The notes under the pieces: model-generated
Seen by the model: the letters and a program-made list of their open reading frames with translations, nothing else
What the model was told of the DNA's origin: nothing
The model's database searches: none
Program-made: the position numbers and the translations under genes
Assembly: GCA_900318375.1 (NCBI GenBank)
Contig: ONKG01000018.1
Coordinates: 1 to 60,622 of the forward strand
DNA from: an uncultured Lachnospiraceae bacterium
GTDB taxonomy: Bacteria > Bacillota > Clostridia > Lachnospirales > Lachnospiraceae
Direction: 5' to 3'
Length of the DNA stretch: 60,622 nucleotides
In this document: positions 1 to 60,622 of the stretch, one piece after another
Layout: each line of letters opens with the position of its first letter
Position numbering within the stretch: the first letter of the stretch is position 1

Positions 1-89
1 ATCTTTGTTTTCAGAACCATGATGATCAGAAGGATAATGCCGATCGCAAGGGCGAGCAGCATTCTCTGTCCGCTTAATCCGTTAATCAT
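1..89 (-). CDS. GntP-family gluconate/organic acid permease, N-terminal part only (runs off the window)
   Basis: Only the first 29 codons are inside the window. They give a short polar start followed by one hydrophobic segment (LLALAIGIILLIIMVLKTK), the usual beginning of GntP-type permeases, which are proton symporters for gluconate and related sugar acids. An AGGGAG ribosome site lies about six bases before the ATG at 89. The gene follows the kinase fragment on the same strand, and a permease of this kind is a common partner of DUF1537 kinases in sugar-acid operons. The family call rests on one segment and on context. Confidence 0.6.
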   Translation of the reverse strand, partial: MINGLSGQRMLLALAIGIILLIIMVLKTK

Positions 90-158
90 TTTGTACTCCC
101 TTTCTAACTTTTCTAAACAGATAGTTATCTTATCCCTTTATGAATTTTTATAGATTGA

Positions 159-839
159 TTATTTAGCTGTGAGGACCTCGACCGCTTCGCGCAGTGTCGT
201 ATTTTCTCCGACGTTGCCGGGGAAAATGACATAAGGAGTCTGCGGGAACTTACTCTCCTCTCCGGTCTGCCAAACGGGGATACCCGGACGGATCTGTCCC
301 AGGACATTGGCGCGCTTGACTGCCAGAGCCTTTGTGCCGACATCACTGGAAGTGATGCCGCCCTTGGCGATGACGAAAGCGGGCGTGACAGTCAGTCTTC
401 CGACGAGAGACTGTACAGCGTCAGAGATGCGGACGGACAGACGAAGCTCGTCTTCCTTGTCGCCTGTATCTGCCGTGATCAGAGCTCTGGTCGTGTAGCA
501 GCAGACAGTCTTGCCGGAGCGGATGCACTCCTCTTCCTTTGCCAGGCAGCGCCTGACTTCGTTCTCGAAAGCTTCCTCATCGCGGACCAGGGTGGCGTCG
601 AGTTCTATGAACTCGATGTCGGTGAGCTTTTTGAGCTCCTCGACCTGGGCTGTCGTCTTGTTGGTGTGGGAACCGACCACGATGATACCGCCGTTGTCTG
701 TCTCCTTGACCACCATCTGCGCTCTGGTGAGCAGGGGCTGATCCGAGACGCCGCCCATGACCTTGACGATCGCGGCCGCGGTGCGGAACATGAATACCTT
801 GCCCTTGGCCATTGCGAAAGGTGCGTCCTTTTCCGAAAT
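159..839 (-). pseudogene. Four-carbon acid sugar kinase (DUF1537/OtnK type), 5'-truncated
   Basis: The readable part is about 217 residues and matches the C-terminal nucleotide-binding domain of DUF1537 kinases: the FMFRTAAAIVK entry segment, a central GGIIVVGSH strand, then FVIAKGGITSSDVG and a final VIFPGNVG loop. These enzymes phosphorylate four-carbon sugar acids with ATP. A full-length member is about 400-480 residues, so the substrate-binding N-terminal half is missing. The frame continues a few codons past the ATG at 812 to a stop near 861, but similarity stops at about 840, exactly where a GntR fragment starts on the other strand. The remaining part cannot be a working kinase. The permease gene follows directly. 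Confidence 0.8.
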
Positions 840-1113
840 CCTCAGGCATGACCTCTCTTTTCACAGGCGGATCGTGGAGTACAGCAAGAACGATGAGCTG
901 ATCAGTCTGTATGAATCCCATAATCACCAGCTTTATGATATTGCCATGAAGACCTTTGAACTGGAGGGACGGCCGGCCATCGCACTCGCAGAACATCGGG
1001 CTATCCTTGATAATCTTGTCTCTGATGCCGAAAACGCCACGGCAGATACCTACCTGAGCGTTATGAAACACATGGACAACACCCGGAACATTGTGATCGA
1101 GCTGATGTCCTGA
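838..1113 (+). pseudogene. GntR-family regulator, C-terminal FCD domain fragment
   Basis: From about 838 the plus strand encodes the second half of an FCD ligand-binding domain: HDLSFHRRIVEYSKN, matching the usual D-x-x-FH-x-x-I-x-x-x-S-x-N pattern, then EHRAILDNLVSDAENATA, matching EHxxIxxxIxxxDxxxA. The stop is at 1113. The winged-helix DNA-binding domain and the first FCD helices are absent. The domain normally controls the neighbouring sugar-acid operon. No start codon or ribosome site belongs to this fragment, so it is called a remnant. It is head-to-head with the truncated kinase. Confidence 0.75.
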
Positions 1114-1263
1114 CCGGTTTTATTCTTCGATATTATTCTTCGATTTTATTCTCCGGTTTTATATTTCGCTTTTTGTGTTTCCATAAAGCTGTTCATCGTT
1201 TTTTCATAAGGGATATTCATCGTTTTTCATGACGATATTCATCATTTTCATGACAGCAAAAAA

Positions 1264-1313
1264 GGGACGATCGTTACCGCCTTCAGATAACGATCGTCCC
1301 TTTTCTTATTTTT
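1264..1313. terminator. Bidirectional rho-independent terminator
   Basis: A perfect 13-bp stem (GGGACGATCGTTA with its complement) encloses an 11-base loop. It is preceded by an A-run and followed by TTTTCTTATTTTT. It lies between the GntR remnant (plus) and ackA (minus), and the flanking A and T runs let it work on both strands. Confidence 0.85.
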
Positions 1314-1336
1314 GTTCTTGCCTGCGGCACAGACAA

Positions 1337-1368
1337 AAGCCCGGAAACAATGAACTGTTTCCGGGCTT
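1337..1368 (-). terminator. Probable ackA terminator
   Basis: An 11-bp stem built on AGCCCGGAAACA and its complement lies about 70 bases past the ackA stop. On the minus strand it is followed by TTTTGTCTG. It stands next to the terminator at 1264 and gives a second stop for the same transcript. The stretch 1114-1437 holds no gene, only these two hairpins. Confidence 0.75.
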
Positions 1369-1437
1369 CCCTCATTTCAATTCAATTTGAAATTCTGTTT
1401 CAATACTTTTCAATACCGGCGGTCAGATGACCGAAGA

Positions 1438-2637
1438 TCAGCAGAGTGCTGCAGTCTCACGAGCGATCGCAAGTTCTTCGTTGGTAGGGATGACATAAGC
1501 CTGTACAGCGCTGTCGTCAGTGGAGATCTTGATGACTTCGCCGCGGCCCTTGTTTGCTTCCTCATTGAGCTTGACGCCGAGATAGCCGAGGTACTGCATA
1601 ACCTTTGCACGTACGAATCCGCTGTTCTCGCCGATACCGGCAGTGAAAGCGATGTAGTCAACGCCGTTCATGGATGCTGCGTAAGCGCCCACATATTTTG
1701 CAACGCGATAGCAGAAAGCGTCGATAGCCAGCTGGCAGAACTTGTCGCCTGCAAGATAGCCGTCTTCCAGATCACGGAAGTCAGAGGACTTGCCGTTGGA
1801 CAGAGCGAAGACACCGGACTTCTTGTTGAGGACGGAAACAACCTCAGCAGCTGTCATATTCTCTTTGCCTGCGATGAACTCGATGATGGCGGGATCAATA
1901 TCACCGCTGCGGGTGCCCATTACCAGGCCCTCAAGCGGGGTGAGACCCATGGAGGTGTCGACGCATTTGCCCTTGCAGACTGCAGAAATGGAAGCGCCGT
2001 TGCCCAGGTGGCAGACGATCGTCTTGATGCTGTCATAAGGCTTGCCGGCAACATTTGCCATCTCCTTGGAAACGAAGGCGTGGCTGGTGCCGTGGAAGCC
2101 GTAGCGGCGTACTTTGTACTTGTTGTAATAATCCATCGGAAGGGCATACATATAAGCCTTCTCGGGCATGGTCTGATGGAAAGCGGTATCGAAAACTGCT
2201 ACCATGGGAGTGTTGGGCATAAGAGCCTTGCATGCGTCCACGCCGATCAGGTTGGCGGGATTGTGGAGGGGAGCCAGGTCAGAGACTTCCTTGATCGCCT
2301 CGATGACTTCATCATTGATGACAACAGAGGTGGTGAATTTCTCGCCGCCATGGACGATACGATGGCCGACCGCACCGATCTCATCGAGAGACTTCAGAAC
2401 ACCGGTCTTCTCATTTGTCAGAGCCTCAAGAACCAGGCTGACTGCCTTATTATGATCAGGCATGGGAGTCACATTGACTTCCTTGCCGGCATTTGTAACC
2501 TTATTCTCATAAGTGATCACAGAACCATCGATGCCGATTCTCTCGCAAAGACCCTTTGCAAGGAGTGCCTCGGTATCGGAGTCGATAACCTGAAACTTCA
2601 GAGAAGAACTGCCGCAGTTGATAACCAGAATATTCAT
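1438..2637 (-). CDS. ackA: Acetate kinase
   Basis: This enzyme interconverts acetyl phosphate plus ADP with acetate plus ATP and makes ATP in fermentation in the cytosol. The start MNILVINCGSSSLKFQV is the classic ASKHA phosphate-1 motif. Further signatures are GHRIVHGG, VFDTAFHQTMP, RYGFHGTSH, HLGNGAS and AGIGEN near the C-terminus. The 399-residue length is normal. The frame is open upstream to 2772, but the ATG at 2637 has an AAGGACAGG ribosome site and gives the conserved N-terminus. Its usual partner pta is not in the window. A good promoter lies upstream and two terminators lie downstream, so it appears to be transcribed alone. Confidence 0.97.
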   Translation of the reverse strand: MNILVINCGSSSLKFQVIDSDTEALLAKGLCERIGIDGSVITYENKVTNAGKEVNVTPMPDHNKAVSLVLEALTNEKTGVLKSLDEIGAVGHRIVHGGEKFTTSVVINDEVIEAIKEVSDLAPLHNPANLIGVDACKALMPNTPMVAVFDTAFHQTMPEKAYMYALPMDYYNKYKVRRYGFHGTSHAFVSKEMANVAGKPYDSIKTIVCHLGNGASISAVCKGKCVDTSMGLTPLEGLVMGTRSGDIDPAIIEFIAGKENMTAAEVVSVLNKKSGVFALSNGKSSDFRDLEDGYLAGDKFCQLAIDAFCYRVAKYVGAYAASMNGVDYIAFTAGIGENSGFVRAKVMQYLGYLGVKLNEEANKGRGEVIKISTDDSAVQAYVIPTNEELAIARETAALC

Positions 2638-2792
2638 TTTTTCCTGTCCTTTCGAAAGATTCTTGAAAAAAGCATTGATTGTAACATCTGCAGATTCCCG
2701 GCCTCTGCCGGGAGCAGAGAGCGGAAAGCCTGCGGAAAGCCTCAGTTCTGTAGAAAAAGAACACGAGACCATTTGAAATATTACCCTATGTT

Positions 2793-2820
2793 ATTATATC
2801 ATTTATACTGATTCATTCAA
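2793..2820 (-). promoter_or_regulatory. Sigma-A-type promoter for ackA
   Basis: On the minus strand TTGAAT and a perfect TATAAT are separated by 16 bases. The start point would fall near 2786, leaving a leader of about 150 bases before the ackA ATG. No convincing operator was seen. Confidence 0.65.
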
Positions 2821-2860
2821 GAATGAAACGGTACAAAACATGGGACAAAAACTATGAGTT

Positions 2861-2907
2861 GGCAGAACTTTGAAGCGACAGAACTTTGAGGCGGCAGAAC
2901 TTTGGCA
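2861..2907. repeat. Three 16-bp direct repeats in front of tmcAL
   Basis: The unit reads GGCAGAACTTTGAAGC, GACAGAACTTTGAGGC, GGCAGAACTTTGGCA. It lies 28-74 bases before the tmcAL start, in the divergent ackA-tmcAL interval. It could be an operator array, or simply one of the many short tandem duplications in this genome. Confidence 0.7.
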
Positions 2908-2934
2908 AACATAAGGCAAAGCAAAGGCTGAAAA

Positions 2935-4284
2935 ATGAAAGTAACAGGCATCATCATGGAATGCAACCCCTTTCACGAGGGACATGCATATCTTCTGCGC
3001 CAAGCGCGCAGACTCACACAAGCAGATTATATTGTTGTCGCCATGAGCGGCGACTTTGTGCAGCGCGGGGAACCCGCTGTCTTTGACAAATATATCCGGG
3101 CTGAACAGATCCTGCGCGCAGGGGCGGATCTGGTATTGGAGCTTCCCCTCTACGCAGCATGCGGGAGCGCGGAGTACTTTGCCCATGCGGGCATAGCCCT
3201 GCTCGACAAGCTCGGTGTCGTTACGGATCTCTGTTTCGGATCCGAGAGCGGCGACATTGATCATCTGCAGCAATGTGCCCGGATCCTGTCTCTGGCGGAA
3301 GATGGCGGGGGCGGCGGGCTTGCGGCAGTATACAGGGATCTGCTGCAGGACGGGCTTAGAAAGGGGATGTCCTTTCCCGCTGCACGGGCCGCGGCCCTGC
3401 AGCAAGCTGCAGTTCTTGAGTTCAATATGGCAGTAAACAAAGACAGCATCGCAGAAAACTGTTCTGACATTTCTCCGCGCACTGCCCCTCCGGGGAACAA
3501 TCCTTTTGAAAAAAAAGAAAAGCCCTGCCCTCCCCTGCACTTTCCGTCTGTGCCCAATGATCTTCTCGCTGTCGAGTACTGCCGGGTTCTCCGGACCCTG
3601 GACAGTTCCATTCGTCCGCATGCCATCCGCAGAATCCAAGTCCCCTCCGCCACACAGCACCGGAAAGACCTTCTGCAGAACCGCGGCAGACCGGACTTTT
3701 CTTCAGGGATCCTTCCGCAGATCACCGTCACGCAGGTTCCTCTCTTTCCGCTCGGACCGGATGATTTTTCCGCACAACTCCTCTATGCGCTCCGTATGTA
3801 TGAAGATGAACTGGAGGAGTTCGCGGATGTATCCCCCGACCTGGCCCTTCGAATCAGAAAGAATCTTGGCAGTTACAGAGGATTCTCCGATTTCTGCGAC
3901 CTTCTCAAGACCAGAAACCTGACCCGCACCAGGGTCAGCCGCTGTCTGCTGCACATCCTTCTGCAGATCAGGAAGGAACGGCTGGACGCACTGAAGTCTT
4001 CGGAAATGGCCCTGTATGCGCGTCCGCTCGCACTCAACCGGTCCGCAGCTCCTCTCCTCTCCGCCATAATCAGCAAGGCATCCCTTCCTTTTCTCTCGAA
4101 AATCTCCGCGGCGGATGTACAGCTTACATCAGAGGCCTCTTCCCTGCTCCGGGAGGAATTTCGAGCGGAGGAACTGTACTGTCTCACTCTGGCAGGCATT
4201 GCAGGAAGCTTTCCCTCAGCAGGATCCTGTCCAGCCGGAGTTCCCCGCGCGGCACAGAGAAAACTTCCGGTCAAAAGAACATAG
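2935..4284 (+). CDS. tmcAL: tRNA(Met) cytidine acetate ligase (TmcAL, YlbM family)
   Basis: TmcAL activates acetate with ATP and transfers it to the wobble cytidine of elongator tRNA-Met, forming N4-acetylcytidine. The N-terminal nucleotidyltransferase fold is clear: GIIMECNPFHEGH holds the nucleotide-binding HxGH-like motif, followed by MSGDFVQRGEPAVFDK and GADLVLELP. Residues 165-200 contain a proline- and lysine-rich insertion before PNDLLAVEYCRVL, a conserved block. The 449-residue length is slightly above the usual 400 because of that insertion. The ribosome site is weak. The neighbouring acetate kinase makes or uses acetate, the substrate here, and this pairing recurs in Clostridia. Confidence 0.92.
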   Translation: MKVTGIIMECNPFHEGHAYLLRQARRLTQADYIVVAMSGDFVQRGEPAVFDKYIRAEQILRAGADLVLELPLYAACGSAEYFAHAGIALLDKLGVVTDLCFGSESGDIDHLQQCARILSLAEDGGGGGLAAVYRDLLQDGLRKGMSFPAARAAALQQAAVLEFNMAVNKDSIAENCSDISPRTAPPGNNPFEKKEKPCPPLHFPSVPNDLLAVEYCRVLRTLDSSIRPHAIRRIQVPSATQHRKDLLQNRGRPDFSSGILPQITVTQVPLFPLGPDDFSAQLLYALRMYEDELEEFADVSPDLALRIRKNLGSYRGFSDFCDLLKTRNLTRTRVSRCLLHILLQIRKERLDALKSSEMALYARPLALNRSAAPLLSAIISKASLPFLSKISAADVQLTSEASSLLREEFRAEELYCLTLAGIAGSFPSAGSCPAGVPRAAQRKLPVKRT

Positions 4285-4287
4285 GGT

Positions 4288-4386
4288 ATCCCGCGGCCGG
4301 GGTCAGACGCATTGCGGGATGAAGTGAATTGCCCTTTTTGCCCGCATATTCCGCAGCCGGGGTCACGCGCCTTGCGGGATAAAAAG
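4288..4386 (+). terminator. Duplicated hairpin downstream of tmcAL
   Basis: ATCCCGC and GCGGGAT pair around a 19-base loop at 4288-4320. The same 30-base block returns, slightly changed, at 4351-4380. There is no good T-run on the plus strand, although TTTTTG lies between the copies. It is a likely weak terminator arising from a 60-bp tandem duplication. Confidence 0.45.
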
Positions 4387-4438
4387 AAACAGTGTTGTCG
4401 TATATAATAAAAAAAATCGGAATATGTCCAAACGGTCG

Positions 4439-4478
4439 TTGACAAATGCGTTCGATTTGTGTAGTCTAACATCGTTAG
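4439..4478 (+). promoter_or_regulatory. Promoter of the marR gene with an overlapping palindromic operator
   Basis: TTGACA at 4439 and TAGTCT at 4462 are 17 bases apart. The perfect inverted repeat CTAACATCGTTAG (4466-4478) overlaps the -10 element and start point. MarR dimers bind palindromes of this size and often repress their own gene, so this is the best candidate operator. A 10-base direct repeat, TTCTACGCAG, occurs at about 4490 and 4587 in the leader. Confidence 0.6.
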
Positions 4479-4615
4479 GGAAATCTAACTTCTACGCAGC
4501 AGATATTATTTGGCAGATCTGATTTCTGTATATCATTGCTGAGCCCAAACATAATCTTTGCAAAAACGGTTATCCCGGATAGTTATTTCTACGCAGAAGG
4601 AGAGCAGCAGACCAG

Positions 4616-5068
4616 ATGGATAATATGGATAATATTAGAGACTACGAAATGCTTGCAGAAAATCTGTGTGACATTCATTTCCTGTATTCCAGGGATTTGT
4701 CAAATGTTTTTGAACAGCACAGTACACGAGGTGAAGAAGCCGCCCTTTTCTGGCTTTCAAAACTGGAAAGCCCCGTCTCCGCCGGTGAACTTGCCTCAAA
4801 GCTGGGAATCACATCCGGAAGAATCGCCAATATTCTCAGCAGCCTGGACCGGAAGAAATATATCGAACGTCACCGTTCTACCAGAGACCGCAGGCAGATC
4901 AATGTTGCCCTTACCGGGGCCGGCGCGGATCATATCCGTTCCGTCTATGAAAACGCCAAGGAAAACCACATCACTCTCCTTAAAAAAATGGGAGACGACA
5001 ATGCCCGGGAATTCATCCGCCTCATGAATCTGGCGATCCGGACCGCCTCCGAAATAACAGGCGCATGA
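4616..5068 (+). CDS. MarR-family transcriptional regulator
   Basis: A 150-residue winged-helix protein. Helices at residues 5-40 form the dimer arm. The recognition region is PVSAGELASKLGITSGRIANILSSLDRKK and the beta wing is HRSTRDRRQINVALTGAG, the typical DxRxxxVxLT signature. Such proteins release DNA when a small phenolic or other ligand binds, or when a cysteine is oxidised. No target other than its own promoter is evident, since both neighbours have their own signals. AAGGAG lies 13 bases before the ATG, rather far; a second in-frame ATG two codons on is possible. Confidence 0.85.
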   Translation: MDNMDNIRDYEMLAENLCDIHFLYSRDLSNVFEQHSTRGEEAALFWLSKLESPVSAGELASKLGITSGRIANILSSLDRKKYIERHRSTRDRRQINVALTGAGADHIRSVYENAKENHITLLKKMGDDNAREFIRLMNLAIRTASEITGA

Positions 5069-5085
5069 TTGTACATCATTAATCA

Positions 5086-5133
5086 AAAATCCCTTCGCTG
5101 ACCGCATCATCAAGCGGCCGCGAAGGGATTTTT
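5086..5133. terminator. Bidirectional terminator between marR and the ARH-like gene
   Basis: AAAATCCCTTCG and CGAAGGGATTTTT form a 12-bp stem with an A-run on one side and a T-run on the other. It serves both convergent genes. Confidence 0.9.
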
Positions 5134-5152
5134 ATTCAATACCGACTCTAAA

Positions 5153-7120
5153 CTATTTTTTGGCGGCTTCTCTGTTGATCACAAAAATAGCCTCTATGGT
5201 TTTTCTGGGAATGTAAAATGCCTTGTCATAAGGGTTAAGCACGATTCCCTGGATATTCTCAGGGATGATCTCCCGGGAAGGGTCCGGGAGTGCATCCGGG
5301 TTGTCAGCATTCTGAACAGTCTCACGGATCAGCTCACTTCCCGCCGGAAGAAAGCGTCTGAAAAGAGCATCCATGGAGTAGGAAAGGACCATCCCCGATC
5401 CGGGAGCCGGAGTTCCGGAAGCCGGCGTGTCTGTCCCATCCGCCGCCCCTGCGCGCGCCTTTGCCATTGCCGCGTTTGCCTTGTCAAGCTGGGCACGGCT
5501 TGTGTAGGCAGGCTGCCATACCTTACCGTCCTTTGTGCGGATGGCCTGCATGCTGTAGACCATGGCATTCTGCGGAATTTCCCTGCCGGATGCACCATTC
5601 ACTGCGAAATTCCGGGTCTTGTCAGTGTTTTCCGTACTTTCGGCACTTCTCTCAACATCCGCATTTCCTGTGCCTGCCGCATTTCCTGTTGCTGCACTGT
5701 TTCCTGCACTTGCCGCATTTCCTGTATCTGCAGAATTTCCCGCACCTGCTGCGTTCCCTGCACTGGCTGCACTTCTCTCAACATCCGCGGTCTCTGCGCG
5801 TCTTGCGGAAGCGATCGGGACAAATACGCGTCCCTTGTTATTCATGCGGAACCGCAGCATTTCAAGCGCCTCGATAAAGGTCTGCTGGTTTTTATTCCGA
5901 AGCATTCTGTCGATTGCCTGCTCCAGAGGCTCGTTCCCCTGCACTGTTGCGGGGTGGCGGGAAGAGGCGCGGATCAGGGCATTCTCCCACCTCGCCTTTG
6001 CCGCGGGATTGCTCTCGCGGACAGCTTTTTTCTGTGCGTCGCGGGCAGCAAAAGACTTTGCCGCAGTGCGCAGGTCAACAGGGAGCCTCTGCAGGCAGGC
6101 ATCCCTGATCTCATCCGGGATCCCGAAAAATGCCTCCGCTATGCTTCCGGCAATGGCTGCAATATCGGCACTGTTTCCGCCCATTGAAACTGCTCTGCGA
6201 AGAACATCCTCGAAGTCTCTTCCATTCAAAAAGGCACTCATCGCCGCGCGTACGCAAAGTGCCGGCAGGCTGCTTCCGGGCTGTCTGTCCCCGCCGTCTC
6301 CGATAGTATTCTCCGCGCCGCCGGACATGCCCGGGAAGCCTGAGAGCATCCGCGTACCTCCGGCGCGAAGGATTTCCTCGCGCATCTCCTCTTCTGCAGG
6401 GATTCTGTATCCGAATTCTTTTTCCAGATATCCGGCAATATAGGGTTTCGTGCTGCCGTGGATTGCCAGGAAAACCGCGCAGGCCGCTGCCTCTGCCGCC
6501 TGGATCGATTCTCTGCTGCGATGTGTCAGTCCCGCCTGCAGACGCGCCATATGACGCATCATATACAGGTCGTCCTGGAAGGTCCAGGCAACCGGGCTGA
6601 CTCTGGCAGCGGGACCGGCATCCTCCGACAGTGTCGGCTTAGATCCTTCCCTGAAGAGCCAGATACTGAGATCCATCGTATAGCCCGCAAGCGGATATGC
6701 CTGACCGAGCCGGCGAAGGGCAGAAGTCAGCTCTTTTTTATAATTCTCCTCAAAGGCATTCTGCGGAATATGAGGACCCTGTATCTTTGTTCCGCCCACA
6801 GCGATATTGACCGCACCCTTATTACCGGCGTCGGCCTGATCGGTCTCCCCTCCATCATATTTCTCAGTACTCTCCTGCACCGCACTCCCGGCAAGAATTT
6901 CCGGGATCCTGCGCTCAAACTGCAAGAGTCCCTCTTCCACTGCGGCAGCAAGAACGGTCTTATCCGAAAAATCCTCTCCTGCCTGCGCTGTGCCGGCCTC
7001 CGGACCGCTTCCGGCTCCCGTGCTCTTTTGTTTAAATAAAGGGATGCTCCTGTCTGTCAGATTTTCATGATTATATTCGTAGGGGAATCCTGCCATATCC
7101 CCGATTATCGCACCAAACAA
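5153..7120 (-). CDS. ADP-ribosylglycohydrolase-like domain fused to an SseB-like domain, probably inactive as a hydrolase
   Basis: Residues 1-340 follow the ARH/DraG fold: GAIIGDMAGFPYEYN at the start, ARVSPVAW in the middle, and an IAAIAGSIAEAFFGIP end helix. Active members coordinate two magnesium ions through a TDDT motif and a GGDSDT motif. Here the first reads SDKT (Lys54) and the second GGNSAD (Asn316, Ala318), so at least three ligands are lost. Residues 400-655 resemble SseB: QQTFIEALEMLRFRM, GRVFVPIAS, then LFRRFLP and GIVLNPYDKAFYIPR. The SseB part is split by a linker of AGN/TGN repeats (458-492). The ADVERSA heptapeptide flanks this linker on both sides. Family roles suggest binding of ADP-ribose-like ligands, but the function here is unknown. 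Confidence 0.7.
   Translation of the reverse strand: MFGAIIGDMAGFPYEYNHENLTDRSIPLFKQKSTGAGSGPEAGTAQAGEDFSDKTVLAAAVEEGLLQFERRIPEILAGSAVQESTEKYDGGETDQADAGNKGAVNIAVGGTKIQGPHIPQNAFEENYKKELTSALRRLGQAYPLAGYTMDLSIWLFREGSKPTLSEDAGPAARVSPVAWTFQDDLYMMRHMARLQAGLTHRSRESIQAAEAAACAVFLAIHGSTKPYIAGYLEKEFGYRIPAEEEMREEILRAGGTRMLSGFPGMSGGAENTIGDGGDRQPGSSLPALCVRAAMSAFLNGRDFEDVLRRAVSMGGNSADIAAIAGSIAEAFFGIPDEIRDACLQRLPVDLRTAAKSFAARDAQKKAVRESNPAAKARWENALIRASSRHPATVQGNEPLEQAIDRMLRNKNQQTFIEALEMLRFRMNNKGRVFVPIASARRAETADVERSAASAGNAAGAGNSADTGNAASAGNSAATGNAAGTGNADVERSAESTENTDKTRNFAVNGASGREIPQNAMVYSMQAIRTKDGKVWQPAYTSRAQLDKANAAMAKARAGAADGTDTPASGTPAPGSGMVLSYSMDALFRRFLPAGSELIRETVQNADNPDALPDPSREIIPENIQGIVLNPYDKAFYIPRKTIEAIFVINREAAKK
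5637..5798. repeat. In-frame coding repeat in the ARH-SseB linker
   Basis: Short degenerate units encode a chain of Ala-Gly-Asn and Thr-Gly-Asn triplets, with a longer repeated block encoding ADVERSA at each end. It keeps the reading frame, so it is a length-variable linker rather than damage. Confidence 0.75.
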
Positions 7121-7299
7121 ATCTTTACCTCCATGGCCGCAAGTGTGAATAAACTACGTATTTCCTCCCCGGTCTTCCCTTCTCTTTGGGCTTTTTTTTA
7201 CAGGCACTATATCTCTATATCTACAGGTCGGGGACCTTCCGGATTGCCTTCACTGATCTCAAGTCTTTTCAGTCTATATTATTTATATCTGCAAGATTA

Positions 7300-7410
7300 T
7301 GATGTAAAGGTCAAAAGGTATCCAATGGCTCTGAGTCTCGTCAAGTTGCACAAACAGCCGAAGGGCCTTGGCGAGCGGCCGGTACTTGGCCGCTGTTGAC
7401 CTCAACATCA
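7300..7410. mobile_element. MITE-like element, short copy (about 111 bp)
   Basis: The ends are inverted repeats: TGATGTAAAGGTCAAAAGG on the left and, read inward on the other strand, TGATGTTGAGGTCAACAG on the right. GATTA flanks both sides as a likely target duplication. The inner part shares CTCGTCAAGTTGCACAAAC and GCCGAAGGGCCTTGG with the longer copy at 19904, in opposite orientation, but lacks one arm of that copy's internal hairpin. It has no coding capacity. It sits 12 bases after the stop of the HAD gene at 7423, in the gap 7121-7422 where nothing else was recognised apart from a 13-bp direct repeat (ATTATTTATATCT at 7278 and 7412). Confidence 0.75.
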
Positions 7411-7422
7411 GATTATTTATAT

Positions 7423-8331
7423 CTACAAACCCAGAACCTCGCGGATCGCCTGTGCGGCTCCATCGTGTTCGTTGTCTCCCGTGACCAGATCTGCTGTCTC
7501 TTTTACAAAATCAGGGGCATTTCCCATGGCCACAGACAATCCCGCGCCCCGCAGCATCGGCCGGTCGTTATCGCCGTCTCCCAGGGTCATGATCTGGGAA
7601 TCAGTGATGCCCAGCATTGTCCCCAGATCCTCCAGCGACCGCCATTTGTCCGCCTGTACATGCGTGACTTCCAGGTCAGTCCTGAAAGGGAGAAGGACTG
7701 TCAGGATCCGCTCCCCTTTGCTTCCGCGGATATTTTTAATCCTGGCAAAAGAGGCATCCCTTGCCTCCTGCGAGGAAAACATCAGAGAGACATTCTCCAC
7801 ATGAGAGGACGGATCCTCCAGCAGTTCATCAAATCCGGAAATGACCTTTCTGCTTCGGTTAATGTAAGCCAGGATGGGAGGAGCAATTCCGAACCGCGCT
7901 TCCAGCATCAGCTGGGTCCGTACATCATGATATCCGACACCCCGGACAAATATTTCCCTGATCACATCTTGGCCCGGCGCAGCCTCCAGAATCCGGCGGA
8001 CGACCTCGTGGGGCATATGGGCCTTCCGAAGCACGGTCCCGGGTGTCTTTCCGTCCATTGTTCCGGACAGGATCAGTGAACCCTTCCCGTTTTCGTGCTC
8101 AGAAAGATCATAGGTATTTGCCCCGTTGGATGTGATCACATACCGGATGCCGGGAATGTCCAGCACCTCATGCGGCACACCCGCAAGCGGTCTGCCTGTC
8201 ACGGGAACGACTTCGATTCCCTTATTTATAGCTTCCTCAAGGGCACTTCTCGAAACCGCCGTAAGTACTTTTTGTTTTGTGAGAAGTGTTCCGTCAAGAT
8301 CTATTCCGATCATGCGTATCGTATTGCCCAT
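7423..8331 (-). CDS. Cof-type HAD-IIB sugar-phosphate phosphatase
   Basis: Motif I is GIDLDGTLL with the nucleophile and acid/base aspartates, motif II is PVTGRP, and motifs III/IV are in DKWRSLEDLG and TLGDGDNDRPML. The cap between residues 90 and 215 is of the C2B type, which defines the Cof/YidA group. These proteins dephosphorylate sugar phosphates, FMN-like compounds or pyridoxal phosphate with low specificity. The 302-residue length is normal apart from a slightly long cap. The substrate cannot be predicted. Confidence 0.88.
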   Translation of the reverse strand: MGNTIRMIGIDLDGTLLTKQKVLTAVSRSALEEAINKGIEVVPVTGRPLAGVPHEVLDIPGIRYVITSNGANTYDLSEHENGKGSLILSGTMDGKTPGTVLRKAHMPHEVVRRILEAAPGQDVIREIFVRGVGYHDVRTQLMLEARFGIAPPILAYINRSRKVISGFDELLEDPSSHVENVSLMFSSQEARDASFARIKNIRGSKGERILTVLLPFRTDLEVTHVQADKWRSLEDLGTMLGITDSQIMTLGDGDNDRPMLRGAGLSVAMGNAPDFVKETADLVTGDNEHDGAAQAIREVLGL

Positions 8332-8601
8332 TCTATTTTTCCCTTCCAGTTTTTTCCGGTCTTTTTCCCGGCCTTTTCCCTCATCCCGGTTTTAGAGAAA
8401 TATTATATCACGCCATGCCAATTCATGGTATAATGACATTCCACAGTTCGAGCGCCGCATTGCCTTACCGCATTGCATTATTGCGTCAGGCCTGAAATCA
8501 CTGCAGCTCGAAAAACTGCGGTCTATACACCTGAGTTTATCTCTGAGATCACTATCTGCCTCTGTGTCATCGTCTGTGTGAAATATTTTCGGAGAAATGC
8601 T

Positions 8602-9405
8602 ATGGAAAAATATTTTGATCTGCGCAGTGCAGATTTTACGATTAGGTGTAAAATATATTTTGCCGGAAATGCGGATCCGGCTGCCGGGATCAGCGAAATC
8701 GCCGAAAGATCCAGGCAGTCTTTTAAGCATGTCATCGTTTTCTGTCACGGCTTCGCAGGCCACAAGGACAACGCCATGGCGCAGAAGCTCGCCGGCAGGA
8801 TCCTGGAAAAACACGACGATACTGCTCTTCTGATTTTCAACTGGCCGGGCCACGGAGATGACGAACATGCGGGGATCACCCTGGCTGACTGCGATGCCTA
8901 TCTCGCGGCTGTTCTGGATTTCGTGCGCAGCACACTGCATCCCGAAACCCTTGATGCCAGCGCCACCAGTTTCGGCGGATATCTGACTCTCAAGTACATC
9001 TCCGACCACGGCAGGAATCCCTTCCGGAAAATCTGCCTGCGCTGCCCTGCCGTTGTCATGTACAGAGTGCTTACAGAAACTGTTCTGACAAAGGAAGAAG
9101 TGCAGACACTGTCCGAGGGAGGAGAAGTTCCTTCCGGCTTCGACCGCAAGGTAATGCTCTCCCCCGCCTTTATGCAGTCTCTGAAAGACAATGATATCAC
9201 GCGCCTGGACTTTCGTCCCTATGCAGGCAGCATGCGGATCGCCCAGGGAACAGCCGACGAGCTCGTCCCCTGCGAAGCCGTAAAAGCTTTCGCCGAAAAA
9301 AACGGCATCTCTATAGTCACGGTCGAAGACGCCGATCACCGCTTCCTCGACCCCGCAAAAATGGACATTGTCCTCGGGACCTTTTTGCACTTCCTCGATC
9401 TTTAG
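8602..9405 (+). CDS. Alpha/beta hydrolase (serine aminopeptidase / lysophospholipase-like)
   Basis: The fold is recognisable: VIVFCHGFAGHKDN is the oxyanion-hole loop, NWPGHGDDEH the second strand loop, ATSFGGYLTLKY the nucleophile elbow, GTADELVP the acid region and DADHRF the catalytic histidine. The elbow has Ala-Thr-Ser-Phe-Gly rather than Gly-x-Ser-x-Gly. The frame opens at 8473, but the ATG at 8602 follows GGAG at good spacing and gives a 267-residue protein of normal length with no signal peptide. A TATAAT at 8429-8434 could be its -10 box. The natural substrate is unknown; short esters or lysolipids are typical. Confidence 0.8.
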   Translation: MEKYFDLRSADFTIRCKIYFAGNADPAAGISEIAERSRQSFKHVIVFCHGFAGHKDNAMAQKLAGRILEKHDDTALLIFNWPGHGDDEHAGITLADCDAYLAAVLDFVRSTLHPETLDASATSFGGYLTLKYISDHGRNPFRKICLRCPAVVMYRVLTETVLTKEEVQTLSEGGEVPSGFDRKVMLSPAFMQSLKDNDITRLDFRPYAGSMRIAQGTADELVPCEAVKAFAEKNGISIVTVEDADHRFLDPAKMDIVLGTFLHFLDL

Positions 9406-9532
9406 AAAAAGAAACGGAAGAATCCGATGAAAAGAAGCTGATTTAATGAAGCTGATTTAGAAGAAACTGCTTTAGAAGAACTGATTTAAAAGAAACTGAT
9501 CTAAAAGAAACGGATCCAAAAGAAACGGATCT
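9403..9532 (+). repeat. Degenerate 14-16 bp tandem array copying the 3' end of the hydrolase gene
   Basis: The hydrolase ends GATCTTTAGAAAAAGAAACGG. After it come about six degenerate units such as GATTTAGAAGAAACT, GATTTAAAAGAAACT and GATCTAAAAGAAACG, most containing TAG or TAA. No hairpin or coding sense is evident. Confidence 0.75.
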
Positions 9533-9563
9533 ATTATTTCTTCATCTGGTTTAAAGAAGTATT

Positions 9564-10715
9564 GTGAGTATAAATGAGTTTGTCCTTCCTCTGACGAAGG
9601 ATCTGTTAAAATATCATACAAAATGGAATGAACGCTCGCTCAAACCATACACAGATGAGCTGTTTGATCTGTGGGCGGAAAACGGTGTCGACGGCCTCCT
9701 GGATACTCAGCTGCAGGGGCCTACCCTGACCCGGTTCGGGATCATCCCCGACGACAGACGCAGTGCAGACCGGATCGTGAGTCTGCTGCCCACCTACAAG
9801 GCGATCTTCAACCGCAGCGACATCCAGGTATATCGGGCAGACGGACACATCTATATCGATGTTCCCTGGCAGACAGATCAGGTCTATCTGGGCGATATCC
9901 TGCTGGACAATGAGTTTGATGAGGTACAGAGCCTCCCCCAGGCGATCCCTGTCGCCATCGGAATGGATATTTACCGACAGAGCTATTTTGCCGACCTTTC
10001 GCGGACACCCCACCTGCTCGTCGCAGGCGCCGGGCGAACCGCTTTTTTGCATGGAATCATCATCAGCCTGCTGCTATCCCATGCCCCGGAAGAGATCGAG
10101 ATCTATCTCTGCGGGCAGAGACGCAGTGAATTCGACCGCTACGACCCCATTCCCTACTGCCAGATTTCGTCCGACCCCGGCGAGGAAATGGCCCTGCTCG
10201 AGGACCTCAACGCCGAAGTAGACCGCCGCTATGCGGCCCTCTACGACAGCCGCTGCCGTACGATCTACGATTTCAACCGGAAAGCGGGCATGATGAAGCA
10301 CCTGATTGTTATCATTGAGGAATATGCCAACCTGAACGCGATCGGAAAACGCCAGGCCGCCAATCTCCTCACACGCCTGGCTGAGATGGCTTCCTCCTGC
10401 GGGATCCATGTGATCGCAGCATCTGAAAAGAGCGTCTATTTCCGTCCCATCCGGGAAAGCTTCCCTGCCCGCGTCTGCCTGCGCACCGACACGGTGGCCG
10501 ACTCCTATGTCATGGTCGACCGCAAGGGCGCCGAAAAGCTGGGCAAAAAGGGCATGCTCTATTATCTGGACGGCTCCTCCCAGACACCCTATCTTCTTCA
10601 GAGCGGTATCATCACCGCAAAAGAAATCCGTGCCGTCGTCTCCGCGATCATGGACAATTTTGAAGTCGTCGAAGAAAAAGGCCCTTCCCTCTGGGACAAG
10701 CTCTTCTCCCGTTAA
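9564..10715 (+). CDS. FtsK/SpoIIIE-like protein without membrane anchor and without an intact P-loop
   Basis: The order of segments follows the FtsK motor: GPTLTRFGIIP (alpha domain), IYIDVPWQ, then PHLLVAGAGRTAFLHG where the Walker A box should be, and HLIVIIEEYANL for Walker B. A working motor has GxTGSGKS and DE; here the lysine and serine of the P-loop are missing and Walker B reads EE. The N-terminal membrane segments and the C-terminal DNA-reading gamma domain are also absent. At 383 residues it is about half the normal length. It may bind DNA or a partner translocase without ATP turnover. The only usable start is GTG at 9564, after a weak AAGAAG site. Confidence 0.75.
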   Translation: MSINEFVLPLTKDLLKYHTKWNERSLKPYTDELFDLWAENGVDGLLDTQLQGPTLTRFGIIPDDRRSADRIVSLLPTYKAIFNRSDIQVYRADGHIYIDVPWQTDQVYLGDILLDNEFDEVQSLPQAIPVAIGMDIYRQSYFADLSRTPHLLVAGAGRTAFLHGIIISLLLSHAPEEIEIYLCGQRRSEFDRYDPIPYCQISSDPGEEMALLEDLNAEVDRRYAALYDSRCRTIYDFNRKAGMMKHLIVIIEEYANLNAIGKRQAANLLTRLAEMASSCGIHVIAASEKSVYFRPIRESFPARVCLRTDTVADSYVMVDRKGAEKLGKKGMLYYLDGSSQTPYLLQSGIITAKEIRAVVSAIMDNFEVVEEKGPSLWDKLFSR

Positions 10716-10744
10716 AAAAACGAAAACTTATCGATACAGTTTTT

Positions 10745-10935
10745 TCAGCTTCGGAGAAATATCGACGGGTTTTCGCTTCTAAGATGGCAGCGGATTTCTT
10801 TGTTTCGGAGATAATACCGGCAATTCTTCGCTTCGGAGATAATAACGCCAGTTTTTGTTTCGGAGATAATACCGGCAGTTTTTTATTCCGGAGAAAATAC
10901 CGACAGTTCTTCGCTTCGGAGAAAACGCCGACAGA
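10745..10935 (+). repeat. Degenerate tandem array of about 33-bp units
   Basis: About five to six copies of CTTCGGAGATAATACCGGCA plus a T-rich half. A 60-codon open frame runs through it only because of the periodicity. It fills the gap between the FtsK-like gene and the next HAD gene. Confidence 0.75.
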
Positions 10936-10955
10936 CGCGAACCGAAAGGATTCTT

Positions 10956-11669
10956 ATGCAGTATAAAGCAGTTATTTTTGACATGGACGGAACAATCCTG
11001 GACACAGTCAATGATCTTACAACATCAGTGAATTACGCTATGCGCAAGTGCGGACACAGGCACGATTATGTGCGCGCGGACGGGATGCGCATGTTCGGCA
11101 GCGGTGTCCACACCGCCCTGCAGCGGGCACTGGCTATGGAGGCCGGTGAAACAGATGATGCCAGGCTGCGCATGATCGGCACCCCGGAGATGATGACCGT
11201 CCCCGGAATCGATGAAGCAGAAGTTGCCCGCATCGAGGAAGTCATGCGGCCTTATTATCTGGAACACAGCAGGGATGAAACAGGCCCTTACGAGGGTATC
11301 ATGGATCTGCTGCAGACACTTCTGGACATGGGCATCCGGACAGCCGTCGTCTCCAACAAGCCAGACCCCGCTGTCAAAAAACTGGCTGCCGAATGCTTTG
11401 ACAATCTCTTCGATGCAGCCGCCGGCGAACAGGCCGGGATCCGCAGAAAGCCTGCTCCCGACATGGTGAATGCCGTCCTGCAGGATTTCGGCATCGCCCC
11501 CGAAGAAGCTCTTTATATAGGAGATACCGAGATTGATATAGAAACTGCAGCCAACACCGGCATGCCCTGTGTCTGCGTCTCCTGGGGATTCCGTCCCGTA
11601 GAATTCCTTAAGTCTCTCCACCCCATGGCCATCATTGACAAGCCGATGGAGCTCCTGAATCTCCTGTGA
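10956..11669 (+). CDS. HAD-IA hydrolase, phosphoglycolate phosphatase-like
   Basis: Motif I FDMDGTILDT, motif II AVVSNKPD, the motif III lysine in GIRRKPAPD, and motif IV IGDTEIDIETA. The helical C1 cap lies between residues 15 and 85. At 237 residues with this cap it fits the Gph/PgmB group, enzymes that remove phosphate from phosphoglycolate or interconvert sugar phosphates. An AAAGGA ribosome site lies seven bases before the ATG. It appears to be transcribed alone and ends at a shared terminator. Confidence 0.88.
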   Translation: MQYKAVIFDMDGTILDTVNDLTTSVNYAMRKCGHRHDYVRADGMRMFGSGVHTALQRALAMEAGETDDARLRMIGTPEMMTVPGIDEAEVARIEEVMRPYYLEHSRDETGPYEGIMDLLQTLLDMGIRTAVVSNKPDPAVKKLAAECFDNLFDAAAGEQAGIRRKPAPDMVNAVLQDFGIAPEEALYIGDTEIDIETAANTGMPCVCVSWGFRPVEFLKSLHPMAIIDKPMELLNLL

Positions 11670-11738
11670 TCGTCCCCGGATACTTATATGATTCCCCTTA
11701 GCTTCTCCTTTGAGGATTCAGAATCATGCTGCAGGTCA

Positions 11739-11819
11739 GAGGGGGCAGCCCGCTCTCTGCTTCAGGCCCGTGTCCGCAGCAAAGCGGAAAAACACATTAC
11801 ACTGGCAGTGTCAAAAAAA
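11739..11819 (+). repeat. Structured dispersed repeat, copy 1
   Basis: The core reads GGCCCGTGTCCGC, a small hairpin (TCCGC with GCGGA), an A-rich linker with CATT, the palindrome ACACTGGCAGTGT and then a run of eight A. A second copy lies at 53678. In both, the palindrome is perfect although the central pairs differ. It abuts the T-run of a minus-strand terminator. The rest of 11670-12049 holds that terminator and an AT-rich spacer with degenerate TTTTCTTTA repeats. Confidence 0.65.
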
Positions 11820-11873
11820 AGAAAACCGTCTGACCCTTAACGGATATTTTCCGTTTGCGGACAGGCGGTTTTT
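11812..11873. terminator. Bidirectional terminator
   Basis: AAAACCGTCTG pairs with CAGGCGGTTTT (one G-U), followed by T on the plus strand. On the minus strand it is followed by TTTTCTTTTTTTT. It ends the HAD gene (plus) and the epimerase-like frame (minus). Confidence 0.85.
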
Positions 11874-12049
11874 CTGTATCAGCTCACTATATTTATCTTA
11901 ACTATGCTTTTCTTTATTATGCTTTTCTTTATTGTGCTTTTCTATACTATACTTTTCTTTACTGTTTTTATCTGATTTTATCTGACTAAATCTTTCTGCA
12001 GATAATCCTCATACCATTCCGCATGGCCTTTATTTTCCCGGTTCTTTTC

Positions 12050-12955
12050 TCAGTTTACCTCGATCGTATAAACAGCCTCGAAAGTGCTGCCGGGAGCGGC
12101 GCACTGTTCTCCGTACTTGTCCGGGAGCTCGCCGGCAAATCCCATGTTGTCACAGCGGCCGATCCAGGGCTCAAGGCAGATATAGGGAGCGTCGCTGTGG
12201 GGCTTGGACCACACGCCGAAGGACGGGAAACCGGGCGCGGACAGAGTGACATAAGGAGTCTTGTCAGGATAGCACAGAGTCACTTTCTGAACAGTGCCTT
12301 CGTCAAAAATATAGGCGTCGTTGTCAAAAGTCGTCTCTTCGACAGGCATAAATCCGCCGTCGAGAGACAGGCTCTGCGGATGTTCGAAATCGATGCCCTG
12401 GCTGGGCTGATCGATCAGAACATAAGGGATCGCGTCTGTCTTCTCATAGCCGTCAAAGCGGATGAAATAATCCGTCTTTTTGGTGCCGGGATCCACAGGG
12501 CAGTTAAATGCGGGATGACCGCCGATGGAGAAATAAAGAGGTTCTGTATCAGAGGGATTCTTTACACTCCACTCTACAGTGACGGTGCGGCCCTGAAGCC
12601 GGTGTGTGATGGTCAGTTCAAAGGCAAAGGGGTACTTTGCCCTGCTCTCCTCATTGTCACAAAGGCGGAAGATAATGGAATCAGAAGTCTCTTCGACCAG
12701 AGAAAAATCCATGTCACGGGCAAATCCGTGCTGTCCCATCGGATAGCTCTGTCCCTTGTACCGGTAGACACCCTCGTTTACCTTGCCGACAAAGGGAAAC
12801 AATACCGGCGCATGCCTGTTCCAATAGGCAGGATCCGCCTGCCAGACGACTTCATGATTTTTAACCTTATCATAAATACTGCACAGCTCTGCGCCGTGGG
12901 GCGCGACCGCGACTTTCAGGAACTCATTTTCAATGACATGCATTTCACTTCCCAT
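12050..12955 (-). CDS. Aldose 1-epimerase-like protein from an internal start (galactose mutarotase superfamily)
   Basis: The ATG at 12955 is preceded by AAGGAGG (12962-12968) at ideal spacing, inside the larger frame. The 301-residue product begins EMHVIENEFLKVAVAPHGAEL and contains FPFVGKVNEGVY, YPMGQHGFARD and FSIGGHPAFNCP, the pattern of the LacX/YeaD-type branch. These enzymes interconvert the anomers of sugars or hexose 6-phosphates. The histidines in GQHGFARD and GGHPAF fit the catalytic positions. This gene very probably has independent translation whatever the state of the upstream stop codon. Confidence 0.8.
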   Translation of the reverse strand: MGSEMHVIENEFLKVAVAPHGAELCSIYDKVKNHEVVWQADPAYWNRHAPVLFPFVGKVNEGVYRYKGQSYPMGQHGFARDMDFSLVEETSDSIIFRLCDNEESRAKYPFAFELTITHRLQGRTVTVEWSVKNPSDTEPLYFSIGGHPAFNCPVDPGTKKTDYFIRFDGYEKTDAIPYVLIDQPSQGIDFEHPQSLSLDGGFMPVEETTFDNDAYIFDEGTVQKVTLCYPDKTPYVTLSAPGFPSFGVWSKPHSDAPYICLEPWIGRCDNMGFAGELPDKYGEQCAAPGSTFEAVYTIEVN

Positions 12956-14260
12956 GCTTTTCCTCCTTACAAGTGATTCTGTTGCAGATATCTCCTCCGC
13001 CCAATCCGGCAGCGGTGCCTCGATGCGGATTTTCCGGCAGGTAAAGGGCTGACGGAATCCCGCCCGATAGGCATGCAGCATGAGCGGAACTTCCGGCGCT
13101 TCTGCCATCTCCGCCTCAGGGCCGTACATACGGTCACCCACGATCGGATGTCCGGTGACAGCCATGTGCACCCGGATCTGATGCGTGCGGCCATGCTCGA
13201 TCCTGCAGGCGACCAGGGATGTCCCGTCCTCCAGCTGCGAGAGCACACAGTAATGGGTCCGTGCCTCCTTGCCGTCATCCGCCGCGATCATACGGAAGGA
13301 ATCCCGGCTCTCCCTGCGCAGGGGTCTGTCCACGGTCCCGGTCAGCGAACTGCCGAAGTGTCCTCTGACACGCGCAATATACAATTTGAATGTCTCTGCC
13401 GATGTCATCAGCCGCAGACAGGCCCGGGGATCCGGCTCCGAAATATCATCAGATATACCATCTGATAAGTCATCAAAGGAAAACCGCTCTGCCATCTGCG
13501 CCTGGCGCTGTTTGATGAGCTGCGCCGCTGTCTCTGTATTCAGAGCAAATACGACAATGCCCGAAGTGTCCTTGTCCAGCCTGCCTGTGACCCGGACATC
13601 CAGTTCCTTGCCGATGCGGCCAAGATGCTCCGCCACCTGATTTGAAAGCGTATCGTCGAAGTGTCCCGGACTCGGATGACAGACCACACCGGAAGGCTTA
13701 TTTGCCGCAAGAATGTCCTGATCTTCATAAAGGATCTGCAGCGGATAGTTTACGGAAAGCCAGTCGACGGGTTTCACCCAGATCTTCTGCAGCCTCCCGT
13801 CACGTGCAGCAAGATAGCCTTCCCGGCCTTCTTTTTTTGCACCGTTTCCGCTAGCTTTGTGCCCATCTCCTGCTCCGGCTTCTCCGCCGCTTCCGGCCGT
13901 TCCGGCTGTTTCCTTCATGACACCAGATTCCGAACCCGCTCCGGCTTCTCCGGCAATTCCCCCGGCGGCGGCAGATTCCGGATCTGCTCCACAGGAACCG
14001 TACTGCCTGCCGGGGGGATTCTCCTCCGCGGGTTCCCCGCCCTGTGTCAGCCGGATCTCCAGTATATCACCGGCCTGCAGGGGCGCATTTACATACCTCT
14101 TTTCACCATTCAGAAGAATCCCGTCCCTGCGGTATTTGAAGCGGCTCAGCTGCTTTGAAGAAAAGCCGATCTTCCGCATCAGATATTGCTTGATAGTTTT
14201 TCCCGCATCCGCCTCATCGATCTCGAGACGCAGGATACGGGGCTGTAATATGTCTGACAA
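12050..14260 (-). CDS. RluA-family pseudouridine synthase reading in frame into an aldose 1-epimerase-like domain
   Basis: Residues 1-75 form an S4 RNA-binding domain and residues 145-420 the RluA catalytic domain with GRLDKDTSG (catalytic Asp), KLYIARVRG and HQIRVHMAVTGHPI. It should make pseudouridine in rRNA or tRNA. A Gly/Ala/Ser-rich linker of about 60 residues separates the two. Without a stop the frame continues through SLVRRKSMGSEMHV into a galactose-mutarotase-like domain of 300 residues. The frame opens at 14287, but TTG at 14260 lies five bases after AAGGGAG and gives a better N-terminus. The joint contains a full AAGGAGG plus ATG, so the two domains may also be made separately. 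A lost stop codon, a real fusion and a sequencing indel are all possible. Confidence 0.75.
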   Translation of the reverse strand: MSDILQPRILRLEIDEADAGKTIKQYLMRKIGFSSKQLSRFKYRRDGILLNGEKRYVNAPLQAGDILEIRLTQGGEPAEENPPGRQYGSCGADPESAAAGGIAGEAGAGSESGVMKETAGTAGSGGEAGAGDGHKASGNGAKKEGREGYLAARDGRLQKIWVKPVDWLSVNYPLQILYEDQDILAANKPSGVVCHPSPGHFDDTLSNQVAEHLGRIGKELDVRVTGRLDKDTSGIVVFALNTETAAQLIKQRQAQMAERFSFDDLSDGISDDISEPDPRACLRLMTSAETFKLYIARVRGHFGSSLTGTVDRPLRRESRDSFRMIAADDGKEARTHYCVLSQLEDGTSLVACRIEHGRTHQIRVHMAVTGHPIVGDRMYGPEAEMAEAPEVPLMLHAYRAGFRQPFTCRKIRIEAPLPDWAEEISATESLVRRKSMGSEMHVIENEFLKVAVAPHGAELCSIYDKVKNHEVVWQADPAYWNRHAPVLFPFVGKVNEGVYRYKGQSYPMGQHGFARDMDFSLVEETSDSIIFRLCDNEESRAKYPFAFELTITHRLQGRTVTVEWSVKNPSDTEPLYFSIGGHPAFNCPVDPGTKKTDYFIRFDGYEKTDAIPYVLIDQPSQGIDFEHPQSLSLDGGFMPVEETTFDNDAYIFDEGTVQKVTLCYPDKTPYVTLSAPGFPSFGVWSKPHSDAPYICLEPWIGRCDNMGFAGELPDKYGEQCAAPGSTFEAVYTIEVN

Positions 14261-14332
14261 AAAAGCTCCCTTCAAGAATCCGGTCAATGATCCGGCAGGT
14301 CCCGGACCATCATGGCAGGGTCCTCCCCCCTA

Positions 14333-15307
14333 TTACCAGAATTTGACTATATCTGTCATGGTCGGCATCAGACTCTCGGACTCAGCCGCATTCTTTGCTT
14401 CCGCAGGGATCTCGATGGCCTCGATCTCATCATATCTGTCAATCGTAATATCCACATCGTATTTGTTTACACTCAGCGCAATATCGCCGATCGGAAGATC
14501 CTGCATATATCCTTCCAGCTGACCTTCGATAATCTGCGTTCCGATCGATGTGCAGTCCATTGTGATCCTGGCGGGAAGCTGGCTTTCTTTATAGATATAT
14601 AATTCCGCAGGGATCTCAACGATCGTCCAGTCGATGCTGTCTCCGCTTTCGGATAAGCCTCCCAGGCTCATCCCGCCGGCATCCATGAACTGTTTCAGGA
14701 AATCTCCGCTCAGCATAAAACTGATCTGGTAGGCTTCCTTGTCATTGACCGTCGCCGTATCCTCCTTGAGTTCCGCAGTGATGCTCTCATCCGCGATCGC
14801 CTTCATGAGACCGATCACCTGCACCAGCGAATTCGGTATTAAAGCAGGCCCCGAGCTGCTGTTCGATGAAGATGCATCAGAACCATCCGACTGTGCGGCC
14901 TTGGTTTTTTTCATCCAGTTTCCTTCTTTCCACCGGATGTAAGTAGTCTTTGTCCCTTCCTCCGAGCCTTCTCCGTAGAACTCTCCGTTCATCGACTGCT
15001 CCTGGCCGACCGCTCCCAGAGACAGGTCGATCGTGCCCTTTGACCGCTCCGGATTTCTTGTCATTTCCATATTAATATTAGTATCAAGGCTCATGTTGAT
15101 CCCGATATTCAGAACCTTGTAAGTGGCGGTGATATCTCCGCTACTGTTTACCTTTACCTCTGCCGAATTTGCTTTTCCCATATTGGTGATTGCAGCGTTT
15201 GTCAGGGAGATCACCGTAGGAATATCTTTTTTAAACAATTTACATCCGGACAGTAAAAAAACAGCAATAAGCGTGACTGCCAGAACTCTCCTGATTTTCT
15301 GTCTCAT
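14333..15307 (-). CDS. Lipoprotein with a DUF6612-like extracellular domain
   Basis: The start at 15307, after GGAGGAAG, gives a signal peptide MRQKIRRVLAVTLIAVFLLSGC whose LSGC lipobox makes Cys22 the lipid-anchored residue. The rest is a beta-rich, LolA/LppX-like domain typical of Firmicutes surface lipoproteins: repeated strands on SAEVKVNSSGDITATY, MSLDTNINMEMT, and a C-terminal NKYDVDITIDRYDEI. A serine-rich stretch lies near residues 145-155. The function is unknown; relatives probably bind a hydrophobic ligand or a cell-wall partner. It would be exported by Sec and lipidated by the Lgt encoded at 40878. Confidence 0.75.
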   Translation of the reverse strand: MRQKIRRVLAVTLIAVFLLSGCKLFKKDIPTVISLTNAAITNMGKANSAEVKVNSSGDITATYKVLNIGINMSLDTNINMEMTRNPERSKGTIDLSLGAVGQEQSMNGEFYGEGSEEGTKTTYIRWKEGNWMKKTKAAQSDGSDASSSNSSSGPALIPNSLVQVIGLMKAIADESITAELKEDTATVNDKEAYQISFMLSGDFLKQFMDAGGMSLGGLSESGDSIDWTIVEIPAELYIYKESQLPARITMDCTSIGTQIIEGQLEGYMQDLPIGDIALSVNKYDVDITIDRYDEIEAIEIPAEAKNAAESESLMPTMTDIVKFW

Positions 15308-15636
15308 TTCCGCTTCCTCCATAAACAACATAAACAATATGTATCAAAATGTGTCGTATGATCGATTAAAAAAACCGGCCGCTTTCTTTCTCTTCTTCAG
15401 TGCCGCCGGCAGTGGACGGGAAGGCCGCGGATGTCTCTGCCCGTTCCCTGCTTTCTATCTTACATCACTTTTCCCTTTTTTCATAGGATGATGTCGTGAC
15501 TGTTTTGTGATTGATTTGTGTCTATCAACATCTCCGCGATGCTGCTATACGTGCCCGATCGGAGACCAGTACACAAAACGATACCGCAGCAACTATCCGG
15601 CGCTTACGATGCAGCAGACCATTTGACACTCAGACA

Positions 15637-15678
15637 CAAAAAAGGAATGCCTTTGCACAAAACAGCACAGGCATTCCT
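15637..15678 (-). terminator. Terminator, probably of the symporter gene
   Basis: AGGAATGCCT and AGGCATTCCT form a 10-bp stem. On the minus strand it is followed by TTTTTTGTG. It lies about 165 bases past the symporter stop. Elsewhere in 15308-15844 no gene or other clear signal was found. Confidence 0.75.
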
Positions 15679-15844
15679 GCAGAAACAATTGCTTTATTCA
15701 GTTATTGATTCCAGCTTGTATTAATTCCATTCCGCCGTCAATCAGCCAATGCTGTGATCATCGTCGTCCTCCGCATTGTCTCCGGCAGAGCGGAAAATTG
15801 TCAGACACGTATCCGGCAGAGCATCAAACCGGCAGCCCGGCAGA

Positions 15845-17281
15845 TCAGCTTCCCAGAAGTCCGGTCGACTGCAGGAAGAGGACAAACATCATAACGGGCA
15901 CGATATATCGGATCATAAAGCGGTAGAGGCCCTTCAGTCCGAATTTCCTTCCGCCGTACTCCACTTCTTCAATGATCCAGTCAGGACCGATGACCCATCC
16001 GATCAGGATAGAGGACAGGAAGGAAATGAAGGGCATCATGAAGCTGTTGCTGATATAATCCATCAGATCCAGGATCTGGGCAACACTTCCGTTGGGAAGA
16101 GGCAGTTCAATGTAGAATGTACTGTAGCCCAGCGCCACGACGACGGAAGCGCAGGTATACAGGATCGTCAGGCCGATCGTCGCATGACGCCTCTCCAGGT
16201 GGAAGATCTCCATACAATTGGCAACGATCGTCTCCAGAACGGATACACAGCTTGTGAGGGCAGCAAAAGCCGCCATCAGGAAAAACGCAAGCCCCACGAA
16301 GCGTCCAAGACCGTGCATGGAATCAAAGACCTTGGGGAGAGATACAAACATCAGGCTGGGACCTGCCTTCATGCCCTCAATTCCGTCGAAGACAAAAATC
16401 GAAGGAATGATCATCAAACCTGCCAGCAGAGCAACACCGCTGTCAAAAAACTCAATCTGATGAACAGCCGTATTGATATCCACGTCCTTTTTAATATAGG
16501 AACCGTAGGTGATCATGATGCCCATGGATACACTCAATGAAAAGAAGATCTGGCTCATGGCATCCAGCAGGATCTGCATCAGACGCCTGATCGTGATGCC
16601 TTCAAAATTCGGTGTCAGATAGACGGCAAGTCCCTGCAGTCCGGTGCGTGTAATGCCGTCGGCATCTGTATTCTTCAGAGTGAGGGCGAAGATCGCTATC
16701 GCCACGATCATGACCAGCATGACCGGCATCAGGATACTGGAGCATTTCTCAATACCCTTCTCCACGCCGTTGAAGACGACAAAAGCCGTGATCAGCATAA
16801 ACACCACTGCATATAATACAGCCTGATGCGGGTCTGTGATGAAAGCGCCGAAGAACTCATCCGATGCGGCGGCTTTCCCCTCCCCTGTCAAATAGACCAC
16901 AACATACCTCGCGATCCATCCTCCGATGACTGCGTAATAAGTCATGATCAGGGCCGGCACCAGGAATGTTACAATGCCCAGGAATTTCCACTTTGGGCTC
17001 ATGGCTTCATAGGCCCTGATCGAGTTCATCCCCGTCTTCCGTCCCACTGAAATATCCGAGGTCAGCAGTGTGAAACCGAAAGTGAGGGCGAGGATCAGAT
17101 AAATGACAATAAACAATCCTCCGCCGTCTTTAGCCGCAAGATAGGGAAATCTCCACAGGTTTCCCACGCCGACCGCACTGCCTGCGGCTGCCATGACAAA
17201 ACCGATCTGCCCGGTGAATCCCGATTCTTTCTTTTTATGTTTTCTCTGCGCGTCTGCTGTACATTTTCCTTGTGTTTCCAA
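15845..17281 (-). CDS. Sodium-dependent transporter of the neurotransmitter:sodium symporter (SNF) family
   Basis: Eleven to twelve hydrophobic segments spread over 478 residues. The first carries GFVMAAAGSAVGVGNLWRFPYLAAKDGGG, the sodium- and substrate-binding signature of LeuT-like carriers. Later signatures are TYYAVIGGW, FFSLSVSMGIMITYGSY and LTSCVSVLET. Bacterial members import amino acids such as tryptophan, tyrosine or leucine with sodium. It begins with TTG at 17281 after GGGAAG. A 155-base leader separates it from a good promoter. No riboswitch class was recognised in that leader. Confidence 0.92.
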   Translation of the reverse strand: METQGKCTADAQRKHKKKESGFTGQIGFVMAAAGSAVGVGNLWRFPYLAAKDGGGLFIVIYLILALTFGFTLLTSDISVGRKTGMNSIRAYEAMSPKWKFLGIVTFLVPALIMTYYAVIGGWIARYVVVYLTGEGKAAASDEFFGAFITDPHQAVLYAVVFMLITAFVVFNGVEKGIEKCSSILMPVMLVMIVAIAIFALTLKNTDADGITRTGLQGLAVYLTPNFEGITIRRLMQILLDAMSQIFFSLSVSMGIMITYGSYIKKDVDINTAVHQIEFFDSGVALLAGLMIIPSIFVFDGIEGMKAGPSLMFVSLPKVFDSMHGLGRFVGLAFFLMAAFAALTSCVSVLETIVANCMEIFHLERRHATIGLTILYTCASVVVALGYSTFYIELPLPNGSVAQILDLMDYISNSFMMPFISFLSSILIGWVIGPDWIIEEVEYGGRKFGLKGLYRFMIRYIVPVMMFVLFLQSTGLLGS

Positions 17282-17413
17282 ATACGTTCTTCCCTTTCTG
17301 CTGTCTCAGAGACTGCCCCGACCGGCCGCGGAAGCGCCGGCTGATCCTTGGTCCCGCCGCTGCGCACCCGGCTTTTTCCGGTTCCGGATTTCTCCTCAGG
17401 TTCCAATGTACTT

Positions 17414-17473
17414 ATTCGGGTAATAATATAATTTTTCGGGTAATAATATAAATAAAGAGAGACAAAATGTAAA
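17414..17473 (-). promoter_or_regulatory. Promoter of the symporter gene with a duplicated -10 block
   Basis: On the minus strand TTTACA and TATATT are 17 bases apart (17468-17473 and 17445-17450). A 20-bp direct duplication containing CGGGTAATAATATA (17414-17453) repeats the -10 region, so two start points or an operator pair are possible. Confidence 0.6.
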
Positions 17474-17528
17474 TACTAAAACAAGGTGTTTTGCTTTTTA
17501 ACCCTGGATTTATGTGTGATGAGCGCTA

Positions 17529-17650
17529 TACCTGCCGCCTTTATACCTGCAATCTTAATACCTGCCGCCTTTATACCTGCAAATCTTAATACCTGCTGCC
17601 TTTATACCTGCAAATCTTAATACCTGCTGCCTTTATACCTGCAGCAGGTC
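17529..17650. repeat. 31-bp tandem array that includes the stop codon of the HAD gene at 17633
   Basis: On the minus strand the gene ends CTGCAGGTATAA. The block around it (CTGCAGGTATAAAGGCAGCA) is repeated about three more times downstream, each copy bringing in-frame or near-frame TAA codons. Units are 30-31 bp and nearly identical. Confidence 0.85.
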
Positions 17651-18349
17651 CTGCACATAGGCTTTCAGCGCATCGAAGTCCCCGTTCGGATAAACGGATA
17701 TGTCCTCGCCGGCTTTGTTGATGAGACAGTCCGTAAGCAGGAAGACTTTCATGCCCAGCCTTGCGGCAATCATATCTTCTCCCACATCGTTGCCCACCAT
17801 GAGGCATTCCTCCCCCTTCAGTCCCGCCCAGCGGAGCACTTCCCGGTAGTAATCCGGATTCGGCTTGCACCAGCCGATGTTTTCGTAGGTGGTAAAAAAC
17901 TCGAACTCCTCCGCTTCCAAGCCGGTCCAGCTGATGCGTGTCCTGGTCGCGACCTCGGGAAAGAGCGGATTTGTTGCCAGTGCCGCGCGAAGTCCCCGGC
18001 CTTTTATCCAGCGCACCGTCTCCGCTGCTTTGGGATTATAGCCGCAGAACTGCCTGGCGTCATGGAAGTCGTTTGCATAGAATTTGTCGAAAATCGATTT
18101 ATCCTTCAGAGCCTGTTCCCCGTAGATTGAAACGAAATCCTCCCAGAAGGCGTCCTCATTTCTGCAATGCCCGTCATTTTTGACCATTGCCGCAACCCCG
18201 TGCCAGATTGCCTTCACCAGGGATTTCATTTCATATCCGCGGGGCGCGGCTTTTGCCGCAAGCATTTTAAAATAGCCGCTCGTAAATTCCTCCATATCCA
18301 TGGGGAGCAGTGTTCCGTCCAGATCAAACATCACCATTTTTATAGACAT
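17633..18349 (-). CDS. HAD-family hydrolase
   Basis: Motif I MFDLDGTLLP, motif II ALATNPLFP, the motif III lysine in NIGWCKPNPDYY, and motif IV MVGNDVGEDMIAA. The cap is helical (residues 18-110). AGGAGA lies eight bases before the ATG. The 238-residue protein belongs to the broad subfamily I; its substrate cannot be predicted, though relatives dephosphorylate small sugar or nucleotide phosphates. It appears to be a single-gene unit. Its last codons are part of the downstream tandem array, so slippage could change its C-terminus. Confidence 0.85.
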   Translation of the reverse strand: MSIKMVMFDLDGTLLPMDMEEFTSGYFKMLAAKAAPRGYEMKSLVKAIWHGVAAMVKNDGHCRNEDAFWEDFVSIYGEQALKDKSIFDKFYANDFHDARQFCGYNPKAAETVRWIKGRGLRAALATNPLFPEVATRTRISWTGLEAEEFEFFTTYENIGWCKPNPDYYREVLRWAGLKGEECLMVGNDVGEDMIAARLGMKVFLLTDCLINKAGEDISVYPNGDFDALKAYVQDLLQV

Positions 18350-18438
18350 ATAAATCTCCTGTTTTTCAGTACATATAAGTACTCCGTAAAAAGAAATCAG
18401 TACTTGCCGCCCTCGACAAATATGCCGGATTCATTGTC

Positions 18439-18476
18439 AAAAAAGCGCACCGCTGAATGAGGCGATGCTTTTTTTT
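18439..18476 (-). terminator. Terminator of the membrane-anchored protein gene at 18550
   Basis: An imperfect stem (AAAAGCGCACCGC with GGCGATGCTTTT) is flanked by A and T runs on both sides. It ends the minus-strand gene at 18550 and lies just upstream of the next gene start. Confidence 0.65.
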
Positions 18477-18531
18477 GCAGAAATCTGCAGCCCCTGCATA
18501 AATGCCCGCACTGGTTTAATCATGCTGCAGT

Positions 18532-18566
18532 TTAATCGGCATATTCACTTTAATCGGCATATTCAC
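18532..18566. repeat. 18-bp duplication spanning a stop codon
   Basis: The 3' end of the gene at 18550 (AATCGGCATATTCACT on the plus strand) is repeated immediately downstream, including the TAA. Confidence 0.75.
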
Positions 18567-19842
18567 TCAGCATATGCCTCGATCCGTCCGGCAATGTGAG
18601 AAATGCTTCGTTCAGAATAATCTCGAATTCATCGAACATAAAGTAACTGTCTTCATCATGATTTTCTTTCAGGGTTTCCATGGAATCTACCATGATTTTC
18701 AGATAGCAGTTTTCATCCTCATATACAGGCGAAGGTACCCAGCTATCATTCCCGTCTGCGCCTGCAGGACCGGCCTGGATAGTGATGCTGCCGTACATCA
18801 ACCCCATGCCGCCCATGCCCAGCTGAAAGCACTGTCCCTCTGCAAGCGGATAGTCAAACCAGAAGTAGCTGTGGTCTTTACTTTCATCCGGAGAAAAGAT
18901 ATAGGCGATACTTTGAGGAAATGTCAGTTTGAAATTGTAATCATCATTGAAATAGATCAGGGGGTTGTCCGCATAGCGGGAAGACCTGAATTCCGCTGAG
19001 TACATTACCTGATCCAGGGAAATCTCCTGTCCGTCTTTTGTCCGGAAAAATATATTTTCGTCATTTCTGCAGAAATAAAACCAGCAGGAATCAAAAATAT
19101 TATATTCGTCATCCTCTGTGCTGCTCGTGTCATTTGTGTCAAACGCAACTCTTTCATCTTCATTATAGGTCTTATAAAAGGGAATCAGCCAGGCATTTCC
19201 GGGAAGATCGAGTCCGCCTTCCGGCGCCGGCCCCCCTCCTTCCTGTATGGAAAAAACAGGATCTGAACGGTCACCTACATAAAAATCACTTACATATCCT
19301 TCCCCCGACCCCTCAGCGGAAAGACTCCTGGTTTCGAAGGAAAGCTGAGAAAGCTGCTGGGCTTGCGCCGGTACATCAATCTTACTTCCTCCGGGAAGCG
19401 TAAGAGAAATAAGCTCATCCGGATTCCCATCATCCGCAAATTCAGCAGCGCTTGCAGACGCGGTTTTGCCCAGGTCTGCAGAGACGGTTTCATTTTCTTT
19501 TTCCAAAGCGGCGGTTTCACTTTCTTCTTCCGCAGCCGCGGTTTCACTTTCTTCTGCGGCGGATGATCCCATCTGAGGAAGAGTCGGGCTTCCCGCTGAC
19601 TCCTGATCCTTATGACTATTGACTTTTTGTATGATGAGAAGAACCAGCATCCCCGTCAAAAAAGCGAGCAGAATGATTGCGGCCATCACTTTATAGTTCA
19701 TGACAACCCTGCCCTTATCTTCCGCTGCCTGTCCATTTTCCAATGGACCGATACTATTGTCAGAACTCCTGTTGAGACTGCCTTGTTTGTAGAGCGGATC
19801 AAGCTCTCCCTGCCTCTTCTTACCGTCTGTTTTTTTCTGCAT
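18550..19842 (-). CDS. Membrane-anchored extracellular protein of unknown function
   Basis: A 430-residue protein with a charged cytoplasmic segment of about 48 residues, one transmembrane helix (AAIILLAFLTGMLVLLI), a Glu/Ser/Ala-rich stalk at 85-140 with ETAAxEEE repeats, then a globular acidic, aromatic-rich domain (150-430). No catalytic motif was recognised. AAAGGA lies eight bases before the ATG. Its architecture suggests a type II membrane protein with a surface domain, perhaps sensing or binding. The gene stands alone, with its own terminator, next to a MITE upstream. Confidence 0.65.
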   Translation of the reverse strand: MQKKTDGKKRQGELDPLYKQGSLNRSSDNSIGPLENGQAAEDKGRVVMNYKVMAAIILLAFLTGMLVLLIIQKVNSHKDQESAGSPTLPQMGSSAAEESETAAAEEESETAALEKENETVSADLGKTASASAAEFADDGNPDELISLTLPGGSKIDVPAQAQQLSQLSFETRSLSAEGSGEGYVSDFYVGDRSDPVFSIQEGGGPAPEGGLDLPGNAWLIPFYKTYNEDERVAFDTNDTSSTEDDEYNIFDSCWFYFCRNDENIFFRTKDGQEISLDQVMYSAEFRSSRYADNPLIYFNDDYNFKLTFPQSIAYIFSPDESKDHSYFWFDYPLAEGQCFQLGMGGMGLMYGSITIQAGPAGADGNDSWVPSPVYEDENCYLKIMVDSMETLKENHDEDSYFMFDEFEIILNEAFLTLPDGSRHMLSEYAD

Positions 19843-19903
19843 GATATCTTGTCCTTTAAAGATAAAGATCTTCGAAAAATGATCTTCAAGAGTCGTATTA
19901 ATA

Positions 19904-20070
19904 TGATGTTGAGGTCAAAAGGTGGTTAAGGGAACACCGTCTCGTCAAGTTGCACAAACGCCTTGGGCACGCTCTCGCTCTACCCTCGCTGGCAGCGGCC
20001 AAGGCCCTTCGGCTGTTTGTGCAACTTGACGAGACTCAGAGCCATTGGATTCCTTTTGACCTTTACATCA
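19904..20070. mobile_element. MITE-like element, full copy (167 bp)
   Basis: Terminal inverted repeats TGATGTTGAGGTCAAAAGG and, from the other end, TGATGTAAAGGTCAAAAGG. TTAATA is duplicated exactly at both flanks (19898-19903 and 20071-20076). Inside is a long hairpin whose arms are CTCGTCAAGTTGCACAAAC and its complement. It has no transposase; it must be mobilised in trans by an element not in the window. The copy at 7300 is an internal deletion derivative in opposite orientation. Confidence 0.85.
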
Positions 20071-20113
20071 TTAATATTGGAAACAATAATAAAAGGATCC
20101 CGTGTATCCAAAA

Positions 20114-20470
20114 TTACAGTTGTGAGAAACCGAGGATAAAAAACACAAGTAGTAAAGCCATTACAACACATTTTGATATTGCCCTAACATACCATTTTTT
20201 ATTCTTAACTGTGTTTTCCTCTATTTGGCTAATTATGGTCTTGCCTTTTGGTTTTTCCACCGCATTGTCATCAGAAGAATCATTTCCATAAATTGAATTA
20301 CAAAACTCAATAAACTCTCTATCGGCATCGGATAAAGCGGTGTCTGCCTTTTCTTTATAAAAGAAGTTATCAGCTAAAATCAGCGCTTGTTCAAATGATT
20401 CAGCCTTACCGGTTTTCATCAATGCTGCTATATACTTTATGCACTTCGGAACCAGAAATCTTACAGGCAT
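20114..20470 (-). CDS. Small C-tail-anchored membrane protein, hypothetical
   Basis: 118 residues; AAAGGAG lies seven bases before the ATG. The first 60 residues are predicted helical and charged, the middle is polar (GNDSSDDNAVEKPKGK) and the C-terminus is one hydrophobic helix (VVMALLLVFFILGF). No homologue was recognised. Base composition is AT-rich like the prophage genes next to it, so it probably belongs to the integrated element. It lies 62 bases after the ClpP-like gene on the same strand, where a capsid gene would be expected in an intact phage. Confidence 0.6.
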   Translation of the reverse strand: MPVRFLVPKCIKYIAALMKTGKAESFEQALILADNFFYKEKADTALSDADREFIEFCNSIYGNDSSDDNAVEKPKGKTIISQIEENTVKNKKWYVRAISKCVVMALLLVFFILGFSQL

Positions 20471-20531
20471 AATATTCTCCTTTCATGCCATTTCCGTGCA
20501 TGCTGCACGGTCATTGTTATGTGGTTGTGTC

Positions 20532-21206
20532 TCACACGCCAAAGAAGTCCAGATCTTCCAGGAGCGCCTTTTCACGGGACTCCTTCTGTGCCTGCTCTTT
20601 AATGGCCTGGTCGACTTTTTCCATGTCTTCTTTGGTCAGCCGGATGCCGCCAAAGGATGCCGCGATCTGGGCGGTCGGTGCTGTCTCCGGCGTGATACCG
20701 TCCACAAGCTTCAGGCCGATGCACTGGTTTGCAGTGAGCCATGTCTCTTTTTCCATGAGCTTGAGCGCGTCCCTGACAGACATACCGCTCTTCTCTGCAT
20801 AGGCCGCTGCGATCGCATTGTCCGTGGCGGTCAGGCACTGTGCTGCCCGTTCCATGTCGTTATGATTGCCGCTGACATATCCCATGGATGCGCAGTGGAC
20901 CATCATAAGCCCGACAGGTGTGATGTCACAGTGTCCGGCCATTGCGATGAAGGAAGCAGCGCTGCAGGCCTGCCCCGTAATGTGGATACTCACGCGAGGA
21001 TCCCCTCTCAATGCCGAATAGATCTCCTGCCCTGCGGCCACGATCCCGCCCGGACTGTTGATGTAGACATCAAGAGGTTCGTCATGAGCGGCAGCATCAA
21101 TGATGCTCTGCACGTCGCGTGGGCATACACAGTCCCATCCGAGCCAGTCATAAAAGCGCTTGTGCTCATTGAGGACAATGTCGCCGCGGATGTTAATTTT
21201 CGCCAT
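20532..21206 (-). CDS. Phage ClpP-like head maturation (prohead) protease
   Basis: A ClpP-fold serine protease: INSPGGIVAAGQEI, the nucleophile serine in GQACSAASFIAMAG, the histidine in MMVHCAS, and the tail AYAEKSGMSVRDALKLMEKETWLTANQ, typical of HK97-type phage ClpP proteins. It would cut the capsid scaffold. The frame overlaps the portal gene by a few codons; ATG at 21206 gives MAKINIRGDIV, the usual start. The capsid gene that should follow is missing, so the enzyme has no visible substrate here and is probably a relic. Confidence 0.85.
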   Translation of the reverse strand: MAKINIRGDIVLNEHKRFYDWLGWDCVCPRDVQSIIDAAAHDEPLDVYINSPGGIVAAGQEIYSALRGDPRVSIHITGQACSAASFIAMAGHCDITPVGLMMVHCASMGYVSGNHNDMERAAQCLTATDNAIAAAYAEKSGMSVRDALKLMEKETWLTANQCIGLKLVDGITPETAPTAQIAASFGGIRLTKEDMEKVDQAIKEQAQKESREKALLEDLDFFGV

Positions 21207-22068
21207 CGTTTCCGTTTTCTCCTTCCTGGCCATACTGCGTGCCGACCAGCTGAACAGGAATGAAGTTCCCGTTGCCGATCAGGTAGTCCCCGCCGTCAGC
21301 CTTCGACAGGTCAAGATAATCACGCGCCTCGTTGGGTTTGTAGATGAAATTATTAACAGCTTTGGCAAGCGCCTCCATCTGGGAGCCTGTATCTGCTCTC
21401 AGGATGGAGCGGTCGTTGAACTTGTAGTATTTGTTCTCCTCCTGCTCCGCCGGAGTGATCACCTTGCTGTTTATCTCCTGCTCATATTGGATGATCCGGT
21501 ACATGAGCGTATCCACAAGAAAATCCAGCTGCTGCATTTCGGAACTGCTGTAGCTGGATTTCTCATAGTCGTTGATCTGGTTCGGTTTGATACCGAAGGC
21601 TGCTGCAATCTGCAGAGCGCTGTATTTACGCAGTTCATAGAACTGGCTGTCAGCCATGGACATGTTGAGCGGCTGCAGTGTCAGGCCCTGCGGGATGGGT
21701 ACCACCTTGCCGGCATTCTGCGGTGATGTCAGCTGATCCGCAAACTTTGCCTTCAGCTTTTTCACCCTCGACTCATCGAGATCCGTCGAGTACTGCATTA
21801 CCATGGCTGCCGTGACGCCATGCTCAGACATCTTGTTCTGCGTCTCCTGCTGTGCAGAAGCTCCGCCGATGGTATCACGGAGTATGCTTCTTACAGACTC
21901 ACCTGTGATGCCGTTTTTTGAGTACCAAGTCTTGAAGTGCAGGACTTCCTCTGCCCGGAACATGTATGACTGGCCTGACTTGGGGTCTGTGTACTGGTAC
22001 CAGAGCTTCCCGGCACCTCCGAAGATCCCCGCATCGTCCATCCATACTGTCACGGAATCCGGAGCCAT
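21193..22068 (-). pseudogene. HK97-family phage portal protein, 5'-truncated
   Basis: 291 residues match the C-terminal two thirds of portal proteins: PDSVTVWMDDAG, EVLHFKTWYSKNGITGES, then FAALQIAAAFGIKPNQI-like and the tail EQEINSKVITPAEQEE. A complete portal is about 400-450 residues. The frame meets a stop five codons before the first ATG and the homologous sequence ends near 22075-22085, where an unrelated truncated gene starts on the plus strand. Portal proteins form the DNA gate of the phage head. Terminase, which should lie upstream, is absent. Confidence 0.82.
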
Positions 22069-22081
22069 GGGATGCTTCTCT

Positions 22082-22634
22082 TGTTAATAAAACCCATTTT
22101 TCTGCTAATGGAATGATGTTGCTTATCGCTGCAGCAAAATGCACTGCATGCGGAAAAGAATTCTTCTTTACATGTCTCCATAACAATGACCCTGTAGCAA
22201 AGACTGTTTGCCTATATCCTGACAAGCCTTTTACGCCTTATGTAAACGACACGCTGTCAAAGATCTCAGAACGCTTTATAGAAATGTATAATCAAGCTTT
22301 ATTCTCAGAACATGGCGGGAATCTTGATCTTGCAGCCATTGGATACAGAGCTTCTTTAGAAATCCTGGTCAAGGACTATGCGATAAATGAATTAAAAGAG
22401 CCCCCTCAAGATGTTGAAAAGAAATCCCTTTTCTCTGCAATTGGGGACTATCTCCATCAATCGGAACTTATATCCACAGCGGATGTGATTCGCATCCTTG
22501 GAAACGACCACACTCATTACAAAAGAAAATATCCTCAACATGATTTTTCTCTTTTGAAGTACTATATGGAGATTTTCCTGAAGCAGATAGAAGCCGCCTA
22601 CATGATCAATCATCCACCTGTTTCAAGGCCCTGA
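22082..22634 (+). pseudogene. DUF4145-domain protein, N-terminally truncated
   Basis: The conserved part includes CTACGKEFFF (half of a zinc knuckle), then YPDKPFTPYVND, MYNQALFSEHGGNLDLAAIGYRASLE, and IRILGNDHTHYKR, the DUF4145 core pattern. DUF4145 is an uncharacterised HEPN-like domain, often found near phage-related and defence genes. The first zinc half-site and start region are missing; a possible ATG at 22108-22113 lacks a ribosome site. The fragment begins where the portal fragment ends, back to back. Confidence 0.65.
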
Positions 22635-22882
22635 GAGTCAATAGATTGATTCTGTCCATTTAATGGGTCTACTGTGGCGAGAAGATTCCCTTCAAAATCC
22701 CAGTATTGTGTTACTAATCTATTGGGATCTGTATCTTCTCCTGTACCCATAATCGCCTTTGTTTCAATAACTCGGACCACTTTTGCACTGTCAGTTCCTC
22801 TGGGACGGACAGTGCTTTTTTTCTCGTTCCCGATCATCAATTTCAAATTAGCCTCTTCTTCCATTTGCGCCGGCGCAATCAC
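22610..22882 (-). CDS. Small conserved prophage protein, hypothetical
   Basis: 90 residues with a C-terminal block VVRVIETKAIMGTGEDTDP and RLVTQYWDFEGNLLATVDP, a pattern seen in small genes between the repressor region and replication genes of Firmicutes prophages. No function is known. The start may be the ATG six codons in (22864). The gene lies 15 bases after the HTH gene in what would be the early phage operon. Its 3' end overlaps the convergent DUF4145 fragment by 25 bases. Confidence 0.6.
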   Translation of the reverse strand: MIAPAQMEEEANLKLMIGNEKKSTVRPRGTDSAKVVRVIETKAIMGTGEDTDPNRLVTQYWDFEGNLLATVDPLNGQNQSIDSQGLETGG

Positions 22883-22897
22883 ACCAGCTGTGCATTA

Positions 22898-23101
22898 TTA
22901 CCTTTCCTTTGCCATTTTCATCAGGTCTTCCGCAGATAACCCGCGGATCCTGATGATCAGTTTCATTTTGTCCCAGGGGATTACCCCGGGATTCTGGCTC
23001 CACCTGCTTATTGTGCTCTGGTTGACACCTACGCACCTGGCCAGTTCTTTCTGGTTTACCGGGCAGAGCTTTGTTCCAAAAAGCATTTCTGTTGTCGTCA
23101 C
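22898..23101 (-). CDS. Phage helix-turn-helix DNA-binding protein (Cro/XRE-like)
   Basis: 67 residues with a clear HTH: NQKELARCVGVNQSTISRWSQ. The frame opens at 23143, but AGGAGAGGAGG inside it sets the start at GTG 23101, eight bases on. It follows the damaged DUF739 gene on the lytic-side transcript of the element and should act as Cro- or antirepressor-like control. The short C-terminal helix LSAEDLMKMAKER may serve dimerisation. Confidence 0.7.
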   Translation of the reverse strand: MTTTEMLFGTKLCPVNQKELARCVGVNQSTISRWSQNPGVIPWDKMKLIIRIRGLSAEDLMKMAKER

Positions 23102-23169
23102 CCTCTGCCTCCTCTCCTTCTGTGAGTTTCTCTTTACGTTCACTTATAGGCAAATAGTATCTTTATAAG

Positions 23170-23370
23170 TTACTCTTTAGCAAAAAAAATTGATACAGGG
23201 TCCTCGATATGGAGCATATCAATCATAATCTGAATTTCATCACTGCCAAACACTCCATTTTTCATCTTTTCCTAGAATGTTTTTGGCGCTATTCCGATTC
23301 TTTTGGCTACATCCATCTGAGAATACCCATTCTCAACAATTTTTCCGCGTAATTTATCTGTCTTAATCAA
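23170..23370 (-). pseudogene. DUF739-like HTH gene interrupted by an in-frame amber codon
   Basis: A near-perfect AGGAGGT lies seven bases before a TTG start at 23370. The frame reads MIKTDKLRGKIVENGYSQMD, then VAKRIGIAPKTF, a TAG at 23272-23274, and continues EKMKNGVFGSDEIQIMID to a natural TAA at 23170. DUF739 proteins are about 65-residue Cro-like regulators with exactly this layout, so the TAG replaces an internal codon, probably Tyr in relatives. Expression signals are intact. Unless the amber is suppressed, only a 32-residue peptide is made. Confidence 0.75.
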
Positions 23371-23388
23371 GTTATTCACCTCCTTTCT

Positions 23389-23477
23389 GTAACTTGGCAA
23401 GTTACTTGTATATTAACATGATTTTGTAACTTGTCAAGATATTTTTGGTTGTATTTGTAACTTTTTTGTGCTACTAT
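23389..23477. promoter_or_regulatory. Divergent prophage control region with three GTAACTTG-type operators
   Basis: The perfect palindrome GTAACTTGGCAAGTTAC lies at 23389-23405, a near copy GTAACTTGTCAAGATAT at 23426-23442, and a half-site GTAACTTTTTTGTGCTAC at 23457-23474. A plus-strand promoter, TTGTAT and TACTAT 17 bases apart (23449-23477), overlaps the third site. The arrangement matches a lambda-like switch between the repressor gene (plus) and the Cro/DUF739 genes (minus). Confidence 0.75.
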
Positions 23478-23508
23478 TCGTTTACATAGTAGAGAGGAGG
23501 TAGAAGTC

Positions 23509-24132
23509 ATGACAAAAGGTGATAGAATTAAGCATCTTAGAGAAAAAATGGGTCTTAGCCAAGTATCACTTGCTGATAAGATTAATGTTTCAAAGCAGAC
23601 ATTATATAAATACGAAAATGACATTATTACCAATATCCCTTCCGATAAAGTGGAATTAATAGCAGAGGTAACTGGATCCTCACCTGCTTACATCATGGGC
23701 TGGGAAGACTCTTCCATCCCCTCCTACTCCAACGTCCACCCGATCGGCACCCAGAGCCTCCCCGTCCTCGGCTCCGTCGCCTGCGGAGAACCTATATTTA
23801 TGGCTGAAGAAAAGGAATTCTATGTAGACTCCACGACCAACGTACACGCCGACTTCGTCCTGATCGCAAAGGGCGACTCCATGACAGGAGCCCGGATCAA
23901 CGATGGAGACATTGTATTCATCCGACAGCAACCGGAAGTGGAGAATGGAGAGATTGCCGTAGTAGCAATCGACGATGAGGCGACCTTGAAGAGATTCTAT
24001 AAGTATTCGGATGACCTGATTGTCCTGCGGGCAGAGAATCCGGATTATAAAGATATGGTATACACTCCGGAAGACCATAAGGATGTCCGCGTGCTGGGAA
24101 AGGCCGTGGCGTTCCAGAGTGATGTGAGGTGA
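23509..24132 (+). CDS. CI/LexA-like prophage repressor (XRE HTH plus S24 peptidase)
   Basis: 207 residues. Residues 5-60 are an XRE helix-turn-helix (LSQVSLADKINVSKQTLYKYEN). Residues 90-205 form an S24 self-cleaving domain: the scissile Ala-Cys-Gly region is SVACGEP, the nucleophile is in GDSMTGARI, and the lysine in EATLKRFY. DNA damage through RecA should trigger self-cleavage and derepress the element. AGGAGG lies eight bases before the ATG. It presumably binds the GTAACTTG operators just upstream. It is the only intact regulator of the element, so the remaining phage genes may still be under lysogenic control. Confidence 0.92.
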   Translation: MTKGDRIKHLREKMGLSQVSLADKINVSKQTLYKYENDIITNIPSDKVELIAEVTGSSPAYIMGWEDSSIPSYSNVHPIGTQSLPVLGSVACGEPIFMAEEKEFYVDSTTNVHADFVLIAKGDSMTGARINDGDIVFIRQQPEVENGEIAVVAIDDEATLKRFYKYSDDLIVLRAENPDYKDMVYTPEDHKDVRVLGKAVAFQSDVR

Positions 24133-24228
24133 AAGGGAGCATCCAAAAATAGTTAAAATATGCATATTTGCATTTTTGTGCAGGTTGTCAATAGAAAAGG
24201 TATCCACAATTTGATATAGTATAAGCAT

Positions 24229-24360
24229 AGAAACGTCCTTAGAACAGGGACGTAAATCAAACGGTTCAATTGATGATTCTCCCCGTAGAGCGCGGGGAGC
24301 CAAATCAAAAGAATGCTCGATTGATGATTCCCCTATGCTGAGCATGGGGGAATTTTTTTT
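24229..24360 (+). ncRNA. Probable type III antitoxin RNA (tandem pseudoknot-type repeats) with its terminator
   Basis: Two repeat units of 48-51 bases each contain AAATCAAA, about ten variable bases, then ATTGATGATTC. They alternate with hairpins (ACGTCC/GGGACGT, CTCCCC/GGGGAG). ATCAA in the first motif can pair with TTGAT in the second, as in the H-type pseudoknots of ToxI/CptI RNAs. The array ends in CCCCTATGCTGAGCATGGGG plus eight T, a terminator placed directly before the toxin ribosome site. This repeat-terminator-toxin order is the hallmark of type III systems. A TATAGT at 24215 could be the -10 box. Confidence 0.75.
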
Positions 24361-24371
24361 TGGAGGAATAT

Positions 24372-24788
24372 ATGCGCATAATCATTCTGAGTCAGACATT
24401 CTATGCTCGGTATCCGCGAACTGCATTTCCAGAGATACTGGATAAAGACAATCGGCCATACTTTTATTTAACGGTAAAGATAGAGAATCATTCTTTTGCG
24501 ATACCTCTGCGACATCATATTGCGCACCCTTATGCGTTTATGACTATTGGAGATGCTGGTCTTGATTTCACGAAGGCTGTTATCATAGATGATCCATCTG
24601 ATATATCTTCAACAACTGCATGGATCGATACAAATGAGTGGAAGATTTTGAAAAGAAATGAAAACAAAATTTTCTATGAATTTAGAAAATACGTGAGGCA
24701 ATTCAAGCGGGCTTTGGCGAATCCTGTAAATCCCAGAAACCGGCGCATTCTACAATATTCGTCTCTGCAGTATTTTAACCTGGATTAA
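24372..24788 (+). CDS. Type III toxin-antitoxin system toxin, endoribonuclease (CptN/TenpN-like)
   Basis: 138 residues beginning MRIIILSQTFYARYP, with NRPYFYLTVKIENHSFAIPLRHHI, GLDFTKAVIIDD and a C-terminal LQYSSLQYFNLD. This pattern (FAIPxRxxIxH, GLDxxKAVVI) belongs to small toxins related to ToxN/AbiQ. These cut RNA, including their own repeat antitoxin, and are held inactive in an RNA-protein ring. GGAGG lies four to five bases before ATG 24372, immediately after the antitoxin terminator, so toxin mRNA comes from read-through. The exact subfamily is from memory and less certain. Such loci commonly cause abortive infection. Confidence 0.75.
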   Translation: MRIIILSQTFYARYPRTAFPEILDKDNRPYFYLTVKIENHSFAIPLRHHIAHPYAFMTIGDAGLDFTKAVIIDDPSDISSTTAWIDTNEWKILKRNENKIFYEFRKYVRQFKRALANPVNPRNRRILQYSSLQYFNLD

Positions 24789-24826
24789 AAAAACCGCCCG
24801 GCCTGCTATGACAAGTCGAGCGGCTG
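24787..24826 (-). terminator. Hairpin after the toxin gene, minus-strand terminator form
   Basis: CCGCCCGGCCTG and CAAGTCGAGCGG pair better as minus-strand RNA (G-U pairs replace C-A mismatches), followed there by TTTTTTT. A near copy lies after the Abi gene at 26471. It would stop leftward transcription into the toxin gene. Confidence 0.6.
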
Positions 24827-24923
24827 ATACTATAGCATTGCAGTCACTCTCTCCTGACAGATAAGCGACAGGATTCTCTCTGTTGGTGGCAGTTCGATTG
24901 GAAATATAGAAAAGGAGATTATT

Positions 24924-25361
24924 ATGAAAAACGCAAAAGAAGATCCAAACTGTGTTGGAAGGATAATACGTATATTGAGTAAAAAATCCGTGATTATTTC
25001 CGCCACATCGAATGACGTCAAAGTAGGTGATATTTTATCTGTATACCAAATATCTGACGAAATTTTCGATTTAGACGGGAAATCACTGGGGCCCATGATC
25101 TTCGACAAAGATAGATTAGTAGTAAAACAAACGACCGCACATTATTCGTTATGTGAGAAAAAGGATTTTATTACCCAAAGAAACAAAGCATTTTGGGGCG
25201 TATCCAGAGCGATATCAGCTTTAGCTACATCCCCTCTTCTCGAAGGGTATGAAGAGGAAGAAAATCCTCTCTATGTTGACGAGAATGACATACAGCCACT
25301 CGAAATAGAACTAGATTCAGTTATCCATTTGGGTGATCCAGTAAGGGTGTTGCCCAATTGA
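24924..25361 (+). CDS. Unknown protein with a FlgT-C-like beta domain, partner of the Abi gene
   Basis: 145 residues, AAAGGAG seven bases before the ATG. The segment CVGRIIRILSKKSVIISAT, then VKVGDILSVYQISDEIFDLDGKSLG, resembles the small OB-like beta domain found at the C-terminus of FlgT and in many uncharacterised proteins. The second half (DFITQRNKAFWGVSRAIS onward) is acidic and ends VRVLPN. No enzyme motif was seen. It lies directly before the Abi_2 gene, with the same strand and composition, so the two are likely co-expressed. The role is unknown; a sensor or regulator for Abi is an inference from position only. Confidence 0.55.
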   Translation: MKNAKEDPNCVGRIIRILSKKSVIISATSNDVKVGDILSVYQISDEIFDLDGKSLGPMIFDKDRLVVKQTTAHYSLCEKKDFITQRNKAFWGVSRAISALATSPLLEGYEEEENPLYVDENDIQPLEIELDSVIHLGDPVRVLPN

Positions 25362-25465
25362 CAACCTTAATTTGCAATGGTAAGATTGACTCAATTGAGA
25401 GGCTACCGCACAAGGAGGCCAAGAAGAGAGCTCTTCTTACCACGTGTAAGGAGGGCTCTTTCTTT

Positions 25466-26470
25466 ATGGCAGCAACATTTGACAAACCTTTTCTGGATTA
25501 TGAAGATATGATAAATCTGATGATATCCAGAGGCATAATCGTATTTAATCGCTCTTTTGCCAAAGAAGCGTTAAGCAGCTTATCCTACTATACACTTGTC
25601 AATGGTTATAAAGACACTTTTCTTTCGGTAGACGGAACAGATCATTTTATCGATGGGACTACTTTTGAGGAACTGTATAGCTTATATCAGATTGACAGTT
25701 CCATCAACTCTATCCTGCTTAAATATATTCTCAGGATAGAGCACTCTCTCAAGTCCAGAGTTTCTTATACTGTTGCTGAATCATTTGGCGTATATACCGA
25801 TTTAAATGATACGACGAATAAAAATAAAGCTGATTATCTGTTTCGTGACAACTATTCAAATTCAACGCATAAAAGGAATAATACACTTTTATCAATAAAA
25901 CAAAGAGCAACTAGTTCTGATGCATCAGACAGCGTTAAATACTACATAAAAAAACACAATCATGTTCCTCCATGGATCTTAACAACAACCTTGAGTTTTG
26001 GAAATTGTATTTATTGGTATAGGATATTAAAACCAAAGCAAAAAGATTACGTTACAAATGAATTTATCCATGGACCAATGAACATTACAGATAAAAAAGT
26101 ATTCCTGAACAATTGTTTCGATCTTCTGAGGTTTTTTAGGAACCGCATAGCTCATGGCCATAAGGTCTTTGACTTGACATGGAGCGGTTCTCTTCCTGTA
26201 TCACAGTATTTAGCACTTTCTTCTCCACTGGTTACACCTAATGACATTGCGGCAAATACATATTCAACAAATGGGCTGTTCGCAGTCGTTTCAGTATTGC
26301 TGATTATTCTTGACACATACGGAAAGAGGCAACTGTCAGTCGAATTACACTCAGCCATTGAACCATACAACGAGCGTAATATAAAAATAGCAGGAAAAAA
26401 TATTTTTGATATCTTCCATCTTCCAGATGATTTCTTTGACAGAATTTTTAACTATCTGAAGGCAATATAA
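25466..26470 (+). CDS. Abortive infection protein of the Abi_2 (AbiD/AbiF) family
   Basis: 334 residues beginning with the family opening FDKPFLDYEDMINLMISRGI, then LSSLSYYTLVNGYKDTF and RIEHSLKSRVSY. Near residue 230 is FFRNRIAHGH, an RxxxxH-type motif like that of HEPN ribonucleases, which fits an RNA-cleaving suicide mechanism. ATG 25466 lies after GTAAGGAGGG and matches the family start. The frame is also open back to TTG 25358, overlapping the previous stop as TTGA; that 36-codon leader contains a second AAGGAGG and an AAGAAGAG inverted repeat and may be regulatory. This gene should protect the cell population by stopping phage-infected cells. Confidence 0.82.
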   Translation: MAATFDKPFLDYEDMINLMISRGIIVFNRSFAKEALSSLSYYTLVNGYKDTFLSVDGTDHFIDGTTFEELYSLYQIDSSINSILLKYILRIEHSLKSRVSYTVAESFGVYTDLNDTTNKNKADYLFRDNYSNSTHKRNNTLLSIKQRATSSDASDSVKYYIKKHNHVPPWILTTTLSFGNCIYWYRILKPKQKDYVTNEFIHGPMNITDKKVFLNNCFDLLRFFRNRIAHGHKVFDLTWSGSLPVSQYLALSSPLVTPNDIAANTYSTNGLFAVVSVLLIILDTYGKRQLSVELHSAIEPYNERNIKIAGKNIFDIFHLPDDFFDRIFNYLKAI

Positions 26471-26505
26471 AAAACCGCCCGACCTGTTGGCGCAGGTCAA
26501 GCGGC
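26471..26505 (-). terminator. Hairpin after the Abi gene, minus-strand terminator form
   Basis: CCGCCCGACCTG and CAGGTCAAGCGG, with the same sequence and A-run as at 24787. On the minus strand it is CCGCTTGACCTG, loop, CAGGTCGGGCGG and six T. Together the two copies bracket the two-gene Abi cassette. Confidence 0.65.
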
Positions 26506-26518
26506 AAATATAGATACC

Positions 26519-26594
26519 AGCCCTTTAGGAGCCAGATCCACGGCGATATGATTCTACTCCTTCAGGGCTTAATTTCCTATACCCATGAAAGGAG
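26519..26594 (+). promoter_or_regulatory. Leader with alternative pairing around the integrase ribosome site
   Basis: AGCCCTTTAGGAG (26519-26531) pairs with CTCCTTCAGGGCT (26557-26569). CTCCTT in the second arm can instead pair with the integrase ribosome site AAGGAG (26589-26594). The two pairings exclude each other, which could switch integrase translation. Confidence 0.4.
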
Positions 26595-26601
26595 TATTTT
26601 T

Positions 26602-27696
26602 ATGCCTACAGCGAAGAAACTTCCCAGCGGCTCCTGGAGATGCAGGGTTTTCGCCGGGTATGACATTGACGGAAAGCGGAAATACGAGTCTTTTATCGTC
26701 AAGGATCCATCCAAGCGCGGCAAAAAGGAATGCGAGCGTCTGGCATCGGAATGGTCTGTAAATCATCAGGACCGTGATGTGATGGCGCTGACAGTACAGG
26801 AAATGGTCCGCAGCTATATCGATCTCAAGGAAAAGGTTCTCTCTCCATCTACGATCAAGAACTATGAGCAGATCCTTCGAACCAGCATGGATGATATCCG
26901 CATGTACACTGCGGGAGACCTGACGCCGCCGATCGTGCAGCGCTGGATCAACATTCTTGCCGTCCGGAACTCTCCGAAGTATGTCCGGAATGCAAACGGA
27001 TTATTTCAGTCCGCCCTGAAGTTCTCCGGCCTCAACGGTGTCCGTGTGACATTGCCCGCTCCTCAGGACTTCCAACCGCATGTCCCCTGCGATGAGGAAG
27101 TAAAGAAGCTGATCAACTATATCAATGATACCACTCACGAAAACACCAAACGTGACATGCGCCCACGGTATGAACTCAAGGTCGCAGTTATGCTGGCTGC
27201 CTTCGGCTCCCTCAGGCGGGGCGAGATCTGTGCCCTTCGGACAGAAGATTTCGACCGCAGACATTTGACCGTCAGGATCAACAAGGATGTCGTGAAGGAT
27301 AAGGACGGCTACTGGGTAACCAAGCCGACGCCTAAGACTTCCACGTCGAATCGGACCGTGGAGCTCCCTGCGTTCGTGATAGACGCTATCGACTTCTCGA
27401 GACCCGGGACGATCATCAAGGGGACTCCGGATCAGATCTCAAACCGCTTCAGGCGCGCTGTCCGCTTCTCCGGCTCGGAGTTCCATTTCCGCTTCCATGA
27501 CCTCCGGCACTACTATGTGTCGATCGCTCACGCCCTGGGGATCCCTGACGCCTACATCATGGAGATGGGAGGATGGCGGACGGATCGGACTATGAAGCGC
27601 GTCTACCGGTCTACGCTGGCTGACAGAAAGAGGGAGGAACAGAAAAAGCTGAATACCCACTTTGCCGGCCTCGCAGCATCAGAAAACGCCGGTTAA
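26602..27696 (+). CDS. Tyrosine recombinase / phage integrase
   Basis: 364 residues from ATG 26602 (AAAGGAG seven bases upstream). An N-terminal arm-binding domain (PSGSWRCRVFAGYDIDGKRKYESF) is followed by a SAM-like core-binding domain (VQEMVRSYIDLKEKVLSPSTIKNYEQIL). The catalytic domain shows Arg in GSLRRGEICALR, Lys in TPKTSTSNRT, FHDLRHYYVSIAHALG with His-x-x-Arg, and the tyrosine nucleophile in KRVYRSTL. It should integrate and excise the element at the adjacent tRNA-Ala gene, whose 3' end faces it. It appears intact, so the relic might still be excised if both att sites survive. Confidence 0.92.
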   Translation: MPTAKKLPSGSWRCRVFAGYDIDGKRKYESFIVKDPSKRGKKECERLASEWSVNHQDRDVMALTVQEMVRSYIDLKEKVLSPSTIKNYEQILRTSMDDIRMYTAGDLTPPIVQRWINILAVRNSPKYVRNANGLFQSALKFSGLNGVRVTLPAPQDFQPHVPCDEEVKKLINYINDTTHENTKRDMRPRYELKVAVMLAAFGSLRRGEICALRTEDFDRRHLTVRINKDVVKDKDGYWVTKPTPKTSTSNRTVELPAFVIDAIDFSRPGTIIKGTPDQISNRFRRAVRFSGSEFHFRFHDLRHYYVSIAHALGIPDAYIMEMGGWRTDRTMKRVYRSTLADRKREEQKKLNTHFAGLAASENAG

Positions 27697-27809
27697 CTGG
27701 TTTTATGAATATATTCAGATATTTCGTGACATATTCATGACATACAGTTTCCAAAATTATGCATTTTTCTATGCTTATCTGCATTACCCGATGCAGTCAT
27801 AAAAACGCT

Positions 27810-27863
27810 GAGACCCGCATAAATACTGGACTTTTTAGTTTTCCCAGTGTTTAAGCGGGTCTC
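27810..27863 (-). terminator. Long two-part hairpin between integrase and tRNA-Ala
   Basis: GAGACCCGC pairs with GCGGGTCTC, and inside it ACTGG with CCAGT. On the minus strand it is followed after four bases by TTTTT, so it can end the tRNA transcript. It also marks the end of the integrase unit and probably the element boundary. Confidence 0.65.
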
Positions 27864-27871
27864 TCAAAAAG

Positions 27872-27944
27872 TGGAGACGACGGGATTCGAACCCGCGACC
27901 TCAGCGTTGCGAACGCTGCGCTCTCCCAACTGAGCTACGTCCCC
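27872..27944 (-). tRNA. tRNA-Ala (anticodon CGC)
   Basis: A 73-base cloverleaf on the minus strand: acceptor GGGGACG/CGTCTCC with the G3-U70 pair that marks alanine tRNAs, D stem GCTC/GAGC, anticodon stem CAGCG/CGCTG with loop TTCGCAA, T stem GCGGG/CCCGT with TTCGAAT, discriminator A. CCA is not encoded. Its 3' end faces the integrase, the usual arrangement for an integration site. Confidence 0.95.
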
Positions 27945-28038
27945 ATATAAGTCCGGGCCGCATAAACGACCCGGACCCGATTTTTCCGACTTGACTATTA
28001 TAACACCTTTTTAAGAAAAGGAAAGAGGAAATTTTGAT

Positions 28039-28137
28039 TTAATTGCCATCTGCATCTGAGCGTCTATATCTGAGTTCTGCATCTGAACTCTGCATCTGAG
28101 CTTTTAATTACCTCTTCTCAATTACCTCTTTGTTCTG
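28039..28137 (-). repeat. Short repeats at the ftsZ 3' end, including a duplicated stop codon
   Basis: The ftsZ end AGAGGTAATT is repeated 14 bases later. Farther on are about four degenerate copies of CAGATGCAGA spaced 13-17 bases. No terminator stem was recognised here. Confidence 0.7.
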
Positions 28138-29261
28138 AGGAAAGAAGGAATCTCGAGGTTTTTCTGACGGGCTGCGCCGCCTGCGGAGCGGTTGTAGCTG
28201 CCGGGATTGTTGCGGAGCTGCTCGCCGAAACCGGTCTTGAGATCCCTGCTGTAAGGGCTGGAAGCCTTGCCTGCAGCAGTGCCGAAAATAGTATTGGGGG
28301 AGATGACATCCTTGTTGCCGATGCCGGTAGCGATGACTGTGACATCGCAGGCGTCGGTATTGCTGTCGTCGTACATAGCGCCGAAGATGATGTTGACATC
28401 CTCGCCTGCCTGCTCCTGGACATAGCTTGCAGCATCAGAAGCGTCTGCCAGAGAGATATCGCCGGAGATGTTGATGATAACATCTGTAGCGCCGTTGACT
28501 GTGGTCTCGAGCAGAGGGCTCTCGACTGCCATGCGGACTGCGTCGGTCGCCTTGGTCTCGCCCTTGCCGTAGCCGATGCCGATGTGGGCAACGCCCTTGT
28601 CGCGCATAACGGTCTGGACATCCGCGAAGTCAAGGTTGATGATCGCGGGAACATTGATCAGATCTGTGATTCCCTGTACTGCCTGCTGAAGGACCTCGTC
28701 AGCCTTCTTCAAAGCTTCGGGAAGGGTCGTTCTGCGATCCATGATCTCAAGCAGCTTGTCGTTGGGGATCACGATGAGGGTATCAACGTTTTCCTTAATA
28801 TTCTCAATGCCGTCCATGGCACGGGTCATACGGCTTCTGGCCTCAAAGCTGAAAGGCTTTGTGACAACACCGACAGTCAGGATGCCCTGATCCTTGGCAA
28901 GCTTTGCGACTACGGGAGCTGCACCGGTTCCGGTTCCGCCGCCCATACCGCAGGTTACGAATACCATATCCGCACCCTTGATGGCATTTGCGATCTCATC
29001 CGCGCTCTCCTCGGCAGCCTTCATGCCGACCTCGGGATTAGCGCCTGCACCAAGGCCCTTGGTGAGTTTCTCGCCGATCTGCAGAAGCTTGGGAGCTCTG
29101 CAGAGCTGAAGCGCCTGGACATCTGTATTCACACCGATGAACTCAACGCCGGTAATATCGACATCTACCATTCGGTTTACTGCATTATTTCCTGCACCTC
29201 CAACGCCCACGACAATAATCTTGCAAGCGGTCTCTGTATCATTGGTTTTAATCTCAAGCAC
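28122..29261 (-). CDS. ftsZ: Cell division protein FtsZ
   Basis: The tubulin-like GTPase that forms the division ring at mid-cell. The N-terminal [13 protein letters not shown], the G-box [18 protein letters not shown] and [11 protein letters not shown] are all present. After a short disordered linker the C-terminal LEIPSFLR peptide, the docking site for FtsA, SepF or EzrA, is intact. The 379-residue length is normal. It starts with GTG at 29261 after AAGGAGG. It has its own promoter about 135 bases upstream and is separated from ftsQ by a terminator, so it can be expressed independently of the cluster. FtsA is not encoded nearby. Confidence 0.98.
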
Positions 29262-29396
29262 GGTGACTTCCTCCTTCGTTTCCTGATTTCTTTTTCTTTA
29301 ATTTTCTTCTTTAATTTTCTTTAATTTCTTAAAGTATATGTCCGGCTGATAATTCCGGACATGAAAATACCATGAAGATATTTTAAAGCCAAAACT

Positions 29397-29425
29397 ATAA
29401 TACAGTCTGGTTTTCGAATAATCAA
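29397..29425 (-). promoter_or_regulatory. Promoter of ftsZ
   Basis: On the minus strand TTGATT (29420-29425) and TATTAT (29397-29402) are exactly 17 bases apart. The leader after it contains a small hairpin (TCCGG/CCGGA) and an ATTAAAGAAA repeat. The rest of 29262-29737 carries the ftsQ terminator and no gene. Confidence 0.7.
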
Positions 29426-29477
29426 TGCCGAATTCTCCGGTTTATTAACTGTCCGCGGGATTTTGACTATAAAAGTC

Positions 29478-29510
29478 AAGAAAAACAGATATCCTTGCCG
29501 GATACCTGTT
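29478..29510 (-). terminator. Terminator downstream of ftsQ
   Basis: ACAGGTATCC, loop GGCAA, GGATATCTGT, then TTTTTCTT on the minus strand. It lies about 230 bases after the ftsQ stop. Confidence 0.75.
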
Positions 29511-29737
29511 TTCCGATTCAATCAATATATTTTGGACAATATTCAGACTATTTTTACTCAAAAACCGCTTGAAACTGTATATAAATCCGGTCTTGCACCT
29601 GCTCTGAATGCCCAGTACAGGAACTTGAAAGTCCCTTAAGTCATAAATGGTCTTGTTCCCTCCGGCTGTTCTCACTGTGCAGCCGATACAGATCCCGATG
29701 CCGGTGCCGCCTGCTCTATGCCCGGTGCCGCAGCCGA

Positions 29738-31114
29738 TTATTCCGCCGCCTGTCCTTCCGCCGGTGCTTGCTGTGCCGCAGCCGGTGCAGTCTGCTCTTC
29801 TCCCTGCACCTCCCCGGGAGCAGCAGCCGGTGCAGATTCTGTTCCTTCCTGCGCGCCGGTCTGAGCTTCAGCTCCCTCTGCCGGGGCCGCCGCCGGAGCA
29901 TCCGCTTCCGCCGGTGTCTGTGCAGAATCTTCTGCTGAATCCTGAGCCTGAGATTCCTCTGCAGGCTCCGTAACTTCATTCACATCTCCGCTCCCGTCTT
30001 CCGACTCTGCTGCGGTTTCTCCCTCATTTTCTGTTTCAGCTTGGGATCCCTGATCGTCAGCCTGGTCTTTCTCCCCGGATTCTTCAGACTGTCCAGCTTC
30101 AGTTCCCTCAGACTCTTCCGTTTTTTCAGATTCAGATTCTTCAGATTTAAACGGAGAAAGGACGATATTGCCGGTCTCTACATTGTAGTCATCCTCGTAT
30201 CCTGTCATGGAGATGATTCCGCTCCTGCCTTCCAGGTATGGGAGGATCTGATGCATCTTGTACATCTTCTGGTCAAATCCGGTCTTTCCGACGAGAACCT
30301 TTACGTCTCCGAAGGTGACTGTCAGATTACTCTTACTGTCAACATCAATGGAGTCCGCCCTGATTCCGTACTTGTCTGCTGCTCGCAGCAGCTCCAGGGT
30401 CAGATCCAGTCCCAGTTGATTCTTTGCCTGAATCCTCGCCCCTGTTTCGGAATGTGTGAGAACCACACCGTTGACAACAGTTGTATCTTCTACTGTACGT
30501 CCGGAAACCGTCTGGATAATACCGTCATTTGAGAAGTAGACATTGCTTCCTTTGTAGAAAATACAGCCGTCTGTGGGCTTTTCCGTAATATTGACTCTTA
30601 TAGTCGATGGATTCACTATGTCTATATCAATCTGGTCAACGAACGGAATGCCCGTCACCTTGCGGTGATGATACTTCACGGCCATCACAAAAGTATTTTC
30701 CCCCAGGAAGCCTCTGGTTATAAACGACTCAATCTGTTCCTGGCTGTATTTTGTATTACCGTGAATCGTTGCATATTCAAAATTGAACAGCATGAGGATC
30801 ACAGCTGCCGCCACAAACAAGCCGGAAATGAGAACCAGAAGGATTCCCCGCAGTGTGAGAATTCCCTTCAGTGAGCGCAGAAGAGGTCTATCCGGTGTCT
30901 CCACACGGATTCTCCTGCCGCTGACAATGCCCGCCTCTCCGGGATGAATCTTTGCTTTTGTGCGGGATCCGGCAGATCCGGCACCCGATAAGGGACGTGC
31001 TGAGCGGACTCTGCGTCTGAATACTCTGTCCACCTCATTGGCAGTGCTCCCGTACATACCGTGTACCTTCATCTCCATCTCACTATTTTTCTGTATGGAT
31101 GCTGCGTTTTTCAT
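29738..31114 (-). CDS. ftsQ: Cell division protein FtsQ/DivIB with an unusually long acidic tail
   Basis: FtsQ/DivIB links early and late division proteins and stabilises FtsL. Residues 1-85 are a basic cytoplasmic part, 88-112 a single membrane helix (GILLVLISGLFVAAAVILMLF), 113-185 the POTRA domain (YATIHGNTKYSQEQI, GIPFVDQIDIDIVNPSTIRVNITE), and 186-320 the beta domain. Residues 325-458 are an outer, disordered tail made of Glu, Ser, Ala, Gln and Pro, with blocks such as ESEGTEAGQSEESGE and APAAAPAEG. DivIB proteins usually end soon after the beta domain or carry a short tail; here it makes up almost 30 percent. AAGGAAAG precedes the ATG. Confidence 0.88.
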   Translation of the reverse strand: MKNAASIQKNSEMEMKVHGMYGSTANEVDRVFRRRVRSARPLSGAGSAGSRTKAKIHPGEAGIVSGRRIRVETPDRPLLRSLKGILTLRGILLVLISGLFVAAAVILMLFNFEYATIHGNTKYSQEQIESFITRGFLGENTFVMAVKYHHRKVTGIPFVDQIDIDIVNPSTIRVNITEKPTDGCIFYKGSNVYFSNDGIIQTVSGRTVEDTTVVNGVVLTHSETGARIQAKNQLGLDLTLELLRAADKYGIRADSIDVDSKSNLTVTFGDVKVLVGKTGFDQKMYKMHQILPYLEGRSGIISMTGYEDDYNVETGNIVLSPFKSEESESEKTEESEGTEAGQSEESGEKDQADDQGSQAETENEGETAAESEDGSGDVNEVTEPAEESQAQDSAEDSAQTPAEADAPAAAPAEGAEAQTGAQEGTESAPAAAPGEVQGEEQTAPAAAQQAPAEGQAAE

Positions 31115-31202
31115 AGTACTGCTTTCCTTCTGCTGCTGTGTGTTTTTCCGTGCTCAATTTATGAATTTATGGTGGGAAAACATTCGTTTTTTTCTTTTTT
31201 TA

Positions 31203-32426
31203 TCAGCTTCCCTTCATTTGCTGTGCATACTCCTCTTCAGCCTTGATGCTCTTCCGTGAGACACCCATGACCATTCCGATCTCCGCCAGCAGGAAGAACA
31301 GCGAGGATCCTCCGTAGCTGATAAAAGGCAGTGTAACGCCGGTATTCGGTATGGTGTTGGTCACAACCGCGATATTGAGGACGGACTGTACTGAGATATG
31401 TGTGATAACACCTGTGACGATCAATGCTCCATAGAGATCCACTGCGTTGCCTGCCACCAGAATGAATCTCCAGATCAGAAGGACGAACAGGACCATGATG
31501 CTGATCGCGCCGAACAGTCCCAGTTCTTCGCAGATGATCGAGAAGATCATATCGTTCTGTGCCTCGGGCACAACTATCTTCTGCATACTCTGTCCCAGAC
31601 CTTTTCCGAATATACCGCCCGAGCCTATGGCATACAGGGCCTGCAGGGTCTGATAACCGGTGTCATCCGCATATGCCTGCGGATCCAGCCATACCAGGAC
31701 ACGTCCGCCGCGGAATCCCATATTGTTCTGATCCGCCGTCCGGACTATATAGGTGACCAGTCCGATACAGCCCGCGACACCCATGGCGGCAAGAGCTATA
31801 AAGCGCTTGTAATCCGGGCAGGCGACGAACAGCATGCCGAAAGAAATTGCCAGAATGATCAGGGCTGAACTCATGTTATTGGTGATCTTCCACAGCATCA
31901 CCGCAATGATGCCGGAAGGCACCATGGGCAGGAGGAACCCCCAGACCGTCTGAAGTCTTCTGCGGCCTATCAGCTCAATAATGAATGCTGTGAGAACAAT
32001 GATCGCGACTTTGGCCATCTCCGAAGGCTGTATGGAAACACCGGGGGCCAGATCCAGCCATCTCTTCGCTCCGTTGACCTCTCTTCCGTAAGGTATGACC
32101 AGTATGATCAGACCAACAGCACCTAAGAAGCCGGGAATGGACAAATATCTCCACCACCTGTAGGGGATGATCGAAATCAGGGCCATCAGTCCCAGACCCA
32201 GGACTGTGAATACGAGCTGACGTTTCAGATAGTAGGCAGAGTCGTTCTGCTCGACCGCACCGATATAGGAACTTGTCGAATACAAAAGGACCAGGCCGAA
32301 CGCGAGCAGGACCAGGACAATGAAAAGAAGACTGTAATCATTTAATCCTGATTTCTTCCGGGCAAGGGCAGAAGGCGCTTTCTTCGATTTTCTGTTTTTT
32401 GTGGTATTACTTTTTTTTCCGAACAA
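31203..32426 (-). CDS. ftsW: FtsW/RodA/SpoVE-family peptidoglycan glycosyltransferase
   Basis: A SEDS protein of 407 residues with ten membrane segments that polymerises lipid II at the septum together with a class B PBP. Characteristic blocks: LLYSTSSYIGA, KRWLDLAPGVSIQPSEMAK, GRVLVWLDPQ, and near the end NTGVTLPFISYGGSSLFFLLAEIGM. It starts with TTG at 32426 just after GGGAGAG, with short spacing. It lies 20 bases from murD and 88 from ftsQ on the same strand, so one transcript is likely. MurG, which often follows ftsW, is missing. The SpoVE role in sporulation cannot be excluded. Confidence 0.93.
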   Translation of the reverse strand: MFGKKSNTTKNRKSKKAPSALARKKSGLNDYSLLFIVLVLLAFGLVLLYSTSSYIGAVEQNDSAYYLKRQLVFTVLGLGLMALISIIPYRWWRYLSIPGFLGAVGLIILVIPYGREVNGAKRWLDLAPGVSIQPSEMAKVAIIVLTAFIIELIGRRRLQTVWGFLLPMVPSGIIAVMLWKITNNMSSALIILAISFGMLFVACPDYKRFIALAAMGVAGCIGLVTYIVRTADQNNMGFRGGRVLVWLDPQAYADDTGYQTLQALYAIGSGGIFGKGLGQSMQKIVVPEAQNDMIFSIICEELGLFGAISIMVLFVLLIWRFILVAGNAVDLYGALIVTGVITHISVQSVLNIAVVTNTIPNTGVTLPFISYGGSSLFFLLAEIGMVMGVSRKSIKAEEEYAQQMKGS

Positions 32427-32446
32427 AACTCTCCCGCTTTCCTGTC

Positions 32447-33910
32447 TTATTCCGGAAGATTCCGGACATACTCTCTGAAGATATCTCCGCGGACTTCATA
32501 ATTAGGGAACATGCCCCAGCTTGCGCAGGCAGGGGACAGAAGAACTTCCTCTCCCGGTCCGGCAAGGGAGGTGCAGGTCTTCATGCATTCCTCAAATGTG
32601 TCGCAGAAGAGGATCTCCGTAAAACCGTGGGCACGGGCACAGGCTGCGATATCATCGCGGGTCTGCCCGATCAGAACGAGTTTTTTGACCTTGCCGTCGA
32701 AGGCTTCGATCCACTCGTCGTAACTGTTCTTTTTGTCATAGCCGCCGCCGATCAGGACAGTGGGGCCTTTCATGGCACGGATGCCCTGGATCGCGGCATC
32801 CGGATTGGTCGCCTTGGAGTCGTTGTAATATTTGACTCCTCCCTTTTCTCCGACGAATTCAATGCGGTGGGGAACCGGCGGAAATTCACGGATGACCGAG
32901 AGGATCATATCCATTGGAACTCCGGCCGCCTCCGTGATGGCAATGGCTGCCATGACGTTTTCGGCGTTGCACAGACCGACCAGCTGCATGTCATTGACAT
33001 TCATCAGTTTGTCGACACCGCCTTTGCCGTCTGCCCGGCAGATATCGTCGCCATCCAGATAGTATCCTTCACGGAGTTTTGTCTGGGAAGAAAACCAGAC
33101 CACTCTGGCCGGGCACAGGTGCTCGCCATAGGGACGGAGGTAGGGATCCTCGTAGTTGAGGACACATGTCTCATTCTTCGTCTGGTTTACACCGATGCGC
33201 TCTTTGATCGCTGCATAGTTCTGCATGGTATAGTGCCTGTTCAGGTGATCCGGGGTAATGTTCAGGATCGCGCTGACGGCCGGGCGGAAGGTATGGGCTG
33301 CCTCCAGCTGGAAGGAGCTGATCTCTCCGACCGTAACAGATCTTTCATCCGTCTCCATTGCTGCCGCGGCATAGGATCTGCCGATATTTCCGACGACAAA
33401 AGCACGGCTGTAAAGGCCTTTCTGCGCTGCCGCCTTCATGATTTCTCCCACCAGAGTCGTCGTTGTGGTCTTTCCGTTTGTTCCGGTGATGGCAAGAACT
33501 TTTCCTTTTTCAAACAGGAATCCGAGCTCAATCTCGGAAATAATCGGCACCCCGGCTTCTGCCATTTGTACAAGAAGCGGTGAATCCAGCGGTACCGCAG
33601 GGCTGGGAACGACCAGATCGAAGCCATCCTTCCCGCCCCGTGAGGCATTCTGTGCGGAGTCCTGTGCGGAAGCCTGTGAGGGGGCATCCGCGCCGCCTTC
33701 TTCCGGCAGATTTCCGATCCGGATGCAGATCCGCTCCATTTCTTCTTTTGTCAATGCGCCGTCAAATTTTCCCCGGATCTGCTCTTCCTGCGCTTTTTCA
33801 TTCTGATCCAGAATCGTGACAAAAGCGCCGGCTGTACTGAGCAGCTGCGCCGCGCCGATTCCGCTGAGGCCTGTGCCGATTACAAGGACTTTTTTTCCTG
33901 TGAAGTTCAT
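32447..33910 (-). CDS. murD: UDP-N-acetylmuramoylalanine-D-glutamate ligase
   Basis: MurD adds D-glutamate to UDP-MurNAc-L-Ala using ATP in the cytosol. The nucleotide-binding start is VLVIGTGLSGIGAAQLL, the ATP loop ITGTNGKTTTTTLVGE, and DDICRADG, HNAENV-like GLCNAENVMAAIA and NDSKATNPDAA follow in order. The C-terminal domain has LIGGGYDKK and LLSPACASWGMF. Length 487 with an insertion of about 20 residues (ADAPSQASAQDSAQ) in the first domain. AAGGA precedes the ATG. The gene lies between mraY and ftsW as in other Firmicutes, but murE, murF and murG are elsewhere. Confidence 0.96.
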   Translation of the reverse strand: MNFTGKKVLVIGTGLSGIGAAQLLSTAGAFVTILDQNEKAQEEQIRGKFDGALTKEEMERICIRIGNLPEEGGADAPSQASAQDSAQNASRGGKDGFDLVVPSPAVPLDSPLLVQMAEAGVPIISEIELGFLFEKGKVLAITGTNGKTTTTTLVGEIMKAAAQKGLYSRAFVVGNIGRSYAAAAMETDERSVTVGEISSFQLEAAHTFRPAVSAILNITPDHLNRHYTMQNYAAIKERIGVNQTKNETCVLNYEDPYLRPYGEHLCPARVVWFSSQTKLREGYYLDGDDICRADGKGGVDKLMNVNDMQLVGLCNAENVMAAIAITEAAGVPMDMILSVIREFPPVPHRIEFVGEKGGVKYYNDSKATNPDAAIQGIRAMKGPTVLIGGGYDKKNSYDEWIEAFDGKVKKLVLIGQTRDDIAACARAHGFTEILFCDTFEECMKTCTSLAGPGEEVLLSPACASWGMFPNYEVRGDIFREYVRNLPE

Positions 33911-33922
33911 CTTTTTTCCTTA

Positions 33923-34041
33923 CTGTTTTCTGTATAAAACTGTTTTTGTGTAAAACTGTTTTCTGTGTAAAACTGTTTTTGTGTAAAGCTGTTTTTGTAT
34001 AAAACTGTTTTCTATGTAAAACTGTTTTCCGTAAAACGTTT
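33923..34041. repeat. Tandem array of about eight 14-17 bp units between mraY and murD
   Basis: Units such as TGTAAAACTGTTTTCTG and TGTAAAGCTGTTTT fill the gap between the two genes of one operon. Each half contains ACTGTTTT, so weak hairpins are possible (AAAACAGTTTT). It is non-coding. Confidence 0.85.
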
Positions 34042-34115
34042 ATCCGAAAAATCAACTTTCGTATAAACAGTTTTCTGTATAAGGTTCGCACGCAAGGGCT
34101 GCCCCTGTTATCTCG

Positions 34116-35087
34116 TTAAAGTGCCAGGATCGCCAGGGCACCCAGGACAGCGGTGACGATCGTGAACACCGCGACGACCCGGACCTCGGACCATCCTCCA
34201 AGTTCAAAATGGTGGTGGATGGGAGCCATACGGAAGAAGCGTTTACCTCCGGTCCTGCGGAACCAGGTCACCTGAATTATTACCGAAACTACCTCGATCA
34301 CGTAAATAAAGCCGACGATCAGGATAAACAGAGGAAGACGCAGCATATAGGCCATGCCAGCGACAAAGCCTCCCAGGGCCAGCGACCCTGTATCTCCCAT
34401 GAAGACCTTGGCGGGGTAGGCATTATAAAGAAGAAAGCCCATGAGTGCTCCGATCATTGCCGTGCCGGTCATAGCGACACTGGATGCGGCCGCAGCTGCT
34501 GCAATGACAAAAAAGACCGCCACAGCGATGGTGACGCAGCTTGCGAGGCCATCCACGCCGTCGGTAAAATTGGTGCCGTTGACAGTTGCCACAATAACAA
34601 AGACCATGAGGGGGATATTAAAAACACCCAGATCCAGAACATTGCCGGACATGAAGGGAATCTTCATGGACAGCGGAACATAATGGATCTTCTGCACATA
34701 AAAAGCAAACAAAAGCGACACGACGATCTGCAGGGCAAACTTCTGCAAAACAGACAGCCCGTCCGATCGTTTTTTGACAACCTTTATATAGTCATCCATG
34801 AATCCGATGATTCCGAATCCGATCGTGAGAATGAGCACCGGAATAGACTGGCTCTGCCCTCTGAAGGGAAGAAGACATGCCGCAGTCACCCCCAGCAGGA
34901 TCATCAGTCCGCCCATGTTGGGAGTGCCGGTTTTTTTGAGATGGCTTTTAGGCCCCTCATCCCGTTCTGTCTGACCGGCTTTAAGACGTCTCAGAAAGGG
35001 GATTATAAATTTGCCCGAGACGGCACTCACCAGAAATGCTGTCAGAAACGTTGTCACCGCCGCTGTCAGATTTACATCCAGATGCAT
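34116..35087 (-). CDS. mraY: Phospho-N-acetylmuramoyl-pentapeptide transferase
   Basis: This enzyme makes lipid I by moving phospho-MurNAc-pentapeptide onto undecaprenyl phosphate in the inner membrane leaflet. It has ten membrane segments in 323 residues. Key blocks: KKTGTPNMGGLMIL, the magnesium-binding GFMDDYIKVVKKRSDGL, TNFTDGVDGLA, GDTGSLALGGF and MAPIHHHFELGGWSE. AAAGGAAC precedes the ATG. It lies 26 bases after the PBP gene. All catalytic aspartates and the HHH motif are present, so it should be active. Confidence 0.97.
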   Translation of the reverse strand: MHLDVNLTAAVTTFLTAFLVSAVSGKFIIPFLRRLKAGQTERDEGPKSHLKKTGTPNMGGLMILLGVTAACLLPFRGQSQSIPVLILTIGFGIIGFMDDYIKVVKKRSDGLSVLQKFALQIVVSLLFAFYVQKIHYVPLSMKIPFMSGNVLDLGVFNIPLMVFVIVATVNGTNFTDGVDGLASCVTIAVAVFFVIAAAAAASSVAMTGTAMIGALMGFLLYNAYPAKVFMGDTGSLALGGFVAGMAYMLRLPLFILIVGFIYVIEVVSVIIQVTWFRRTGGKRFFRMAPIHHHFELGGWSEVRVVAVFTIVTAVLGALAILAL

Positions 35088-35113
35088 AATTGTCAGTTCC
35101 TTTCCAAAAATGA

Positions 35114-37222
35114 TTATTGCGCATCCCCTGTCTCTTCTTCTTCAGAGGAAGGCTTGTTGGTATCATAGAGGCCGAGTTCTTCGAGCTCCAGACGCTCTTC
35201 ATCTGTCAGAGGCTCTGTCATGTAAATATTCATGTAGGGGAGCACTTCTGTCAGAATCTTCCTTGCAAGTATGCAGGCTCTGCCGGCTTCGTCCTGCTTT
35301 TTGTTGTTGATGCGGTCCAGCACGACGTAAATGCAGATCTGCGGATCATCGGCGGGCGCAAAGCCCAGAAATGAAACAACATACTGGCCGTTTCCGCGGG
35401 GAAGCGTCTCTGCCGTACCGGTCTTGCCGCCGATCCGATAGCCTGCAGGCCGGGCAAGTTTACCTGTTGCATGTTCACCTTCCACTGCCTGAATGCAATA
35501 CTCTCTGATCAGGTCACTGGTTTCCTCGGAAATAGTCTTTTTGAGGATACGGGGGCTGTTGATCTGCACTGTCGAGCCGCCGGGGCTTGTGATTCTGTCC
35601 ACAATATGGGGCTGATAATAATAACCGCCGTTGATCAGGGAACAGTATCCGGATGCCATCTGGATCATAGTCGCCTCGAAGTTCTGCCCGAAAGAGTTAC
35701 TCGCAAGGTCTATGTCCGCCATATCTTCTGCCTGATACAGATAGTCATCGGTACGCGCTTCACCGGCGAGGTCGATATTGGTCTTAAGTCCGAAATTAAA
35801 CACGTTCTGGTATTTGCAGAAAGTTTCGGGACCGATTTTCATGGCTTCCTGCATCAATGCCACGTTGCAGGAGCGCTCAATGGCACCGGAAATATCCAGA
35901 AGCCCATCGCCCTCCAGGTGAGCACAGTTTATATATGTGCCGTCCACAAGAAGAGTGCCGTTGCACTGGAACTTGTCCGATTTCTTCAGAGTCCCGGTCT
36001 CCAGGCCCATGGCCGTGGTGAAAGGCTTTGCCGTTGATCCGGGCTCATAATGAGCGCTGACACAGTAATTACTCCACAGAGCATTCAGATACCTGGATCG
36101 GTCGGCATCGGACAGCGCCTGCGCGTCCCCTTCCGTCATGTAGCTTGTGGTGGGTGCGTCTTTCTCGTTGAGCTTGGGCATCCCCGCCACCGCCGCGATA
36201 TCATAAGGATTATTGAGGTCAAAGCCGGGTTCGCTTGCCATCGCCAGAATTCCGCCGGTGTCTATATCCATGATGATACAGGCAGCGTTGTTGGAGCCGT
36301 TTCCCTTGTGCTTATGATCCTTTAGTTCCTCATTGAATTCCTTCAGATACTTTTCACAGATACTCTGTATATTGGCATCCAGTGTCAGTACCAGGTTATT
36401 GCCGTCTGTCGGCTGAATGGTTGTCTGCTCTATGTTCAGAGACTCATCCAGATATCCGTAAGTACGTCCGGGAACGCCGTTTAATGTATCGTCGTAGTAT
36501 TCCTCCAGACCAAAGGAGCCGATATTATTGCCCACAGTAAATCCGATGACATCCGCCGCCAGCGTACTGCAGGGGTAGTTGCGGATATAGTTGTCCTCGA
36601 ACCAGATTCCCTTTATGTTGGAATAGACAAGTTCCACCTTCTCGGCTTCGGACGCTTCTTTTCCGGCTTTTTCAGCCTCTTCAACCGCCTTCCGCTGTGC
36701 CTCCTGTTCTGCTTCGATTCCCTCTTCGACTTCTTTATCAAAGGCCCTTTTATCCTGATAAGGAAGGTTTTTAAACGCAATGTAATATTGGGAGCCGGGA
36801 TGCTTCGTTATATAGGCTCTGAGTTCCTCCTTATTGATCCCCAGCCGTTCGGCAGCATTGAGCGAAGGCTCAAGATACTCATCCTTCTCCATGATCTGAC
36901 TTGCGTCAATGATCACATTGTATACAAGCTGGCTGTCGGCAAGGACCGTTCCCTTTGCATCTGTGATCCTTCCCCGCTTGTAGGGCAGGCTTTTGTTGTT
37001 ATATTCCTGCTGGGAGAGAACCTGCATTGTATATGTGCGGCCATTGTCGCGCTGGATCAGGATAAGACGGAATGCCAACAGTATAAATGCTGTCAGCACC
37101 ATCAAAAATACAACCACCAGCCTCTTCTGCATACTGATGGTAAAACGTCTGGGACCGCGCCGGACCTTCCGATTGCCGGATCCTCCCGCGCGCCCCATGC
37201 GCTCTCTGTCTTCCCTGCTCAA
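35114..37222 (-). CDS. Class B penicillin-binding protein (FtsI/PBP2x/SpoVD type)
   Basis: The septal transpeptidase partner of FtsW. A basic cytoplasmic start, one membrane helix (VVVFLMVLTAFILLAFRLIL), a dimerisation domain containing an Ala/Glu coiled-coil insertion near residues 165-195, and the transpeptidase domain with the serine nucleophile in EPGSTAKPFT, the SCN box in AIERSCNVAL and KTG in GGKTGTAET. 702 residues. No PASTA repeats follow, so it is closer to FtsI than to PBP2x. Start TTG at 37222 with AAGGAAAG eight bases before. The C-terminus is acidic (PSSEEEETGDAQ). Confidence 0.92.
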   Translation of the reverse strand: MSREDRERMGRAGGSGNRKVRRGPRRFTISMQKRLVVVFLMVLTAFILLAFRLILIQRDNGRTYTMQVLSQQEYNNKSLPYKRGRITDAKGTVLADSQLVYNVIIDASQIMEKDEYLEPSLNAAERLGINKEELRAYITKHPGSQYYIAFKNLPYQDKRAFDKEVEEGIEAEQEAQRKAVEEAEKAGKEASEAEKVELVYSNIKGIWFEDNYIRNYPCSTLAADVIGFTVGNNIGSFGLEEYYDDTLNGVPGRTYGYLDESLNIEQTTIQPTDGNNLVLTLDANIQSICEKYLKEFNEELKDHKHKGNGSNNAACIIMDIDTGGILAMASEPGFDLNNPYDIAAVAGMPKLNEKDAPTTSYMTEGDAQALSDADRSRYLNALWSNYCVSAHYEPGSTAKPFTTAMGLETGTLKKSDKFQCNGTLLVDGTYINCAHLEGDGLLDISGAIERSCNVALMQEAMKIGPETFCKYQNVFNFGLKTNIDLAGEARTDDYLYQAEDMADIDLASNSFGQNFEATMIQMASGYCSLINGGYYYQPHIVDRITSPGGSTVQINSPRILKKTISEETSDLIREYCIQAVEGEHATGKLARPAGYRIGGKTGTAETLPRGNGQYVVSFLGFAPADDPQICIYVVLDRINNKKQDEAGRACILARKILTEVLPYMNIYMTEPLTDEERLELEELGLYDTNKPSSEEEETGDAQ

Positions 37223-37347
37223 AGTATCTGCTTTCCTTTCCTTGTCCGTTTATTTCTGCACAACAGTGCTCTGCCGGGACACAATGAGTCTTTGCGGCAG
37301 GCCTGTAAATATCAATCTTCTGCTTTGATCGGCGGCATCCACTGCCA

Positions 37348-37483
37348 GGCCGCATCCGACGACATGAGATATCTTCCGTCAGGCTGCATCCGACGACATG
37401 AGATATCTTCCGTCAGGCTGCATCCGCTGACATGGAATATCTTCCGCCAGGCTGCATCCGCTGACATGGAATATCTTCCGCCA
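37348..37483. repeat. Four 34-bp tandem repeats between ftsL and the PBP gene
   Basis: Four units of 34 bp, each containing GCATCCGNNGACATG and ATATCTTCCG. Copies 1-2 and 3-4 form two near-identical pairs differing at a few bases (CGACGACATGAGA against CGCTGACATGGAA). They occupy most of the gap inside the operon; no hairpin stands out. Confidence 0.9.
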
Positions 37484-37497
37484 GGCGATATCTGCCG

Positions 37498-38832
37498 TCA
37501 GTTTTCGTTTAAAGAGGATACCTGATGAACAGAGTCTTTCTCCGCACCTGAATAGATCACGACCTGGTCTCTGTCCGCATACTTCATTCCCAGATCCTGA
37601 ATAGCTCTTCTGCGCACTTCCTCCAGGCTGATACTGTCATTAATCTCGTTGTAGGCGGCATCATTCTCTGCTTTGATCTGTGTAAGCTGCTGTTCCAGAT
37701 TTGCGATCTGCCGGGATGTTGTGGTGACATCCGCCTGCAGCTTAATGTAGGAAATCAGGATCACTGTCATGATCGCGATGACTGCGATCATGCCTGCAAC
37801 TGTCTGCAGACTCATGGAAGTAATGCTGCGGCGTCCGGCTCCGCGTTCCTCGTGGCTCGCCTCATCCACTCTTACTCCGCCGGCTTTTCTGTTGACACGG
37901 CTCTTCTGCTCCTGAGCCTGCCTGTACACATGCGCCTGCTTTGTCTGCCTGACCGCACGGGCGCGTTCATATTGAGGGATCCGCTCCGCTGCGCGGGTCT
38001 GTCTTGTCTGCCTGACTTCACGGGTCTGTCCATATTCAGACACTTGCCCTGACGGGCGAGTCTGCCTTGTCCGCCTGACTGACTGCGGCTGCGTCTGCCT
38101 TGTCTGCCTGGCCGGTTGCGGCCGGGACTGTGTCTGTGACCGGCTGCGGCTTGATGGCTGCGACTGAACCTGAACAGGTCTTGCCGGCCCGGGCTGCGTC
38201 TGCCTTGTCTGCCTGGCTGCCTGCGGTCGGGACTGTGTCTGTGACCGGGTGCGGCTTGTCGGCTGCGGCTGAGACTGAACCGGTCTGGCTGCCTGCGGCC
38301 GGGACTGTGTCTGTGACCGGCTGCGGCTTGACGGCTGCGCCTGCGCCTGAACCGGTCTGGCCGGCTGGGGCTGCACCTGCCTTGTCTGCCTGGCTGCCTG
38401 CGGCCGGGACTGTGCCTGCTTAGTCTGCCTGGTCGACTGCGGCTGTGTCTGTGACCGGCTGCGGCTTGACGGCTGCGCCTGTGCCTGAGCAGGTCTTGCC
38501 GACCTGGGCTGCACCTGCCGTGTCTGCCTGGTCGGCTGCGGCTGTGTCTGTGACCGGCTGCGGCTTGACGGCTGCGCCTGTGCCTGCTTTGTCTGCCTGG
38601 CTGCCTGCGGCTGCGCCTGTGACCGGCTGCGGCTTGACGGCTGCGCCTGTCTCGTCTTCCCCGATGCCTGTGCCCTGCTTCCTGTGCGGGTCTGCGCAGG
38701 CCTCTCATTTGTTACCTTCTCTGCCGTGCGGGCAATTCTGACATTTCCCCGCCCGGAGCGTCTTTGGCCGGTCGACATATAATATTTGCTGTCAAATGCA
38801 GAATCTCGGTCTGCATTCAGGGTTCTTACCAT
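37498..38832 (-). CDS. ftsL: FtsL/DivIC-like septum protein with a giant disordered Gln/Arg/Ser N-terminus
   Basis: The last 110 residues are a standard FtsL: a membrane helix (TVAGMIAVIAIMTVILISYI), an external coiled coil (TTSRQIANLEQQLTQIKAEN) and a conserved end SLEEVRRRAIQDLGMKYA. The first 330 residues are cytoplasmic and highly repetitive: SSRSRSQTQ, PQAARQTRQ, VQAQPS and similar units recur about ten times, strongly basic and without acidic residues until about 270. Normal FtsL is 100-130 residues. AGGAG lies six bases before the ATG and the frame is unbroken. The array is encoded by degenerate 30-60 bp DNA repeats, so its length probably varies between strains. The basic tail could bind DNA, RNA or the membrane. 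Confidence 0.85.
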   Translation of the reverse strand: MVRTLNADRDSAFDSKYYMSTGQRRSGRGNVRIARTAEKVTNERPAQTRTGSRAQASGKTRQAQPSSRSRSQAQPQAARQTKQAQAQPSSRSRSQTQPQPTRQTRQVQPRSARPAQAQAQPSSRSRSQTQPQSTRQTKQAQSRPQAARQTRQVQPQPARPVQAQAQPSSRSRSQTQSRPQAARPVQSQPQPTSRTRSQTQSRPQAARQTRQTQPGPARPVQVQSQPSSRSRSQTQSRPQPARQTRQTQPQSVRRTRQTRPSGQVSEYGQTREVRQTRQTRAAERIPQYERARAVRQTKQAHVYRQAQEQKSRVNRKAGGVRVDEASHEERGAGRRSITSMSLQTVAGMIAVIAIMTVILISYIKLQADVTTTSRQIANLEQQLTQIKAENDAAYNEINDSISLEEVRRRAIQDLGMKYADRDQVVIYSGAEKDSVHQVSSLNEN

Positions 38833-38874
38833 CTCTGACTCCTGCTCTGACTCCTGTGCTGACGGGAGTCATTG

Positions 38875-39825
38875 TTACTTTTTTTCAAAGACCCGCAGTT
38901 TCGCGCTTGCGGACCGGCGGTTGCCTTCCAGTTCCTCCCTGCCGGGAAGAATGGGTTTGCGGGTCACCACCCGCCCCCTGGAAGTCCGTCCGCATACACA
39001 GACAGGAAATTCAGGAGGGCAGATGCAGGGATTTTCATTTCTGCGGAAGGCATTTTTGACGATGCGGTCCTCCAGAGAATGGAAGGTGATGATACACAGC
39101 CGTCCGCCCGGAGCCAGCATTTCAATCATGGAATCCAGAGAATCCTCCAGAACCTCAAGCTCCCTGTTGCAGGCAATCCGGATCGCCTGGAAAGTCCGCT
39201 TACACGGATTACCGCCCTTCTCACGCATTTTCATCGGAATAGATCTCTCGATGATCTGCACGAGCTGGCCGGTGGTCTCCAGGGGTGCCTCTTCTCTGGC
39301 ACGCACAATATTTGCGGCGATCTTAGCCGCCATCCGCTCTTCGCCGTAATCCCGCAGGATTCGCGTCAGCTCCTGCGCGCTGTAATCATTGACAATATCC
39401 CTGGCGCTCGTTGCCGCGCTGCGGTCCATACGCATATCCAGCGGCGCGTCAGCTCTGTAGGAAAAGCCCCTTTCCGGATTGTCCAGCTGGTAAGAAGAAA
39501 CTCCCAGGTCCAGCAGAATTCCGTTGACCCTGCCGACAGTCTCTCCATCGCCGAAAAAGGCGCGCACGGCATTTTCCATGTTTTCATAATTGTCATGCAC
39601 AAAACTGACCCTGTCTCCGAAGGGAGCGAGTCTCTCTTTTGCCGCCGCAAGGGCATCCTCATCCTGGTCGATCCCGATCAGGTGTCCGCCCTGCGTAAGC
39701 CTCGAAGCGATTTCAAAGGAATGACCGCCTCCGCCGAGCGTCCCGTCTATATAAATTCCGTCCGGCCTGATCCTGAGGCCCTCAAGGACCTCTTCGAGCA
39801 GCACCGATGTGTGTTTAAATTCCAA
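38875..39825 (-). CDS. rsmH: 16S rRNA (cytosine(1402)-N4)-methyltransferase RsmH (MraW)
   Basis: RsmH methylates C1402 of 16S rRNA with S-adenosylmethionine. The start [14 protein letters not shown] and the SAM loop [10 protein letters not shown] are diagnostic, followed by [44 protein letters not shown] and the zinc-like Cys run [15 protein letters not shown]. 316 residues. It starts with TTG at 39825 after GAGAGG. The neighbours mraZ and ftsL are in their normal order. Confidence 0.96.
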
Positions 39826-40002
39826 TGTCTTACCTCTCGCCGCGTCTGTGCGGCAGCATCAGAACCAGCGCACCGTCTTTTACGCTGCGGTTCTCCGGAC
39901 GAATACCGTCTTATCGTCTATATGGAGAATCACTCTGTATCCTGCCGCACCCCTACGCAGCCGCCTATGGAAAAACCCGGGAAGGGGGAATAATATCAGT
40001 TG

Positions 40003-40434
40003 TCAGATTTCAAATCCGTTTCCGAGGAGTTCCTCGGCAATCTCGTTCATATCGTCACTGATGCCTTCCGACTCGTAGGTTTCAGGATCCCAGATCTCAA
40101 TCCGGGCGCCGACGCCCATCATGATCACATTCTTCTCAATATGAGCGTGTTTGCGGTTGTTTAAAGGAATTAGGATCCTCCCCTGTTTGTCCAGGTCCAC
40201 CTCGGTGGCATTGGACATGAAGAAACGGACGAGTTCGCGCTGTTTGCGGGTATTATAAGGAAGCCCGGAAAGCTTCTGGACGAAGCGTTCCCAGGATGGC
40301 ATATCGTAGACGCAGAGACACTGGTCCAGACTGTTCGTGACCACGCATTTCTCGCCTAAGGCTTCTCTGAACTTGGAAGGAATGATCACTCTCCCCTTGG
40401 CATCGAGGGAATGATCGTAGGAACCCATGAACAT
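40003..40434 (-). CDS. mraZ: Transcriptional regulator MraZ
   Basis: MraZ is a ring-forming AbrB-like regulator that represses or tunes its own dcw cluster. The start FMGSYDHSLDAKGRVIIPSKFR and the second repeat TEVDLDKQGRILIP carry the two DxKGR/DxQGR DNA-contact motifs. 143 residues from the ATG at 40434, which lies nine bases after GGAGG; an alternative ATG two codons on is also possible. It is the first gene of the cluster and its binding boxes lie directly upstream. Confidence 0.96.
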   Translation of the reverse strand: MFMGSYDHSLDAKGRVIIPSKFREALGEKCVVTNSLDQCLCVYDMPSWERFVQKLSGLPYNTRKQRELVRFFMSNATEVDLDKQGRILIPLNNRKHAHIEKNVIMMGVGARIEIWDPETYESEGISDDMNEIAEELLGNGFEI

Positions 40435-40436
40435 TC

Positions 40437-40500
40437 GCCACTTTCCTCCACATTTACCCACTTTAATGTCAATAATACCAATTCAACCATCACTTTTCAA
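40437..40500 (-). promoter_or_regulatory. dcw cluster promoter with three MraZ boxes
   Basis: TTGAAA (40495-40500) and TATTAT (40472-40477) are 17 bases apart on the minus strand. Downstream of them are three boxes, GTGGG, GTGGA and GTGGC, at 40457, 40447 and 40437, each separated by exactly five bases. This matches the TGGGN5 direct-repeat operator known for MraZ. The last two overlap the mraZ ribosome site. Confidence 0.85.
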
Positions 40501-40523
40501 TACCTTGGGAAGGTTTTTCCGGA

Positions 40524-40626
40524 TGTTCGAGCTCTGTTCGAGCCGTACACACTCTGCCGGAGCTGTGTGCAGCAGCCTTTTCGGTCCGATTCCAAAGATA
40601 TCGGAATTGTGTTCGATTGCTGTTCG
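40524..40626 (-). promoter_or_regulatory. Two pairs of CGAACA direct repeats upstream of the dcw promoter
   Basis: On the minus strand CGAACA-N5-CGAACA occurs twice, at 40524-40540 and 40610-40626, each with an 11-base period, 86 bases apart. The arms resemble half of the Firmicutes LexA box but are direct, not inverted. Position (-30 to -130 from the promoter) suits an activator. The rest of 40501-40877 holds one terminator and no gene. Confidence 0.45.
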
Positions 40627-40763
40627 AAAAAAATATTCATTTTCATAAAAAAGCCCCGCTGCGCTATGTTCCGGAAAACACAGCAAAGTCTGAAAACAAG
40701 TATAAAAACAGGCTGCTGCAGCAGGCGGCGCTGCGCGTAACTGCAAATGAAAAGAACAGAAAA

Positions 40764-40815
40764 AAACAGCCGTAAAGGTCTCTGTCCGAGACTTTTACGA
40801 CTGCGTATTTTTTAA
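40764..40815. terminator. Bidirectional terminator downstream of lgt
   Basis: CGTAAAGGTCTC, loop, GAGACTTTTACG with A-run before and TTTTTT after. On the minus strand it is followed by TTTTTTT and ends lgt. Confidence 0.88.
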
Positions 40816-40877
40816 CATTTCGGGATGCCGCACTGTACTGCATGCAATACAGGGTTCAGCATGTTTTCCTCTGTTCT

Positions 40878-41975
40878 CTATTCTGTTTTTTCTTTCGTGT
40901 CCGGTCCGAATTCCTCTTCCGAATCCTCTTCTGTGTCCTCTTCAGGCTCCCGTTCAGCTTCCTGTCCTACGTCCGCTCCGGTTTCTTCTTCAGCCTCCGC
41001 TCCGGTTTCCTCTTCTGTTTCCGGTCCGGTTTCCTCTTCTGTTTCCGGTCCGGTTTCCTCTTCCGTATCCTGTTGAGGCTCCTGTCCGGACTCCTCTGCG
41101 GGGTTTATAAGTGTGAAACGTTTTCTTCCGACAATAATCGTAATGATCGAAGCAGCTGCCACAACGATTCCGAGAACCATGGAGACCGGGACCTTTGTTC
41201 CCGGGATATAGAGCTGGTCTGTGCGGATATTTTCGATGATCGCACGTCCGATCCCGTATCCGGCCAGATAGACCAGGAATAATTCACCATGAAAGCGCTT
41301 AATCTTTTTCTTAAGGCAGATCACCAGGATGAAAAAGACCATCAGGTTCCACATTCCCTCATAAAGGAAGGTCGGATGCACCTGGATGTAATTGGTTCCC
41401 GCCTCCATGTGGGCGGAAATGCTCTCGCTGATATCAGATGCGCGCACCATGGAGATCGGCAGACGCATGGCGAGCAGGTTGTCCGTATATTCGCCGAAGA
41501 CCTCTCTGTTAAAGAAGTTGCCCCAACGGCCCAGAACCTGTCCGAGGACAAGGCCGAAGCCTATCGTATCAAGAAACAGGAATGGATCTGCCTTTTTCTT
41601 TTTGCAGAAAATGAAAATTGTGATGACGGACAGGATGATACCGCCGTAGATCGCAAGGCCGCCTCCCCGCAGGTTGAAAATCTCAATGGGGTTATCCTTA
41701 TAATAATCCCACATGAATATCACGTAATAAATGCGGGCACCCGCTATTGCGGAAATCACGATCCAGACGAAGGAATCCCAGTACAGATCCGGATCCTGCC
41801 CCGTCTTTTTTGCAATCTTCGCTGCGACGGTGATGCCCATCAGCATAGCCGCTGCGATCAGGATTCCGTAGAGCGCAATCCCGAAATTGCCGATCATGAT
41901 CGTCTTGGGAACATTGCGCAGATAGATTCCCAGGTTGGGAAAGGCAATGTCCATATCTCCCATCATTTGTTCCAT
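40878..41975 (-). CDS. lgt: Prolipoprotein diacylglyceryl transferase with an acidic repeat tail
   Basis: Lgt adds diacylglycerol to the lipobox cysteine of prolipoproteins in the membrane. Seven membrane segments, GGGLAIYGGII, the family signature GRWGNFFNREVFG, HPTFLYEGMWN and an Arg-rich GIGRAIIENIRTD region are present. The usual length is about 260-290 residues; here a C-terminal tail of some 65 residues adds EEETGPET-type repeats and further Glu/Asp runs, predicted disordered. GAGGAAG precedes the ATG. Lgt would process the lipoprotein at 14333, among others. Confidence 0.93.
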   Translation of the reverse strand: MEQMMGDMDIAFPNLGIYLRNVPKTIMIGNFGIALYGILIAAAMLMGITVAAKIAKKTGQDPDLYWDSFVWIVISAIAGARIYYVIFMWDYYKDNPIEIFNLRGGGLAIYGGIILSVITIFIFCKKKKADPFLFLDTIGFGLVLGQVLGRWGNFFNREVFGEYTDNLLAMRLPISMVRASDISESISAHMEAGTNYIQVHPTFLYEGMWNLMVFFILVICLKKKIKRFHGELFLVYLAGYGIGRAIIENIRTDQLYIPGTKVPVSMVLGIVVAAASIITIIVGRKRFTLINPAEESGQEPQQDTEEETGPETEEETGPETEEETGAEAEEETGADVGQEAEREPEEDTEEDSEEEFGPDTKEKTE

Positions 41976-42065
41976 AAATCTTCCTCATATCCGGACGCTC
42001 GTCAATGTCTCCCCGGTGTTTGTGAAGGCACAGAGCTCTCCGGCTTTTCTTCGCTCCTTCTCTTT

Positions 42066-43169
42066 TTATACATTAAAACGGAATAAGATCACATCGCCGT
42101 CTTTGACGACATAGTCTTTACCTTCCATGCCGACAAGGCCTTTTTCGCGGGCAGCCGCAAGAGAGCCCAGCTCGAGGAGTGTCTTGTAGTTGACGACTTC
42201 CGCCTTGATGAATCCGCGCTCGAAGTCGCTGTGGATCTTGCCTGCTGCCTGGGGAGCCTTGGTACCAATCTTGATGGTCCAGGCACGTGTCTCGTCCTCA
42301 CCTGCGGTAAGGAAGCTCATGAGACCCAGAGTCGTATAGCTTGCCTTGACCAGCTTGTCGAGACCGGCTTCGGAGACGCCAAGATCCTCGAGGAACATGG
42401 CCTTTTCGTCGTCGTCAAGTTCCGCGATCTCGGACTCAATGCTGGCACAGATGACAAAGACACCGCTGTTTGTCTCTGCCGCGTACTCGCGGACCTTCTG
42501 CACGCCTTCATTGTCGGCGCCGTCGTTGGCAAGATCATCTTCGGAGACATTTGCTGCGTAGATGACAGGTTTGTCGGTCAGAAGGTTGTAGGACTGCAGC
42601 CATTTCTCTTCATCCTCTGTAAGACCTTCCGCTGTCAGAAGGGATGCGGGTTTTCCTCCCTCCAGGTGCTCGCGCACCCTCTTGAGGAACTCCATCTCTT
42701 TGCCGGCTTCCTTATCCATCTTGGCCGTGCGGGCAACCTTGGAGATGCGGCGCTCCAGCACTTCGAGGTCAGCAAAGACCAGCTCCAGATTGATGGTCTC
42801 AATATCGCGGAGCGGGTCAACACTTCCGTCGACATGAATAACATTCTCGTTCTCAAAGCAGCGCACAACGTGGACGATGGCGTCGACTTCACGGATATTT
42901 GCCAGGAACTGGTTGCCCAGGCCCTCACCCTTGGACGCGCCCTTGACAAGTCCTGCGATATCCACAAACTCGATCACGGCGGGTGTCACCTTTTTGGAAT
43001 GATACATCTCGCCAAGAAGGCGGATTCTCTCATCCGGTACCGCAACTACGCCGACATTGGGGTCTATGGTGCAGAAGGGATAGTTTGCTGCCTCTGCGCC
43101 GGCTTTTGTCAGCGCATTGAAAAGTGTGCTCTTGCCTACATTCGGAAGTCCGACAATACCCAGTTTCAT
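42066..43169 (-). CDS. ychF: Ribosome-binding ATPase YchF (Obg family)
   Basis: A universally conserved P-loop protein that binds ribosomes and prefers ATP because the G4 motif is altered. [18 protein letters not shown] is the P-loop, [20 protein letters not shown] the switch II region, then YAANVSEDD in place of NKxD. The C-terminal TGS domain ends [18 protein letters not shown]. 367 residues, normal. AGGAGAAAATAGAG precedes the ATG. It is linked to stress and antioxidant control in other bacteria. Confidence 0.96.
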
Positions 43170-43363
43170 TTTTCTCTATTTTCTCCTTTATTCAAGTCAT
43201 TCCTGTAATTTCTGCGCGCCGTTTTTCGTATGCCGGTCCCGCTGCAGACACGATCCTGCACAAAAAGCGGCCCCCGGTTCCTTTATCCCAAGATACATGT
43301 TCAGCCCGACGCAAATAAGAATTATACCACAAGCAGTTTTTTGAAACAACCGGATTTCCGCCA

Positions 43364-43437
43364 ATGAGTCACGAGAGACGGTTCTGAATAACTCATTGCG
43401 CGCAATGAGTTATTCAGAACCGTCTCCAGTGACTCAT
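43364..43437. repeat. REP-like long palindrome with GACGGTTCTG cores
   Basis: A 74-bp almost perfect inverted repeat: ATGAGTCAC, AGACGGTTCTGAATAACTCA, central GCGCGC, and the complements. The GACGGTTCTG core also occurs in the array at 59320. It lies between ychF and the STAS gene. The remainder of 43170-43520 has only the STAS terminator. Confidence 0.85.
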
Positions 43438-43453
43438 GAAATGCAGAAAAAAG

Positions 43454-43490
43454 AAAAGGCACACCTTTTCCCCCGGTGTGCCTTTTCGTA
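43454..43490. terminator. Terminator after the STAS gene
   Basis: AAAAGGCACACC, short loop, GGTGTGCCTTTT. A-run and T-run make it work on both strands. It would end the long minus-strand unit that begins near 53.5 kb. Confidence 0.88.
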
Positions 43491-43520
43491 TGCAGAACTG
43501 ATAGTACTGCGTTCAGTTTT

Positions 43521-43820
43521 TTATTCAATGTCCAGGATATCAGAAAAACCTGTTACCTCGAAGATCTCCATAATGTCATCATTGACATTGCAGATTACCA
43601 TGTGGCCCTGCTTGTTCATGATCTTCTGAGCGGACAGAAGGACACGAAGGCCGGCGGAGGAAATATATTCCAGCTTTGAAAAATCGAAACTGAGTTCAGA
43701 GACGCCATCGATATCGTCCTTGAGTTCTTTTTCAAGCTGCGGAGCTGTAGTTGTGTCAAGTCTGCCCTCAAGCGCGATTGCGAAGTCTGTACCGTTCTTG
43801 TTTTTCTGAATGTTCAGCAT
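43521..43820 (-). CDS. STAS-domain anti-sigma factor antagonist (SpoIIAA/RsbV-like)
   Basis: 99 residues of one STAS domain: LEGRLDTTTAPQLEKEL, LSFDFSKLEYISSAGLRVLLSAQKIM. The serine in the SSAGLR loop is the usual phosphorylation site. When unphosphorylated such proteins bind an RsbW-type kinase and free a sigma factor or other target. It is encoded 167 bases after the SpoIIE/RsbW fusion, which carries both the kinase and phosphatase domains needed to control it. AAAGGAG precedes the ATG. Confidence 0.92.
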   Translation of the reverse strand: MLNIQKNKNGTDFAIALEGRLDTTTAPQLEKELKDDIDGVSELSFDFSKLEYISSAGLRVLLSAQKIMNKQGHMVICNVNDDIMEIFEVTGFSDILDIE

Positions 43821-43913
43821 TTTTTGATCTCCTTTTGAATATTAATGATTTGCGCTCAGAAGTACAGTCTGTGTCTGTTGCTTAACCGAACGCCATATGT
43901 TATCCAGTGCAGC

Positions 43914-43945
43914 ATTACATCATTGTTAAATTACATCATTGTTAA
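43914..43945. repeat. Exact 16-bp tandem duplication upstream of the STAS gene
   Basis: ATTACATCATTGTTAA occurs twice in a row. It lies about 100 bases upstream of the STAS start, where a promoter or operator would be expected. Confidence 0.8.
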
Positions 43946-43987
43946 TAGTTACAGGAAAGAATAAGCGCTGTTCCTGAAACGGACGGC

Positions 43988-46396
43988 TTAAATCTTTTTT
44001 AGAATACTCAGAATGTTTTTCCCATCCCTGTGCTCATACCGGACATCATCCATGGTCTTCTTGACAACAAAGACACCGAGGCCTCCGATTGGACGATCCT
44101 CTGCCGCAAGTGTGATATCGGGGTCCTTCTGCTCCAATGGATTGTACGGAACGCCCTGGTCTATAAAGGTGATCCGCACTGCACGAGGATCCCGCTCTTC
44201 CTCCAGACGGACAGTCGCCTTGCCGATACCCTTGCAATAAGCATACCTCGCGATATTGCTGAAAAGCTCATCGATGGCGACATCAATCTGAATCTGTGCT
44301 TTCATCGGGCACTCCAGTTCCTCCAGAATGCCGTCAATGAAGTCTGTAACCTTATGGAGGTTTTCCAGGGTTGCTTCCAGGGTCAACTCTTTCACAGATT
44401 TCTCCTCCGCACCGGCGCCGCCGGTACTCCTGCTGCCGCCGGCCATGTCTGCAATGCAGTCATTTCCGGCACTGTTTTCGGTATCAGTGAAATGACCAGC
44501 CAGCTGATTTTCTGAGGAATCCGCTGCAGGTTCATTTGAAGGATTAATAGATAATCCGGTTGCAATATCTTTTAAAGGATCTGTAACTTGTGTCCGGGGA
44601 TCAGTTAAAGAATCAGCTGAAGATTCCGCTGAAGATTCAGCTGAAGAATCCACTGAAGATTCAGTTAAAGAATCAGCTGAGGATTCATTCAAGGGATCCG
44701 CAGCTTCTGTTACAGGATCGGTTAAAGGATCAATGATAGAGCCGGATGCAGGACCGGCTGACCTATCCTGCAGGTCTGCACTGCCGCCGTTATATTCCAG
44801 ACAGAGCATTGTCATATCATCGAACTGCTCCGCCTCTGCGGCAAAACGGTCCACTGCCAGGCGTACGCTGCAGATGATCTCCTTGGCGGAAGCCGCAGGA
44901 TTTTCATTGAGGGCTTCCAGCATACGCTGTGTCCCGAACTGCCGGTCATTGCTGTCAGCAGCTTCCGGAACGCCGTCCGTGTACACAAAGAGTCTTGATC
45001 CGGGCTCGATCTGAAGCTCGTACTCTTTATATTTTACACCATCCATGCCGCCTATGACAAAGCTGTGCGGATCTTTTATCAATTCAAAACAACCGCCCGG
45101 CTTTGTGACCGCCGGATATTCATGTCCTGCATTGGCCGCGGTCAGCTTCCCGGTGGAAATCTCCAGAATCCCGAGCCAGACTGTCACAAACATTTCCTCG
45201 CGGTTGTGCGCACAGATGATCTCATTGACGGATTCCAGCACCTGGGCCGGCCCTTTTCCGTTCATGACAGTGTTTTCCACAATAACTTTGGAAATCGTCA
45301 TAAACAGGGCACCGGGGATGCCTTTTCCGGAAACATCGGCGATGACCAGACAGAGGTGGTCATTGTCGATCAGGAAGAAATCGTAAAAATCACCGCCCAC
45401 TTCCTTTGCGGGATCCATCAGCGCATAGAGATCGAACTCTTTCCTCTCCGGGAAAGGAGGAAACACATCCGGAAGCATGGCTGCCTGAATACGGGCTGCA
45501 AGGGAGAGCTCTGTTCGGATCTTCTCCTCTTCCGCGGTAATACGGGTCAGATGATCGACATAGCCGGTAATCTGATCCTCCATCTCGTCAATGGCCCTTG
45601 CCAGTTCTCCGATCTCGTCCCGGTTGCGGATCACCTGGGTCAGCTTCTTTTCCGCCTTGACGTTTTCCGTGGAAAAGCGGGACGCCTCTTTGATAATGAT
45701 CTTGAGCGGATTCAGAAGCACCCTGCTCTGGTATAATCCCAGATTGATGGCAGCCAGAATCATGCTCAAAAACATGACAAAGAAAATCTTGATCAGGTAG
45801 GATTTTCTGGTACTCGCAACCCTGTCCATCTGACGCTGGACACAGAGAATTCCTTTCGTTTTCCCATCCGCTCCTATGAGAGGGATCATGGCTGTGATAT
45901 GGGGATCTGTCTCAATATATCCCTTATCCCTGATCACCAGTTCCCTGTCCGACTTTTCCTCATACAATGCTCTGTATTTGCGGCGGTACTCCTCATTGGT
46001 CGTCTCCCTGACATAGCCACAGCTGTAGACAGGATAAGTATTATCTGAATTGACTCCGACCAGGACGAAAGTGATATGCGCATAGTCTGTCAGATCCGGC
46101 TGGATCACATATATAAATGCGGCCCCCTGGGAATCACATAATTTGCTGAGCATGCTCTGCGCATTGTCGAACTCTTCTCCTGTTCCCCCGTTGTTGAGAT
46201 AGATCTGCAGGTGGTCGGGTTTTACAGCCAGAGAGGCCGCATCCGCAGTATAAAAGGCGCCTTCGGCGTACTGTTCCATGAGCGCGCGCGAATACTCCAC
46301 ATTTCCGATTATGCCCAGGATTGCAGAAAAAACGATCAGCAGTGCCACTATTCCCGCTATGCTTTTAAAAGCGATGCTGTTAGACAGTTTTTTCAT
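43988..46396 (-). CDS. SpoIIE-type PP2C phosphatase fused to an RsbW-like kinase, membrane sensor
   Basis: 802 residues: membrane helix at 13-33, an external sensor (34-200, with a Cache-like end GILCVQRQMDRVASTR), second helix (205-225), HAMP (226-280), coiled coil, PP2C domain (GGDFYDFFLID, IADVSGKGIPGALFM, DDMTMLCLEY), a disordered linker of DPLTDP and SSADSLTES repeats (540-660), then a HATPase with the N-box IDVAIDELFSNIARYAY, DQGVPYNP and GGLGVFVVKK. The PP2C part should dephosphorylate the STAS protein next door and the HATPase part phosphorylate it. Carrying both opposing activities in one chain is unusual. The ribosome site is weak. Confidence 0.9.
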   Translation of the reverse strand: MKKLSNSIAFKSIAGIVALLIVFSAILGIIGNVEYSRALMEQYAEGAFYTADAASLAVKPDHLQIYLNNGGTGEEFDNAQSMLSKLCDSQGAAFIYVIQPDLTDYAHITFVLVGVNSDNTYPVYSCGYVRETTNEEYRRKYRALYEEKSDRELVIRDKGYIETDPHITAMIPLIGADGKTKGILCVQRQMDRVASTRKSYLIKIFFVMFLSMILAAINLGLYQSRVLLNPLKIIIKEASRFSTENVKAEKKLTQVIRNRDEIGELARAIDEMEDQITGYVDHLTRITAEEEKIRTELSLAARIQAAMLPDVFPPFPERKEFDLYALMDPAKEVGGDFYDFFLIDNDHLCLVIADVSGKGIPGALFMTISKVIVENTVMNGKGPAQVLESVNEIICAHNREEMFVTVWLGILEISTGKLTAANAGHEYPAVTKPGGCFELIKDPHSFVIGGMDGVKYKEYELQIEPGSRLFVYTDGVPEAADSNDRQFGTQRMLEALNENPAASAKEIICSVRLAVDRFAAEAEQFDDMTMLCLEYNGGSADLQDRSAGPASGSIIDPLTDPVTEAADPLNESSADSLTESSVDSSAESSAESSADSLTDPRTQVTDPLKDIATGLSINPSNEPAADSSENQLAGHFTDTENSAGNDCIADMAGGSRSTGGAGAEEKSVKELTLEATLENLHKVTDFIDGILEELECPMKAQIQIDVAIDELFSNIARYAYCKGIGKATVRLEEERDPRAVRITFIDQGVPYNPLEQKDPDITLAAEDRPIGGLGVFVVKKTMDDVRYEHRDGKNILSILKKI

Positions 46397-46515
46397 TATT
46401 TACCGAGAAAAAGCATTCTATGAAAAAAATAATGTACACACCATACAGCATAACACATTAATGAAAATACGGCAAACAGCAGGCGCTCTGTTACCGGCTT
46501 TTCCCCGCTGTTTGT

Positions 46516-48807
46516 TCATGTATCCAGTCTCTGTCTCTCGACCAGCCGGGCAAAAGAGCCGCCCTTTTCGATCAGTTCCTCATAGGTCCCTTCTTCGGCG
46601 ATCTTTCCGTCTTCGATCAGAAGGATCCGGTCGCAATTACGGATCGTGCTGAGGCGGTGGGCAATGACAATGCGGGTGCAGCGCAGGCGGTCCAGGGCCT
46701 CGGAAACCTGTTTCTGGGTCTTGTTGTCCAGGGCGCTGGTGGCCTCATCCAGGATCAGAATATCCGGTTTGGGAGCAACTGCGCGCGCGATCATCAGACG
46801 CTGCTTCTGACCTCCCGAAATACCTCCGGTACCCTCGGAAATAATCGTGTTCATTCCCATGGGCATCTCGCGGATATCCTGTGCAATGCCTGCGATTTCG
46901 GCCGCTTCCCAGGCCTCTTTCAAGGTCAGGTGAGGCGCGGAGATTGTGATATTGGCAAAGATATCGCCCTGGAAAAGCTGGCCGTTCTGGGTAACGACAC
47001 CCATCTTTTTGCGCATCGAGCGGGGATCGATCCTGTTCAGATCATGTCCGTCATAATAGATGGCGCCCTTCTCCGGCTTCTCGAAGCCCAGAAGGAGACG
47101 AACGAGGGTCGACTTGCCGCAGCCGGTCCTTCCCACGATGGCGACGTATTCTCCCGCGCGGATCTTCAGAGAGAGATCTTCAAAGACCAGGGGGGTGTCT
47201 TTCTCATAGCGGAAAGCAATGTGGTTCAGTTCAATGCTTCCCCGGATCGATGTGATCACTTCCTTTTCGGAAGTGATCTCCGGCTCTGTCTTCAGGATCG
47301 GTTCCGCCATTTCAAGGACAGGCGGGATCGACGCCACGGAAATGGCAATGCCCGCCAGTGAGGAGAAGGCACCCATTACTCTGCCGTAGGCCGCACTGAA
47401 GCCGAAGTAGCCGGAAGGGCCAACGCCGGAACGCACAGCCAGATAATACAGAACGATGTTGCCGATCAGCGAGATCGCCGTCATGATAACAGAGTTGATC
47501 TTCAGAAACATGGGAGGATTATATTCCATCTCCATATTTCTGGCAAAAAGCCTGCCCCAGCGGGCGAACGCGCGTTTTTCGGAACCGGAGAGACGAATCT
47601 TGCGGATTCCGCTGATCATGGCATAACTCATGCCTGCTTCCTGTGCCCCGAGCTTCATCTTTTCTCTGGAGATACGGATCTGCATCAGAGAGGTCACAAA
47701 GCTTGCGCACACAGTGACCAGGATGATCACAATAGACGGCCATACCAACAGCGGTGTGAAATTAAAAATCTGTGTGATGTACAAAAGAGAAAGCAGGGAG
47801 CTCAGACCTATGGAAAAAATATTGGTCAGAAGTATGTTGCACAGGGAACTGACAGCTGTCGTACGGCTGGACAGTTCGCCTGAGGAGTAGCGTCTGAAAA
47901 AGGACAGGGGCAGCGACAGCAGCCGCATCATGACGGATGATTCCACCGCAAGAGAGGCTTTCGTGGAAATAAGGCTCATGACCAGTGACCGGACCACTGA
48001 CAGAAGCTGTGAGGCAAAGGCAGCCGACAGCAGAAAGACCGCAGTTCCCATAAGGAGAGAGACACTCCTGCTCTCGAGCACGGGACCGGTGATCATCTGA
48101 TAGACCTTGGGCTCGATCATACCGGTCAGTGTCACCGCAAGTGTCGCGAGGAAGATCTGGATAACATCGCTCGAGGAAATGCAGTTCTTCATGTAGAGAA
48201 GAAGATCCGGGATACCAAGGCTCTTCATCGGCAGCGGACGATAGAAACACAATGCGTCCGGAGCAATGCGGGCTGCATTTGCACGGGTGATCCTGGTCAT
48301 TTTTCCCGTCCCGGGGTCACGAAAACGATACCCGCTGACTCTGCCGGGAAGAAGAGCGACCATGGTTCCTCCCTGGCCGGATTGCTCCTCCCTGCTTTCC
48401 TGAGAGCCGCTGTCGTCTTCCGCGGGCTCTTTCCCATCTCCTGCAGAGTCCGGGGCACTCCCGGCCCGGTCTTCATTTTTCTCCATGTAGACACCCAGCA
48501 TGGGGCCGAATGCGTCCTTGTACCAGCCCTTCTCCAAAGTCACGTCTCTCGTCATCAGTCCAAGAGGGCGCAGCACGTAGTCCAGCTGTTCATTTACGTC
48601 ATGAATCGTATCCGGAACCTCGACAGGCTTATAGTGATAGTATTTCAGCACATCGTCCAGCGCTTCCTTAGCGACCAGCTGCTCGTCCTCCAAACGCGAG
48701 CCCATGTAGTTTCCCAGCACGGCTCCCGCGATCTGCAGATAGGAATCCTCCAGCAGCTCCTGATCGCTCTTCATCCGCTCTCTGATCTGTTCATCAAACC
48801 ATCCCAT
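46516..48807 (-). CDS. NHLM-type bacteriocin export ABC transporter (permease-ATPase, no peptidase)
   Basis: 763 residues. An N-terminal domain (1-170) without the C39 peptidase is followed by a type-1 exporter membrane domain with six helices (210-500) and an ATPase with Walker A GRTGCGKST, Q-loop VTQNGQ, signature ISGGQKQRL and Walker B ILILDEATSALD. The N-terminal region ends with a Ser/Glu/Gly-rich stretch around 110-150. This matches the second ABC subunit of NHLM export systems, which works with a C39 exporter and a HlyD-like protein. AGGTAACA precedes the ATG. It lies 94 bases after the C39 gene; the two probably form a heterodimer. Confidence 0.88.
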   Translation of the reverse strand: MGWFDEQIRERMKSDQELLEDSYLQIAGAVLGNYMGSRLEDEQLVAKEALDDVLKYYHYKPVEVPDTIHDVNEQLDYVLRPLGLMTRDVTLEKGWYKDAFGPMLGVYMEKNEDRAGSAPDSAGDGKEPAEDDSGSQESREEQSGQGGTMVALLPGRVSGYRFRDPGTGKMTRITRANAARIAPDALCFYRPLPMKSLGIPDLLLYMKNCISSSDVIQIFLATLAVTLTGMIEPKVYQMITGPVLESRSVSLLMGTAVFLLSAAFASQLLSVVRSLVMSLISTKASLAVESSVMMRLLSLPLSFFRRYSSGELSSRTTAVSSLCNILLTNIFSIGLSSLLSLLYITQIFNFTPLLVWPSIVIILVTVCASFVTSLMQIRISREKMKLGAQEAGMSYAMISGIRKIRLSGSEKRAFARWGRLFARNMEMEYNPPMFLKINSVIMTAISLIGNIVLYYLAVRSGVGPSGYFGFSAAYGRVMGAFSSLAGIAISVASIPPVLEMAEPILKTEPEITSEKEVITSIRGSIELNHIAFRYEKDTPLVFEDLSLKIRAGEYVAIVGRTGCGKSTLVRLLLGFEKPEKGAIYYDGHDLNRIDPRSMRKKMGVVTQNGQLFQGDIFANITISAPHLTLKEAWEAAEIAGIAQDIREMPMGMNTIISEGTGGISGGQKQRLMIARAVAPKPDILILDEATSALDNKTQKQVSEALDRLRCTRIVIAHRLSTIRNCDRILLIEDGKIAEEGTYEELIEKGGSFARLVERQRLDT

Positions 48808-48837
48808 CTTGTTACCTCTTCCGATCCTCGATCCTCT

Positions 48838-48925
48838 GCTGACCGGCCGGCTCTGTCATTTACTCGTGACCGGCTCTGTCATTCACTCGTGACCGGCTCT
48901 GTCATTCACTCGTGACCAGCTCCGT
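48838..48925. repeat. 23-bp tandem repeat spanning the stop of the C39-ABC gene
   Basis: GGTCACGAGTGAATGACAGAGCC on the minus strand begins inside the last codons of the gene and is repeated to give about three to four copies, each with TGA. It fills the gap to the next ABC gene. Confidence 0.85.
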
Positions 48926-51100
48926 GTATGCTCCGCCGGCCGCATAAAGCTCCTCATGTTTACCGCGCTCCACGACCACGCCCTTTTCCAGAACGATGAT
49001 CTCGTCGCAGTCGCGGATCGTAGAAAGGCGGTGCGCGATCACGATACAGGTGATGCCTCTGTCACAGATCGCCTTGACCACATCATACTCCGTTTTGGCA
49101 TCGAGGGCACTCGTAGCCTCATCCAGAATGATGATGGAGGGATCCTGCGCCAGTACACGGGCGATCTCAAGGCGCTGGCGCTGGCCGCCGGAAAGGTCCT
49201 TGCCGTTTTCCGTGATTTTTCCCTGATATCCTCCGGGCCTGCGGAGAATATCATCGTGAATCTGCGCGTCTCTTGCGGCCATGATCACTTCGAAGTCCGC
49301 GATACTCTCATCCCACATGCGGATATTTGCGGAGATTGTATCTTCAAAAAGAATGATCTCCTGGTCGACGACAGCCACAGATCCCGTAAATACACTTCTG
49401 TGGATCTCGGAGATAGGCTTCCCGTCGAAAAGGATCTCTCCGCTCCAGGGCTTATAAAGGCCGGAGATCAGATTGCTGAGAGTCGATTTGCCGCAGCCGC
49501 TGGGGCCGACAATAGCCACCCGGTTTCCGGGCTTTAGAGACATGGAAAAGTCTTTTATGACCGGCTCTCCGAGAGGTGAATATCCGAAAGTGACATTTTT
49601 CAGCTCGACATTCCCGCTCAGTTTGGAGTAATCTTCCTCCTCGCTCACAGGCTTTTCATTTATAAACGGATCATCCGGATACTGCATGACGTCCTCGACA
49701 CGCTCCATGTCCGTGCGCATCTCCTGGATCGTCTGTCCGGCTCCGATCAGTGTGGAAACAGGTCCCATGAAGGAAGTCAGAAATCCCTGAAAAACCGTGA
49801 TCATACCGATGGTGAAGTTCCCGTCCATTGCCAGAAGGATTCCGGTAAAAAGGACCATATAGTTTGCGCAGACGCCGATCATGGCCGGGATTAAGCCCAG
49901 GGAAGCATTCATGCGCGCATATTTCATCTCCTGGGCATTCACCGAAGCCTGATATCCGGACCATCTGCGGAAAAAGCCGTTTTCAGCGCCGGAGGACTTG
50001 ATCGTCTCGGCCATGCTGATTCCCGCCAGAGTCGTAGAAGCCAGCTTCCCGGCATCACGCATCTGCACACGGGTCATGTTTACACGCTTTTCCGACATAT
50101 ACCGCGCGATCACGAGATTCATCAGCACAGAGACCAGACCGATCATGGTCAGTAAGGGGCTGTAGCGCAGCATCAGGACCAGATAGACTACCGCCATGAC
50201 AGTATTGAGGGCCAGAGGGGCCACGGTCTGCACCAGCGTGCCTGCTATAGAGGCATTTGTGTTCTTGCGCTGCAGGATATCTCCCGCCATGCGCTGTGAA
50301 AAGAATTCCATGGGAAGCCTGAGCACCTTCCATATATAGGAGGTACTTCCCACAACAGACATTTTTCCGTTGATCTTGAGGGAATAGACGACCTGTGCCC
50401 ACTGCACCACAATCTGAGCGGCACACAGAGCCGCCATCAGTGCTATGAAAGGATTGAGCCAGTCCGGATTTCTCCCGGTCAGCAGGCGGTCCATAAAGAT
50501 TCTGGACATGACAGGATTGATGACCCCGAACAGACTTGCAATGATCGAAGTGAGCATGACAAAAACGACGGCTGCTCCTGCTCCGGACAGCCGCCTGGCC
50601 GCAAAATCGATTGTACTCTTCTTTTTTCCGGAAGGGACAAAATTCTCACCCGGTTGGATGAGCAGACAGATTCCGGTGAATGCCTTGTCAAACTCATCCA
50701 TGGACACACGGACCACGCCCCGCGCGGGGTCGTTGATGACGGCATTTTTTCCCTTGAAACCATTGAGGACCACAAAGTGGTTGAAGTTCCAGTGGATGAT
50801 ACATGGAAATACTGCGTTCTCTTTGAGAGCGCTGATTTCCATACGATATCCGTCCGCCTCGAACCCGTAATTGCGGGCGGCGAGCAGTACATTTCTGGCA
50901 TTGGAACCGTCGCGGGAGACGCCGCAGTCACGGCGGACCTCCTCCAGAGGCACCCATTTTTCATAATATGCCATCACCATTGCCAGACACGCGGCGCCGC
51001 ATTCCAGCGCCTCCATCTGCATGACCACCGGAACTTTGGCAACCTTTCCGGTGACAGGCTGTCTGATCTTTCTGCTTGTCTTATCCATCAGTGAAGTCAT
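48902..51100 (-). CDS. C39 peptidase-containing ABC exporter (double-glycine leader processing)
   Basis: 732 residues. Residues 20-150 are a C39 peptidase: catalytic cysteine in MEALECGAACLAMVMAYYE, histidine in HWNFNHFVVLNGF, aspartate in VINDPARG. It cuts precursor leaders after Gly-Gly in the cytosol. The six-helix membrane domain (165-440) and the ATPase (480-732: GPSGCGKST, VVDQEIILFED, LSGGQRQRLEIAR, IIILDEATSALD) drive export. The two GG-leader genes upstream are the obvious substrates. The ATG at 51100 is almost touching GAGGA; ATG 51088 (MDKTSRK) is an equally likely start. The last codons are part of a tandem array. Confidence 0.92.
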   Translation of the reverse strand: MTSLMDKTSRKIRQPVTGKVAKVPVVMQMEALECGAACLAMVMAYYEKWVPLEEVRRDCGVSRDGSNARNVLLAARNYGFEADGYRMEISALKENAVFPCIIHWNFNHFVVLNGFKGKNAVINDPARGVVRVSMDEFDKAFTGICLLIQPGENFVPSGKKKSTIDFAARRLSGAGAAVVFVMLTSIIASLFGVINPVMSRIFMDRLLTGRNPDWLNPFIALMAALCAAQIVVQWAQVVYSLKINGKMSVVGSTSYIWKVLRLPMEFFSQRMAGDILQRKNTNASIAGTLVQTVAPLALNTVMAVVYLVLMLRYSPLLTMIGLVSVLMNLVIARYMSEKRVNMTRVQMRDAGKLASTTLAGISMAETIKSSGAENGFFRRWSGYQASVNAQEMKYARMNASLGLIPAMIGVCANYMVLFTGILLAMDGNFTIGMITVFQGFLTSFMGPVSTLIGAGQTIQEMRTDMERVEDVMQYPDDPFINEKPVSEEEDYSKLSGNVELKNVTFGYSPLGEPVIKDFSMSLKPGNRVAIVGPSGCGKSTLSNLISGLYKPWSGEILFDGKPISEIHRSVFTGSVAVVDQEIILFEDTISANIRMWDESIADFEVIMAARDAQIHDDILRRPGGYQGKITENGKDLSGGQRQRLEIARVLAQDPSIIILDEATSALDAKTEYDVVKAICDRGITCIVIAHRLSTIRDCDEIIVLEKGVVVERGKHEELYAAGGAYTELVTSE

Positions 51101-51274
51101 TCCTCACAACTATACCGTAATAGTTCCAACAGAGCTCTTGTTCATGGCACACCGGCCGGAGACATTACCGGTCTGCGCTATGCTTGCCGGTCTGTACTGC
51201 CGGTCTGTACCGTTCTATACCGTTCTGTACCGGCTGCAAACGATCACCCTCCCGCAGGACCTGATGAGCCCCGG

Positions 51275-51688
51275 TCAGTTTAACAAAAAGGTGATCGGAG
51301 TGATCCTTTCCGTCACGATCTTCGCATCATATGTACCGTCCTGCAGGGAAACCTCTGCCGTCACGACAGTCTCTCCGCTGTCCAGCCGGCGGACATTTTC
51401 GATCGTGATATCCTCCCCGGCAACGCGCAGCGTCATGCCCTCTTTCACCGTATACTCCGTATCCTTGTCCAGAACGATACTGGCTTCTCCCGCCTTCACA
51501 TCTGCCGCGACAGGATAAGATGTCTCCACTGTTCCGATCGAAGAGCAGATGATCAGACCTGCCAGCATGACAATGATCGCTGTCAGAACCATCCAGATCC
51601 CCGGGCTGGTGACCCGCATATAATCCTGAAGCTGTTCCGGCGAAGAAATCCGATCAATACTTTGTTTTCTGAACAGTTGCTTATCCAT
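51275..51688 (-). CDS. Short NHLM/HlyD-like secretion accessory protein
   Basis: 137 residues from ATG 51688, five bases after GGAGG. The opening MDKQLFRKQSIDRISSPEQL is the typical start of NHLM HlyD-type adaptors, followed by one membrane helix (MVLTAIIVMLAGLIICSS) and a beta-rich external part (VAADVKAGEASIVL, EGMTLRVAGEDI). Full HlyD adaptors are 250 residues or longer and contain a coiled coil; here it is missing, so this protein is a minimal form. It is encoded directly before the C39 exporter and should help cargo release at the outer face. Confidence 0.75.
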   Translation of the reverse strand: MDKQLFRKQSIDRISSPEQLQDYMRVTSPGIWMVLTAIIVMLAGLIICSSIGTVETSYPVAADVKAGEASIVLDKDTEYTVKEGMTLRVAGEDITIENVRRLDSGETVVTAEVSLQDGTYDAKIVTERITPITFLLN

Positions 51689-51899
51689 CATCTCCTCCAT
51701 TGCCGGGATGACGGCTGTCGTCGCCGTATCCGGATAAACCTGATTAACCGGCCGACAGCATAAGCCCCTTCCCGCTATACGGATCAGGCGGCGGATTCTG
51801 CTGACGGCCGGCGGCTGTCATTCCATTACTGAGGGTCACGCCCTGTCCGGGCTGTGACCGGGTAACATCGCGAATTCCCGCTCCGGGCCTTCGCCCTTT

Positions 51900-51932
51900 T
51901 ACGCAGGTTTTCGCACATTTTAAACCTGCCCG
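51900..51932 (-). terminator. Hairpin between cargo gene 1 and the adaptor gene
   Basis: GCAGGTTT pairs with AAACCTGC with a short loop, about 80 bases after the cargo stop. No strong T-run follows, so it may act as an attenuator that lowers exporter expression relative to cargo, or as an mRNA 3' stabiliser. Confidence 0.45.
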
Positions 51933-52005
51933 CGAAAACATCTGTTATCCTGAGGTCAAGGCAGGTGTGCCTGCTGACGTCTTTCACGCCTCCTGCTTCA
52001 GATCA

Positions 52006-52308
52006 TCAGTAAGCTGTGCCGTGCATCTCAAATCCTTTGATCTTATTAAAATCGACCCAGCCATTCATGCCGTTAAAATACGCATAGACATATTCACCGT
52101 TGGTATTATCCGGCTGGATCTGAAAGGCCGTCCCGCTGACAAGCCTGGCCACTTCATTGTCGGCAGAGACCGAAGGGTCGGAGCGAAGAGCAAGATAGCC
52201 CTCTCCCGGATCGGACATGACCCATTTCCACTTCAGTTCCCCGGCGGTTCCGACGCCTCCCGCCACATTCATAAGATCCAGATCATTCATTTTTTCCATT
52301 TCAGCCAT
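52006..52308 (-). CDS. Double-glycine leader precursor, cargo 1 (SH3-like small protein)
   Basis: 100 residues. AAGGAAG precedes ATG 52308. The leader MAEMEKMNDLDLMNVAGG ends in the DLxxVxGG pattern cut by C39 peptidases. The mature part (82 residues) has no cysteine: LKWKWVMSDPGEGYLALRSDP, FQIQPDNTNGEYVYAYFNGMNGWVDFNKI, reminiscent of bacterial SH3 (SH3b) domains, which bind cell-wall peptides. It is far larger than ordinary bacteriocins. No modifying enzyme gene is nearby. Cargo for the downstream exporter is the most likely role; a secreted wall-binding effector is an inference. Confidence 0.75.
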   Translation of the reverse strand: MAEMEKMNDLDLMNVAGGVGTAGELKWKWVMSDPGEGYLALRSDPSVSADNEVARLVSGTAFQIQPDNTNGEYVYAYFNGMNGWVDFNKIKGFEMHGTAY

Positions 52309-52393
52309 TTTATTCTTCCTTTGATTTGACACAATTCATTATAACACCCGGGGACCGGACGTGTTTACGTTATTTCACAAAAACATGCTATTA

Positions 52394-52510
52394 TTCCAGT
52401 CTCCTTCTTGCAGTCTCTTTTGTGAGTCCTGGTTCCAGTCTCCTGACTGCAGTCTCTTTTGTGAGTCCTGGTTCCAGTCTCCTGACTGCAGTCTCTTTTG
52501 TGAGTCCTGA
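52394..52510. repeat. Three 39-bp tandem repeats between the two cargo genes
   Basis: Copies of TTCCAGTCTCCTGACTGCAG plus TCTCTTTTGTGAGTCCTGG, two of them nearly identical. They separate the cargo genes on the minus strand. An internal CAGTCTC/GAGTCC partial palindrome could form small hairpins in the RNA. Confidence 0.9.
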
Positions 52511-52566
52511 TCCCCGTCCCGGGACAGCCGGTCCACGCTGTCATTGCGGACACGGACTTACAGGTC

Positions 52567-52896
52567 TTACAGTTTTTCCTTGATATTGCCGCAGGTTTTA
52601 CATTTTCCCCTTCCGCCGGTGAAAACTATGTGCTCTGTCATCTCTCCGCAGACAGGGCACTCCGACATCGCGATGCCAAGTCCTGCCCCGCCGGCGTCTC
52701 CCGTTTCATCACCTGCAAAGCCGGGCATTCCCCCGGTCCCCTTCTTTCCCTCTATCCCGGAAAAAAAGGCATTCCCCAGTCCTCTATAAAAACTTTCAGC
52801 GTCAGTATGCAGGCCCTCTCCGGACATACCTCCGGAAACGGAAAAGAGATCGTCATCACCTATTTTCTGCATGCCCTTATTGATATCTTCTGCCAT
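52567..52896 (-). CDS. Double-glycine leader precursor, cargo 2 (Gly-rich protein with zinc ribbon)
   Basis: 109 residues. AGGAGG lies six bases before ATG 52896. The leader MAEDINKGMQKIGDDDLFSVSGG has the same DLxxVxGG ending as cargo 1. The mature part (86 residues) is glycine-rich in the middle and ends in a four-cysteine knuckle, CPVCG at 80-84 and CKTCG at 99-103, typical of a zinc ribbon. Secreted zinc ribbons behind a GG leader are unusual, because C39 exporters handle unfolded chains. The open frame extends upstream to 53037, but only this ATG has a ribosome site and leader. Confidence 0.78.
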   Translation of the reverse strand: MAEDINKGMQKIGDDDLFSVSGGMSGEGLHTDAESFYRGLGNAFFSGIEGKKGTGGMPGFAGDETGDAGGAGLGIAMSECPVCGEMTEHIVFTGGRGKCKTCGNIKEKL

Positions 52897-52966
52897 AAGA
52901 AATCCTCCTCTCATGTACTGTACTGTCGAAAAGCAGATCATCCTGTCCGTTTCCGGACCTTTTGTT

Positions 52967-53473
52967 TCAGTCTTTCCGGCCGAAAATATATTTGCGATTG
53001 CGGAGCAGCACTTCCGCCAGCAGCTGGCCCAGAACATAGCAGCCTATGATCTCGCCGACAGCAATATACACTGCCAGAAGCGGAATCGGAATGTTGACCC
53101 CATAGGCATAAAAAAGGACCAGAGGGACAATGACCGTATTGGACACAATGGCGGGAATCGGGACCAGCCAGCGGTTTCTGCGCAGCTTCCATCCCAGAAT
53201 TGCCCCGATCAAAGTAGCAATACTCCCGAAAATGATATCCCAAATGACCGCCCCGCCGATGAAATTTGCCAGCAGGCATCCGGCAAACAGGCCGGGTATG
53301 GCAGCCGTTGTAAACATGGGAAGGATGGTCAGTGCCTCCGCAACCCTGACCTGCACCGCCCCGTAGGAAATCGGCGCGAATACCAAAGTGAGCACAACAT
53401 AAATTGCTGCGATCGCAGCCCCTTGCGTGATCAGCTGTATCTGTGAAAAGCTTTCTGTTGTATTGCCCCTCAT
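52967..53473 (-). CDS. queT: QueT-family transporter (queuosine precursor S component)
   Basis: 168 residues with five to six membrane segments: TQGAAIAAIYVVLTLVFAPISYGAVQVRVAEAL, FIGGAVIWDIIFGS, a Lys/Arg turn, then AVYIAVGEIIGCYVLG. The QVRVAEAL block is typical of QueT proteins, S components of energy-coupling-factor importers, thought to bring in preQ0, preQ1 or queuine. AAAGGA precedes the ATG. No preQ1 riboswitch was recognised upstream. It is encoded 70 bases before cargo 2 on the same strand; a link with the export system is not obvious. Confidence 0.85.
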   Translation of the reverse strand: MRGNTTESFSQIQLITQGAAIAAIYVVLTLVFAPISYGAVQVRVAEALTILPMFTTAAIPGLFAGCLLANFIGGAVIWDIIFGSIATLIGAILGWKLRRNRWLVPIPAIVSNTVIVPLVLFYAYGVNIPIPLLAVYIAVGEIIGCYVLGQLLAEVLLRNRKYIFGRKD

Positions 53474-53677
53474 TATAATCCTTTCCGATAATCCTTTCCT
53501 GCCATGCCGCTCCGTAAAAAATGATTCAATTCTATATACGCAGCTTTCTGTATTTTACCACACTCTGACCGGAGTGTAACGTGCCGCCGGGGCGGAGGCG
53601 GCTCTGCCGCCCTCTTGCGCCAATTGCCCTCCCGCGGGCTGCCGTCCGCTGTCAGGCAAAAGATACCTTATGGCGGC

Positions 53678-53758
53678 TCTGCAAATAGGGGGCCCTCTGC
53701 CCGCGACCGGCCCGTGTCCGCCGTGAGGCGGAAAACATTACACGGGCCGTGTCAAAAA
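53678..53758 (+). repeat. Structured dispersed repeat, copy 2
   Basis: The same order as at 11739: GGCCCGTGTCCGC, hairpin TCCGC/GCGGA, AAAACATT, palindrome ACACGGGCCGTGT, then A8. The palindrome's central pair is G-C here and T-A there, so pairing is kept while the bases change. In this copy GGCCCGTGT can also pair with ACACGGGCC. It abuts the xpt terminator T-run, and the rest of 53474-53881 is GC-rich without a gene. Confidence 0.65.
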
Positions 53759-53792
53759 AAACAGGTATTCAGAGCTGCCTCTGAATACCTGT
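53752..53792 (-). terminator. Terminator of xpt
   Basis: A perfect 14-bp stem (ACAGGTATTCAGAG and complement) with a four-base loop, followed on the minus strand by eight T. Confidence 0.92.
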
Positions 53793-53881
53793 CTGCTCAA
53801 AAGCAGCTATAAGACATTTGACGTTTTTTACGTTTTCTGATTTCTGCTGTGCAGACGTCTTTTTTCAGCCGATCACCGATA

Positions 53882-54460
53882 TCAGTGGGCACGGAAAACG
53901 ATCGTTCCGTCCGCCGACATGGAGTCTACGATTGCGAGACTGTAGAGATCCATGCCCGCTTCGCGAAGGAGCCTTCCGCCGTTCTGGAATCCCTTCTCGA
54001 TCGCAATGCCGATCCCTGCCACCTGTGCTCCTGCCTGGCCGCAGATATCCAGAAGGCCCTGCACGGCTTTTCCGTTTGCCATGAAATCATCCACGATCAG
54101 AACACTGTCGTCCGCGTGCAGATACTGTCTGGAGAGGGTGACTACATTATCCACATTGTAGGTGTAGGAATGCACGATAGAGGTATAGAGGTCCCCATCC
54201 AGGTTCATGCTGCGCGCTTTTTTTGCAAATACAGCCGGAACGCCGAAACGGCGCGCCACGGGGCAGGCGATGGCGATGCCGGATGATTCCACCGTCAGGA
54301 CACGCGTGATACGCTTATCCCTGAAGTGTTCATAAAACTCCTCGCCGATCTGCTCCAACAGTGTGATATCCACCTGATGGTTGAGGAAGCTGTCCACCTT
54401 GAGGATGTCTCCCTCCCTGACCTGTCCGTCTTTCAAAATTCTCTCTTCCAGAAAATTCAT
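53882..54460 (-). CDS. xpt: Xanthine phosphoribosyltransferase
   Basis: Xpt converts xanthine and PRPP to XMP in purine salvage. 192 residues: start MNFLEERILKDGQ, dimer loop SFLNHQVDI, VLTVESSGIA, and the PRPP loop VLIVDDFMANGKAVQG, which is distinctive for Xpt. No purine riboswitch was seen upstream, where a 50-bp tandem duplication lies instead. The ribosome site GGGAG is at normal spacing. It is followed by a strong terminator, so it ends its transcript, possibly shared with trpS. Confidence 0.94.
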   Translation of the reverse strand: MNFLEERILKDGQVREGDILKVDSFLNHQVDITLLEQIGEEFYEHFRDKRITRVLTVESSGIAIACPVARRFGVPAVFAKKARSMNLDGDLYTSIVHSYTYNVDNVVTLSRQYLHADDSVLIVDDFMANGKAVQGLLDICGQAGAQVAGIGIAIEKGFQNGGRLLREAGMDLYSLAIVDSMSADGTIVFRAH

Positions 54461-54500
54461 GACTCTCCCTTTCCGATGTCTGAAACCCTGAGGTGATCAG

Positions 54501-54610
54501 CCGTCTGAATTGCCGGCGCTGCCCGCAATGTTCCCTCGTCTGACCTGCTGCCGTCTGAATTGCCGGCGCTGCCCGCAATGTTCCCTCGTCTGACCTGCTG
54601 CCGTCTGAAT
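54501..54610. repeat. Exact 50-bp tandem duplication between trpS and xpt
   Basis: The 50-base block beginning CCGTCTGAATTGCCGGCGCT is repeated without any change, followed by the first ten bases of a third copy. Perfect identity indicates a recent event. Confidence 0.92.
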
Positions 54611-54636
54611 TTCTGCATCTGTGCACGCCGGTCCGC

Positions 54637-55641
54637 TTATTTGGGCTGATAGAAACCGATCTTTTTATACACTTTGCGCAGGGTCTTGTTTGCAATATAG
54701 GAAGCCTTTGCGGCACCCTCTTTGTAAACAGTGTCGAGGTAGGCCTTGTCGGCGATCAGGCGCTTTGCCTCCTCGCGGATGGGACTGAGACAGTCCACGA
54801 CCGCTTCGCCGACGGCGGGCTTGAAGACCCCGTAGCCCTGTCCCGCAAACTCCTTCTCGATCTCCTCGAAGGTCTTGCCGGTGATGGTGGCATAGATATT
54901 CATGAGATTGGCCACGCCGGGCTTGTTCTCTCTGTCAAAGCGTACACAGTTTTCCGTATCGGAATCGGTGATCGCGCGTTTGAACTTCTTCATGATGACA
55001 TTGGGCTCATCCATGAGGAAGACGCAGCCCTGGGGGATCGACTTGGACATCTTGGAGTCCGGCGTCGTCAGGCCGTAGATCCTGGCTCCCACTTTGCTGA
55101 TGAAGGGCTCCGGTACGCGGAAGACGTCACCGTAGATGTTGTTGAAACGGTTGGCGATGTTTCTGCAGAGCTCCACGTGCTGCTTCTGGTCCTCGCCGAC
55201 CGGTACATAGTGAGGCTGGTAAAGAAGGATATCTGCCGCCATCAGGGAAGGATAGGTGAACAGACCCGCGTTGATATTATCTTTGTGCTTCTCTGACTTA
55301 TCTTTGAACTGGGTCATACGGGTCAGCTCGCCGAACATTGTATAGCAGTCAAGCACCCAGCCCAGCTGTGCGTGTGCGGGAACCATGGACTGCAGAAACA
55401 GTGTGTTCTTCTCCGGATCCAGTCCGCAGGCAATATAAATCGCAAGCATTTCCAAAGAACGGCGGCGCAGCTCCTTCGGATCCTGACGCACAGTGATCGT
55501 GTGCATATCCGCCATGAAATAATAGCAGTCATAATCATTGACGCGGTCCGCCCAGTTCTTGATCGCTCCAAGATAGTTTCCCAGATGCAGATCTCCGCTC
55601 GGCTGGATGCCCGAGAGCATGATTTTCTTTTCCTCTCCCAT
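54637..55641 (-). CDS. trpS: Tryptophan-tRNA ligase
   Basis: A class I synthetase that charges tRNA-Trp. The HxGH-type motif is HLGNYLGAIKNW, the tryptophan pocket includes YYFMADMHT, GEDQKQHVE and DILLYQPHYVPVG, and KMSKS is SKMSKSIPQG. 334 residues, normal. GAGGAAC precedes the ATG. The T-box leader found upstream of many Firmicutes synthetases is absent; the leader instead holds degenerate repeats. Confidence 0.96.
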   Translation of the reverse strand: MGEEKKIMLSGIQPSGDLHLGNYLGAIKNWADRVNDYDCYYFMADMHTITVRQDPKELRRRSLEMLAIYIACGLDPEKNTLFLQSMVPAHAQLGWVLDCYTMFGELTRMTQFKDKSEKHKDNINAGLFTYPSLMAADILLYQPHYVPVGEDQKQHVELCRNIANRFNNIYGDVFRVPEPFISKVGARIYGLTTPDSKMSKSIPQGCVFLMDEPNVIMKKFKRAITDSDTENCVRFDRENKPGVANLMNIYATITGKTFEEIEKEFAGQGYGVFKPAVGEAVVDCLSPIREEAKRLIADKAYLDTVYKEGAAKASYIANKTLRKVYKKIGFYQPK

Positions 55642-55669
55642 GTTGATGGTTCCTCCTGTCAGATATTGT

Positions 55670-55859
55670 ATTCACCCTGCACACGGATCAGACTGTCATA
55701 TGCATGTCTCATTTGCATGTTTTGTTTCTCTGCATCTGTCATCTGCATATGCCTCTGCATATCTCACCTGCAGATGTCATCTTCATGTGTATGGCAAAAA
55801 AGTATGTCGCAAGTATACGCGGTAAAAACTATCATACCATGAGGCCGGAAACGGCGCAA
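55670..55859 (-). promoter_or_regulatory. trpS promoter and repeat-rich leader
   Basis: TTGCGC and TATGAT are 17 bases apart (55854-55859 and 55831-55836). The leader (55680-55800) has about seven degenerate copies of GCATATGTC/GCATCTGTC-like sequence. No T-box signature (AGGGTGGNACCGCG) was found. The rest of 55642-56097 carries the hairpin at 55993 and no gene. Confidence 0.55.
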
Positions 55860-55992
55860 GAAGCGTATTTGCAGGACCCGGCCGCAAAAGCATGGCAAAA
55901 ACAGGGCAAAAGCAGGTGCCCGCTGAAACAGACACAGATCAGGTGAAGGAAGCTGTCCATCCCGCCTGAAAAAACTTTTTGCTTACAGCATT

Positions 55993-56027
55993 GCAGGTAC
56001 AGGCCCTTTGAGAGGGCCTGTACCTGC
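55993..56027. terminator. Perfect 15-bp hairpin downstream of kptA
   Basis: GCAGGTACAGGCCCT and its complement enclose a five-base loop. Poor T-run on both strands, but its position between kptA and trpS fits a terminator. Confidence 0.65.
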
Positions 56028-56097
56028 AAATACCGGATCATATATCAAATATTGCAAAAAGAACTATTCACTGCGGAAACTTCTTCCCTTCCAGGCA

Positions 56098-56661
56098 TTA
56101 CACGCCTTCGGCCGGGACTCTTTGAAAAAAGCCGACAGGGACGGTTTTGGTGAGCCACACGCCGTTTACAGCATAATAAAAATCAAATCCTTCTTCGTCC
56201 ATGCGTTTTGCGTCGACACGAAGGAGCGCCGGCTTTCCGTGACGCCTGCCCACCTGAACCGCAGTTGCCTCATCAAGTGAAAGATGTACATAGAGCCTGT
56301 TCATATGCAAGATTCCCTGCTCCTGGATCGAAGGCAGAAAACACTCTCCCGTCCCGTGCCATAAAATATCCGGCGGCGTCATCTTCGGCAGTTCCACGTC
56401 CACAGGAATGGAGTGTCCCTGGTTAGCCCGGATCAGTCTTCCGTCATCGCTCAAAGAGTATCTCTTTTTATTATTCGTCTCTACGATTTCATCAAGCATT
56501 GCCCTGTCGAATGCCGGATGCCCCGCACGGCGGACACCCTGGATCAGCTCTTCAACATCCGCCCAGCCATGTTCATCCAGGTTGATTCCGATGATCTCAG
56601 GTCTGTGCCGCAGAATCTTGGAAATAAATTTGCTGATATTTGTTTTTTCTTTTTCCTTCAT
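56098..56661 (-). CDS. kptA: RNA 2'-phosphotransferase (Tpt1/KptA family)
   Basis: The enzyme removes an internal RNA 2'-phosphate using NAD+, releasing ADP-ribose 1'',2''-cyclic phosphate. 187 residues: SKFISKILRHRPE, LDEHGWADVEEL, the NAD-site block IRANQGHS, LWHGTG, LYVHLSLDEATAVQVG and AVNGVWLT. The Arg-His-Arg-Arg catalytic set seems to be present. Bacteria lack the tRNA ligase pathway that creates 2'-phosphates, so its natural target is unknown, perhaps RNA repair. The ribosome site is a weak AAGGAAA run. Confidence 0.93.
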   Translation of the reverse strand: MKEKEKTNISKFISKILRHRPEIIGINLDEHGWADVEELIQGVRRAGHPAFDRAMLDEIVETNNKKRYSLSDDGRLIRANQGHSIPVDVELPKMTPPDILWHGTGECFLPSIQEQGILHMNRLYVHLSLDEATAVQVGRRHGKPALLRVDAKRMDEEGFDFYYAVNGVWLTKTVPVGFFQRVPAEGV

Positions 56662-56731
56662 GTCTGTAAACCCGTATCCCGTAAATAATACCGCCGGTCT
56701 TCTATCGCCGGTCTTCCGGCAGGCGCCGACG

Positions 56732-58213
56732 TCAGATGAGGAAGCTGTCCTTTACGGCATTTTTCAGCGTCCACATGCGGTTGAAGGTATCTCCCTGCAC
56801 CTTGAAATAGTGCTCCTCCGCATCAGGGAAGATGCGGGAGGTGAAGACCGCGTCGCCGTCGTTGACGAAGATCTCGATAGAACTGCTGTCAACAAAGATA
56901 CGGAAGTGCTGCAGGCCGTTTTCCAGCGGCCTTGTGCGACTCTCGCCCTCGGACTGGTTGAAGCGGATATGCATGCCGCTGCGGTCGACGGTGATCTCTT
57001 TTTTCTCCTCGCTGTAGCAGATGGAAAGGCCGCCGTTTCCGTCCTTGTCCGTGAACATATCCAGACGGACATCGCCCTTGCGGCAGTCCAGTTCCACCTC
57101 TGCCGCGACGGGAAGCGGGAAGCATCCTGCCTGGTTGGGAGTGAGAACGATCTTCTCCTCGCGGAGTTTTTTGAGCTCGGGAAGAGGCTGCTGGATCAGA
57201 CGGCGTCCGCGCACTGTCAGCTCGCGGGGAAGGGTCAGGCAGCCCGCCCAGTCCTCTTCGTCCGTCGGGTAAGAGACATCCGGCACGCCCATCCATGCGA
57301 TCAGAATGGCCTTGTCGGCATCCTGCAGGTTATTGGCACAGGCCGCCGCATAGGAATCAAAACCGAAATCAAGGACGTGGAATTGGCCGTCGGGTGTAAA
57401 GGTAAGGCTGTCCCAGTCCATATGGCCCAGAATATAGCCGTTGTGGTTCTGGCTCTGGCCTCGGCCGGGAAGCGTCAGATGCTGCGGGCACAGAAGAAGG
57501 ACATCCGTGCCGCCCAGATGCTCAATGGAGGGGCACTCCCACATGTCGCCGAAATTCTCGAATCCGGGAACCTTCAGCTCGCCCTGGAAGGTCCATCCGT
57601 GCTGCAGATGCTCAGAGGAGTAGACCAGAACACAGCCGCGTTTATCCAGGGTCTGCGCCCCAATGATCATGTAATATTTTTCCTGGCCGGGGATCTGGAT
57701 GATCTTGGGGTCACGCTGGTGCTCGGTGTAGCCGGGATGGGCGCCGAAAAGAGGAAGGGGATATTTTTCCGGCCAGCCGTCTTTTCCCAGACGGGCCAGG
57801 CAGGTGTAGGCGTGCCTGGTCCAGTCAGGATCCCTGTGGTTGCCGGTATAATAGAGGTAGATCTTGTCGCCGATGGGCATAGCGGAGCCGGAGTAGACGC
57901 CCTTGTTGTCATAGCCGTCCTCCTGATCAGGCAAAAGGCAGACACCCAGGTTCCGCCAGGTCACCAGATCCTTGGAGATAATGTGGTACCAGTGCTTAAG
58001 GCCGTGCACTGCGCCCCAGGGGCACCACTGATAAAAGAGGTGCCAGCGGTTGTCGTGCCAGACAAATCCGTTAGGGTCGTTCATCAGGCCTGTCACCGCC
58101 TGGTTGTGGAAATGCTGGCGATAGACAGATGCGGAAATCTTCTCGTACAGCTCGCCCAGTTCCTGCGGATCCTTCAGATAACGATACTTTTCTTCCTTGG
58201 TCCATTCTCTCAT
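56732..58213 (-). CDS. GH32 sucrose-6-phosphate hydrolase / fructofuranosidase
   Basis: A five-bladed beta-propeller glycosidase cutting terminal beta-fructosyl bonds. The nucleophile is in GLMNDPNGFVWH, the transition-state stabiliser in HQRDPKII and the acid/base in MWECPSIEHL. A C-terminal beta sandwich follows (FRIFVDSSSIEIFVNDGDAVFTSRIFP). 493 residues from ATG 58213, after AAGGAGA. There is no signal peptide, so it works on imported sugar, normally sucrose 6-phosphate or phosphorylated fructosides. With a mannose-family PTS and a HAD phosphatase close by, a role in fructose-containing sugar use is plausible. Confidence 0.93.
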   Translation of the reverse strand: MREWTKEEKYRYLKDPQELGELYEKISASVYRQHFHNQAVTGLMNDPNGFVWHDNRWHLFYQWCPWGAVHGLKHWYHIISKDLVTWRNLGVCLLPDQEDGYDNKGVYSGSAMPIGDKIYLYYTGNHRDPDWTRHAYTCLARLGKDGWPEKYPLPLFGAHPGYTEHQRDPKIIQIPGQEKYYMIIGAQTLDKRGCVLVYSSEHLQHGWTFQGELKVPGFENFGDMWECPSIEHLGGTDVLLLCPQHLTLPGRGQSQNHNGYILGHMDWDSLTFTPDGQFHVLDFGFDSYAAACANNLQDADKAILIAWMGVPDVSYPTDEEDWAGCLTLPRELTVRGRRLIQQPLPELKKLREEKIVLTPNQAGCFPLPVAAEVELDCRKGDVRLDMFTDKDGNGGLSICYSEEKKEITVDRSGMHIRFNQSEGESRTRPLENGLQHFRIFVDSSSIEIFVNDGDAVFTSRIFPDAEEHYFKVQGDTFNRMWTLKNAVKDSFLI

Positions 58214-58391
58214 ATTGAGATCTCCTTTCCGCCCGAAAAGGGCCTGCACGTAACGCTGCGTTTTGCTGCTCTGTTTTCACCCTGTCAAAGGCCAAACCTC
58301 TGCTCCGTTTTCTCTGCTGTTTCCGTCTGAATGAAAGTCTCCCGGAGAGTCATGCACTCAGCACCTGTTTCCATTCAGAAAAACTAAGAGG

Positions 58392-59201
58392 TCACAGAAC
58401 ATATTTCTCGATGATCTCTCCCACGCCGCCCTCATCGTTGGAAGCTTTCGCGACATAGTCACACTCATCGATAATCCCCTCAAAAACATTGCCGACGGCG
58501 GCACCGACCCCTGCGGCCCGGATCATGGACAGATCATTGACATTGTCTCCGATAGCGATCGTGTCCTTCATATCCACGCCGAGAATCTGCGCAAGACGCC
58601 GCAGTCCGTTTCCTTTGCTGACACCTTTTTTATTGAATTCCAGATATCGGCCGCTGGAATAGCTGACCTCACAGTCTCCCGTCAGGTAAGCAACTTCTTT
58701 TTCGACAGGATTGAGGTAGTCATATCCCACATGCTGGTAGAGGATCTTGATGATCTGCTGATCTTTCAAAAATGACAGATCCTCATCATAGATTTCAATG
58801 AAGTCCTGACGGTTGTTGAGGAAGCTGACTTCATCCTCATTGCTGTTGTAGAGATAGACCGTATCCTGCGTATAGATGTGCTGGCAGACATCATATTCCC
58901 GGCCTTTCCTGTACAGAGCGTCCGCCAGTTCCCAGGAGATGCCCTCCAGATGCAGCAGGCGGTTCCCCTTGTTTTCCGTGATGGCTCCGCCGTTAAACGA
59001 AATGGAATACTGATCCGCGAGATCATAGAGACCGACTTCCTTCAGGGTGTTCTGGAAAGACATATAGCCTCTTCCGGAAGCACAGACAAATTTGACACCC
59101 TTCTCCGTCGCCGCACGGATCGCATCGAGATTTCTCCGGCAGATGGAGCGGTCCATGCTGAGCAGGGTCTCATCCAGATCGCAAGTGATGATTTTGTACA
59201 T
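58392..59201 (-). CDS. Cof-type HAD-IIB phosphatase
   Basis: 269 residues from ATG 59201 (AAAGGAAA upstream). Motif I ITCDLDETLLSMD, motif II FVCASGRGYM, SFNGGAI for the C2B cap entry, and motif IV IAIGDNVNDLSMIRAAG. It belongs with YidA/Cof phosphatases of sugar phosphates. The open frame extends upstream to 59543 through the REP-like array, but that part is an artefact of the repeat. It lies between the HPr-like gene and GH32 on the same strand. Confidence 0.88.
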   Translation of the reverse strand: MYKIITCDLDETLLSMDRSICRRNLDAIRAATEKGVKFVCASGRGYMSFQNTLKEVGLYDLADQYSISFNGGAITENKGNRLLHLEGISWELADALYRKGREYDVCQHIYTQDTVYLYNSNEDEVSFLNNRQDFIEIYDEDLSFLKDQQIIKILYQHVGYDYLNPVEKEVAYLTGDCEVSYSSGRYLEFNKKGVSKGNGLRRLAQILGVDMKDTIAIGDNVNDLSMIRAAGVGAAVGNVFEGIIDECDYVAKASNDEGGVGEIIEKYVL

Positions 59202-59319
59202 AAGCTCTTTTTCCTTTCTTAAAACCAACGGGGAAAAGATCCTGAAGACAGATCGGCCATCCGGGCAGACTGCTGATACTCCACTGCCTTTTCCAATCCA
59301 TTTTATTATAACATGATTG

Positions 59320-59490
59320 TGGGAGACATGGGAGACAGAGGGGGGAGAAGGGGACGGTTCTGAGGGAGACAGGGGACGGTTCTGGAGGGAGACAGGGGAC
59401 GGTTCTGTGTCTCCTTTTTGTGAAAAGGAGACACAGAACCGTCCCCTGTCTCCCGAACCGTCCCCTGTTTCCACCTGTCTCCACCCCCGA
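59320..59490. repeat. REP-like array with GGGGACGGTTCTG units in both orientations
   Basis: Three forward copies of GGGGACGGTTCTG, each followed by AGGGAGACA or TGTCTCC, then a stem closing to inverted copies CAGAACCGTCCCC and GAACCGTCCCC. The centre is a 23-bp hairpin on TGTCTCCTTTT. The core GACGGTTCTG is shared with the palindrome at 43364. Repeats of this core are typical targets of RAYT (REP-associated) transposases. No transposase is in the window. Confidence 0.85.
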
Positions 59491-59563
59491 TACACGAACA
59501 GACCGGCGAATCCAGCGGATCCTCCCGGTCTGTTCAATACCACCTTTGTTACTCTGTATGTAT

Positions 59564-59821
59564 TTACAGATTCAGTTCGGCAAATTCAGTCAGACGCTGA
59601 CAGTCCCGTTCCTCCGGGCCGCCTTCCAGCTCGATCTCAACAGTGTCTCCTTTGCGCACCCGAAGACTCATCACATTAAAGATCGTCTTTCCGTCCCCTG
59701 TTTTTCTGCCCTTACGGATCGTGATCCTGCCCTCACAGGCGATACACTCCTTGACGAGCATTCCGGCAAGGCGGGCATCCAGTCCGTTTTCATTATGAAT
59801 TACAAAAGTCATGCTCTTCAT
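59564..59821 (-). CDS. HPr-like protein with the active-site histidine replaced by aspartate
   Basis: 85 residues with the HPr fold order: FVIHNENGLDARLAGMLVKECI, ITIRKG, then GDGKTIFNVMSLRVRKGDTVEIELEG. The phosphoacceptor His15 is Asp15 (GLDARLA in place of GLHARPA), while Arg17 is kept; Pro18 is Leu. The regulatory Ser46 position is Thr46. It therefore cannot pass phosphate as HPr does. B. subtilis Crh is a precedent: a regulatory HPr copy lacking His15. Asp15 could mimic phospho-His permanently. GGGAG precedes the ATG. Its place next to a PTS IID gene supports a link to sugar uptake. Confidence 0.85.
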   Translation of the reverse strand: MKSMTFVIHNENGLDARLAGMLVKECIACEGRITIRKGRKTGDGKTIFNVMSLRVRKGDTVEIELEGGPEERDCQRLTEFAELNL

Positions 59822-59864
59822 CTATCTGCTCCCTCATCTTGTCTTATAGTGCACGACCGGTCTG

Positions 59865-60224
59865 TCAGGTATCTTTGCGGGCTCTTTGCGAAGATTCTCT
59901 CTGCGCCGCATCGAGGATCTTTTCCACATTGCGCCGCCCGTTCCGTATTCCCATGTCACAGAGGACCGCTGCAGCTATACCGATCGCCGCAACCACTGTT
60001 CCGAAGGCGATCAGGGGGACGTTCCTGCCCGCTCCGGTCAGTCCGTTGTAGAGCAGCACAGCGCCGACCGCCGCCGCCACAAAGCCGATCGTGCGCCATC
60101 TGCCGATCATTTTCAGCGCCTGTGACTGAAGCTTTGCCTCCTGCATCAGCCGGGCGGCAGAGAGGTTTGTGCTGCCTGCAGAATCTCCTGCGGATTGATT
60201 AGCGGAAAGGTTCTGATCTTTCAT
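59865..60224 (-). CDS. Small two-helix membrane protein, hypothetical
   Basis: 119 residues from ATG 60224, five bases after GGAGG. A polar start with SANQSAGDSAGSTN, a helix ending RLMQEAKLQSQALKMIGRW, two membrane segments (IGFVAAAVGAVLLYNGL, VPLIAFGTVVAAIGIAAAVL), and a basic C-terminal helix. No family was recognised. It stands between the PTS IID gene and the HPr-like gene on the same strand, separated from IID by a terminator hairpin that might allow partial read-through. Confidence 0.65.
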   Translation of the reverse strand: MKDQNLSANQSAGDSAGSTNLSAARLMQEAKLQSQALKMIGRWRTIGFVAAAVGAVLLYNGLTGAGRNVPLIAFGTVVAAIGIAAAVLCDMGIRNGRRNVEKILDAAQRESSQRARKDT

Positions 60225-60265
60225 CTGTTCCTCCATGGTTTCCTCACTTTCGAGCCCTGTTTTAA

Positions 60266-60298
60266 AACAGTGCCGGAAGGATATACTCCTCCCGGCAC
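60266..60298 (-). terminator. Terminator after the PTS IID gene
   Basis: GTGCCGG and CCGGCAC close a 15-base loop; on the minus strand TGTTTTAAAA follows. Its T-run is moderate. Confidence 0.7.
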
Positions 60299-60357
60299 AT
60301 CATTTCCGGCAGAGTTACTGTCATGTTTCTGAAACCCTGCACCGCCTGGTGCTGCTA

Positions 60358-60622
60358 TTAATAAGCAAGTCCGGGGTTGAAGAATCCGATCAGAACACCG
60401 ACGAAAGCGATGACGACCAGCAGGCCCATGACTTTCAGAGGGCTCAGCTGCTTCTTGGCCATCAGCCACCAGCAGAAGATTACGAAGATCGCGGTCAGAA
60501 GGCCGGGGAATACGCTGTCGAATTTCTCCTGCAGGACCATGTAGGCTTCGCCCGCCTCATTGTAGAGGGCAAAGCTGGTCTTGACACTGATCCAGGACGC
60601 GGAGACCGCACCGATGACGATA
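60358..60622 (-). CDS. PTS mannose/fructose/sorbose-family IID component, C-terminal part (runs off the window)
   Basis: The last 87 codons: ALYNEAGEAYMVLQEKFDSVFPGLL, then two membrane segments around FVIFCWWLMAKKQLSP and GLLVVIAFVGVLIGFFNPGLAY. This matches the end of ManZ/LevG-type IID subunits, which with IIC form the sugar channel of mannose-family PTS. Frame and stop are clear. The IIA, IIB and IIC genes should lie beyond the window edge. Its nearest downstream genes are the small membrane protein and the HPr-like protein. Confidence 0.85.
   Translation of the reverse strand, partial: IVIGAVSASWISVKTSFALYNEAGEAYMVLQEKFDSVFPGLLTAIFVIFCWWLMAKKQLSPLKVMGLLVVIAFVGVLIGFFNPGLAY

Follow-up and report, generated by a model that had tools for sequence, protein, structure and literature searches.

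Two questions are raised by a run of seven genes, all on the minus strand, in the genome of an uncultured Lachnospiraceae bacterium: which kind of export machinery does it encode, and what do its two small precursors and an adjoining partner switch have to do with it? Within the stretch of DNA analysed (60,622 nucleotides, hereafter the window), the genes encode, in order, a zinc-ribbon-like cargo, an SH3-like cargo, a short HlyD, a C39-ABC protein, a second ABC protein, a SpoIIE-RsbW fusion and a STAS protein. A preliminary description had reported these parts as a one-strand run, and each was found where it had been placed:

52567..52896, minus strand: cargo 1, zinc-ribbon-like precursor, 109 aa
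52006..52308, minus strand: cargo 2, SH3_3-like precursor, 100 aa
51275..51700, minus strand: short HlyD-like protein, 141 aa, matching TIGR03794 residues 1-43 only
48902..51100, minus strand: ABC1, C39 peptidase-permease-ATPase (NHLM_micro_ABC1), 732 aa, matching TIGR03796 and Peptidase_C39
46516..48807, minus strand: ABC2, partner ABC, 763 aa, TIGR03797 near miss
43988..46396, minus strand: SpoIIE (PP2C) phosphatase with C-terminal RsbW-type HATPase, 802 aa, matching Pfam SpoIIE and HATPase_c_2
43521..43820, minus strand: STAS-only protein, anti-anti-sigma type, 99 aa, matching TIGR00377
43446..43487, minus strand: intrinsic terminator, 13-bp stem and T tract

The terminator closing the run is as strong as had been described, folding at -29.4 kcal/mol where shuffled sequences average -14.2 (z -5.3; 0/200 shuffles equally good), and three loci (L066, L067 and L068) keep the order of two cargo genes, short HlyD, ABC1 and ABC2. 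We consider it rather probable that the run encodes a hub exporter of NHLM type whose cargo are dispersed mini-proteins, probably unmodified, and that a non-sigma partner switch may gate it.

The exporter itself belongs to a known kind, while the cargo set and the adjoining switch look new. ABC1 exceeds the cut-off of the NHLM exporter model TIGR03796 (929.7 against 853.3 bits), matches Peptidase_C39 (E 1e-36) and carries Cys34, His108 and Asp124, which we take to be the catalytic residues of its C39 domain and which are invariant in 20/20 aligned ABC1 sequences, in agreement with its earlier assignment as a C39-ABC exporter. It is the sole Peptidase_C39 match in the source genome, which is 82% complete. 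ABC2 narrowly misses the cut-off of TIGR03797 (693.1 against 709.4 bits), the best among the families listed, and its ATPase motifs are intact in sequence. It had been described as a peptidase-less NHLM-type partner, and the catalytic Cys is indeed absent, the first Cys coming not before residue 187, but in a predicted structure residues of about 39-195 form a C39-like domain; according to this model the N-terminal domain is a C39 fold, as in HlyB, lacking the catalytic Cys. By sequence profile the ABC2 N-terminus and the C39 alignment appeared unrelated (hhalign probability 0.2), and Foldseek with ABC2 returned no match at E 0.001 or better. The minimal HlyD-like protein of the preliminary description was recovered; it has one hydrophobic stretch as read from the sequence and scores far below the TIGR03794 cut-off (27.2 against 156.2 bits, profile positions 1-43 only). 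The three-gene HlyD-ABC1-ABC2 cluster is nevertheless present, as in the NHLM exporter, and the protein is a short variant of that exporter's third part.

The original claim of a new export system was too strong, since a peptidase ABC, a peptidase-less ABC and HlyD constitute the NHLM exporter as outlined in 2010 (Haft et al., PMC2887384) and ABC1 lies above the cut-off for that family. In what that paper presents of the NHLM/NHLP exporter (TIGR03794, TIGR03796, TIGR03797; PMC2887384), the ABC pair and HlyD are common to the window locus, whereas the window differs in having an HlyD of only 141 aa and an ABC2 slightly below cut-off, in cargo with folded-domain patterns in place of an NHLP/Nif11 leader, and in a gene run that also carries a partner switch.

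The components of that switch are well conserved. The SpoIIE-RsbW fusion matches Pfam SpoIIE (9.8e-47) and HATPase_c_2 (4.1e-22), and its N-terminal third resembles a membrane sensor, where HAMP is matched at 20 bits, short of the cut-off of 25. The PP2C metal-binding residues of SpoIIE (Asp 336/354/474/526/527) are kept in 11/11 homologues, the N-box Glu and Asn of the RsbW-type GHKL kinase in 10/10, and Ser55 of the STAS protein, the candidate phosphosite, in 19/19. The STAS protein passes TIGR00377 (72.6 bits, cut-off 53.45) and was aligned to SpoIIAA/RsbV chains; a search of the RsbW domain against solved structures by sequence gave no match at E 0.001. A SigB/F/G-type sigma factor (TIGR02980) was found above cut-off in 0/10 genomes, the source genome being 82% complete, so the output of the switch is probably not of that sigma class and its target may be something else. 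All ten genomes hold sub-threshold TIGR02980 matches (up to 143 bits, cut-off 234), most of them presumably RpoD or SigH-like, judging by ORF length. Control of sporulation by SigF/G was dropped as a candidate, no match exceeding the cut-off in the ten genomes. Comparable sets of phosphatase, RsbW-type kinase and STAS protein are described from Bordetella (BtrU/V/W, acting on a secretion process) and Vibrio fischeri (SypE/SypA, the target of SypA being given as unknown); as far as that source describes them, these belong to other phyla and serve type III secretion or the genes for biofilm (PMC8256260), whereas in the window a fused SpoIIE-RsbW stands beside an ABC exporter.

It is plausible, if short of probable, that SpoIIE-RsbW and STAS are an independent module that sits downstream by chance and controls something else. 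Switch modules of the same kind stand alone elsewhere, in genomes both with and without the exporter, and at 37/58 NHLM loci no switch gene lies within 8 kb, so the two need not adjoin; where the switch is present, its placement relative to the exporter varies. Against chance, the preliminary description had named a lack of conserved co-occurrence in other genomes as grounds for refutation, and this check did not refute it: a SpoIIE, RsbW or STAS gene lies within 8 kb at 21/58 NHLM loci and at 0/20 other C39-exporter loci, the latter hand-picked. The 58 include several loci per genome (e.g. four from G079), contig-cut loci, 15 with <2 kb of sequence on one side, a partial ABC1 (L121) and two loci below the TIGR03796 cut-off (L120 and L121); L122 (590 bits) and L123-L124, with non-NHLM ABCs of their own, were not counted. 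Three of the 21 are weak, namely L105 (STAS inside a 368-aa ORF), L106 (partial STAS) and L120 (STAS 4-6 kb off), and setting them aside leaves 18/58. A small STAS gene was observed within 8 kb of 20 NHLM loci against roughly 0.5 expected from how densely STAS genes occur (129 places over 64 genomes of an assumed 2.75 Mb or so each, and 663 kb of flank), and the switch-adjacency label changes at least 9 times on the tree. In G011, a run of RsbW-STAS-SpoIIE-HlyD reaches the contig end and another contig begins with ABC1, and we infer that the two adjoin. A contig scan gave at least 80 loci, and among the nine examined (L165-L171, L200 and L224; identity to ABC1 42% or more), all outside the 58, two have partner-switch genes (L165 and L170).

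What the exporter carries is suggested by the precursors in the window, both of which have GG-ending leaders, as first reported. The cargo 1 leader, MAEDINKGMQKIGDDDLFSVSGG, has 23 aa ending SVSGG and precedes a mature part of 86 aa; that of cargo 2, MAEMEKMNDLDLMNVAGG, has 18 aa ending NVAGG and precedes 82 aa. The double-glycine leader is evident by sequence, and curated leader models match it only below cut-off. The view that the cargo are folded-type SH3-like and zinc-ribbon proteins fares better than the claim of a new system: they have the look of small folded proteins, and two relatives pass SH3_3, but both matches in the window are below cut-off. Specifically, cargo 1 ends in a CPxC...CxxC zinc-ribbon-like motif with a sub-threshold profile match; both Cys-X2-Cys pairs are invariant in its five aligned sequences, which share 20 invariant columns, and its profile finds matches in 7/64 genomes. 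Cargo 2 reaches 16.6 bits against Pfam SH3_3 (cut-off 27), which two relatives with the same leader kind exceed (33.1 and 32.0 bits), and SH3_3 is matched at E up to 1 by 5/5 aligned members including that of the window (best E 4.6e-7). Modelling mature cargo 2 from its sequence alone gave a structure (mean pLDDT 50) that was too poor and was neither used nor structure-searched.

Such cargo is not confined to the locus. The source genome, 82% complete, holds 14 GG-leader small-protein genes, 12 of which lie away from the exporter, and 9/14 of the products are SH3-like or zinc-ribbon-like. The conclusion of PMC2887384 states that NHLM precursor genes may lie at a distance from those for export. 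Across the genus, GG-leader matches occur in 19/21 exporter-bearing genomes (ABC2 match at E 1e-150; in one of them, G269, ABC2 is broken and a C39 match is lacking) against 2/16 others, by Fisher tests in which species relatedness is not removed. Of 101 matches 96 were kept (94 + 2); three within ORFs of some 500 aa upwards were excluded, as were two stopping before GG. The training sequences came partly from tested genomes: A1 used five such sequences, and without them the figures are 12/16 against 0/16, while the A6 leaders were taken from the source genome, its genus and G081. The GG-SH3 genus test left a G265 match in a 965-aa ORF uncounted and excluded G058, G081, G224 and G226 as outside the genus. 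The 28 comparison genomes were hand-picked for having no strong TIGR03796 match, a choice that favours contrast, and partial matches in G019 and G103 were left out of that comparison. Locus L261 also shows one GG-SH3 gene of G282 that has no row in the GG-SH3 search.

Upstream of 65 cargo genes (68 unique genes, 67 of them full-length, minus two near-copies), nothing convincing as a common promoter emerged against 192 background regions. The best hexamer, CGTGGA, occurs in 12/65 against 4/192 (p 2e-5 before correction for 4096 words) and the best gapped pair in 13/65 against 3/192 (p 2e-6 before correction for 61,240 pairs); with only such weak words, a shared alternative-sigma promoter is not claimed.

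Two known systems resemble this arrangement in part. In Synechococcus elongatus, EbfG1-4 are small proteins with a GG motif that depend for secretion on the Cys of the C39 peptidase transporter PteB and act in biofilm, not killing; unlike the window genes, they are four co-transcribed genes, and a partner switch goes unmentioned in the portion of that paper drawn on here (PMC4997328). LahT of Lachnospiraceae bacterium C6A11 likewise has an ABC-transporter C39 domain that removes many different GG leaders, but the lah cluster, as portrayed there, joins nine Nif11-leader precursors in one lanthipeptide cluster (PMC6363468).

It seems unlikely that the locus is a RiPP exporter whose leader-guided precursors are modified by an enzyme encoded elsewhere before cleavage and export. 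NHLM exporters have been linked to NHLP/Nif11 RiPP precursors (in the relevant part of PMC2887384), and relatives of the exporter adjoin radical-SAM enzymes and Nif11-leader peptides (e.g. L165), so modification in trans is conceivable; ORFs of 350-600 aa with CxxxCxxC occur at 9/58 NHLM loci and 1/20 controls. Some cargo of relatives meets TIGR03798, but neither window cargo matches the NHLP/Nif11 leaders (TIGR03793, TIGR03798) at E 0.1, and the aligned SH3 cargo has no conserved Cys. No modifying enzyme had been visible at the outset, and a search confined to the radical-SAM motif CxxxCxxC found none among ORFs of at least 150 aa in the window. Of three SPASM-type places in the genome none is on a cargo contig, and the one CxxxCxxC ORF near a cargo gene of the source genome (L332) is presumably a glycyl-radical activase.

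A class IIb-type two-peptide bacteriocin, in which the NHLM exporter would secrete the adjacent GG-leader pair with the switch as a chance neighbour, is similarly improbable: the two genes are adjacent and cerein-type and Bacteriocin_IIc models match the leader weakly, below threshold, but the mature parts of 82-86 residues have SH3-like and zinc-ribbon-like patterns, many cargo paralogues are single and scattered, no small membrane gene was found beside SH3 cargo in L282-L284, and SH3-domain relatives are repeats in longer ORFs (L260, confirmed as SH3, L261 and L272) that, by eye, start with a signal-peptide-like stretch. No convincing immunity gene is apparent in the operon, as already remarked, only ORFs of 65 and 53 aa being listed in the cargo-HlyD gap; L333 and L334 have short ORFs with one hydrophobic segment near cargo (simple hydropathy).

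We return to the preferred reading, an NHLM-type hub for dispersed mini-proteins. Starting from the parts, conserved catalytic residues, cargo family and co-occurrence that sequence comparison shows, we infer how export, cleavage without modification, a phosphorylation cycle and gating might proceed. A whole dispersed set of small folded proteins would leave through this one exporter, each with a short leader typically ending (D/E)LxxVxGG. The C39 domain of ABC1 would cut after GG, and ABC1, ABC2 (its C39-like domain, which lacks the catalytic Cys, perhaps being a docking site) and the short HlyD would move the mature protein (about 60-100 residues), often SH3-like or zinc-ribbon-like (9/14) and probably unmodified, across the membrane. 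SpoIIE-RsbW and STAS would form a partner switch: the membrane-borne SpoIIE phosphatase would remove the phosphate from STAS Ser55, the RsbW domain would put it back, and STAS in its free form would signal how the switch is set. The output of the switch may be the exporter or cargo synthesis. A bolder version, which we regard as doubtful, is that STAS, when unphosphorylated, binds the exporter, e.g. at the C39-like domain of ABC2 with its lost catalytic function, and opens it while the membrane sensor-phosphatase is active, letting out a dozen SH3 and zinc-ribbon mini-proteins at once. If true, a partner switch would here control an ABC exporter at the post-translational level, and its output would be secreted mini-proteins that bind the wall (SH3) or metal (zinc-ribbon).

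NHLM exporters take their name from bacteriocins and RiPPs. If this genus instead exports scattered, folded, unmodified mini-proteins, many of its short genes would become a predicted secretome that shares its leader and its one outlet and whose switch can be tested. Moreover, a SpoIIE/RsbW/STAS switch that stands repeatedly beside a secretion machine bears on the question raised by the Bordetella Btr proteins, namely what such switches control when a search finds no sigma factor of the classic kind.

The exporter under study is encoded in a compact run of genes, for which the coordinates, gene order and mature cargo lengths (86 and 82 residues) proposed in the preliminary description were all correct on re-analysis. 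The relevant features are:

43,521-52,896, minus strand: seven consecutive genes, in transcription order (downward from 52,896) a GG-leader precursor of 109 amino acids whose C-terminus is zinc-ribbon-like, an SH3-like GG-leader precursor of 100 amino acids, a 141-amino-acid HlyD-like protein (HlyD), a C39-ABC exporter (ABC1), a second ABC protein (ABC2), a SpoIIE-RsbW fusion and a STAS protein
43,446-43,487: hairpin with a T tract, at the end of the seven-gene run
20532-27944: phage remnant or small element, with a Clp protease, phage portal, repressor-like gene, Abi_2 protein and a phage integrase whose end adjoins tRNA-Ala

Tandem repeats lie in or at intergenic gaps of the operon, at 52394-52509 (39 bp x 3), 48847-48922 (23 bp x 3.3) and 43914-43945 (16 bp x 2). 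Among the matches listed, the nearest named relatives of ABC1 come mostly from assemblies that bear the label Clostridia, Ruminococcus or Lachnospiraceae, including one from sheep omasum.

The two precursors of the operon belong to a larger and scattered set. The assembly, which is 82% complete, has exactly one Peptidase_C39 match and 14 genes for GG-leader small proteins (cargo), 12 of which are not beside the exporter but on contigs C84, C119, C151, C164, C189 and C193, each preceded by a Shine-Dalgarno match scoring 4/6 or better; a promoter common to the cargo genes was looked for and none was found. Six of the 14 are of SH3 type by the SH3 cargo profile A1 or Pfam, although only one of these (L283) passes the Pfam SH3 cut-off, as does a relative, L292. 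Beyond the exporter's contig, the profile picks out three GG-leader SH3 proteins on C189, another on C164 and a divergent one on C119, and it finds more of them in related genomes. Three further cargo genes are zinc-ribbon-like, with matches below Pfam cut-offs, one is of a second type (NCRYxPNG...GHKLKVDGIT) that has no Pfam match but may also be SH3-like, and four show no clear similarity. SH3 repeats like those of the cargo are also present in longer ORFs with a signal-peptide-like start (L260), which fits an extracellular role.

Across the genus, and with kinship ignored, GG-leader SH3 genes are found in 17 of 21 genomes with the exporter vs none of 16 without it, and a leader-only profile of 16 positions gives 94 small-ORF matches in 19 of the 21, whereas the 16 genomes lacking the exporter yield two matches, in two genomes. 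In other genera leader matches occur in 11/27 genomes with the exporter and in 0/28 comparison genomes. Elsewhere, G273 carries on contig C21 (L336, L307) an array of at least 11 GG-leader small genes, of which some carry a Nif11 leader that passes the TIGR03798 cut-off and several are zinc-finger-like by eye, and G081 has many similar GG-leader SH3 genes on C13, C25, C36, C76, C90 and C94 (L286-L288, L301), several of them at the very end of a contig, as genes in repetitive DNA would be.

The cargo of this genome is apparently unmodified, as judged from two enzyme searches: the CxxxCxxC motif is absent from window ORFs of at least 150 amino acids, and SPASM was placed three times genome-wide (once below cut-off), never on a cargo contig. 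In relatives the exporter adjoins radical-SAM enzymes and Nif11-leader precursors, most clearly at L165, where two Nif11-type precursors (one matching the leader model TIGR03798) flank a radical-SAM/SPASM enzyme, and HlyD, ABC1, ABC2 and a SpoIIE protein come next. RiPP-like and apparently unmodified cargo thus share one exporter family.

Of 58 NHLM loci examined (15 of the 58 with less than 2 kb of flank to one side), 21 have SpoIIE, RsbW or STAS encoded no more than 8 kb from the exporter, or 18 if three weak cases are removed; STAS density predicts about 0.5 STAS neighbours, and none of 20 loci of other C39 exporters of the same family has a switch gene in that range. Mapped onto a tree built from 51 ABC1 proteins, the switch label requires 10 changes, at least nine forced by well-supported branches, and gene order varies between lineages, so the association has been gained or lost repeatedly. 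Among the homologues checked, STAS Ser55 is kept in 19/19, the five Asp of the SpoIIE phosphatase in 11/11, and the kinase Glu and Asn of RsbW in 10/10. In a close relative (L067) RsbW and STAS adjoin the exporter without the SpoIIE part, and stand-alone switch modules of the same type occur, including in genomes that have no exporter. At L086 two distinct NHLM exporters stand in tandem, with RsbW and STAS in between and SpoIIE upstream.

The SigB/F/G model was never above cut-off in the 10 genus genomes searched (weaker sigma matches occur in all 10), and thus the sigma factor that such switches usually control was not found. A gene of one sigma-70-like family, presumably of ECF type given its size, is on the exporter's strand at six of the 58 NHLM loci (L089, L091, L103, L106, L108 and L109; three within 60 bp of the exporter and one within 350 bp; the L108 member was the one tested by Pfam) and at none of the control loci. 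The Btr and Syp proteins are precedents for partner switches acting elsewhere (PMC8256260).

No publication with this cargo set or exporter-switch pairing was found among the matches listed, judged by title and abstract start and with few subscription journals covered; in a rumen bacteriocin survey (PMC13289728), SH3, zinc, NHLM and SpoIIE are absent from the main text. The nearest functional parallel is PteB and the GG proteins EbfG1-4, which enable biofilm (PMC4997328).

We propose that the C39 domain would cleave the precursors after GG and that ABC1, ABC2 and HlyD would carry out export, while the SpoIIE/RsbW/STAS cycle would report a membrane-sensed signal. That this switch gates export or cargo synthesis is a tentative suggestion, which we hold to be somewhat on the doubtful side. 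Beyond the parts, motifs, co-occurrence and dispersed cargo observed here, we consider it probable that a single hub exporter serves cargo encoded across the genome.
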